Virus record (IMG/VR): IMGVR_UViG_3300031857_001395
Coordinates: 1-23,795 of that record
DNA length: 23,795 nucleotides
Strand: one strand, 5' to 3'
DNA from: a virus
Made by a program: the position numbers and the translations under genes. Shown here piece by piece: positions 1-23,795 of this stretch (the first letter of the stretch is position 1; each line of letters begins with the position of its first letter). A model generated the notes under the pieces. The model searched no databases. It was not told the DNA's origin and worked only from the letters and a program-made list of their open reading frames with translations.

Positions 1-94
1 CATGATCAACTACAAACTGATGACCTTTGTACGCATCAAAATAGGGAGCGTAGGGCTGTGTAAAAACTTTGGGATGAAACTGGTAGATTTTCAT
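1..94 (-). CDS. Hypothetical protein, partial (C-terminus beyond window)
   Basis: An open frame starts at ATG 94 and runs leftward off the window, with 31 codons visible (begins MKIYQFHPKVFTQPY). The start was chosen because a strong Shine-Dalgarno AGGAGAG lies just upstream. An in-frame upstream ATG exists near 139 but has no ribosome site. The visible part is rich in Tyr, Phe and His. I do not recognise a family. It probably shares the transcript of the small membrane gene at 251-394, from the early promoter at 441-469. Confidence 0.6.
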   Translation of the reverse strand, partial: MKIYQFHPKVFTQPYAPYFDAYKGHQFVVDH

Positions 95-250
95 TTCTCT
101 CCTGATCTTGTTCCCACATCTACGGATGGCAATAGCCATTGTAAAGGGTTGTTCACAAGTTTACAATCTAACTGCAACCAACGTCGAAACGGTTTTCCAT
201 TAAACGTGTTTCAGTTTAACAGTCCACTCTGTGGGAAGTTGTTTAAAGTA

Positions 251-394
251 TTACTTCAAAATCAACGACAATGCCCAAATCCCCATCACAAAGAACAGGA
301 ACTTGATTGCAAAATTGTACCATTCACGCCTGGTCCAAACGAAGGACAACAGGAAGAACAACATCATACTAACGAATTCAAAATTTGTGTGCAT
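251..394 (-). CDS. Micro-membrane protein, 47 aa
   Basis: This small leftward ORF starts at ATG 394 and stops with TAA at 251. It has two very hydrophobic stretches (about residues 10-19, MMLFFLLSFV, and 29-45, ending WALSLILK) separated by a charged WTRREWYN segment, which predicts a two-span or hairpin inner-membrane peptide. It is the first gene after the early promoter at 441-469. An internal in-frame ATG at 367 could be the real start and would still keep the membrane segments. The ribosome site is weak (AAAGA). It resembles in style the other tiny membrane genes at 475-573 and 19167-19229. Function unknown; phage early membrane peptides often modulate host envelope or superinfection, but nothing here shows that. 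Confidence 0.55.
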   Translation of the reverse strand: MHTNFEFVSMMLFFLLSFVWTRREWYNFAIKFLFFVMGIWALSLILK

Positions 395-440
395 TGTGTG
401 TCTTTAACCTTTTTTTGTTTTTTACTTCTGCTACTCTTTT

Positions 441-469
441 ATTATAGCAAACGCTGTTGAGGTTGTCAA
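441..469 (-). promoter_or_regulatory. Early sigma70-type promoter
   Basis: On the minus strand -35 TTGACA (469-464), a 17-bp spacer and -10 TATAAT (446-441) form a perfect consensus. It is followed by the AAAAGAGTA sequence found after most early promoters in this window. It drives the genes at 251-394 and 1-94. Confidence 0.9.
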
Positions 470-474
470 CCTGG

Positions 475-573
475 CTATTCGCCTTCAAAAAAATGTTGGA
501 GGGTCCTAACCATTAAAGCAACAACTGCAATGAATAGGAAAAATTTTCCAAGTTCGATTAACTCATTAAGCAT
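475..573 (-). CDS. Micro-membrane protein, 32 aa
   Basis: ATG 573 has a good ribosome site (AAGGAGACAAC) and sits directly behind the early promoter at 603-631. The stop is TAG at 475. The peptide has a short acidic N-terminus (MLNELIELGK), one hydrophobic helix (about residues 11-22, FFLFIAVVALMV) and a polar tail ending FFEGE, so it should be a single-pass membrane peptide. It is too short for normal gene callers, but the promoter plus Shine-Dalgarno make it credible. Family and function unknown. Confidence 0.65.
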   Translation of the reverse strand: MLNELIELGKFFLFIAVVALMVRTLQHFFEGE

Positions 574-593
574 GTTGTCTCCTTGCTTTCTGC

Positions 594-648
594 TACTCTT
601 TTAGTATAGCAAACGGCACAATCTCAGTCAACCATTTGCAAAACTTTA
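594..648. repeat. 55-bp direct repeat copy 1 (intergenic promoter cassette)
   Basis: These 55 bp are identical to 981-1035 and contain the whole early promoter plus about 17 bp beyond the -35. The two copies flank the gene at 669-968. Such repeats allow exchange of the gene between them by homologous recombination. Confidence 0.95.
603..631 (-). promoter_or_regulatory. Early sigma70-type promoter
   Basis: Minus strand -35 TTGACT (631-626), 17-bp spacer, -10 TATACT (608-603), then AAAAGAGTA. It serves the 32-aa membrane gene. Confidence 0.9.
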
Positions 649-668
649 ACTGCTTTGTTTTCAACAAC

Positions 669-968
669 TTAGTCGTTTTCAGCCAGCTGCTGGAAACGGT
701 TTTCAATGGCGCGGTCCTTGCGCTTGAGGTAACGACGGACGGCAGCCTTGTGTTTGGGGCGGCAGTAGCCGCGGTCGTTGTGAACAATCTTGCCCTCATT
801 GAGGTTGACGCCCGGACGGCCATCAGCGTAAGAAACAATGTGGTCCTTGTAGCGAGGGCAAGCACCTTCGCCGCGAGGAATACGGCCAACGCGGCTGCGA
901 CGACCCTGTTCTTTAATGTCGCCCACATCAGGAAATTCATAAAACTTGATGTTGTTGTAAGCTTGCAT
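669..968 (-). CDS. Hypothetical basic protein, 99 aa
   Basis: ATG 968 follows a ribosome site (AAAGGAAAACACG) and an early promoter at 990-1018; the TAA stop is at 669. The protein is strongly basic, with an RRSRVGRIPRGEGACPRYKD segment and a C-terminal lysine/arginine-rich helix (about residues 72-95), suggesting nucleic-acid binding. It has two cysteines (about residues 37 and 69) but no clear zinc site. I do not recognise the family. The gene sits alone between two copies of a 55-bp repeat. The 19 bp covering its stop (653-671) recur at the stop of the gene at 20264-20689, which suggests shuffling of gene-end plus promoter segments. Confidence 0.8.
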   Translation of the reverse strand: MQAYNNIKFYEFPDVGDIKEQGRRSRVGRIPRGEGACPRYKDHIVSYADGRPGVNLNEGKIVHNDRGYCRPKHKAAVRRYLKRKDRAIENRFQQLAEND

Positions 969-980
969 CGTGTTTTCCTT

Positions 981-1035
981 TACTCTTTTAGTATAGCAAA
1001 CGGCACAATCTCAGTCAACCATTTGCAAAACTTTA
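981..1035. repeat. 55-bp direct repeat copy 2 (intergenic promoter cassette)
   Basis: Identical to 594-648. It includes the early promoter for the 99-aa gene and overlaps the last three bases (1033-1035) of the ParB-like gene. Confidence 0.95.
990..1018 (-). promoter_or_regulatory. Early sigma70-type promoter
   Basis: Minus strand -35 TTGACT (1018-1013), 17-bp spacer, -10 TATACT (995-990), then AAAAGAGTA. It drives the 99-aa gene. Confidence 0.9.
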
Positions 1036-1365
1036 TTTGGAAACGTCAACCAACAGTGCTTGACATTTTGCACCAAGCACTTGACAAACGGCCTGTCTGG
1101 TGTTACCAGCCATAATCCACATGCCCCGTTTTCCTTTGAGGATTATGGGCATGGGCAGCGTTGCGCCTGTTTGCAAACCCTGCACAATGCGTTGAACGTC
1201 TCTGGGACGTTGATAGCTGCTGACCATATCCTCAATGTCTTCAATGGTGTCGTGTTCAGTCATGTTCTGCACTGCACCAATGGTGTGTGGATCCACCGTG
1301 CGAGCCGTGTCCAATGCTTGGCGGAACTGTTCAACATCAGTAAAAATGGGCCATCTAAAACCCAT
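1033..1365 (-). CDS. ParB/sulfiredoxin-fold domain protein, 110 aa
   Basis: The C-terminal half (about residues 68-107) has the ParB-like pattern: a hydrophobic strand (LPMPIILK), a WIMAGNTRQ turn equivalent to the GHRR/GNTR box of ParB-like domains, then an Ala/Gly helix and a LLVDV strand. Stand-alone ParB-like domains are common in T4-type phages; their roles range from DNA nuclease/partition folds to modification enzymes, so the activity is open. ATG 1365 lies inside the end of the upstream 52-aa gene (11-bp overlap) with no ribosome site, pointing to translational coupling. The N-terminal 60 residues are helical, acidic and unrecognised. Confidence 0.75.
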   Translation of the reverse strand: MGFRWPIFTDVEQFRQALDTARTVDPHTIGAVQNMTEHDTIEDIEDMVSSYQRPRDVQRIVQGLQTGATLPMPIILKGKRGMWIMAGNTRQAVCQVLGAKCQALLVDVSK

Positions 1366-1513
1366 TTGTTTGGCTTTGCAGCTTGCGTTTCAGCTCTTGT
1401 GCATTTTGCTTTTCGCCTGCTGTGGTTGCTGGATCAGCAATCATAGCATCCAGTCCGTCTATTTTACGAAATAGATCAACGGCTGTGACTTCTAGTAGTG
1501 CAGATATTTTCAT
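1355..1513 (-). CDS. Small hypothetical protein, 52 aa
   Basis: ATG 1513 (MKISALLEVTAVDLF) to TAG 1355. The frame is open further upstream to 1576, but that part lies in the tRNA-like RNA at 1525-1666, so the internal ATG was chosen. The start is 11 nt after the 3' end of that RNA and has no Shine-Dalgarno, so translation may begin on an RNA freed by tRNA-type processing. The peptide looks like two amphipathic helices ending in a lysine/glutamine-rich tail. It overlaps the ParB-like gene by 11 bp. Function unknown. Confidence 0.6.
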   Translation of the reverse strand: MKISALLEVTAVDLFRKIDGLDAMIADPATTAGEKQNAQELKRKLQSQTNGF

Positions 1514-1524
1514 GCAGTTATTTA

Positions 1525-1666
1525 TGCTAACCGCAGGATTCGATACCTGCTCCAGTTTGCGCTCGGCCCCGCACAAACCAGCCTATGGCTATGTCTCACA
1601 TCCTCTAGCCTTCGACTTTGTGAGAGTAGTTCCAACTCTAAGTGTGTCCTTCCACACCGGGTTAGC
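1525..1666 (-). ncRNA. 142-nt tRNA-like RNA with large internal insertion
   Basis: The ends pair exactly like a 7-bp tRNA acceptor stem (GCTAACC at 1666-1660, GGTTAGC at 1532-1526) with discriminator A. Inside are a D-arm-like hairpin (GTGT, loop with two GG pairs, ACAC), an AGAGT/ACTCT hairpin with a 7-nt loop, and next to the 3' strand a T-arm-like hairpin (GCAGG/CCTGC) whose loop TATCGAAT is 8 nt instead of 7. Between these lies about 70 nt that fold into further hairpins, including GTTTGTGC/GCGCAAAC. No CCA is encoded. The 7-nt loop TGGAACT lacks U33, so no amino acid is assigned. It is too short and has no tag ORF for tmRNA. Confidence 0.55.
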
Positions 1667-1677
1667 AAATTCAATAA

Positions 1678-1755
1678 TGGTCGGGATGACCGGATTTGAA
1701 CCGATGACCTTCTGTCCCCCAGACAGACGCTCTAGCCAAGCTGAGCCACATCCCG
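1678..1755 (-). tRNA. tRNA-Pro(GGG)
   Basis: Full cloverleaf: acceptor CGGGATG/CATCCCG, discriminator A, CCA encoded, anticodon loop CTGGGGG, T-loop TTCAAAT. Normal short variable loop. First canonical tRNA 5' of the 142-nt RNA. Confidence 0.95.
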
Positions 1756-1764
1756 TAAAATTTT

Positions 1765-1857
1765 TGGCACCGGTGGAGAGATTCGAACTCTCTAAGTTAC
1801 TTGTTATTCACACTGGTTTTGGAGACCAGCCCAACCCTCCAGCGTTGGCGCACCGAT
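1765..1857 (-). tRNA. tRNA-Trp(CCA) with long variable region
   Basis: Acceptor ATCGGTG/CACCGGT, discriminator G (as in bacterial Trp tRNA), CCA encoded. Anticodon stem CTGGT/ACCAG with loop CTCCAAA, T-arm GAGAG/CTCTC. The variable region is about 20 nt where Trp tRNAs normally have about 5, giving a 93-nt gene. Confidence 0.9.
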
Positions 1858-1864
1858 AAAAACT

Positions 1865-1940
1865 TGGCAGCCGGACTAGGATTTGAACCTAGAACATTCT
1901 GAGTCAGAGTCAGATGATCTACCAATTGATCTATCCGGCT
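1865..1940 (-). tRNA. tRNA-Gln(CTG)
   Basis: Acceptor AGCCGGA/TCCGGCT, discriminator G, CCA encoded, anticodon stem TCTGA/TCAGA with loop CTCTGAC, normal 5-nt variable loop, T-arm CTAGG/CCTAG. Confidence 0.95.
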
Positions 1941-1952
1941 GTAATGAACTAT

Positions 1953-2615
1953 TTACTTAAAACTTATTTTTCTGCCTTCGAACCAACCAACAGGCAAAGG
2001 GTCACTCTTTTTTATCTTCATACTTCTTTTTTCTTCTAACGAAAAAACCCATCTAGTGTTATATTGGCTGTTGCCAGAGCCTTTTTGGTGTACTGATGAA
2101 TTCTTCCCTATTGCGGTTTTTGTTTCTTCAGTATGGTTCTTGCCTTTAAAATAACCCTCATGACCTTTCAATGATTTTGAAATTTTTTCATTAATGCTTT
2201 TAGCATAATTAGGGTCATTCTGTCTTCGTATAGTCTGAGTTTGCCTACCTCTTATAAAATTGTCCTTAACATTTGGTGTTGATCCGTTATTTCCGTAAAT
2301 ATTTTTACCAGTAGTGTTTACAAAGTCCCAGCCACCTTGACCACCTTGACCACCTTGTTTTAGGTTGTAAGTATTTTGATCAGCAACAAATTGCTCATTA
2401 ACAATTTCACGTTCTTTAGCTGACATGTCTGTTGCATTGTCAAAAATATATAGTATTTCTTTTTCGAAGTTCTCTATACCATACTTGTTTTGAGAATAAG
2501 TTAAATGTTTTCCAGAACCCATGTAACCATCATTGATGTCTTTTGTTTTATGACATCCAATGTAGACTTTATTGTTAATTTTGTTTGTAACTTTGTAAAC
2601 GGTATAATACATCAT
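1953..2615 (-). CDS. GIY-YIG homing endonuclease, 220 aa
   Basis: The N-terminus carries the GIY-YIG signature (TVY at residues 5-7, VYIG at 17-20), then the conserved KYGIENF segment leading to the acidic ENFEKEIL region expected to hold the catalytic Glu. The C-terminal part has Gly/Lys-rich NUMOD3-like DNA-binding repeats and ends with the NTRWVFS..GW pattern common in phage Seg-type endonucleases. These enzymes cut related tRNA or gene loci and spread their own gene. It sits between tRNA-Gln and tRNA-Asn, is AT-richer than its neighbours, and has a perfect late box TATAAATA five bases before ATG, with no Shine-Dalgarno. The second ATG (2612) is an alternative start. Confidence 0.93.
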   Translation of the reverse strand: MMYYTVYKVTNKINNKVYIGCHKTKDINDGYMGSGKHLTYSQNKYGIENFEKEILYIFDNATDMSAKEREIVNEQFVADQNTYNLKQGGQGGQGGWDFVNTTGKNIYGNNGSTPNVKDNFIRGRQTQTIRRQNDPNYAKSINEKISKSLKGHEGYFKGKNHTEETKTAIGKNSSVHQKGSGNSQYNTRWVFSLEEKRSMKIKKSDPLPVGWFEGRKISFK

Positions 2616-2620
2616 ACTTG

Positions 2621-2628
2621 TATTTATA
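2621..2628 (-). promoter_or_regulatory. T4-type late promoter TATAAATA
   Basis: Perfect TATAAATA on the minus strand, 5 nt before ATG 2615. In T4 late promoters this box spans -13 to -6, so the A of ATG would be +1 (leaderless). Confidence 0.85.
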
Positions 2629-2654
2629 CCGGTTCGAGACTTTAAAATTTTAAT

Positions 2655-2678
2655 TGGGGTATAATTTCTTATACCCCA
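2655..2678. other. 10-bp inverted repeat hairpin after tRNA-Asn
   Basis: A perfect 10-bp stem (TGGGGTATAA/TTATACCCCA) with 4-nt loop lies between the tRNA-Asn 3' end and the endonuclease promoter. It is followed on the minus strand by an A/T-rich stretch (AATTAAAATTTT), not a pure U tract, so it is either a weak terminator or a processing/RNA-stability hairpin. Confidence 0.6.
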
Positions 2679-2682
2679 GATG

Positions 2683-2770
2683 CTCCGGGGGTAGGACTCG
2701 AACCTACGATGGGAGATAAACTCCTCCTGATTAACAGTCAGGCGCCTGCTACCAACTCGGCGACCCCGGA
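2683..2770 (-). tRNA. tRNA-Asn(GTT) with extra variable arm
   Basis: Acceptor TCCGGGG/CCCCGGA, discriminator G, anticodon stem CCTGA/TCAGG with loop CTGTTAA, T-arm GTAGG/CCTAC. The variable region is 18 nt and forms a stem (GGAG/CTCC), like a class II tRNA, which is abnormal for Asn. No CCA is encoded (GCA follows). Confidence 0.9.
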
Positions 2771-2779
2771 ATGAAACTT

Positions 2780-2857
2780 TGGCGTCGATGACGGGGATCG
2801 AACCCGTGTATGACCTGAGTGAAAGTCAGGTGGCTTAACCAACTTGCCAACATCGAC
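2780..2857 (-). tRNA. tRNA-Glu(TTC)
   Basis: Acceptor GTCGATG/CATCGAC, discriminator G, CCA encoded, anticodon loop CTTTCAC, T-loop TTCGATC, normal variable loop. Confidence 0.94.
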
Positions 2858-2870
2858 GAAACTTTGAAAG

Positions 2871-2908
2871 CAGGAGTGTAGTGGCTTAACCAATTTGCCT
2901 ACACCCAC
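2871..2908 (-). pseudogene. tRNA 5'-half remnant
   Basis: Acceptor-like GTGGGTG, TA, and a good D-arm (GGC, loop with TTGG, GCC) followed by the start of an anticodon stem (CTACA). The sequence then stops matching a tRNA and runs into tRNA-Glu. No matching 3' half (CACCCAC) was found. Confidence 0.65.
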
Positions 2909-2929
2909 TTATAATTCTTTAAAACTTGA

Positions 2930-3020
2930 TCCTGGGAGCGGACCTTGAACCCGCATCAGTTAGCTTTGAACTAGCACCCAATTAGTGCCCTGGTTTTTGC
3001 CATTGTTAAACTACCCCAGA
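2930..3020 (-). tRNA. tRNA-like gene, anticodon uncertain, with extra hairpin
   Basis: Acceptor TCTGGGG/TCCCAGG (two wobble pairs), discriminator A, D-arm GTTT/AAAC with ATGGC in the loop, T-arm GCGGG/TCCGC with TTCAAGG. Between D and T arms there are two hairpins: GGCAC/GTGCT with loop TAATTGG (A at position 33), and GCTAG/CTAAC (one mismatch) with loop TTCAAAG, which would read CAA (Leu). So the anticodon cannot be assigned safely. At 91 nt it is about 17 nt too long for class I. No CCA is encoded. Confidence 0.7.
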
Positions 3021-3301
3021 TATTGGATTCTCAAGTTCTGGAACTGTGATTTCACCTTCACCGGCTCGTCTGGTGAAATTAGGAATAGTCACTGTAATCG
3101 ATGATATTCATATTCCCTCAAATTGGCTCCGGGTCACCTTCTCCCGAAATCCCAGGTTACTTGCGCCCACAAATGGTATTTGTGCCTGGCCCGCTGTTTG
3201 TAAGGTATTGAGCCCCCAACTCACTATTCGCTAACAGGACTTTTGTACAGCATCCTGATGGTACTCAATTTTATCTGTGATCGACCTGCTATGATCAATA
3301 A
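3021..3301. other. Gene-free stretch with several RNA hairpins
   Basis: No convincing ORF on either strand. On the minus strand there are perfect or near-perfect hairpins: CACAAAT/ATTTGTG (3-nt loop), ATTTCACC/GGTGAAAT, GGAATA/TATTCC, CAGGA/TCCTG and a longer-range ATTGAG/CTCAAT pair. This is more structure than usual for spacer, so it may be a non-coding RNA or a decayed tRNA/intron segment. No family recognised. Confidence 0.4.
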
Positions 3302-3390
3302 TGGTGGAGCAGGAGTGATTCGAACACTCATACCCGCAAGGGGCGCCCGGGTTACAGCCGGGTACAGACACCAGTCTCTGCAACTGCTCC
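3302..3390 (-). tRNA. tRNA-Tyr(GTA)
   Basis: Acceptor GGAGCAG/CTGCTCC, discriminator A, CCA encoded, anticodon stem CCCGG/CCGGG with loop CTGTAAC. Long class II variable arm, which is normal for bacterial Tyr tRNA. Confidence 0.95.
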
Positions 3391-3408
3391 AAAAATGCTA
3401 AATTAAAA

Positions 3409-3486
3409 TGGTCGGGGCGGCAGGATTCGAACCTGCGACCTTCTGCTCCCAAAGCAGACGCGATAGCCGGGCTACGCTACGCCCCG
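3409..3486 (-). tRNA. tRNA-Pro(TGG)
   Basis: Acceptor CGGGGCG/CGCCCCG, discriminator A, CCA encoded, anticodon stem TCTGC/GCAGA with loop TTTGGGA, T-arm GCAGG/CCTGC. Second proline tRNA of the cluster. Confidence 0.96.
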
Positions 3487-3495
3487 AAAAATTGT

Positions 3496-3574
3496 TGGTG
3501 GAGGTAAAGGGATTTGAACCCTTCTGATATCCGCATTGCAAGTGCGGTAAACACCCCAAGCATTTCCTACCCCC
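3496..3574 (-). tRNA. tRNA-Ala(TGC)
   Basis: Acceptor GGGGGTA/TACCTCC, discriminator A, CCA encoded, anticodon stem CCGCA/TGCGG with loop CTTGCAA, T-arm AAGGG/CCCTT. Its 5' acceptor strand overlaps the end of the HNH gene: the TAG stop of that gene uses acceptor bases. Confidence 0.94.
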
Positions 3575-4415
3575 AAAAATTAATTAGTCCATTTTTGTTC
3601 CATTCATCAATTCTTTGAAGCAACTCATCTAATGTAATGGAACATTTTGTTCTTTTTTTCTGATTTTGATTTTGCAACATTAGTTCACAATTAGCAGGAT
3701 GTTTTATAATGTTGGGAGAAATTTTATTTTTCCATCCCCATTCAACGCTTACTTTGTGATCTCGTGCAACTCCTGTTAGGTTATTACCTCTATTTGAGGC
3801 CTTATACCAACCATGTTCTTGTATTAGGTCTGTATTAAACTCTCCAGGAAAATCTTTTATACTAAACTCAAACTGACATTCTTTTCTGTATTTTCTTTTC
3901 TCGCAAAGATGAGCTCTGCGGCGTTGTCTAGTTTGTAATTTTGCGATTTCTTTACATTCATTTGAGCAAACTCTTCGATGCTTGTGAGCAAAAGAAGTTT
4001 GGCAAACCTTACATTGTTTGAACTTTTGAACAGTCCTCCCTCTTTTTATAAGAGATTCGATTTGACTCTCACTGATTTTTTGTTTTGTCTTGTCTGAATG
4101 AATTCTTGTATTCGAACAAGATCTAGAACAAAAATATTTTTCTTTTAAAGGAAAAGAAAGTTCTGGTTCAATTACCTCAATCGACTTGTTACAGACCAAA
4201 CATGAAACGGTAAACGTGTTCATTTCTCCATTTTTCTTTTCAAAAGCAGCTTTGATTTGTAACTTGTGGCGAGTCTTCCATTCTTCTGTATGGTATTTTC
4301 CATTAAAACCGGAAGAATATTTTGATTTAACTTCAAGTGACCCATGTGCTCGTTCGTAATGAGTATGAATCCCTTTAATTGAAAATTGTTTTTGACAAAC
4401 AATACAGCTGACCAT
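3567..4415 (-). CDS. Zinc-finger HNH homing endonuclease, 282 aa
   Basis: Three Cys-rich zinc-binding elements come first: a C2H2-like finger at residues 4-24 (CIVC...HTHYERAH), CLVC...CSRSC at about 72-103, and CKVC...CSNEC at about 135-157. The C-terminal third has an HNH-type core (RDHKV, then HPANCELM, then NQNQKK, about residues 218-255) like many free-standing phage endonucleases. It should cut tRNA-cluster DNA of related phages. The start has AGGAG and a late box (CATAAATA) upstream. The stop lies inside the 5' acceptor strand of tRNA-Ala, so the mRNA would carry the downstream tRNA and be cut by RNase P at its very end. It is AT-rich compared with its neighbours, in line with mobile origin. 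Confidence 0.92.
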   Translation of the reverse strand: MVSCIVCQKQFSIKGIHTHYERAHGSLEVKSKYSSGFNGKYHTEEWKTRHKLQIKAAFEKKNGEMNTFTVSCLVCNKSIEVIEPELSFPLKEKYFCSRSCSNTRIHSDKTKQKISESQIESLIKRGRTVQKFKQCKVCQTSFAHKHRRVCSNECKEIAKLQTRQRRRAHLCEKRKYRKECQFEFSIKDFPGEFNTDLIQEHGWYKASNRGNNLTGVARDHKVSVEWGWKNKISPNIIKHPANCELMLQNQNQKKRTKCSITLDELLQRIDEWNKNGLINFWG

Positions 4416-4434
4416 TTTAAAAATCTCCTACATT

Positions 4435-4442
4435 TATTTATG
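4435..4442 (-). promoter_or_regulatory. Late promoter-like box CATAAATA
   Basis: One mismatch to TATAAATA, followed by a 19-nt leader with AGGAG before the HNH start at 4415. Confidence 0.6.
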
Positions 4443-4589
4443 CTTGGTGGAGTATTTTTAAAACGAACTCGCTGATTTTTATGTACTAATCTTTGCTATC
4501 TGTTTTGTTCGACTTTTCATCTACTGAACGCTGTGGATAGCACACAGCACATTGTCCACCACTTGCTTATTTAGCAGCCCGGTGTCAAC

Positions 4590-4781
4590 TCAAGCTAAAT
4601 TTTCAAAATATCTCTCTGCGTTGGATTTGAATATGGAAGAATACAACTCGTGCATGTATTCTTTCTGCTGTCTCAGCACCACATAATGTTCAAAGTAAAA
4701 TCCGTTCTTGTACTTAACGTCCAACACCAATTGTGCATTGGCTGTGAAACGAAGCAGCACTGGATAATCTTTTTGCATCAT
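4590..4781 (-). CDS. Hypothetical protein, 63 aa, leaderless
   Basis: ATG 4781 to TGA 4590. A compact alpha/beta-looking small protein with many aromatic residues (YFENLA at the end, NGFYFEHYVV in the middle). No family recognised. The start lies exactly six bases after the -10 box (TAAACT) of an early promoter, so the A of ATG is the predicted +1 and there is no room for a ribosome site. The second codon is also ATG, so translation could begin at either. It sits alone between the HNH gene and a field of tRNA fragments. Confidence 0.7.
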   Translation of the reverse strand: MMQKDYPVLLRFTANAQLVLDVKYKNGFYFEHYVVLRQQKEYMHELYSSIFKSNAERYFENLA

Positions 4782-4787
4782 GTATTT

Positions 4788-4816
4788 AGTTTAGTGCATT
4801 TTTGCATCTTTGTCAA
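4788..4816 (-). promoter_or_regulatory. Early promoter for a leaderless gene
   Basis: Minus strand -35 TTGACA (4816-4811), 17-bp spacer, -10 TAAACT (4793-4788). ATG begins 7 nt downstream of the -10. Confidence 0.8.
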
Positions 4817-4868
4817 CTGTTTTGTGACTTTCGTCGTTCACTGTCTATTGCAGCTTGCAGACACCCTA

Positions 4869-4896
4869 TGGGCCACCGCCTGGGAATTAAACCCAG
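4869..4896 (-). pseudogene. tRNA 3'-half remnant
   Basis: T-stem CTGGG/CCCAG with loop TTTAATT (TTC lost), acceptor 3' strand GCGGTGG, C, then CCA. No 5' half (CCACCGC) lies upstream. Confidence 0.6.
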
Positions 4897-4915
4897 CGCC
4901 ACAAAACAGTTGAAA

Positions 4916-4943
4916 TGGTAGTCCCGAGAGGATTCGAACCTCT
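4916..4943 (-). pseudogene. tRNA 3'-end remnant, duplicate of tRNA-Arg end
   Basis: T-arm AGAGG/CCTCT with loop TTCGAAT, acceptor CGGGACT, A, CCA. It nearly repeats the 3' end of the adjacent tRNA-Arg (4954-4981), so it is likely a relic of unequal recombination. Confidence 0.75.
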
Positions 4944-4953
4944 GAGATTAAAA

Positions 4954-5037
4954 TGGTAGTCCCGGGAGGAATCGAACCTCATGCCGTCCACCTAACTCTA
5001 AGGATCGGTTTAGAAGACCGATGTCAGGCTCGGGACC
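4954..5037 (-). tRNA. tRNA-Arg(TCT), D-arm lost, variable region enlarged
   Basis: Acceptor GGTCCCG/CGGGACT, discriminator A, CCA encoded, anticodon stem TCGGT/ACCGA with loop CTTCTAA, T-loop TTCGATT. Only nine bases (AGCCTGACA) lie between acceptor and anticodon stem, so there is no D-arm. The region after the anticodon stem is about 23 nt and contains AGAGTTAGGTGGAC, which looks like a D-loop segment. Either a rearranged functional tRNA or a damaged gene. Confidence 0.75.
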
Positions 5038-5067
5038 AAAACTTAACTTAAATCTTACTTACGAAAT

Positions 5068-5100
5068 CGTCAATTCTCATTGTAGCTGAGCTACGGAGGC
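5068..5100 (-). pseudogene. tRNA 5'-half remnant
   Basis: Acceptor GCCTCCG, TA, GCTCAG and a partial D-arm, then unrelated sequence. No CGGAGGC 3' strand follows. Confidence 0.6.
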
Positions 5101-5108
5101 AAAAGTGT

Positions 5109-5184
5109 TGGTGCGCCCGCCCGGGTACGATCCGGGGACCCTCTGATTAAAAGTCAGATGCTCTACCAACTGAGCTACGAGCGC
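5109..5184 (-). tRNA. tRNA-Lys(TTT)
   Basis: Acceptor GCGCTCG/CGGGCGC, discriminator A, CCA encoded, anticodon stem TCTGA/TCAGA with loop CTTTTAA, normal variable loop. The T-loop is ATCGTAC (T54 replaced by A). Confidence 0.93.
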
Positions 5185-5260
5185 ATGATGTTGTTTGTAG
5201 CGTCCCTTGCATCGCTTCTTTGGGAGTGATCATGCCCAAACAACAGAGACATGATCGAAA

Positions 5261-5335
5261 TGGTAGGGTGTACGGGATTCGAACCCGTGTCGAGAATTTG
5301 AAGGACTCCAATGCTAACCGCTGCACCAACACCCC
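5261..5335 (-). tRNA. tRNA, anticodon TTC (or TCA), uncertain
   Basis: Good cloverleaf: acceptor GGGGTGT/ACACCCT, D-arm GTGC/GCAT, T-arm ACGGG/CCCGT, discriminator A, CCA encoded. The best-paired anticodon stem (GGAGT/ATTCT) gives loop CCTTCAA, anticodon TTC (Glu) but with C at position 33. Shifting one base gives loop CTTCAAA with U33 and anticodon TCA (UGA-reading) but two mismatches in the stem. Confidence 0.75.
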
Positions 5336-5365
5336 ATAAAAATTGTGGATGATTATCGAGAATTA

Positions 5366-5513
5366 CGTCTCTGAAGGAATTGAACCTTCGACCAGTTCAG
5401 GTTGGTTTGCATCCAGCAATTTAACCTATAACCATCATCAGCGTATCCTGCCCAGAGTCGAACGGGCGTTGACCATCACTTGAACCAACCTGCACCGGCA
5501 GTTTTGGATACTT
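5366..5513 (-). pseudogene. Two overlapping tRNA-like remnants
   Basis: Segment 5443-5513: ends GTATCC/GGATAC, T-arm-like GCCCG/TGGGC with an 8-nt loop starting TTCGA, a CTGC/GCAG mini-hairpin and GTTGG/TCAAC with a 12-nt loop. Segment 5366-5389: T-arm GAAGG/CCTTC with TTCAATT and acceptor strand AGAGACG, whose best partner is CGACTCT at 5454-5460 (one mismatch). A 10-bp inverted repeat (5398-5407 and 5483-5492) links the two. Neither makes a convincing tRNA. Confidence 0.45.
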
Positions 5514-5521
5514 AAAAATTG

Positions 5522-5607
5522 TGGAGGAGGATGATAGCATCGAACTATTATCCCGAGGGATACTACAGTTTTCAAGACTGTGTGGGGAGCCAACCCCAGC
5601 ATCCTCC
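5522..5607 (-). tRNA. tRNA-Ser(TGA)
   Basis: Acceptor GGAGGAT/ATCCTCC, CCA encoded, anticodon stem ACAGT/ACTGT with loop CTTGAAA, class II variable arm with ATCCC/GGGAT stem, as expected for Ser. The discriminator is T instead of the usual G and the D-loop is short. Confidence 0.9.
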
Positions 5608-5614
5608 AAAATTG

Positions 5615-6262
5615 TTAATTTTCGTACATTGAAGTATAGTTTTTGCCATACTTCCTAATCACGTATTCTAAAATATCTTTGAGATCATTTGCATACAAAA
5701 CTGTTATGTCTGGATTACAACTTAACTTGGCTTCCCATTGTTCAGTTTTATAGCCTTTGATTTCAATTAATTTTCCCTCGACAATAAAATCTGGAATGTA
5801 ATTCTTAACTTCACCATTCCAAACATACTGTCTTTTTTCTAAATTTCTTTCAATAGAAATGTTGTGATCTAGACAATAAATCACATACGCTAGTTCCCAA
5901 CTACTATCGCAAAAGAAATTTTTGAACCATCCTTTTTTGCCTCTTCCTGAGCCTTTTACATAACCGCCTAACTTTCGACGTTTAGCGACGTCTCTTAGTT
6001 TGTCTTTGCGTTGTTGTTCTTTTTCAGGATCTAAAGATTTTCCCGGAGAATTTGATTTTCTTCCTTTTAATTTCTTTGAAATGTCTGGCCGTAATCTCCC
6101 AGATAATTTAGAAGCAATTGAAGCTATAGAGGCATTAGTAAATTTAGTTTGCCCCTCATTCCAAGCAGGAATTCTGTTTGTATTTTTCTTACATTTAGAT
6201 TGATGAATAGACAAAAGACCTGCATTTTTACAAATGCGATCACAAAATTGACAAATATGCAT
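5615..6262 (-). CDS. PD-(D/E)XK-type homing endonuclease with zinc finger, 215 aa
   Basis: The N-terminus has a zinc finger (CQFC at residues 4-7, then HQSKC). A middle region is basic (KKLKGRKS, RGKKGW). The C-terminal half matches free-standing phage PD-(D/E)XK nucleases: CDSSWELAYVIY helix, then IPDFIV (catalytic Asp) and LIEIKGY (Glu-X-Lys) near residues 165-180. It is the third nuclease fold found inside this tRNA cluster. ATG 6262 has AAAGGAAA and a perfect TATAAATA 20 bases upstream, so it is a late gene with a normal leader. Assignment of the fold rests on the motif spacing; Vsr-like alternatives are possible. Confidence 0.85.
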   Translation of the reverse strand: MHICQFCDRICKNAGLLSIHQSKCKKNTNRIPAWNEGQTKFTNASIASIASKLSGRLRPDISKKLKGRKSNSPGKSLDPEKEQQRKDKLRDVAKRRKLGGYVKGSGRGKKGWFKNFFCDSSWELAYVIYCLDHNISIERNLEKRQYVWNGEVKNYIPDFIVEGKLIEIKGYKTEQWEAKLSCNPDITVLYANDLKDILEYVIRKYGKNYTSMYEN

Positions 6263-6282
6263 GAGTGTTTCCTTTCATACAT

Positions 6283-6290
6283 TATTTATA
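6283..6290 (-). promoter_or_regulatory. T4-type late promoter TATAAATA
   Basis: Perfect box on the minus strand, followed by a leader with AAAGGAAA before ATG 6262. Confidence 0.85.
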
Positions 6291-6354
6291 CAATCAAGAC
6301 CAGTCGTCCTCCATGGACGGCACCCGCTATTAAACTTGTTTTGTTACTCTACCC

Positions 6355-6485
6355 AGAGTGTATTGATCAAACTTTGATGTCGAACGTTGGATCTCGACCT
6401 GTTTGCATTTGAGACATCACGTGCTGAGTAGCGAGGAAGACCGTGGTCAGCTGCCTATCTCAACACCAAAGTATCAATACACTCT
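6355..6485 (-). ncRNA. Structured RNA candidate, 131 nt
   Basis: The ends form a perfect 13-bp stem (left arm 6355-6367, right arm 6473-6485), continued after a 3-nt bulge by six more pairs (6371-6376 with 6467-6472). Inside, GATGTC (6376-6381) pairs with GACATC (6413-6418) and smaller hairpins follow. There is no ORF. It lies just downstream of two leftward early promoters (6543 and 6723), so the minus strand is the likely RNA. It is not a tRNA and I recognise no family. Confidence 0.55.
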
Positions 6486-6542
6486 GATAGTTTGTTTGTT
6501 TTGGTAATATTCTGTTGTCAATGAACTGTGCTAACAAATACT

Positions 6543-6571
6543 ATTTTAGCATCTGCTAACGTTGCTGTCAA
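6543..6571 (-). promoter_or_regulatory. Early promoter upstream of structured RNA
   Basis: Minus strand -35 TTGACA (6571-6566), 17-bp spacer, -10 TAAAAT (6548-6543). Predicted +1 near 6536; first transcribed element is the 131-nt hairpin RNA. Confidence 0.8.
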
Positions 6572-6610
6572 CCTGTTTAACAGCTTGACTTTAAAGGACT
6601 CAGAATTGAA

Positions 6611-6660
6611 CTAAACTTTAAAGTTTAGCGGCAGGCCTGTTTTACCGTTTCGGTTCCTGC
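6611..6660. other. 18-bp palindrome plus adjacent hairpin
   Basis: A perfect palindrome (6611-6628, CTAAACTTTAAAGTTTAG) lies next to GCAGG/CCTGC (6631-6635 with 6656-6660), which encloses an ACCG/CGGT hairpin. Both lie in the leader between two early promoters. They could be an operator or an RNA structure; no terminator U tract is seen. Confidence 0.5.
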
Positions 6661-6722
6661 TCTTCACCTTATTCTGTATTCTGTCAGTTTCTGCTGAGTT
6701 GTTAGCTGTCCTCTACTCTTTT

Positions 6723-6751
6723 AGTATAGCAAGCTCTACCGAGCCCGTCAA
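6723..6751 (-). promoter_or_regulatory. Early sigma70-type promoter
   Basis: Minus strand -35 TTGACG (6751-6746), 17-bp spacer, -10 TATACT (6728-6723), then AAAAGAGTA. It starts right after the terminator at 6755-6789. Confidence 0.88.
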
Positions 6752-6754
6752 CAC

Positions 6755-6789
6755 AAAAACAAAAAAGCCTGCAAATTTCTTTGCAGGCT
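6755..6789 (-). terminator. Rho-independent terminator
   Basis: 10-bp stem AGCCTGCAAA/TTTGCAGGCT with 4-nt loop, followed on the minus strand by TTTTTTGTTTTT. It ends the operon 6815-9462. Confidence 0.93.
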
Positions 6790-6814
6790 GTTGGAGTGTA
6801 CTTTATGAATACGT

Positions 6815-6907
6815 TTATCCAACATCACCTGCATAGATGGGTTCTCTATTGGCCCAATTTGGCTGGGCGGAAAATGAAACCATTGAGTGATGTTTTGCTC
6901 TGTGCAT
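6815..6907 (-). CDS. Small late peptide, 30 aa, leaderless
   Basis: ATG 6907 to TAA 6815, 30 codons (begins MHRAKHHSMVSF, ends IYAGDVG). It stands exactly five bases downstream of a perfect TATAAATA box, so transcription and translation would start at the same base. The terminator follows 26 nt later, so this is a complete minimal late gene. The peptide is polar with a histidine-rich start and no membrane segment. Too short to assign to a family; without the promoter I would not have called it. Confidence 0.55.
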   Translation of the reverse strand: MHRAKHHSMVSFSAQPNWANREPIYAGDVG

Positions 6908-6912
6908 GTTTT

Positions 6913-6920
6913 TATTTATA
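6913..6920 (-). promoter_or_regulatory. T4-type late promoter TATAAATA
   Basis: Perfect box, 5 nt before ATG 6907; predicted leaderless start. Confidence 0.8.
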
Positions 6921-6942
6921 CCAGACAGACCACAAAGATCGA

Positions 6943-7308
6943 TTATTCTGACAGGATTTTCCAAAAATTATGATCGTGATCAACTTCAAATAGTGCGTCG
7001 GATGATCCGCTGCGGATTAACTTGGAATACTTAAAGCCGTGTGTTATTAGAAAACTCTGTATGAGATTGGTATCCAAAACAGTTTTTTGGCGCAACTCTA
7101 TCACTTGTTTTGTTTTCCAGCCCCGCTTTGCGTCGTCCCAAACCAGTGCGCCACGTTCATTGCGGTCGTATTCTTCCTTAACAAATTCACATGTGAGCTT
7201 GCTCACGCTCACCTTCAATCGCCAGCTCTTGCCATGCCGAAAAATGGCAGCACGAAATCCGTTTTCACGCAAAGCCTTTTCCAATGTTGTTTGCTGTTCT
7301 TTGGTCAT
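6943..7308 (-). CDS. Hypothetical protein, 121 aa, last gene of early operon
   Basis: ATG 7308 overlaps the TGA of the upstream gene (ATGA), so it is translationally coupled. Two similar-looking halves are possible: residues 5-45 (LRENGFRAAIFRHGKSWRLKV) and 80-118 (LITHGFKYSKLIRSG...FEVDHDHNFWKIL), each with a helix-GF-strand pattern. A segment KTVLDTNLI (about residues 73-81) faintly recalls the TVFDLI motif of its neighbours, but the match is poor. The protein is basic. Function unknown; it belongs to the dCMP deaminase operon and probably acts early. Confidence 0.8.
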   Translation of the reverse strand: MTKEQQTTLEKALRENGFRAAIFRHGKSWRLKVSVSKLTCEFVKEEYDRNERGALVWDDAKRGWKTKQVIELRQKTVLDTNLIQSFLITHGFKYSKLIRSGSSDALFEVDHDHNFWKILSE

Positions 7309-7568
7309 TTGCTAATAGTTGAAATCATATCAAACACTGTGCCAATATCATACGTGGCGCGATAAAAGGTAGAGCCTTTTGTTTGCCTTGCGTGAGGTAA
7401 ATATTCTCGAATGAGCTCATCAAAAATAGCACGTCGATCTCTGCCATAATCTCTTGCATATGCACTGAGCACAGTCACGTAATATCTGCCTTTTCTTTGG
7501 CGAAATGTACAAATACAGTTATAAACTGGTGCCCAGCGAAGCAAATCTCCAAAGGCGCCCGGTAGCAT
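7305..7568 (-). CDS. Hypothetical protein with C-terminal TVFDMI motif, 87 aa
   Basis: ATG 7568 lies three bases after the TAA of the upstream gene and the stop overlaps the next start. The N-terminal 70 residues look beta-rich and basic (CICTFRQRKGRYYVTVLSAYARDYGRDRR split here only by my description of its order), followed by YDIGTVFDMISTISK. The YDIGTVFDMI block matches YNIGTVFDLI in the upstream neighbour and FDLGTAFDLI in the one before, so these three are paralogues. No enzyme motif is seen. The shared tail suggests binding to a common partner, but that is inference. Confidence 0.85.
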   Translation of the reverse strand: MLPGAFGDLLRWAPVYNCICTFRQRKGRYYVTVLSAYARDYGRDRRAIFDELIREYLPHARQTKGSTFYRATYDIGTVFDMISTISK

Positions 7569-7571
7569 AAT

Positions 7572-7952
7572 TTATTCGTCGCCATCCTGCTTAACAGTTA
7601 AGCTACCCGATGGGCGGGATGCTGTAATCATTGGTTGAACACCCACAATTTGACTGGCAATCACCGTAGGCATCACACTTCTGAAAATGTTCATACTAAA
7701 ATCCAGAACCGGAGTGGGATTTGCTATCAGATCAAACACTGTGCCTATATTGTAGGTTAATTCTGTATCAGTCCGGCGTATCAGTCGGGCAGCAGGATAA
7801 TACTGTTTGATTCTTCGAGTCCAGCCACTCTCTGTTATTGAATTCACACCTGTGATTTTTACATAATTCCATTTCCTTTTACTGTAAAAGGTGTATTCGA
7901 ACCCCAATCGTTCTACGACACTTTTGAAGTCTTGCGGCATATCAATGAACAT
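7572..7952 (-). CDS. Hypothetical protein with internal GTVFDLI motif, 126 aa
   Basis: ATG 7952 to TAA 7572. Residues 1-70 resemble the neighbours: a helix (FKSVVERLGFEYTF), beta strands, a basic IKQYYPAARLIRR segment, then YNIGTVFDLI at about 68-77. Unlike its paralogues it continues for about 50 residues with a hydrophobic, Val/Ile/Pro-rich extension ending in an acidic QDGDE. The start follows AAGAAAG. An in-frame ATG at codon 5 (7940) is an alternative. Member of the operon family; function unknown. Confidence 0.85.
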   Translation of the reverse strand: MFIDMPQDFKSVVERLGFEYTFYSKRKWNYVKITGVNSITESGWTRRIKQYYPAARLIRRTDTELTYNIGTVFDLIANPTPVLDFSMNIFRSVMPTVIASQIVGVQPMITASRPSGSLTVKQDGDE

Positions 7953-7973
7953 GTTAGCTTTCTTTTTCGGCAG

Positions 7974-8270
7974 TCAATGGGAAGTAAGGCAATAATATAT
8001 CCCTGCGTCTATGTCGTTGTTTGTTTCCTGTGCAGTATTTACTATCAAGTCAAACGCTGTGCCTAGATCAAATACTAGATAGGAGTTAAAGTGAGATTGA
8101 CGCAGTTCTTTGTATTTTGATTTGGGATAGTATCGCCAAACTAAATCTTTTACGCTCACAATATAACCATTCACTGAAACGCAAACAATCAGTTGATACC
8201 GATGATCAGCGGTGGTGTGATACTCGAAAGTCCAGCCATATTGTTCGCAGGCTTTTTCAAATGGTATCAT
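7974..8270 (-). CDS. Hypothetical protein with GTAFDLI motif, 98 aa
   Basis: ATG 8270 sits five bases after the dCMP deaminase stop with GAGGGG as ribosome site. The fold pattern repeats that of the next gene: helix (FEKACEQYGWTFEYH), strands, WRYYPKSKYKELRQ, then FDLGTAFDLI at about residues 70-79, followed by a short polar tail. The YYP-K/R region before the motif matches QYYPAARL of the 126-aa protein. Clearly a paralogue; no catalytic motif visible. Confidence 0.85.
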   Translation of the reverse strand: MIPFEKACEQYGWTFEYHTTADHRYQLIVCVSVNGYIVSVKDLVWRYYPKSKYKELRQSHFNSYLVFDLGTAFDLIVNTAQETNNDIDAGIYYCLTSH

Positions 8271-8275
8271 TGTTG

Positions 8276-8740
8276 TTAAAACCCCTCAAAATCCACGCCA
8301 CGCATGGTGACGCCGCATTCTGCAAACATCTGCTGAGTACGCTCAATGTGTTCTTGCCATTGCGGTTTTTGCACCCAGGCAGCTACTGCTTGATTGCTGT
8401 TGACCACTTCTCTGATACCCACACTCACAATGGCACGGGCGCAATCCACACAGGGCAAGCTGGGGATGTAGATGGTGCAGTTGTTGAGACTGGTACCCAT
8501 TCTTGCTGCATTGTAAATTGCGTTGCGTTCAGCATGTTCAATCCACCAATACTTTTCCGGACGTTCTTGCCGTTCAGGCACACAGTCATTTAAACCACGT
8601 ACAAAACTGTTATAGCCGGTGGTGCGAATCTCGCGGTCCGGTCCCACAATCACACAACCAATCTGAGTGTGCGGGTCCTTGCTCTTGGTGCTCACTGTGC
8701 GCACCATGTTTAAAAAGTAATGGTCCCAGCTGGGTGTCAT
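8276..8740 (-). CDS. Deoxycytidylate (dCMP) deaminase, 154 aa
   Basis: Zinc-dependent cytidine/deoxycytidylate deaminase: HAERNAIYNAA at about residues 89-99 gives the zinc ligand His and catalytic Glu, and PSLPCVDCA (about 113-121) gives the two Cys ligands (PCxxC). The N-terminal CVIVGPDREIRTTGYNSF strand is typical. It converts dCMP to dUMP, supplying thymidylate synthesis for phage DNA, as T4 gp cd does. It starts at ATG 8740 overlapping the upstream stop (ATGA) with AGGAG inside that gene. It is the only recognisable enzyme of the operon, so its neighbours may act in nucleotide metabolism or host take-over at the same early time. Confidence 0.96.
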   Translation of the reverse strand: MTPSWDHYFLNMVRTVSTKSKDPHTQIGCVIVGPDREIRTTGYNSFVRGLNDCVPERQERPEKYWWIEHAERNAIYNAARMGTSLNNCTIYIPSLPCVDCARAIVSVGIREVVNSNQAVAAWVQKPQWQEHIERTQQMFAECGVTMRGVDFEGF

Positions 8741-8922
8741 TGACTTAGCTCCTGTAAAATATCAAAAACTGTTTTGGGTAAGGGCTCGATGGCACCTCGC
8801 ACAGTATGATCTTCGCATAAACATTTATACCAACCCGCGGCATCTTGATATTTTTCAAAGTCTGATGTTTTGCGATAACCCCATCTATCGTACCAGATCA
8901 CTCTCCAGCATACTGGTATCAT
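8737..8922 (-). CDS. Hypothetical protein with C-terminal KTVFDILQ motif, 61 aa
   Basis: ATG 8922 overlaps the previous stop (ATGA) and its own stop overlaps the deaminase start. Trp/Tyr-rich N-terminal half (WRVIWYDRWGYRKTSDF), a helix carrying YQDAAGWYKCL, and the tail LPKTVFDILQELSQ. The layout (strand, GY/GW turn, EAxxWY helix, P-x-TVFD-I-I/L) is the same as in the 62-aa protein next to it, so the two are tandem paralogues. Function unknown. Confidence 0.85.
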   Translation of the reverse strand: MIPVCWRVIWYDRWGYRKTSDFEKYQDAAGWYKCLCEDHTVRGAIEPLPKTVFDILQELSQ

Positions 8923-9107
8923 TGGCCACCTCGCTTGATTAGGTCAAACACAGTCAACGGTTTTGGTTCCCAAACATAAGTGGATTTTTTTAGTTCATGA
9001 TATCGATTCCAGGCCTCAGCCTCATTGTCAAACTCATCAGTGTTCCAACCCCCGTACCCAGCCACAGTTCTGTAAAATACTTGCCAACGAACAAAGTGAT
9101 CTGTCAC
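8919..9107 (-). CDS. Hypothetical protein with C-terminal LTVFDLIK motif, 62 aa
   Basis: Starts with GTG at 9107 that overlaps the TGA of the gene before (GTGA). Sequence order: WQVFYRTVAGYGGWNTDEFDNEAEAWNRY, reading as strand, Gly/Trp turn, acidic helix, then EPKPLTVFDLIKRGGQ. Paralogous to the 61-aa product downstream and, more distantly, the 58-aa product upstream (also GGWGG and EPATVFDII). Translationally coupled on both sides. No known family. Confidence 0.83.
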   Translation of the reverse strand: MTDHFVRWQVFYRTVAGYGGWNTDEFDNEAEAWNRYHELKKSTYVWEPKPLTVFDLIKRGGQ

Positions 9108-9280
9108 TGTGCCTCCTGAATTATATCGAATACGGTGGCTGGTTCGATTTTTACACTAAGACCACTCATGCTTTTTTTAATCATTGAACAAAAGGTATTA
9201 GCTAGCTTTTCATTTTCAAAATAATACACCAACTTTTTGCCGCCCCACCCACCTATATCTACAATCACTCTGGTAATCAC
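9104..9280 (-). CDS. Hypothetical protein with C-terminal TVFDIIQ motif, 58 aa (GTG start)
   Basis: It begins with GTG 9280, which overlaps the TGA of the upstream zinc protein, and ends with TGA overlapping the next GTG. The ribosome site is GAAAGAGAG. It reads as an IVDIGGWGGKKLVYYF strand region, a Lys-rich helix and the tail EPATVFDIIQEAQ. The coupling on both sides and the shared tail make it a real member of the family even though it is short and has a non-ATG start. Confidence 0.8.
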   Translation of the reverse strand: MITRVIVDIGGWGGKKLVYYFENEKLANTFCSMIKKSMSGLSVKIEPATVFDIIQEAQ

Positions 9281-9462
9281 GGGTACTCTCTTTCTGAGAC
9301 CAGAGTCAGAGTATAGGTTCGAACCAAAACTGACCCCCTGGGTCGCTTTTTGGTATAAACCAAATCATTAACGCATCCTGGATTGCATGTGCCAGAATTT
9401 CCAATTGCGCCATTGCACTGTTTGCAAATAAAAACATGATGAAACAACAAGTCTGACTGCAT
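9277..9462 (-). CDS. Zinc-ribbon-like small protein, 61 aa, first gene of operon
   Basis: ATG 9462 to TGA 9277. CKQC (about residues 13-16) and CNPGC (26-30) make a plausible four-cysteine zinc site in the N-terminal half; the rest is basic (YTKKRPRGSV) and ends SEREYP. The stop overlaps the next GTG. Start lies eight bases after the -10 of the early promoter at 9471-9499, so the mRNA leader is two bases or none. Opposite-strand frames here are shadows. Function unknown; the operon order suggests co-expression with dCMP deaminase. Confidence 0.72.
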   Translation of the reverse strand: MQSDLLFHHVFICKQCNGAIGNSGTCNPGCVNDLVYTKKRPRGSVLVRTYTLTLVSEREYP

Positions 9463-9470
9463 TTAGTAAT

Positions 9471-9499
9471 ATTATAGCAATAATTACAACAGAACTCAA
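9471..9499 (-). promoter_or_regulatory. Early promoter of the 6943-9462 operon
   Basis: Minus strand -35 TTGAGT (9499-9494), 17-bp spacer, -10 TATAAT (9476-9471). Its -35 shares base 9499 with the rightward late box. Confidence 0.82.
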
Positions 9500-9506
9500 A
9501 TAAATA
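9499..9506 (+). promoter_or_regulatory. Late promoter-like box AATAAATA
   Basis: One mismatch to TATAAATA, exactly 5 nt before ATG 9512 and no Shine-Dalgarno; predicted leaderless start of the virion-type gene. Confidence 0.7.
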
Positions 9507-9511
9507 TTCAT

Positions 9512-10822
9512 ATGAGTTTACCAAACAGAACCAACAGCACCAATTATGAGCATCCGCAGGAAACCAATCTGCTGAATTTGCACAGGGCAATGAGCTACAA
9601 CAGTCAGGGTGAGCCTGTGCTGCGAACCACATCGGGCAGCAGTGCAACCACCGGTGATGCGTTTGGTAGACTGAGAATTGCTGCACCTTTCACACTGTTT
9701 GATAGCGTTCACCGATACCAGGACAATGCCAAAGCTGAAGTGTTTACTGCTGGCGGCGGCACCAGCACACACGACACCAACAGCAGCAGCATATTGATGG
9801 CAGTGGGCACTGCAAAAGATGCTGAAGTGATTAGAGAAACCAGCCGTGTGTTTGCCTATCAACCGGGCAAAAGTTTGCAAATGATGATCACCTTCACCAT
9901 GTCACCGGCCAAAACCAATCTCAGACAACGAGCTGGACTGTTTGACGCACAGAATGGAGTTTACATACAGTTAAAGGACAATGTGCTGAGTTTTGTGTTG
10001 CGCAGTTATTCAACTGGTGTTTTGGTGGAAACTGTGGTACCACAGAGCCAATGGAATGTGGAGCGATTGGATGGCGCAGGTACCAATCCCACAGTGTTAG
10101 ACATCACCAAATCACAAATTTTTTGGTTGGACATAGAATGGTTGGGTGTGGGCACAGTGCGTTGCGGATTTGTGATCAATGGTGAATTCATTCACTGTCA
10201 CAGTTTTCATCATGCCAATCTGCAAACCAGCACATACATGACCACTGCCTGTTTGCCGGGCAGAGTGGAAATTAAAAACGTGGACACCACCGCCAGTGCT
10301 AGCACCTACAGACAGATTTGTTTTACTGTGATCAGTGAAGGTGGGTATGAACTCAGAGGCCGACCCAGAAGCGTGGATCACGCTTTGACTGCGCCCTATC
10401 GTATGAGCAGTCCGGGTGTCACTTATCCACTGCTGAGCATCCGACTGAAAAGTGATCGATTGGGTGCCATTGTGGTACCTAAAAATTTCACCATAGCAGT
10501 TACTTCATCGGGCAGCTTTAGATACGGATTGATCAGCAGAGGCGTTACATCAGGCGGGTTATGGGTTAGTGCTGGTACCGACAGTCATGTTGAATACAAC
10601 TTAACAGCAACCAGTTTGTCCAGCGGCACAGTGTTTGAAACTGGATACATTATCAGCAGCAATCAGAGTTCAGCCGCTCCCAGCTTGCAGGAATATCCAT
10701 TCAAGTTTCAACTGGAGCGAAACACGTTCACTCCAGTTGCTTATGAGTTTATAATTGCAATGGTTTGTACTGGCAACAATCAGGACGTTTTTGCCAGTGT
10801 CAACTGGGAAGAAATTACCTAA
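9512..10822 (+). CDS. Virion-type structural protein, 436 aa (T4-type marine phage family)
   Basis: One of the few rightward genes. The N-terminus is Asn/Thr/Ser-rich. Residues about 45-70 carry ATTGDAFGRLRIAAPFTLFDSVHRY (broken by me from a longer stretch); the pattern FGRLR-x-x-x-PFTLFDS-x-x-RY is one I recall from structural proteins of marine T4-type phages. The rest is Gly/Ser/Thr-rich, all-beta in appearance, like tail-fibre or capsid-decoration proteins, with no transmembrane segment. Late expression fits: AATAAATA five bases before ATG. Its end overlaps the convergent exonuclease gene by 8 bp. Exact virion position (fibre, neck or head) cannot be told. Confidence 0.75.
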   Translation: MSLPNRTNSTNYEHPQETNLLNLHRAMSYNSQGEPVLRTTSGSSATTGDAFGRLRIAAPFTLFDSVHRYQDNAKAEVFTAGGGTSTHDTNSSSILMAVGTAKDAEVIRETSRVFAYQPGKSLQMMITFTMSPAKTNLRQRAGLFDAQNGVYIQLKDNVLSFVLRSYSTGVLVETVVPQSQWNVERLDGAGTNPTVLDITKSQIFWLDIEWLGVGTVRCGFVINGEFIHCHSFHHANLQTSTYMTTACLPGRVEIKNVDTTASASTYRQICFTVISEGGYELRGRPRSVDHALTAPYRMSSPGVTYPLLSIRLKSDRLGAIVVPKNFTIAVTSSGSFRYGLISRGVTSGGLWVSAGTDSHVEYNLTATSLSSGTVFETGYIISSNQSSAAPSLQEYPFKFQLERNTFTPVAYEFIIAMVCTGNNQDVFASVNWEEIT

Positions 10823-11366
10823 CGAATTTGGTAACGCCTAGTGTAGCCAGTGCCTGCTGAACCCCCGTGGCTTGGCGGTAACAGTCAGCTACTGCGTCGT
10901 GGGTGGCCACTGGCAGATTCACTGCAACCAGATCCAGCAGTGTGCGGCTGTCACGTGCCTGCCAGTAACGCCAGGGATAAGGGTGGTCAATGGCTCGGTA
11001 AGCATGTTCTAGAATACTGATATCAAAACTGGTACCCTGACACCAGATACGGCCGCTGCTGTTCCACACGAATCGGTGCAGGGTCATCAATGCATCTTTG
11101 AATGCTACTCGATTATCCGGAGAAAAGATGCGTTCCTGTACCTGCGGGTCTTGCTGAGCCCACCAATCGAGTGTTTCGGGATTGACATTTCGGTCAGGCT
11201 GAGAATCCACATCCACCATGATGTCCAGCGTCTGCAGGTCTGCTAGTCCGACGCCGCGAGTCAGATAGTCATCAAAGGGATCAAATTTCACCGCAGCAAT
11301 CTGCAGAATTACTGCGTCTGGCGTGGTGGCCAGAGTTTCTAAATCTATCATTGTTGATAGTTCCAT
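10815..11366 (-). CDS. dexA: DexA-like DEDD 3'-5' exonuclease, 183 aa
   Basis: DEDDh exonuclease motifs in order: MIDLETL at residues 6-12 (Asp, Glu), CQGTSFDISILEHAY (Asp of motif II, about 115-129) and THDAVADC (His-Asp of motif III, about 157-164). The ETLDWWAQQDP and WCQG-SFD-IL blocks match the T4 DexA layout. Such enzymes degrade DNA or RNA 3' ends, in T4 helping host DNA breakdown. ATG 11366 was chosen because TTTGGAGAA precedes it; the frame runs open to 11420. It diverges from the HNH gene on the other side and meets the structural gene tail to tail. Confidence 0.88.
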   Translation of the reverse strand: MELSTMIDLETLATTPDAVILQIAAVKFDPFDDYLTRGVGLADLQTLDIMVDVDSQPDRNVNPETLDWWAQQDPQVQERIFSPDNRVAFKDALMTLHRFVWNSSGRIWCQGTSFDISILEHAYRAIDHPYPWRYWQARDSRTLLDLVAVNLPVATHDAVADCYRQATGVQQALATLGVTKFVR

Positions 11367-11380
11367 TTTTTCTCCAAAGG

Positions 11381-11388
11381 TATAAATA
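11381..11388 (+). promoter_or_regulatory. T4-type late promoter TATAAATA
   Basis: Perfect rightward box; leads into a 19-aa leader ORF and then the HNH gene at 11451. Confidence 0.8.
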
Positions 11389-11391
11389 AGA

Positions 11392-11451
11392 ATGCCGATC
11401 GCGATAGTCTCAATATCCATCGGCTCTATAACTATACGGAGTTACAGCTAA
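11392..11451 (+). CDS. Possible 19-aa leader peptide
   Basis: ATG 11392 lies 3 nt after TATAAATA and the ORF (MPIAIVSISIGSITIRSYS) ends with a TAA that overlaps the ATG of the HNH gene (TAATG). It is Ile/Ser-rich. The arrangement suggests translational coupling, but the HNH gene also has its own CGGAG site, so the peptide may be chance. Confidence 0.35.
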   Translation: MPIAIVSISIGSITIRSYS

Positions 11452-12202
11452 TGTATTTACAAAACAAATACTTACAATGGTATTATAACATAATAAATCG
11501 TGCAAAATCAAGACATTTAGAAGATTCTGTGTACACTGAACAGCATCATATTTTGCCTAAGAGCTTGGGTGGCAACAATTCTAAATCCAATCTTGCAACC
11601 TTAACCGGACGAGAACATTTTATATGTCATTTATTATTACCAAAATTCACAACTGGAATAGCAAAAAGTAAGATGATACATGCTGCTTGGAGAATGTGTT
11701 GTAGAGGATCTAAGCATGACAAAGGTTTTAAAATTACCTCAACTATATATGATTTACTACGGCGACAGCGTAGTGCATATCTCCAAACATTAAAAGGGCA
11801 AAACAGCCCAATGTTCGGAAAAAAGACTGGAAGAACTTCTGCCGACTTTACAAACGATTGGAAAGAAAAAATATCTGCAGCAAATAAAGGCCGAGTTGCT
11901 TGGAACAAAGGTGTACCTCGTACAGAAGATGAAAAAGCAAAAATGTCAGCTACACGAAAAGCAAAAGCAAAAGCAAAGGCAAAAGCAGCTGACCCAACTT
12001 GGAACTGGAATGTAAGACCAAAATGCAGTCCTGAAAAAGCACAAAAAATCAAAGAAGCCAATACTGGAAAAAGTGGGTTCATAAATTAGATCCGTTACAA
12101 CGAAGATATGTTCCTCAACAAACATATGAAATATTATGTTCCCAAGGTTGGATTCCTGGTATCGGACCAAAAATCACCAGTTTCACCAAACCACCTGTTT
12201 GA
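11451..12202 (+). pseudogene. HNH homing endonuclease with frameshift near 12071
   Basis: The first frame (11451-12089, 212 aa) has an HNH core EQHHILPKSLGGNNSKSN at about 30-47 with NLATLTGREHFICH after it, then NUMOD3-like repeats (GQNSPMFGKKTGRT, NKGVPRTEDEKAKM) and a Lys-Ala run from a 6-base microsatellite. It ends early at GKSGFIN. The -1 frame from the AAAAA run at about 12069-12073 continues KWVHKLDPLQRRYVP... to TGA 12202, ending QGWIPGIG, the usual C-terminus of such enzymes. One A has probably been lost, giving a truncated protein. Late box and leader ORF upstream. The restored end overlaps the convergent gene by 20 bp. Confidence 0.85.
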
Positions 12203-12827
12203 ATTGTTCTTTCTCAATACCAAAATAGTTGCATTTCCAATCACTCTGTTCAAAGAAGTTGAGATATTGCCATTGGCTACGATGCTTGAGCAACTGCTGA
12301 CCAGCATGTTGCCAGTCCATGCCTAAGAATATGCGTTGATACTTGTATTTTCTTTCTTCTATCTCATGGAAATTAAAATCATCCCACTCCCAGTGCAGGA
12401 TTTCAAAGGCGTTACCATCGCGATCCACCCAGTCCATGCTGAAGTCCAGTCCCCACTTGGGTCTGATGTTGCGAACTTTGTGAAATATTGGTCTGGCATC
12501 ACACCACTGTTTGAGTTGGGCAAGTGCTTGACCGCTGACACCTTTGCGTTCAAACAACATGCTGTGATTGAGTACTGCACCTTCTTCAACTGGTGTCTGT
12601 GTGAACCAATCATACTTGAGCACCTGCTCCCAGGGACGATGCTCGGTCACAACATGTTTGTTGGCTTGCGCATACCGCTGTTCCATTTCACAAAGAGCAT
12701 ACCCGTTTTGGTCAAAAAGACGAACCCAATCGCTGGGAGGAATCCAATGCTGATCTTCGGTTTGAAGAGGCAGTGTGTAATAACCCACAGGATTGAGTTC
12801 TGCTGATGTGACGTTGAGTAGACGCAT
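12183..12827 (-). CDS. Conserved-type phage hypothetical protein, 214 aa
   Basis: ATG 12827 (MRLLNVTSAEL) to TGA 12183. The protein is rich in Trp and acidic residues, with LLFERKGVSGQALAQLKQW in the middle and IRPKWGLDFSMDWVDRDGNAFEILHWEWDDF (quoted in two parts of one block) towards the end. I recall similar hypothetical proteins in T4-type cyanophages, but with no known function. The start lies four bases after CATAAATA, and also 10 bases after the CCA end of tRNA-Val, with no ribosome site, so its mRNA is either leaderless or tRNA-processed. The C-terminus runs into the HNH gene end. Confidence 0.85.
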   Translation of the reverse strand: MRLLNVTSAELNPVGYYTLPLQTEDQHWIPPSDWVRLFDQNGYALCEMEQRYAQANKHVVTEHRPWEQVLKYDWFTQTPVEEGAVLNHSMLFERKGVSGQALAQLKQWCDARPIFHKVRNIRPKWGLDFSMDWVDRDGNAFEILHWEWDDFNFHEIEERKYKYQRIFLGMDWQHAGQQLLKHRSQWQYLNFFEQSDWKCNYFGIEKEQFKQVVW

Positions 12828-12831
12828 CTAA

Positions 12832-12839
12832 TATTTATG
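12832..12839 (-). promoter_or_regulatory. Late promoter-like box CATAAATA
   Basis: One mismatch to the consensus. It overlaps two bases of the tRNA-Val CCA end and is 4 nt before ATG 12827. Confidence 0.5.
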
Positions 12840-12913
12840 GTGGCCGATCAGGGATTCGAACCCCGGACTTTTTCCGTGTAAAGGAAACTTTCTAACCGCT
12901 GAATTAATCGGCC
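12838..12913 (-). tRNA. tRNA-Val(TAC)
   Basis: Acceptor GGCCGAT/ATCGGCC, discriminator A, CCA encoded, anticodon stem TTTCC/GGAAA with loop TTTACAC, T-arm CGGGG/CCCTG (one wobble). Confidence 0.94.
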
Positions 12914-12923
12914 TTTGTAATAC

Positions 12924-13328
12924 TTATACTGCTAGTGACAGTTTGCTGAGTTTTTCATACAGTTCAGCATCTGCGCCAACGCCATTGCCGCTGTACACTG
13001 CCCAGGGCAACACGATGCCAGCAGCAGTGTAGGCGCCAGCCAGACTGTCGTCGTCTTCCTGGAACCATGCAGTGGGATAGCGATCGCTGAACTTCTCAAA
13101 ATACTTGGCCCATTCTTTGATGTTGGCGTTGTTGCCGCCGTTGAGCATGATAATGGTTTTGTCCTCATCGGTCCACTGACGGAACGCTTTCTTCACCGGG
13201 CGAGTGAACGCATTGGCATGCTCTTTGCTAGCCATTTCGCTAACCACATGAGCAGTTTGCAAACCTTTCTGCAGGCTGCTGAGGTAGTAGTTGGTAAGAC
13301 TGTAGAGCCGATAGTTTTGGGTTGTCAT
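12924..13328 (-). CDS. Phage hypothetical protein, 134 aa
   Basis: ATG 13328 (MTTQNYRLYSLTNYYLS) to TAA 12924. The block LQKGLQTAHVVSEM near residue 20, then KTIIMLNGGNNANI and WFQEDDDSLAGAYTAAGIVLP, is a strand-helix-strand pattern that distantly recalls peptidyl-tRNA hydrolase II-like proteins, but I would not assign that activity. The open frame extends upstream into tRNA-Gln; this ATG was chosen because it lies 8 bases after the tRNA CCA end. There is no Shine-Dalgarno. It probably shares one transcript with both tRNAs from the promoter at 13484-13513. Confidence 0.82.
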   Translation of the reverse strand: MTTQNYRLYSLTNYYLSSLQKGLQTAHVVSEMASKEHANAFTRPVKKAFRQWTDEDKTIIMLNGGNNANIKEWAKYFEKFSDRYPTAWFQEDDDSLAGAYTAAGIVLPWAVYSGNGVGADAELYEKLSKLSLAV

Positions 13329-13336
13329 AAAATTTT

Positions 13337-13422
13337 TGGCAGGGGAGGAGCGACTCGAACGCTCAATGCCTTTCGGCGCAGGCTTCAAAGACCCGTGGGG
13401 TTACCAATTTTCCTACTCCCCT
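13337..13422 (-). tRNA. tRNA-Gln(TTG) with GAAA-tetraloop variable arm
   Basis: Acceptor AGGGGAG/CTCCCCT, discriminator G, CCA encoded, anticodon stem CGGGT/GCCTG with loop CTTTGAA, T-arm GAGCG/CGCTC. The variable region is 14 nt and forms GCC-GAAA-GGC, a stable mini-hairpin that is not normal for Gln tRNAs. Confidence 0.9.
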
Positions 13423-13427
13423 GTATA

Positions 13428-13464
13428 AAACTTATTGTATCCTTACCAGCTTGGCGAACCCCCT
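13428..13464 (-). pseudogene. tRNA-Gln-like 5'-half remnant
   Basis: Acceptor-like AGGGGGT, TC, then GCCAAGCTGGTAAGGA as a D-arm, very like Gln tRNAs, then it breaks off at the anticodon stem. It sits just before tRNA-Gln(TTG), probably a duplication relic. Confidence 0.65.
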
Positions 13465-13483
13465 GTAATTCCTTTACTCTCTT

Positions 13484-13513
13484 AGTATAGCAAACTTTAG
13501 GCTGCGTTGTCAA
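13484..13513 (-). promoter_or_regulatory. Early promoter for the tRNA-Gln/tRNA-Val operon
   Basis: Minus strand -35 TTGACA (13513-13508), 18-bp spacer (the only one not 17), -10 TATACT (13489-13484). It lies partly in the end of the gene at 13497-13730. Confidence 0.8.
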
Positions 13514-13730
13514 TGGTCATTGCACCCAACAACAAAAATGTTTTCATCCGTTCACGCAAACAATTCGTATGATAACCGTATATAATGACATGTCCAAATT
13601 GACCTTGATAGGCAGTCAAAGCAACACCAGGCGAATTATCCAAATCCAATAAGCTGTCGCAATATGGGCAATGTTGTGCATGAAAAATCAATCTGTCAGA
13701 AACAAGATCGAACATAGTTGGTTTGGTCAT
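13497..13730 (-). CDS. Small zinc-binding protein, 77 aa
   Basis: ATG 13730 with AGGAG, to TAG 13497. It starts MTKPTMFDLVSDRL. CPYC (about residues 21-24) and GYHTNC (52-57) give a C-x2-C...H-x2-C zinc site. The upstream protein has the same arrangement (CNSC ... GYHEDC), so the two are tandem paralogues. The MFDLV near the N-terminus echoes the TVFDLI motif elsewhere, but may be chance. Last gene of the 13497-14297 operon. Confidence 0.82.
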   Translation of the reverse strand: MTKPTMFDLVSDRLIFHAQHCPYCDSLLDLDNSPGVALTAYQGQFGHVIIYGYHTNCLRERMKTFLLLGAMTIDNAA

Positions 13731-13937
13731 TTAACTCCTAATTGTTGATTTGTACCAACAATCCTCATGATAGCCCAAAAAAGACAATTTGTTGTTGTGG
13801 TCTTTGACGATTCTAATAACAATTTCTGCGTCGTCTGAAGTTCTAATTTCAGGAAGAGGTTTTTGACAGCTATTGCAAGTTGTACAAAACCAATTGATGT
13901 TTTCATCTAACAAGTCTTCTAATGTTAGGTAGGACAT
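13731..13937 (-). CDS. Small zinc-binding protein, 68 aa
   Basis: ATG 13937 to TAG 13731, three bases after the stop of the upstream gene. It carries CTTCNSC (about residues 18-24) and GYHEDCW (55-61), parallel to its downstream neighbour. Acidic N-terminal helix (LTLEDLLDENI). Likely a small zinc-ribbon with a regulatory or nucleic-acid-binding role, but nothing specific can be read. Confidence 0.82.
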   Translation of the reverse strand: MSYLTLEDLLDENINWFCTTCNSCQKPLPEIRTSDDAEIVIRIVKDHNNKLSFLGYHEDCWYKSTIRS

Positions 13938-13940
13938 GTT

Positions 13941-14297
13941 TTATTGAATAACCCAATTTCCTTGCATGTCTCTGCACACCGTCTTTTGATCACTGTCGAT
14001 AGTGACTGTTTTGCAATTTTGTGTGGATTGCCTGTTGCTGTTCTTGCCCATCTGATATCCGATGACCCCCACCACCGCACCCACTGCAATTGCTGTGGCC
14101 ACCGCAGTGCCAGTGGAAACCTTACCATCTGATCTGCGATAAACTGGGCGATGCATATGCGGCTGGTAACGCACTGGCGAACCAGTCACATAGGGTGCTG
14201 ATGGGCGATACCCCGGATGATAATGCCATCTGGGTTGTGACATCAGCTGAGTTGGAATAAGAAACGTCAAACCCAAAAAAAGTGATAGTATTCGCAT
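13941..14297 (-). CDS. Secreted/envelope glycine-zipper protein, 118 aa
   Basis: ATG 14297 (GAGGAAA upstream) opens a clear Sec signal peptide, MRILSLFLGLTFLIPTQLMS, with likely cleavage near residue 20. A His/Pro/Arg-rich stretch follows (HYHPGYRPSAPYV). Then a glycine-zipper hydrophobic segment at about residues 66-87 (TAVATAIAVGAVVGVIGYQM), and a C-terminal domain with two cysteines (NCKTVTI, VCRDMQG) able to form a disulphide. Likely periplasmic or outer-membrane associated, perhaps in lysis or superinfection exclusion, though that is inference. A late box (GCTAAATA) lies upstream. Confidence 0.82.
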   Translation of the reverse strand: MRILSLFLGLTFLIPTQLMSQPRWHYHPGYRPSAPYVTGSPVRYQPHMHRPVYRRSDGKVSTGTAVATAIAVGAVVGVIGYQMGKNSNRQSTQNCKTVTIDSDQKTVCRDMQGNWVIQ

Positions 14298-14313
14298 GGG
14301 AATTTCCTCGTTG

Positions 14314-14321
14314 TATTTAGC
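14314..14321 (-). promoter_or_regulatory. Late promoter-like box GCTAAATA
   Basis: Two mismatches to TATAAATA, 16 nt before ATG 14297 with GAGGAAA between. Confidence 0.45.
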
Positions 14322-14408
14322 ACACACCGGTTAGGTATCTTCTGATTCCGTTGGAGTTCACAGTCAAAGTCCAGGGCAATTGAGTTTAATAACCCAAATT
14401 ATTCGGAA

Positions 14409-14837
14409 CTATTTGAAAATTATATCACAAGCCACATCACGTGTTTGATTAGCCAATTTTTGATATCCGGATCTGCCGGGATGAACTCCATCTGCACCAA
14501 CCCAGGGCTTCACATCCAGAACCTGATCACCATAGTTAGAGGCAATTTCGGTGATAATCAATCTAGCAGCGCGATTGTTGGGTGGCAGCAACCAGGTCAC
14601 GCAATACGAGGCCAACGTGGCTCTGAGTTTTATGATTTGTTTCCTCAACTCGGCTTTTTTGGTGGGTAAATCATTTGCACCCACACTGATCAGTACATGA
14701 TCAGCACTTCTGGGAATCTGGTGAACCTGCAACAGAGTTTGTTCAGTGTTGCGTCCTGATACAGCCAGGTTCTTACAATCAGGTCTCATTTGCGCAGTAC
14801 CATACGCAAGGCTATCTCCAATAAAAACACAAGGCAT
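14409..14837 (-). CDS. SGNH/GDSL-type hydrolase, 142 aa
   Basis: GDSL-family signatures: block I FIGDSLAYG (residues 5-13, nucleophile Ser9), block III ISVGANDLP (about 50-58, oxyanion Asn), block V DGVHPGRSGY (about 118-127, catalytic Asp/His). At 142 aa it is a minimal SGNH domain. Such enzymes hydrolyse esters, for example O-acetyl groups of surface sugars; in phages they often modify or degrade host glycans. ATG 14837 has CAGGAAAT and a late-type box upstream, so it is a late gene, consistent with a virion or lysis role. Substrate unknown. Confidence 0.9.
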   Translation of the reverse strand: MPCVFIGDSLAYGTAQMRPDCKNLAVSGRNTEQTLLQVHQIPRSADHVLISVGANDLPTKKAELRKQIIKLRATLASYCVTWLLPPNNRAARLIITEIASNYGDQVLDVKPWVGADGVHPGRSGYQKLANQTRDVACDIIFK

Positions 14838-14853
14838 ATTTTATTTCCTGAAT

Positions 14854-15396
14854 TTATTTAGTGCCAGCGTAATCAGTCTTGTGCCATCCGTGTCCCTTGA
14901 GCGCAAACTCTGAGCGACTGATCTTTCGATTTAGGCTGCGAGTAGTACCACATTTAGGACAACGTTCTGGATCCTGATCCATTGGTTGTTTGAGTTCCAG
15001 TTCACTCTTGCATTCAACGCAAACATATTCGTAGATGGGCATTTTAAATTCCTCAATCTTTAGATTTTCTGGTTTCATCATTTCATCTACAACAGCATTA
15101 ACCTCTGCTTCTAATTCTTCTTTAGTTTTGGGCACAGGATTGCCCAGGCGTCTGGCTGCTTCCAGCTTGAGCCAACGCTGCATTTCAGCAGTCTGCGTCA
15201 GTCTCTCAAACGCCAGCACTTCATTCTGATGTTGATGACGGGCTGTACAACTTTCACCCCGAGCACCGCTGGGTTCATGTATGAATCGAACACCAGACTC
15301 TACCTTGTTCACGTTCTGTCCGCCTTTGCCACCGCAGCGAAAGGTCTGTCGAATCAAATCTTTCTTTGTGACGCTGAACAATAATTTCTTAGACAT
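14854..15396 (-). CDS. GGQ peptidyl-tRNA hydrolase-like domain fused to FmdB-type zinc ribbon, 180 aa
   Basis: Residues about 12-75 are an RF-1/ArfB-type catalytic domain: RCGGKGGQNVNKVESGVR with the GGQ motif, then HEPSGARGESCTARHQHQN. The C-terminal 60 residues start again like a free protein, MPIYEYVCVECKSELELKQ, with CVEC and CPKC pairs, the FmdB-type zinc ribbon. The GGQ domain hydrolyses peptidyl-tRNA on stalled ribosomes; the codon-recognition domains of true release factors are absent. Fusion of these two parts is unusual and may be a phage ribosome-rescue factor. ATG 15396 overlaps a TAA (TAATG); no clear ribosome site. Confidence 0.88.
   Translation of the reverse strand: MSKKLLFSVTKKDLIRQTFRCGGKGGQNVNKVESGVRFIHEPSGARGESCTARHQHQNEVLAFERLTQTAEMQRWLKLEAARRLGNPVPKTKEELEAEVNAVVDEMMKPENLKIEEFKMPIYEYVCVECKSELELKQPMDQDPERCPKCGTTRSLNRKISRSEFALKGHGWHKTDYAGTK
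14855..14862 (-). promoter_or_regulatory. Late promoter-like box ACTAAATA
   Basis: It overlaps the stop codon of the GGQ protein gene and precedes the SGNH gene by 17 nt. Confidence 0.45.
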
Positions 15397-15402
15397 TAGG
15401 GG

Positions 15403-15428
15403 TACCAATCTTGTGTGTAATTGCAGTT
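15403..15428. repeat. 26-bp direct repeat copy 1
   Basis: One mismatch to 15600-15625. It codes in frame for NCNYTQDWYP after the stop of the 53-aa gene, a relic of the C-terminus of the zinc protein (NCDYTQDWYV). Confidence 0.9.
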
Positions 15429-15431
15429 TTA

Positions 15432-15593
15432 TTATTTCTTTGAACGAAGTATCTTGTCATATGCGGCCTCAGCCTGCTGTTTCGTGGTCACAATGCCCTC
15501 TCTAGCTTGTGTTGCTATAATACACTGCACCATTAAATCACGTCGACGTTCAGGATTTCCTAGTAGAGGTTTGATATTGATTCGCTTATTCAT
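15432..15593 (-). CDS. Hypothetical protein, 53 aa, flanked by direct repeats
   Basis: ATG 15593 overlaps the TGA of the upstream zinc protein (TGATG) and the gene ends with tandem TAA TAA. The peptide is basic and helical (MNKRINIKPLLGNPERRR... KQQAEAAYDKILRSKK) with no motif I know. A 26-bp repeat lies on each side (15403-15428 and 15600-15625), so the gene appears to have been inserted between the zinc protein gene and the GGQ gene, copying the end of the zinc protein gene. Confidence 0.75.
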   Translation of the reverse strand: MNKRINIKPLLGNPERRRDLMVQCIIATQAREGIVTTKQQAEAAYDKILRSKK

Positions 15594-15817
15594 CACACAT
15601 ACCAATCTTGTGTGTAATCGCAGTTGGGGCAAACCCAACCATCGGTGGTGGTAATCAGTTCACTCCTGAAGAACACCGCGTGTGGTTCTCCGGCCCAATT
15701 CAGACAATCGACCCATTTGCCACAATCAGGGGCGCCGCAGGTATAAGGATGCACTGAACCGTCTTTTTGACGTTCATTGAGCTGACGAACTGTTTGATCA
15801 TCCCATCGAGTGTGCAT
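15593..15817 (-). CDS. Zinc-binding protein, 74 aa
   Basis: ATG 15817 lies 6 bases after the CCA of tRNA-Gly(GCC) and has no ribosome site, so its message may start at a tRNA-processing cut. Two cysteine pairs, CGAPDC (about 27-32) and CPNC (63-66), make a probable zinc ribbon; it ends YTQDWYV. Between them lies a W/E/F-rich region (LNWAGEPHAVFFRSEL). Role unknown. Confidence 0.78.
   Translation of the reverse strand: MHTRWDDQTVRQLNERQKDGSVHPYTCGAPDCGKWVDCLNWAGEPHAVFFRSELITTTDGWVCPNCDYTQDWYV
15600..15625. repeat. 26-bp direct repeat copy 2
   Basis: Lies at the 3' end of the zinc protein gene; see the copy at 15403-15428. Confidence 0.9.
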
Positions 15818-15823
15818 AATATT

Positions 15824-15897
15824 TGGAGCGGGATAGGAGAATCGAACTCCTAACTAAACCTTGGCAAGGTTTCATTTGACCATTAAACTAATCCCGC
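15824..15897 (-). tRNA. tRNA-Gly(GCC)
   Basis: Acceptor GCGGGAT/ATCCCGC, discriminator T, CCA encoded, anticodon stem AAACC/GGTTT with loop TTGCCAA, T-loop TTCGATT. Normal size. Confidence 0.95.
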
Positions 15898-15908
15898 TTG
15901 ATTAAATT

Positions 15909-15984
15909 TGGAGCGAATGGTGGGGCTCGAACCCACGACATCTGGAATGGAAATCCAGTGCTCTGCCAATTGAGCTACATTCGC
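15909..15984 (-). tRNA. tRNA-Gly(TCC)
   Basis: Acceptor GCGAATG/CATTCGC, discriminator T, CCA encoded, anticodon stem CTGGA/TCCAG with loop TTTCCAT, T-arm GTGGG/CCCAC. Its 5' end directly abuts the stop codon of the glycosyltransferase gene. Confidence 0.96.
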
Positions 15985-16539
15985 TTATTCACTAATATCT
16001 TTTAAAGTTTTTCTCCAGGCTTCCACACTCTGATGGGTGTGTCTGCACAACAATTTTTGATTTAACCGCTGTAACCCAATAAAAGAACCATAGTAGGCAA
16101 TCTTGAGAGCTCGCACCATGCTGGGCACATGATTGGGTTGTGCTCTAAACAATCTGCACACAAAGGGAATTTCGGCACTTGCAACCACTGGTACATTGTT
16201 GGCAATGTGGTCTGCTGCTACTATGTTGTAGGTTTCAGTGAAACTCACCTGCATGCCCATGTCGATCTGACTTCGAATTAACCAAATAAACTGCTCATGT
16301 GACATCCAATCATGTTCAATCAGATGATGGTTTTTTAGATACCTAAAAGTACTGCGAAGATTTTTCAAAATACTGTCACCACGTTGCTCCACCCGGCTGG
16401 AGTTGATGTGAAAATGCAACTCAAAACCCATTTCGTCGGCAAATTGAATGGCAGCGGCAGCCTGATTCAGATGATTCTTGAATGGGCGAATGGCGCCAAA
16501 ACAACTGATGTTAACGATGCTAGCAGTTTTCAATTTCAT
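15985..16539 (-). CDS. Glycosyltransferase, C-terminal part (split gene), 184 aa
   Basis: ATG 16539 (MKLKTASIVNISCFGAIRP) to TAA 15985. It contains ISCFGAIRPFKNHLNQAAAA, the start of a Rossmann-like domain, then FTETYNIVAADHIANNVPVV, the E-x7-E-like acceptor/donor loop of group 1 (GT-B) glycosyltransferases, and a helical tail. With the product of 16520-17026 it would form one complete GT-B enzyme of about 340 aa. The two frames overlap by 20 bases, so either a +1 shift has split an ancestral gene or a restart at ATG 16539 makes a two-chain enzyme. The stop touches the tRNA-Gly(TCC) 5' end. Confidence 0.78.
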   Translation of the reverse strand: MKLKTASIVNISCFGAIRPFKNHLNQAAAAIQFADEMGFELHFHINSSRVEQRGDSILKNLRSTFRYLKNHHLIEHDWMSHEQFIWLIRSQIDMGMQVSFTETYNIVAADHIANNVPVVASAEIPFVCRLFRAQPNHVPSMVRALKIAYYGSFIGLQRLNQKLLCRHTHQSVEAWRKTLKDISE

Positions 16540-17026
16540 AACAGTTGGGAAGATACAGAACATCTCGATGTAGTAGTTGGTTGAGTTCACGCTGGGCACG
16601 AACACTATTGGTAGCGACAAAAATTTTTCGATTCAGGGAGTACCCGTTAAGCCACTCCATGGCAACGCCTTCGTTGGCCAAAAACGGCACTTCACTATGC
16701 AGTCGAACAATCCATTTTACGTTGGGATAAAGCGAACTAAGCTCGTTGATCTTTTCTGGAGTAGCCCAAAGTGCTTCAATAATCACCAGATTTGGTTTAT
16801 GCTGAAACACCACACGATTGATGTCGTTTCCATCAACCACCTGTTCCAGCACAGGCAAGCACTGACCAAAATTTTCACGTATCATCTTGGTCACAAACCG
16901 TACACTGTTCAACAATCCGCTGCTGAGTTCAGCAGCATACTGATCACTGGTATTCCAAACAGTGTTTCTTTTTTTCAGAACAAACAAAATTTTAGTGAGT
17001 GGCAGTGTTGTTGATGTCTTTGGCAT
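16520..17026 (-). CDS. Glycosyltransferase, N-terminal part (split gene), 168 aa
   Basis: ATG 17026 to TAG 16520. It has the usual first GT-B strand and loop (KILFVLKKRNTVWNTSDQY), then PNLVIIEALWATPEKI, a Rossmann strand-helix, VKWIVRLHSEVPFLANEG and a segment reading DVLYLPNCYEIENC before a premature-looking stop. LPNCY is the usual hinge into the second domain, which starts in the +1 frame just downstream. The protein may glycosylate a surface sugar or phage DNA; nothing here decides. A CATAAATA box lies 8 bases before the start and no ribosome site is seen. Confidence 0.78.
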   Translation of the reverse strand: MPKTSTTLPLTKILFVLKKRNTVWNTSDQYAAELSSGLLNSVRFVTKMIRENFGQCLPVLEQVVDGNDINRVVFQHKPNLVIIEALWATPEKINELSSLYPNVKWIVRLHSEVPFLANEGVAMEWLNGYSLNRKIFVATNSVRAQRELNQLLHRDVLYLPNCYEIENC

Positions 17027-17034
17027 GGCAAACT

Positions 17035-17042
17035 TATTTATG
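17035..17042 (-). promoter_or_regulatory. Late promoter-like box CATAAATA
   Basis: One mismatch to consensus, 8 nt before ATG 17026. Predicted leader of about 3 nt. Confidence 0.55.
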
Positions 17043-17057
17043 TTGATCCAAAAAATT

Positions 17058-17153
<96 letters not shown>

Positions 17154-17163
17154 GTTGCGATAT

Positions 17164-17171
17164 TATTTATA
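17164..17171 (-). promoter_or_regulatory. T4-type late promoter TATAAATA
   Basis: Perfect box; predicted +1 about 17158, five bases before the tRNA-Ser 5' end. Together with the early promoter at 17184 it gives early and late transcription of tRNA-Ser and the glycosyltransferase. Confidence 0.85.
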
Positions 17172-17183
17172 CATCGTATTCTA

Positions 17184-17212
17184 ACTATAACAGAAAAAAC
17201 TCTGTCAGTCAA
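17184..17212 (-). promoter_or_regulatory. Early promoter upstream of tRNA-Ser
   Basis: Minus strand -35 TTGACT (17212-17207), 17-bp spacer, -10 TATAGT (17189-17184). Confidence 0.82.
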
Positions 17213-17232
17213 TATATTTGGCACTTGAACCG

Positions 17233-17264
17233 GACCAGGGATGGTGTAAAACCCATCCCTGGTC
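17233..17264. terminator. 12-bp stem-loop after the 17286-17831 gene
   Basis: GACCAGGGATGG/CCATCCCTGGTC with 8-nt loop, just after a gene end and before the promoter at 17184. It has no U tract, so it is a stem-loop of terminator position but not a textbook rho-independent terminator. Confidence 0.6.
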
Positions 17265-17285
17265 GCTGCACAATTTCGGTAAGGG

Positions 17286-17831
17286 TTACTCAGCGTCGGT
17301 GTGAGCCTGGGCGCGAACAGCAGCCATGAACCGCTCACGCTTTTCGGCCACCAGGTCCTGCGGAAGCAGTTCCGGGTGCTGCACCAAATGCTCCAGGGCT
17401 TCTGCCTTGGTCATAGCCTTGGGCAGGGAGAAGTAGTTGATTTCCGTGTGCCCCTGCTTTTCCATGTTCTTGACCTTGGTGGCCGTCTCGTTGGCAAACC
17501 AGATCTTCTGAACACCCTTGAACATCGTGGTGCCCACCACCTGGAAGGTGCGCTGGTTATTGCTGAGCAGGCTGTTGGGGTCACGCTCAGGCTTGGTCTT
17601 GGCCTTGACCGGCTCTGCAGACTTGGCCTTGATGGTGCGCGGAGTCTTGACCTGATCCGGATCCGTCTGCACCGGCGTCTTGGCGGTCTTCATTTCCGCA
17701 ATACGCTTGCTCACCGCAGCACGGTTCACTTCAGGAACATTAACTTCCTCTGCTTCCACAGCAGGCGGAGCAGGAAGCACCGCAGCAGTGGCAAAAGACA
17801 TCGTAAGCTTCTTGAGATTCATCTTGGACAT
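17286..17831 (-). CDS. Hypothetical early protein, 181 aa
   Basis: ATG 17831 (AAGGAAAT upstream) to TAA 17286; the frame is open upstream to 17876 but that part covers the ribosome site. The first 100 residues are low-complexity, rich in Ala, Pro, Val, Glu and Lys, and probably disordered. The C-terminal 80 residues look folded (LLSNNQRTFQVVGTTMFKG, then KIWFANETATKVKNMEKQG, then helical ALEHLVQHPELLP). Unknown family. The basic linker could contact nucleic acid. Confidence 0.8.
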   Translation of the reverse strand: MSKMNLKKLTMSFATAAVLPAPPAVEAEEVNVPEVNRAAVSKRIAEMKTAKTPVQTDPDQVKTPRTIKAKSAEPVKAKTKPERDPNSLLSNNQRTFQVVGTTMFKGVQKIWFANETATKVKNMEKQGHTEINYFSLPKAMTKAEALEHLVQHPELLPQDLVAEKRERFMAAVRAQAHTDAE

Positions 17832-17882
17832 GTTTTTAATTTCCTTTGTTTTTGTTTGTGTGTGGGCTCTGCCCATGTTCTA

Positions 17883-17911
17883 AGTATAGCAACTTGGCTA
17901 ACCAAAGTCAA
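17883..17911 (-). promoter_or_regulatory. Early sigma70-type promoter
   Basis: Minus strand -35 TTGACT (17911-17906), 17-bp spacer, -10 TATACT (17888-17883). Leader without the AAAAGAGTA element. Confidence 0.87.
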
Positions 17912-17926
17912 CCAATTTGCTAAAAA

Positions 17927-18646
17927 TTAACCAACGATCTTGACTCGGTTCAGCTGGGTCACATTGTTTTCGCGGTGACCTTTGACTGTGCCACGAAGTT
18001 TGATCTTGCCGGACACTTCAGACTTGTGGAAGAAAAACAACAGATTGTTGCCCAAGCGAGCGTTCACAGTCCAGCAGTTCCACTTCTGGCTCCAACGGCA
18101 TTCGATCACTTCGGCATCGCCTTCTACCCGATCACCAATCTCGCCCACCAACTGACTCTGTTCAGCAAGTTCTTGCCGTTTCTGTTCAGCAGCTCGGCGG
18201 ATCTGATCACGCTGAGCGCAACTGGGCAGGGCAGCCACAATAGCCAAATCCAACCAATCGTTGCTCTGAAACTCTGCGCGGCTGGAGATCCTGAGCGCAT
18301 TCTGCAGGAATTCCTTGAGCTCCCCAGACATCTGTTCAAACAATAACTGTTGATAGTGATCACGAACCTGGTTGCCCGATGCGATCTGCTCAGCAGTAAA
18401 TTCTGCACCGTTTACCAAAAGTTCCCGCATGACTTCTTTGTTGGGGCGAGCCGTCACATTGCCCTGCTCATTGTGTTTGGGGTATTTCAGATACTCACCG
18501 TTAATTTCCTGAGCCGTTACCGCAGCAGCGAACACCTGTTCAGCACTCCAAGTACAAATCTGAACTGATTTCTGATATTTCCGAGCTGCCGCGTTTGCAA
18601 ACCCGTAGCTGTGATTGGGACGTTTGTAAAAAGTTTTGTTGAACAT
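17927..18646 (-). CDS. Hypothetical early protein, 239 aa
   Basis: ATG 18646 with AAGGAGAT, to TAA 17927. An aromatic N-terminus (MFNKTFYKRPNHSYGF) is followed by helical regions with many Gln and Glu (about residues 85-175). The C-terminus (about 205-238) is beta-like, with SEVSGKIKLRGTVKGHRENN and TQLNRVKIVG. I recall that tail type from hypothetical proteins of other large phages, but have no function for it. A single promoter of its own suggests an individually shuffled early gene. Confidence 0.82.
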   Translation of the reverse strand: MFNKTFYKRPNHSYGFANAAARKYQKSVQICTWSAEQVFAAAVTAQEINGEYLKYPKHNEQGNVTARPNKEVMRELLVNGAEFTAEQIASGNQVRDHYQQLLFEQMSGELKEFLQNALRISSRAEFQSNDWLDLAIVAALPSCAQRDQIRRAAEQKRQELAEQSQLVGEIGDRVEGDAEVIECRWSQKWNCWTVNARLGNNLLFFFHKSEVSGKIKLRGTVKGHRENNVTQLNRVKIVG

Positions 18647-18665
18647 GTATCTCCTTTACTCTTTT

Positions 18666-18694
18666 AGTATAGCAAACGGTGAAACCAAAATCAA
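18666..18694 (-). promoter_or_regulatory. Early sigma70-type promoter
   Basis: Minus strand -35 TTGATT (18694-18689), 17-bp spacer, -10 TATACT (18671-18666), then AAAAGAGTA. Confidence 0.85.
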
Positions 18695-18718
18695 CCAAAA
18701 TGTGAAGATTTACCACCT

Positions 18719-18747
18719 GAGTTGGTGGCTCACTGAGCCACCAACTC
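18719..18747 (-). other. Stem-loop over a stop codon
   Basis: GAGTTGGTGGCTC/GAGCCACCAACTC, 13 bp with a 3-nt loop. The 5' arm is the last codons of the 109-aa gene (ELVAQ) and the TGA stop lies in the loop and stem edge. No U tract follows. It may terminate, protect the mRNA end or block readthrough. Confidence 0.7.
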
Positions 18748-19059
18748 ATTGACCTTCAAGCACTTAACGGGCCAAGAGATTTTTCCCTCCCACTCCAGCT
18801 GATTGCGTTCAAATTCAGTGACGAAATCGTCTGCAACCACTTCCCAGTTGATCACCCAAGAACGGCTATACTGGGTGTCCCATTCAATCTGGGAACGCAC
18901 TGCGTCAACCGTTTCAGCAGCCCGATTGAGGTCCACGTTGAGCACAAAATAGTCATCGCCGCCCTTAAACTTCCAGTACTGCGGGCAGTCACCCTGGCCG
19001 TCCCAATCGTGGGCGCCGTAGTTTTCCTGGTACTGAGTAACGATGTGAAGTTTAGCCAT
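18730..19059 (-). CDS. Hypothetical early protein, 109 aa
   Basis: ATG 19059 with CAGGAGACAACACA, to TGA 18730. Acidic, Trp/Tyr-rich: MAKLHIVTQYQENYGAHDW at the start, GGDDYFVLNVDL in the middle, WVINWEVVADDF later. I recall similar short hypothetical proteins in other phages, but without function. Its last codons form half of a stable hairpin. Own promoter at 19100-19128. Confidence 0.85.
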   Translation of the reverse strand: MAKLHIVTQYQENYGAHDWDGQGDCPQYWKFKGGDDYFVLNVDLNRAAETVDAVRSQIEWDTQYSRSWVINWEVVADDFVTEFERNQLEWEGKISWPVKCLKVNELVAQ

Positions 19060-19099
19060 TGTGTTGTCTCCTGTGTGTTGTGTTTGCTGCTACTCTTTT

Positions 19100-19128
19100 A
19101 GTATAGCAAATGGTACAACTGGGGTCAA
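19100..19128 (-). promoter_or_regulatory. Early sigma70-type promoter
   Basis: Minus strand -35 TTGACC (19128-19123), 17-bp spacer, -10 TATACT (19105-19100), then AAAAGAGTA. Confidence 0.88.
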
Positions 19129-19166
19129 CCAAAATGCAAAATTATTTGCCTTTGATTTTCAACAGA

Positions 19167-19229
19167 TTAAGAGCGAGGCTCGGTCAAAGCAAAGAAAATC
19201 ACACCAACGAGAACGATAATGAAAATCAT
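19167..19229 (-). CDS. Micro-membrane peptide, 20 aa
   Basis: ATG 19229 to TAA 19167; AGGA lies 13 bases before the start. The peptide is MIFIIVLVGVIFFALTEPRS, a single hydrophobic helix with a short charged tail. It sits after the 103-aa gene on the same transcript. Very short, so coding is only supported by the hydrophobic character and ribosome site; similar tiny membrane genes occur at 251-394 and 475-573. Confidence 0.5.
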   Translation of the reverse strand: MIFIIVLVGVIFFALTEPRS

Positions 19230-19258
19230 GTGATTGTATCCTGTTGATTTTGTTGAGG

Positions 19259-19570
19259 TTAGGCTTCCGCCAGCATGGCGAACGGCACAGTGACCAAACT
19301 ACCAACCGCATAATTGCCCCACGCGGGACCAGTGATGCGCACCGTTGCCCGCGTCTGACGCTTGTCGGTAATCACCGCAGTGTAGGTATAAGGCGAACGC
19401 TTTTTGGAGCTAGTGAACTTGACAACAGATCCGACGCCCAGTTCGCGTTTGAGCTCCATTGCCTTGCGATTGCGTCGCAGGGTGACCTCGTTGGCCAGAA
19501 TGTCAATCTCAGTAGTGTTACTGTGGCGGATAAAGTCAACCACGTCGCTCAGCTTAATCGTGTTGGACAT
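19259..19570 (-). CDS. Hypothetical early protein, 103 aa
   Basis: ATG 19570 (CAGGGGAACACACA before it) to TAA 19259. The N-terminal half is helical (MSNTIKLSDVVDFIRH, ANEVTLRRNRKAMELKRELG), the second half beta-rich with GSVVKFTSSKK, YTYTAVITDKRQTRATVRI and GSLVTVPFAMLAEA, a pattern like a small SH3/KOW-type barrel. Possibly nucleic-acid binding. No family assigned. Confidence 0.85.
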   Translation of the reverse strand: MSNTIKLSDVVDFIRHSNTTEIDILANEVTLRRNRKAMELKRELGVGSVVKFTSSKKRSPYTYTAVITDKRQTRATVRITGPAWGNYAVGSLVTVPFAMLAEA

Positions 19571-19580
19571 TGTGTGTTCC

Positions 19581-19642
19581 CCTGTGTGTTGTGTTAACTG
19601 CTACTCTTTTAGTTTAGCAAACGGTGTGCAAAGTGTCAACCA
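19581..19642. repeat. 62-bp direct repeat copy 1 (promoter cassette)
   Basis: Identical to 20164-20225: CCTGTGTGTTGTG leader, AAAAGAGTA, TAAACT -10, spacer and TTGACA. The two copies drive different genes (19259-19570 and 19919-20158). Confidence 0.95.
19611..19639 (-). promoter_or_regulatory. Early promoter
   Basis: Minus strand -35 TTGACA (19639-19634), 17-bp spacer, -10 TAAACT (19616-19611), then AAAAGAGTA. Confidence 0.85.
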
Positions 19643-19652
19643 AATTGCAAAT

Positions 19653-19868
19653 TTAGTAGATGTTGGGGATGCTTTTTTGCAGGTTGAACGCAAGATCCCG
19701 CAGTTGCTGATCCCCAGTAAAGTTGATCAAGTTGAACTCTTCGTCTGTTAGTTCACCGGTAGAGTCAAACTTCTTATCAATGGCATCCAGCTTGGTTGCC
19801 AACGCTTGCAACTTTTGAGCAGCGAGTTGGATACTTTTGGCTTGTTCGGCTAGTTTTCCGTAGTTCAT
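19653..19868 (-). CDS. Hypothetical helical protein, 71 aa
   Basis: ATG 19868 to TAG 19653. Almost wholly helical: MNYGKLAEQAKSIQLAAQKL, ALATKLDAIDKKFDSTGEL, then DQQLRDLAFNLQKSIPNIY; heptad-like Leu/Ala spacing suggests a coiled coil. An upstream ATG at 19913 lies in the promoter and was rejected. The leader is about 10 nt with AAAGAG as possible ribosome site. Confidence 0.78.
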   Translation of the reverse strand: MNYGKLAEQAKSIQLAAQKLQALATKLDAIDKKFDSTGELTDEEFNLINFTGDQQLRDLAFNLQKSIPNIY

Positions 19869-19884
19869 GGTGTTGTACTCTTTT

Positions 19885-19913
19885 AGTATAGCGCCTGGTG
19901 CGCCAGGTGTCAA
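19885..19913 (-). promoter_or_regulatory. Early promoter with GC palindrome in spacer
   Basis: Minus strand -35 TTGACA (19913-19908), 17-bp spacer, -10 TATACT (19890-19885), then AAAAGAGTA. The spacer holds CCTGGCGCACCAGG, an inverted repeat that could be an operator. Confidence 0.87.
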
Positions 19914-19918
19914 CCAAA

Positions 19919-20158
19919 TTAAGACTGAAAGATTGAAATCAAATTGTGAGACGCACTGACCACAGACTCCTCACCGTAAGCGTGGCCCTGGTCGTATGCA
20001 ACCCAAGCCACTTTGTCGACATATTGAGCCGGCACACCTTGCGACAACAGCCAAGCAGCAAAATCTGCGCTAAACGTCCGTTGATCAGAGTTGTTTCTCT
20101 CCCAACGATAATATCCATTACAAACATCAGTCTCAAACTCGCCAGTCTTAACCATCAT
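19919..20158 (-). CDS. Hypothetical early protein, 79 aa
   Basis: ATG 20158 (or the next codon, ATG 20155) with CAGGAG, to TAA 19919. It reads MVKTGEFETDVCNGYYRWER, then FSADFAAWLLSQGVPAQYVD, then VAWVAYDQGHAYGEESVV. Resembles a compact alpha/beta fold of unknown family. Own promoter at 20194-20222. Confidence 0.83.
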   Translation of the reverse strand: MMVKTGEFETDVCNGYYRWERNNSDQRTFSADFAAWLLSQGVPAQYVDKVAWVAYDQGHAYGEESVVSASHNLISIFQS

Positions 20159-20163
20159 GTGCT

Positions 20164-20225
20164 CCTGTGTGTTGTGTTAACTGCTACTCTTTTAGTTTAG
20201 CAAACGGTGTGCAAAGTGTCAACCA
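20164..20225. repeat. 62-bp direct repeat copy 2 (promoter cassette)
   Basis: Identical to 19581-19642. Confidence 0.95.
20194..20222 (-). promoter_or_regulatory. Early promoter
   Basis: Minus strand -35 TTGACA (20222-20217), 17-bp spacer, -10 TAAACT (20199-20194), then AAAAGAGTA. Confidence 0.85.
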
Positions 20226-20263
20226 TTTTAAAGGAAAATTTTTGCTCCTTTGTTTTCAACAAC

Positions 20264-20689
20264 TTATTTGGACATCAAGCTAGTGTGCATAAACATAGCT
20301 GAAAATTCAGGATTGACGCCTCGCTCGCCACAGTTAAACATAATGTATTCGGCTGTTTTTCGAGAAACACTGTATGTGATGTTGGTGCCATCGAGCGGGC
20401 CACCCACGCAACGATACTTGCGATCCACATCGCGTCGGCGCGAGCTGCAGGTGTAGGTCCAGGATCCATTGACTTTGACGTAATGATCTACTGTAAATTT
20501 GGATACTTGGTACCATTCACGCTGTTCGACACTGTCTGTATACTCAATTTCGCTGTAATCGTCGATCTTAAAACCAATCGGTTCCAGTAACGATCGTGCA
20601 TAATCGTAAAAGTTTTGCTTGCTCTTGAGGAAAATTCGCTGTTCCGCAGTCACAACAGGGAACTCATGTTTTTTTGTCGAATAGCTCAT
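20264..20689 (-). CDS. Hypothetical early protein, 141 aa
   Basis: ATG 20689 to TAA 20264, ten bases after the -10, so a leader of about four bases and no ribosome site. N-terminal helices (EQRIFLKSKQNFYDYARSLL) are followed by IDDYSEIEYTD and a beta-rich half with SSRRRDVDRKYRCVGGPLDG. The CVGGPLDG turn and following strands recall small phage beta proteins, but no family can be named. The 19 bp over its stop recur at 653-671. Confidence 0.82.
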   Translation of the reverse strand: MSYSTKKHEFPVVTAEQRIFLKSKQNFYDYARSLLEPIGFKIDDYSEIEYTDSVEQREWYQVSKFTVDHYVKVNGSWTYTCSSRRRDVDRKYRCVGGPLDGTNITYSVSRKTAEYIMFNCGERGVNPEFSAMFMHTSLMSK

Positions 20690-20699
20690 GTGTTTTACC

Positions 20700-20728
20700 A
20701 GTTTAGCAAACGTTGTTCAGTGTGTCAA
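20700..20728 (-). promoter_or_regulatory. Early promoter, nearly leaderless
   Basis: Minus strand -35 TTGACA (20728-20723), 17-bp spacer, -10 TAAACT (20705-20700). Confidence 0.83.
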
Positions 20729-20740
20729 CCAAATGCAAAA

Positions 20741-20950
20741 TTAGCAACCGTTGCTGCCCAGCGACATAAAAATTCGAATGACGGCTGCAAAGTCATTTGC
20801 GGGCATCTTTGGCATTGAATAGATCAGCAGCGTCTGATCACTAATGTGCCAAAACGCAAATGGTGCATCATCCTTCCAACAGTAAAAGTCAATCCCGCTG
20901 GAGCCCACAGTCATGTACAGATCTTGTGAAAAAGGAATTTTGGTATTCAT
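20741..20950 (-). CDS. Hypothetical protein, 69 aa, leaderless
   Basis: ATG 20950 to TAA 20741. It starts six bases after the -10 box TACAAT, so A of ATG is the predicted +1. Sequence: MNTKIPFSQDLYMTVGSSGI, then FYCWKDDAPFAFWHIS, then a hydrophobic helix (NDFAAVIRIFMSL). Its start also overlaps the TGA of the 30-aa ORF upstream (ATGA), so it may be made both from its own leaderless RNA and by coupling. Confidence 0.78.
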   Translation of the reverse strand: MNTKIPFSQDLYMTVGSSGIDFYCWKDDAPFAFWHISDQTLLIYSMPKMPANDFAAVIRIFMSLGSNGC

Positions 20951-21039
20951 ATCAAAATTGTAACATATGGTTTAATATCAGTCAACCATGTTCGTTTTGT
21001 GACAAAACTTATCTCGCCAGGTCCAACTTTTGGGCTCAT
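20947..21039 (-). CDS. Possible 30-aa ORF coupled to next gene
   Basis: ATG 21039 (TTAGG 6-10 bases upstream) to TGA 20947, overlapping the next ATG as ATGA. A promoter (TTGACA, 17 bp, TATGCT) precedes it. The peptide (MSPKVGPGEISFVTKRTWL...) has no motif. The opposite strand encodes a C2H2-finger-like stretch here, so which strand codes is uncertain. Confidence 0.42.
   Translation of the reverse strand: MSPKVGPGEISFVTKRTWLTDIKPYVTILI
20957..20985 (-). promoter_or_regulatory. Early promoter for a leaderless gene
   Basis: Minus strand -35 TTGACT (20985-20980), 17-bp spacer, -10 TACAAT (20962-20957); ATG follows after 6 nt. Confidence 0.82.
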
Positions 21040-21052
21040 GTAAAACCTAATA

Positions 21053-21081
21053 AGCATATTCCATAGCAACCAATTTGTCAA
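21053..21081 (-). promoter_or_regulatory. Early promoter (weaker -10)
   Basis: Minus strand -35 TTGACA (21081-21076), 17-bp spacer, -10 TATGCT (21058-21053). Confidence 0.65.
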
Positions 21082-21088
21082 CCAAATT

Positions 21089-21265
21089 CTACAGCCCAAA
21101 AAACTTGTTGAGCAAGCGACTGAGTTTGGCAGGGTTGGAATGCTGGAACGCTTCAGTTAACACCTGCACCTGCTGGCCCTGGTTGCGAGCAGCAAAGAAC
21201 CCCACTGGCAGGGTGAGCATTCCAGGTCCATAAACCTTAACGGGCGACTTGTTTGGATTAAACAT
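21089..21265 (-). CDS. Small hypothetical protein, 58 aa
   Basis: ATG 21265 with ACAGGAA directly behind the promoter at 21283-21311, to TAG 21089. Pro/Gly-rich N-terminus (MFNPNKSPVKVYGPGMLTLP) then Gln-rich (RNQGQQVQVLTEAF) and a helical C-terminus (NPAKLSRLLNKFFGL). Function unknown. Short, but promoter, ribosome site and codon usage agree. Confidence 0.75.
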   Translation of the reverse strand: MFNPNKSPVKVYGPGMLTLPVGFFAARNQGQQVQVLTEAFQHSNPAKLSRLLNKFFGL

Positions 21266-21282
21266 ATTTCCTGTACTCTTTT

Positions 21283-21311
21283 AGTATAGAAAATTTGGTT
21301 TTCAGCGTCAA
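21283..21311 (-). promoter_or_regulatory. Early sigma70-type promoter
   Basis: Minus strand -35 TTGACG (21311-21306), 17-bp spacer, -10 TATACT (21288-21283), then AAAAGAGTA. Confidence 0.87.
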
Positions 21312-21327
21312 CCAAACGTGGATATTT

Positions 21328-21504
21328 TTACCCAACCATGTACTTGGAAAATAAATTATTAAATTCTGCGACTTTGTTGTACCAATCGGTTGACAGCCAT
21401 TCTGCGTCTTCGATTGCTTCGGACAACCTATCAAATTCTTTGAGCTGATTGTCGGGAATCAAATACTTGTGTCTGTCATCATCAGTTCGATTATGCTGTA
21501 CCAT
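21328..21504 (-). CDS. Hypothetical acidic protein, 58 aa
   Basis: ATG 21504 (MVQHNRTDDDRHKYLIP), one base after the upstream TAA, with GAGG as ribosome site; an ATG four codons earlier (21516) is less well placed. Helical and acidic (LKEFDRLSEAIEDAEWL), ending KVAEFNNLFSKYMVG. Last gene of the five-gene operon 21328-22650. Unknown family. Confidence 0.78.
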   Translation of the reverse strand: MVQHNRTDDDRHKYLIPDNQLKEFDRLSEAIEDAEWLSTDWYNKVAEFNNLFSKYMVG

Positions 21505-21505
21505 G

Positions 21506-21709
21506 TTAATCCTCAATGAGTGAGACTAGCTCTAACAAAGAATAATACACTGCATCTGAGAGTTGGCCACTGAGATTCAGTTTTTCCAGTTGATCCCTCA
21601 GCTTGTCGATTCTTTTTTGACGTTCATCTGCTTGGGTGCCGTGTGTGGGGCAGTTGGGATCGGCACCTACGAAAGGGCCACCGATCTTGTAGCAATCACA
21701 TTCAAACAT
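21506..21709 (-). CDS. Small zinc-binding/helical protein, 67 aa
   Basis: ATG 21709 to TAA 21506. The N-terminus has CDC (residues 4-6), then DPNCPTH (about 17-23), a plausible C-C-C-H zinc site. The rest is a coiled-coil-like helix (DERQKRIDKLRDQLEKLNL) and a second helix ending LVSLIED. It follows the 179-aa gene after a single-base gap region (TAAGTAATG). Function unknown. Confidence 0.78.
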   Translation of the reverse strand: MFECDCYKIGGPFVGADPNCPTHGTQADERQKRIDKLRDQLEKLNLSGQLSDAVYYSLLELVSLIED

Positions 21710-21712
21710 TAC

Positions 21713-22252
21713 TTAATAATCCTGTCTTTTCAAAGTCTTCCACATCTCACGCTGTTCCTCAGCCAACTTCCAAGCAGGCCAATCGTCTGCCCACAGCGTG
21801 ACTTCATACCCGGGGTGGCCATCTCCACCACCACCAGACCCAGTGTGGATTATGGTGTCTCTGAACATGTCTGCACCACACAAGTAATGAGGATCATTGC
21901 CAGTGTAGCGCCAACTCATGTATCCTCGCCAACCCATATAGCCAGTGGGTTTGTTAGTATCGCCCTTCCCATTGATAAAATTGATAACGCCACCTCGTGG
22001 GCAACTGTGCGAATTACGATAAAAGCCCATATTGTCAACGTCCCACTTCACAGTGACCAATTGAGTATTGGGGATACGAATTCGTCGATGTCTGCGTTCA
22101 CAATAATAACCACGCAGCGCCAACAATTGCCAATTGGCTTGAAACCAGTTGAGGAAGTCGTCCTTGCTCTTTACAGTCTGAGTAGCCTGTTGAATAGCCT
22201 GGTTGAACTCCTCAATCACCATATTAGCTGTGGTATTTTTATAATTTTTCAT
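21713..22252 (-). CDS. Hypothetical protein, 179 aa
   Basis: ATG 22252 lies inside the end of the upstream gene (14-bp overlap). N-terminal helices (EEFNQAIQQATQTVKSKDDF) are followed by WFQANWQLLALRGYYCERRH and a Gly/Trp/Tyr-rich middle (PTGYMGWRGYMSWRYTGND) with a Gly run (GSGGGGDGHPG). It ends with a helix in EEQREMWKTLKRQDY. The glycine-rich stretch is likely a flexible loop. No known domain; possibly a nucleic-acid-interacting protein given the many basic and aromatic residues. Confidence 0.83.
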   Translation of the reverse strand: MKNYKNTTANMVIEEFNQAIQQATQTVKSKDDFLNWFQANWQLLALRGYYCERRHRRIRIPNTQLVTVKWDVDNMGFYRNSHSCPRGGVINFINGKGDTNKPTGYMGWRGYMSWRYTGNDPHYLCGADMFRDTIIHTGSGGGGDGHPGYEVTLWADDWPAWKLAEEQREMWKTLKRQDY

Positions 22253-22436
22253 TGTTTCTTACAAAAATGTTTTTTAATTTTTGGAACCAGGTCAATGGTT
22301 GTTTTGGTTTGCGAAGATATTCTGTTTGACGATACTGTGAAAGAGTTTTGACACTGCTGGCTGGGTGCTTGAGGTGCCGCTCTCTGTTTGAGTCAAACGG
22401 GCCCGGATTAGGTACCTTGAGGTGGCGTTCGTGCAT
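22239..22436 (-). CDS. Hypothetical basic protein, 65 aa, with internal repeat
   Basis: ATG 22436 begins one base after the upstream TAG with CGAGGTG as ribosome site. ERHLKVPNPGPFDSNR is followed at once by ERHLKHPASSV, an internal duplication visible also in the DNA. The C-terminal half is basic (RKPKQPLTWFQKLKNIFVRN). Probably a short nucleic-acid or membrane-surface binding peptide. The frame is open upstream to 22472 inside the neighbouring gene. Confidence 0.75.
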   Translation of the reverse strand: MHERHLKVPNPGPFDSNRERHLKHPASSVKTLSQYRQTEYLRKPKQPLTWFQKLKNIFVRNNEKL

Positions 22437-22437
22437 T

Positions 22438-22650
22438 CTACACCTCGAACTGATGTTTCTGATAAACGTCACGAATCATCAAGCTGATTTCTTGCTTGGC
22501 TGAACGTTCAGCGTCTCGAGCTGCCAAAAGTTTCTGCCATCGATCATAAGCCTCACAGAGGTCTTTCTCAGCTCGCACAATCTGCTGATCCAGTTCGGGC
22601 ATCTTCTGCCATTGGATCTGGTTCTTAACTATTTGAATTAGATTGCTCAT
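22438..22650 (-). CDS. Coiled-coil hypothetical protein, 70 aa, leaderless
   Basis: ATG 22650 (MSNLIQIVKNQIQWQKM) to TAG 22438. Starts exactly six bases after the -10 TACACT, so the message is predicted to be leaderless. Nearly all helix: ELDQQIVRAEKDLCEAYDRW, then KLLAARDAERSAKQEISLMI. First gene of the operon 21328-22650. An earlier ATG at 22707 falls in the promoter and terminator and was rejected. Confidence 0.82.
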   Translation of the reverse strand: MSNLIQIVKNQIQWQKMPELDQQIVRAEKDLCEAYDRWQKLLAARDAERSAKQEISLMIRDVYQKHQFEV

Positions 22651-22656
22651 ATCAGT

Positions 22657-22685
22657 AGTGTAGCAGATGAGTTTCCTGTAGTCAA
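22657..22685 (-). promoter_or_regulatory. Early promoter for a leaderless operon
   Basis: Minus strand -35 TTGACT (22685-22680), 17-bp spacer, -10 TACACT (22662-22657); ATG after 6 nt. Confidence 0.82.
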
Positions 22686-22689
22686 TCAT

Positions 22690-22719
22690 AAAAAAAAGGC
22701 CGCACAAGGCGGCCTTTTT
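22690..22719 (-). terminator. Rho-independent terminator
   Basis: GGCCGC/GCGGCC stem with 5-nt loop, extended by A/T pairs, then eight T on the minus strand. Ends the winged-helix gene; the A tract also gives a T run for rightward RNA. Confidence 0.93.
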
Positions 22720-22736
22720 GGTTGGATTGTTTGGGA

Positions 22737-22982
22737 TTAGGCAGCCACTCGAGCGCGGCTACCATTGACATCACGGGCACTGACCGAATACGCAATACGG
22801 CCATTCTGCGTGGCGCGAACACGAACACGCAGACCCATGTCACGTACCTCGCTCATGCGAGCACGCAGATTCTGGATGCCAAACAGTGCTTCAGCCTGGG
22901 GCTGAGTCAGTTCGCGACCAGTACCACGCAGGTACTCAATGAGGAACTCACGCTGAGAAGTCTTGATATTAGTAAAAGCCAT
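22737..22982 (-). CDS. Winged helix-turn-helix protein, 81 aa
   Basis: ATG 22982 (AAAGGATAAGAAA before it) to TAA 22737. Helices QREFLIEYLRGTGRELTQPQ, then AEALFGIQNLRARMSEVRDM, then a beta wing (GLRVRVRATQNGRIAYSVSARD): the small phage winged-helix family, with N-L-R-A-R-x-S-E-L/V-R in the recognition helix. A DNA-binding regulator, perhaps of early genes. Its leader contains a perfect 8-bp stem-loop (23017-23035), and it has its own promoter and terminator, so it is an independent unit. Confidence 0.88.
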   Translation of the reverse strand: MAFTNIKTSQREFLIEYLRGTGRELTQPQAEALFGIQNLRARMSEVRDMGLRVRVRATQNGRIAYSVSARDVNGSRARVAA

Positions 22983-23016
22983 TTTCTTATCCTTTAAGTT
23001 AAGTTTGAAATTTAAT

Positions 23017-23035
23017 TTGCAACTATTAGTTGCAA
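23017..23035 (-). promoter_or_regulatory. 8-bp hairpin/palindrome in leader of wHTH gene
   Basis: TTGCAACT/AGTTGCAA with a 3-nt loop, near the start of the leader. It could be an operator for the encoded winged-helix protein or an mRNA hairpin. Confidence 0.6.
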
Positions 23036-23045
23036 GCATATTTTA

Positions 23046-23074
23046 AGTCTACGTTAACTGTTTACGTTTGTCAA
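23046..23074 (-). promoter_or_regulatory. Early promoter
   Basis: Minus strand -35 TTGACA (23074-23069), 17-bp spacer, -10 TAGACT (23051-23046). GTTAAC and ACGTTAAC/GTTGACAAACG repeats surround it. Confidence 0.78.
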
Positions 23075-23110
23075 CGTATTTGGCAAACTATTTTAAACAG
23101 TTTGGTTTGC

Positions 23111-23118
23111 CATAAATA
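23111..23118 (+). promoter_or_regulatory. Late promoter-like box CATAAATA
   Basis: One mismatch to TATAAATA, 15 nt before ATG 23134, with GGGAGAAA between. Confidence 0.6.
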
Positions 23119-23133
23119 CACAGGGAGAAAATT

Positions 23134-23316
23134 ATGAAACTATTCGCTATCCTGTTTGCTGTTAGTACGCTGATTGCTCAACCTGCGGCAACCAAAAAAA
23201 CCACACAAAAGAAAACCACTACCAAATCTGCCACTGTTCAGGCCAAAAAGCCCATGCCCAAGGCACGACAGATCGCGCCACCACCTGCTAAGAAAAAATC
23301 AACGTCTGCTAAGTAG
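23134..23316 (+). CDS. Small secreted lysine-rich protein, 60 aa
   Basis: ATG 23134 with GGGAG, to TAG 23316. Residues 1-15 form a signal peptide (MKLFAILFAVSTLIAQ). The mature part is almost entirely Lys, Thr, Pro, Ala (KKTTQKKTTTKSATV, KKPMPKARQIAPPPAKKK), a highly cationic disordered tail. It would be exported and could bind polyanions such as LPS or cell wall. One of the few rightward genes and probably late. Its last 18 bases overlap the convergent membrane gene. Confidence 0.78.
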   Translation: MKLFAILFAVSTLIAQPAATKKTTQKKTTTKSATVQAKKPMPKARQIAPPPAKKKSTSAK

Positions 23317-23478
23317 CCCAGAAAACCAAAGGTTAAGCATCACCAGCAGAAAGTCAAACAGTGCTGAACCATAGCGGCCATGATATAGTGCATTGATCAT
23401 ATTGGTCAACATCATTCCAGCCACCAAAGCACTCAGTTTCGTGTTGTTTTGATAATACCACGATAAAAATCTATTCAT
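23299..23478 (-). CDS. Small membrane protein, 59 aa
   Basis: ATG 23478, two bases after the ClpP stop, to TGA 23299. Two hydrophobic segments, about residues 15-31 (LSALVAGMMLTNMINAL) and 40-55 (FDFLLVMLNLWFSGLL), joined by YHGRYGS, so probably a helical hairpin in the inner membrane. AGAGG just upstream is the ribosome site. Co-transcribed with clpP, which could hint at a membrane partner of the protease or simply read-through. Family unknown. Confidence 0.78.
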   Translation of the reverse strand: MNRFLSWYYQNNTKLSALVAGMMLTNMINALYHGRYGSALFDFLLVMLNLWFSGLLSRR

Positions 23479-23480
23479 AG

Positions 23481-23795
23481 TTAGGACCTCTTGCTCACAA
23501 TCAAGTCAGCCAAACCATACTTGATACTCTGTTCAGCAGTCATGATATTGTCACGATCCATGTCCTGCACCAGCTTGTCATAGTCTTGACCAGTGTTTTC
23601 CACGTAGATTTCAGTAAGCTGGCGCTTCATACGCAGAATTTCGTTGGCTTGGATTTCGATATCCGAAGCCTGCCCTTGGGCACCGCCCAGTGGCTGGTGG
23701 ATCAGATGACGTGCATGCGGTAGCATTAGGCGTTTGCCTCGAGTTCCGCTGCTGGCCAACAAACTGCCCATGCTGCATGCTTGGCCCATCACAAT
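23481..23795 (-). CDS. clpP: ClpP-type serine protease, partial (N-terminus beyond window)
   Basis: About the C-terminal 105 residues are visible. The nucleophile Ser is in GQACSMGSLLASSG, the His in HLIHQPLGGAQGQASDIEIQ (starting LPHAR) and the Asp in VQDMDRDNIMTAEQ before YGLADLIVSKRS. All three catalytic residues are present in the expected order, so it should be an active ClpP-like peptidase ring subunit. Phage ClpP copies occur in large myoviruses, for head maturation or host protein turnover. The true start lies past position 23795. It is followed two bases later by a membrane gene. Confidence 0.95.
   Translation of the reverse strand: MVMGQACSMGSLLASSGTRGKRLMLPHARHLIHQPLGGAQGQASDIEIQANEILRMKRQLTEIYVENTGQDYDKLVQDMDRDNIMTAEQSIKYGLADLIVSKRS

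Follow-up and report, generated by a model that had tools for sequence, protein, structure and literature searches.

Leaderless mRNAs appear to be produced from a subset of T4-type late promoters in aquatic viruses, at which a factor of the gp55 family would initiate RNA at the first base of the start codon. This reading is assigned a probability of about 0.85, no RNA 5′ end having been mapped. It concerns a 23,795-nt stretch of viral DNA (the window) and its relatives. The T4-type late box and leaderless mRNAs are both already known; the variant described here is a late promoter fixed 5 nt from the ATG (N5). The N5 placement is wider than first noted, occurring in many related aquatic viruses, and is absent from T4.

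Late-promoter boxes in the window

Eleven NATAAATA boxes were counted on the two strands of the window (Table 1), and at four of them an ATG lies exactly 5 nt past the box (d = 5, where d is the number of nucleotides between box and ATG), at 2615, 6907, 9512 and 1513. The first three had been picked out in a first-pass annotation and their spacing is real; the fourth had been overlooked. The exact TATAAATA box ascribed to all three is present at 2613-2628 and 6905-6920 on the minus strand, but the plus-strand element at 9499-9514 has AATAAATA, with a mismatch at −13. An A at −13 is common in T4, being found at 9 of 50 late sites listed in the portion of PMC2988020 available. The 12827 start, described earlier as nearly fitting, does so with CATAAATA and 4 nt. 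The other distances are 8 nt (17026), 15 (23134), 19 (4415) and 20 (6262), and the last two boxes lie 3 nt from a 19-codon ORF (11381) and, with no ATG, ahead of tRNA-Ser (17171). As had been stated, no Shine-Dalgarno (SD) sequence is visible on reading the DNA ahead of 2615, 6907 and 9512, and the same holds at 12827. An 8-bp TATAAATA box (any base allowed at −13) without a −35 element, the form used as a criterion, is met in the window. No −35-like signal was among the best 22 hexamer signals listed for the window group (about 30 nt upstream of the ATG, distances 0–24 only).

Table 1. Putative late-promoter boxes of the window and the features next to them.
Feature	Coordinates	Strand	Remarks
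Late-promoter box TATAAATA	2621..2628	−	5 nt to ATG 2615
Homing endonuclease-like ORF, 220 aa	1953..2615	−	phrog_314; NUMOD3; predicted leaderless
Late-promoter box TATAAATA	6913..6920	−	5 nt to ATG 6907
30-codon ORF	6815..6907	−	predicted leaderless
Late-promoter box AATAAATA, A at −13	9499..9506	+	5 nt to ATG 9512
Virion structural protein, 436 aa	9512..10822	+	phrog_1645; predicted leaderless
Box CATAAATA	1519..1526	−	5 nt to ATG 1513
52-codon ORF	1355..1513	−	predicted leaderless; no Pfam match
Box CATAAATA	12832..12839	−	4 nt to ATG 12827; overlaps CCA end of tRNA-Val
ORF, 214 aa	12183..12827	−	near-leaderless (N4)
TATAAATA, leadered	6283..6290	−	d = 20 to ATG 6262 (215 aa); AAAGGAAA ahead of ATG
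CATAAATA, leadered	4435..4442	−	d = 19 to ATG 4415 (282 aa)
CATAAATA	23111..23118	+	d = 15 to ATG 23134 (60 aa)
CATAAATA	17035..17042	−	d = 8 to ATG 17026 (168 aa)
TATAAATA	17164..17171	−	10 nt upstream of tRNA-Ser (17059-17153)
TATAAATA	11381..11388	+	3 nt to 19-codon ORF 11392-11451

The ORF starting at 2615 has a second ATG immediately after the first (d = 8) and shares 43.8% identity with the T4 ORF located at 71256-71927 of that genome. The 30-aa peptide had been counted as a gene; its ORF and box are present, and a near-identical contig (G003) keeps the box, distance and ATG despite a different spacer, but there was no PHROG match, so that the ORF and the box are the sole grounds for calling it a gene. 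The CA of the box at 1519..1526 doubles as the 3′ end of a tRNA-like fold, for which an Rfam search gave no match up to E = 1. The TAA stop of the ORF at 11392-11451 overlaps the ATG of a homing endonuclease ORF (11451-12089).

The repeated spacing had been judged unlikely to arise by chance, and 2000 dinucleotide shuffles of the window bear this out: NATAAATA-N5-ATG, observed four times, averaged 0.077 with a maximum of 2, and 0 of 2000 shuffles reached 4. For TATAAATA-N5-ATG the figures were 2 observed against a mean of 0.015 (maximum 1), and for NATAAATA-N4..6-ATG, 6 against 0.206 (maximum 4). A weaker test, on the whole 16-mer with at most two mismatches, found 16 matches where shuffled sequences averaged 7.63, and 1 of 100 shuffles reached 16. 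Coincidence favored by AT-richness, or an AU-rich element that binds ribosomes and has no promoter function, is thus hardly credible as the source of the pattern, even though the genomes are AT-rich and the 440-kb SCTP-2, entered as a positive with 10 N5 places and then rejected, had similar numbers for N6 (7) and for a reversed control (8). Besides the shuffles, this explanation has against it the exact spacing across orthologues whose spacers vary, the boxes ahead of tRNA-Ser and of SD-led genes, and the terminator-like T-runs, read by eye, directly upstream of several N5 boxes.

Spacing in related phages

A flat distribution of box-to-ATG distances, which would have refuted the idea, was not found; a sharp peak at 5 nt is present in Pelagibacter phage HTVC008M, in 80 marine gp55 loci and in 80 capsid loci of jumbo T4-like phages. 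In HTVC008M there are nine N5 places against one for N6, and all nine coincide with annotated CDS starts, including those of the gp2 DNA end protector, a baseplate wedge and tail genes; starts of ORFs of at least 30 aa at d = 3–7 numbered 0, 0, 9, 0 and 1. Mosig has eight N5 places and one for N6, and six of the seven in the region read are annotated starts, gp2 included again. The marine loci contain 212 boxes, and starts of ORFs of at least 40 aa numbered 0, 47 and 0 at d = 4, 5 and 6. Without the ORF-length filter, 23 ATGs appear at d = 6 and 38 at d = 24 in these loci, which we read as repeated orthologous sequence, an interpretation that was not traced. The capsid loci contain 223 boxes, with 6, 46 and 0 starts at d = 4, 5 and 6. 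Many of these rows are orthologous, so the N5 counts are not independent events. In two orthologue families, with 22 and 46 non-redundant upstream regions, TAAATA-N5 was found in 19 and 33 of them respectively; the spacer letters vary there, and the base at −1 was a pyrimidine in 52 of 52.

The spacing is looser in the window group, where starts of ORFs of at least 40 aa numbered 10, 20, 5 and 7 at d = 4, 5, 6 and 7. This spread over d = 4–7, together with d = 4 at 12827 and d = 8 at 17026, would suit real late promoters whose transcripts start a few bases off, with leaders of 1–10 nt, or whose true start codons lie downstream behind an SD, N5 then being a mild preference. We consider this unlikely; against it stand the scarcity of starts at d = 4 and d = 6 in the capsid and pelagic sets, the nine annotated starts out of nine in HTVC008M, and the virion protein of the window, whose N-terminus at the 9512 ATG agrees with those of its homologues.

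Other candidates for a positive or a common factor were set aside. S-SRM01 has four N5 against two N6 places, but an ORF of at least 30 aa starts at d = 5 from only one of its 96 boxes. No N5 place was found in Sinorhizobium phages phiM7 and phiM9 or in Caulobacter phage Cr30, and an alphaproteobacterial host alone is therefore no explanation.

Start-site signature

The 8-bp T4 late box is numbered from −13 in the accessible text of PMC2988020; the box thus ends at −6 and N5 places the A of the ATG at +1, so that the arithmetic proposed earlier holds. An SD-like motif precedes 7 of 106 N5 genes as against 1084 of 2074 other starts, which agrees by count with the absence of an SD expected of leaderless mRNA, as reading the window does there; the contrast is to some extent inherent, the box filling most of the SD zone. 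A pyrimidine occupies −1 in 100 of 106 N5 genes and in 966 of 2074 other starts. In the pelagic set, 43 of the 46 boxes of SD-led genes carry a purine at offset 5, as expected for +1 there. In the jumbo group no such peak was seen (92 of 175 SD-led boxes), a point in favor of off-site starts, and the start point is less well supported there. The mRNAs of N5 genes would probably begin with the start codon itself, a 5′ end that is inferred in the absence of RNA data.

Comparison with known promoters

Leaderless genes with sigma-70 promoters exist in bacteria, and TATAAA, contained in TATAAATA, lies 7 nt ahead of the ATG, so that ordinary housekeeping sigma-70 promoters with this −10 hexamer, and no late sigma, overlap with the late-box reading. 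Such promoters are nevertheless a very improbable source of the pattern. In the orthologue families the box ends in an invariant TA and its first letter varies freely (by choice of families and by spread), and TATAAT-type hexamers at d = 6–8 were absent from the best 22 signals listed. A hexamer scan with no preset motif found TAAATA at d = 5 to be the strongest signal after the SD ones in the window group (21 against 2.8 expected); in HTVC008M, Mosig and Melnitz combined, TATATT at d = 0, a non-SD hexamer, outscores it. Host promoters in SAR11 were rejected as a precedent: TATAAT-N6-ATG barely exceeded the reversed-pattern control in four genomes (38/35, 41/36, 31/27 and 25/20), and there is therefore no clear host precedent. 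HTVC008M, Mosig and Melnitz follow NATAAATA, the late consensus given for cyanophages in the part of PMC2984593 seen, where the late promoters of the cyanomyoviruses S-PM2 and Syn9 have this same box with the first base free.

T4, with gp55, gp33 and gp45, uses the same 8-bp TATAAATA box. The analogy with T4 drawn earlier stands for the box and its −13 to −6 numbering and fails for the placement: T4 late genes are SD-led, and 0 of 65 NATAAATA boxes have a start at d = 5 whereas 27 have one at d = 14–30. S-PM2 likewise differs: of its 59 boxes, one has a start at d = 5 and 18 have one at d = 14–30. Leaderless mRNAs of bacteria and phages, of which lambda cI is an example, similarly have a 5′-terminal AUG and no SD. 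Unlike the single repressor gene of lambda, the N5 arrangement recurs as a rule, coupled to a phage late-sigma box and found at virion genes and others of the late class. The AR9 paper (PMC5312081), as far as its text was available, notes that leaderless transcripts are frequent in phages.

Late machinery and coexisting promoter forms

Recognition of the boxes by gp55 is inferred. HTVC008M resembles T4 in that its annotation includes gp55, the gp45 clamp and a gp33-like protein. The late-sigma family phrog_12791 was matched by 19 of 30 jumbo capsid contigs, one of which has a major capsid protein identical to that of contig G029, and gp55 is also present in G004. Neither the window nor the near-identical contigs G001-G003, all short fragments, yielded a gp55, and a query with the 17927-18646 protein, run to find another contig of this species that might carry late machinery, matched only the known one. 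The late machinery of the window phage is a presumption from its relatives. Bearing on whether this phage belongs to the T4 superfamily, the window shares its head maturation protease with G004 (70.6%), T4-type gp23 and gp21 homologues occur in G004 and G029, and the phrog_1645 virion protein is common to T4-like cyanophages and the podovirus-like HMO-2011.

The genomes with N5 late promoters also contain SD-led ones. In 80 loci around G004-type gp55 nearly all boxes are SD-led, with 2 starts at d = 5 and 25 at d = 18. N5 spacing as a clade-specific trait was rejected, since capsid contigs carry the same gp55 family (54–64% identical for the ten with a best match listed among 12 tested) and their capsid region is N5-rich; the two promoter forms therefore coexist. 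The leaderless late class proposed earlier is supported by the spacing peak in relatives, as one of two putative classes beside SD-led late promoters, on sequence evidence and without a mapped 5′ end.

Predicted consequences for translation

Under the leaderless reading, a late sigma factor of the gp55 family would read the boxes, and for some genes the promoter would be held at the distance that makes the A of the ATG the first transcribed base. The resulting mRNAs would begin 5′-AUG with no leader and no SD, the box sitting in its place, and initiation by ribosomes on the bare AUG is inferred. Only transcripts begun at the late promoter would be translated; as a further inference, read-through from early promoters would remain untranslated, making these genes strictly late.

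A rather doubtful extension is a translation lock, in which early read-through is silent because the ORFs lack a ribosome-binding site, only gp55-started RNA is translated, and phage-encoded bS21 may tune the ribosome to 5′-AUG messages late. In T4, hairpins in early transcripts mask the ribosome-binding sites of certain late genes; in N5 genes the site would simply be absent. If the leaderless reading is true, promoter and translation start would be fused into one 16-base element, and large, abundant aquatic phages (SAR11 myophages and jumbo T4-like phages) would have a second mode of late-gene control. The N5 placement may help explain why late-promoter searches on pelagimyophages were unsuccessful, as reported in the section of PMC7029224 available, and how gene-calling programs that look for an SD could put such starts in the wrong place.

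Phage-encoded bS21 has been linked to late-stage expression (PMC9723584, available in part), and in the text obtained from that paper "promoter", "leaderless" and "start codon" each have 0 occurrences. Its purpose would become testable as a preference of such ribosomes for 5′-AUG messages. bS21 is not a requirement, since two contigs of 318 and 345 kb (G044 and G053) have N5 boxes and no PF01165 match, and 4 of 30 capsid contigs, most of them fragments, have one. It is present in most N5-bearing genomes examined at length, being encoded by G003 (the window's species), G029, G023, G016, G021, G004, HTVC008M, Mosig and Melnitz.

Late-promoter boxes and start codons in the window

At the DNA level, the window, a virus fragment of 23,795 bases from IMG/VR, matched none of the named phages of the collection beyond a tRNA; three IMG/VR contigs (G001, G002 and G003) are near-identical to it, with main blocks at 98.7-99.8% identity. 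The window holds 11 T4-type late-promoter boxes of the form NATAAATA, the cyanophage consensus according to the accessible part of PMC2984593, and in 4/11 an ATG follows at exactly 5 nt (N5, or d=5). In 2000 dinucleotide shuffles of the window the mean was 0.077 such places and never more than 2, in line with the view of the first-pass annotation that the spacing is unlikely to be chance. That annotation had given three places the same box; two are exact TATAAATA-N5-ATG, but the third has AATAAATA, and a fourth place, at ATG 1513, was absent from it. A 4-nt distance proposed for the 12827 start was also found, and the other boxes likewise precede genes or a tRNA, including tRNA-Ser and a 19-codon ORF that overlaps, at its stop codon, the beginning of a homing endonuclease ORF. 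As a whole, the earlier observation stands.

Of the genes it named, the nuclease is homing endonuclease-like (phrog_314, NUMOD3), and the virion protein belongs to phrog_1645. That family occurs in 176 phage records, most of them from Synechococcus myoviruses, in which its neighbors are T4-type tail and terminase genes; HMO-2011 has it too. The 6907 and 12827 products had no PHROG match, and those of 1513 and 12827 no Pfam match. The CA of the box preceding ATG 1513, CATAAATA, is also the end of a tRNA-like fold that was not called by ARAGORN and has no Rfam match. Separately, TATAAATA-N3-ATG opens a short ORF directly 5′ of homing endonuclease ORFs in the window and in G003; the two copies are 81% alike.

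Features discussed in the text, with box-to-ATG distance (d) where a box is present
Record	Position (strand)	d (nt)	Feature
Window	2613-2628 (-)	5	ATG 2615, nuclease
Window	6905-6920 (-)	5	ATG 6907, 30 aa
Window	9512	5	Virion protein
Window	1513	5	52 aa
Window	12827	4	214 aa
Window	17026	8	
Window	23134	15	
Window	4415	19	
Window	6262	20	
Window	11381-11451	3	Short ORF
G003	21175-21262	3	Short ORF
Window	1524-1672 (-)		tRNA-like fold: 8-bp acceptor-like stem, T-arm-like hairpin, long extra arms; z -3.87
Window	1678-17153 (-)		Fifteen tRNA genes scattered among short ORFs
Window	14854-15408 (-)		Peptide-chain release factor domain protein, phrog_3122
Window	19064-20229 (+)		45-68 nt element, 3-4 repeats, 274-583 nt spacing, between small ORFs
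HTVC008M	6280	5	2OG oxygenase
HTVC008M	7562	5	CsgF
HTVC008M	16007 (-)	5	Tape measure
HTVC008M	18916 (-)	5	DNA end protector
HTVC008M	19456	5	Tail tube cap
HTVC008M	31132	5	Baseplate wedge
HTVC008M	49760	5	Baseplate wedge initiator
HTVC008M	75559	5	Hypothetical
HTVC008M	142360	5	Regulator
Mosig	73459	5	Not an annotated start
G003	28791-29060		bS21
G003	28245-28715		HSP20-like protein (L060)
G004	236.4-238.2 kb (L119 about 520-1500)		Apparent intein-like insertion in gp55

Spacing in related phages

Across 33 related or near-identical virus records, exact TATAAATA-N5-ATG occurred 17 times vs 3 for the reversed pattern; the window and the contigs near-identical to it account for 6/17. In named T4-like phages, NATAAATA-N5-ATG was counted against N6 on both strands: HTVC008M 9 v 1, Mosig 8 v 1, Melnitz 4 v 2, S-SRM01 4 v 2, P-SSM2 3 v 1, T4 2 v 0, S-PM2 2 v 0, P-SSM4 2 v 1, S-CREM1 1 v 2, SCTP-2 10 v 7 and Cr30 0 v 1; neither spacing occurred on either strand of KVP40, S-RIM12, phiM7, phiM9, PhiW-14 or Aeh1. 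Boxes at d=5 with an ORF of at least 30 aa numbered 9/45 in HTVC008M, 7/56 in Mosig, 3/42 in Melnitz, 1/59 in S-PM2, 1/96 in S-SRM01 and 0/65 in T4. All 9/9 HTVC008M places are annotated CDS starts, as are 6/7 in the 60-107.5 kb region of Mosig, again including the DNA end protector. For Melnitz, 15 late promoters have been reported, without remark on leaderless starts in the portion of the text available (PMC9004378), and late-promoter prediction in pelagimyophages was unsuccessful, as far as the accessible part of PMC7029224 states.

A pelagic sample (80 IMG/VR loci nearest HTVC008M gp55; 622 kb, 212 NATAAATA boxes) had 47 starts of ORFs of at least 40 aa at d=5 and 0 at both d=4 and d=6. 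Without the length filter, peaks appeared at d=5 (53), d=24 (38) and d=6 (23); the latter two were taken for repeated orthologous sequence, which was not traced. Around a major capsid protein of the type found in contig G029 (80 loci of jumbo T4-like phages, 902 kb, 223 boxes), starts numbered 46 at d=5, 6 at d=4 and 0 at d=6, and their number increased again across d=17-27. Two orthologue families of this capsid sample carry TAAATA-N5 before 19/22 and 33/46 non-redundant starts, with variable spacer letters and a pyrimidine at -1 in 52/52. In four members of the second family the box lies at 15-17 nt; on reading by eye, an SD-like run precedes the start in L388, L395 and L415, and none precedes that of L380. 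Loci around gp55 of the G004 type are instead SD-led: in 80 of them (1.06 Mb, 215 boxes), 25 starts lay at d=18 and only 2 at d=5. Since gp55 of 12 capsid contigs belongs to this same family, leaderless-type and SD-led late promoters coexist in one phage group, differing by region.

Sequence signs of the inferred start point

According to the accessible part of PMC2988020, the T4 late box begins at -13. A pyrimidine at -1 was found in 100/106 N5 genes vs 966/2074 other starts (Fisher p 4e-25), and an SD-like motif in 7/106 vs 1084/2074 (p 4e-23). The SD contrast is partly built in because the box occupies most of the SD zone; comparison starts were the first ATG of each ORF, some of them wrong, and the counts include orthologues and hence are not independent. 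For the window group, an unbiased hexamer scan ranked TAAATA at d=5 (21 vs 2.8 expected) directly after the SD hexamers; the signal was also strong in HTVC008M, Mosig and Melnitz together (22 vs 3.6), where TATATT at d=0 outscored it; for T4, S-PM2 and S-SRM01 it was absent from the best 22 hexamers listed. SD-led boxes had a purine at offset 5 in 43/46 of the pelagic set and 25/32 of T4, S-PM2 and S-SRM01, but in only 92/175 of the jumbo group.

Proposed mechanism, late machinery and bS21

Most likely, polymerase bearing the late sigma gp55 initiates on the A of ATG, yielding a 5′-AUG messenger. The leaderless late mRNAs suggested earlier are supported at the sequence level, and RNA evidence is missing. 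Promoter and translation start would form a single 16-base element. Upstream read-through RNA, lacking a ribosome-binding site, is inferred to be untranslatable, which would keep the gene to late times. Because the 12827 box overlaps the tRNA-Val CCA end, processing of this tRNA would sever any read-through RNA 11 bases 5′ of the ATG. No description of leaderless late mRNAs in T4-like phages was found in the open-access literature searched, as far as its texts were available; an earlier one is possible, since subscription journals and preprints lay outside the search.

The HTVC008M annotation includes gp55, the gp45 clamp and a putative transcription factor for late promoters. Among large relatives, the 259-kb G004 comes nearest to the window in its virion protein (57%); it encodes gp55 just upstream of gp47/46 homologues. 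Of 30 capsid contigs, 19 have a match to phrog_12791, a late-sigma family; one of these is G033, whose capsid protein is 100% identical to that of G029. In the available fragments of the window, G001-G003, G016, G021, G023, G024 and G029, gp55 was not found.

Ribosomal protein bS21 (PF01165) is present in G003, G004, G016, G021, G023, G029, HTVC008M, Mosig, Melnitz and SCTP-2, absent from the other 18 records searched, including the window, and found in 4/30 capsid contigs. A link between phage bS21 and leaderless mRNAs is offered as a hypothesis, with exceptions in either direction: bS21 occurs in SCTP-2, where N5 is not in excess, and N5 occurs in contigs G044 and G053, which gave no bS21 match.

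In the window's species, bS21 adjoins an HSP20-like protein, and homologues of the two are also adjacent in G029. The G004 gp55 seems to hold an intein-like insertion: a single 615-codon frame matches gp55 in its last part. In G044, too, a frame of 615 codons matches gp55, there in two separate stretches.
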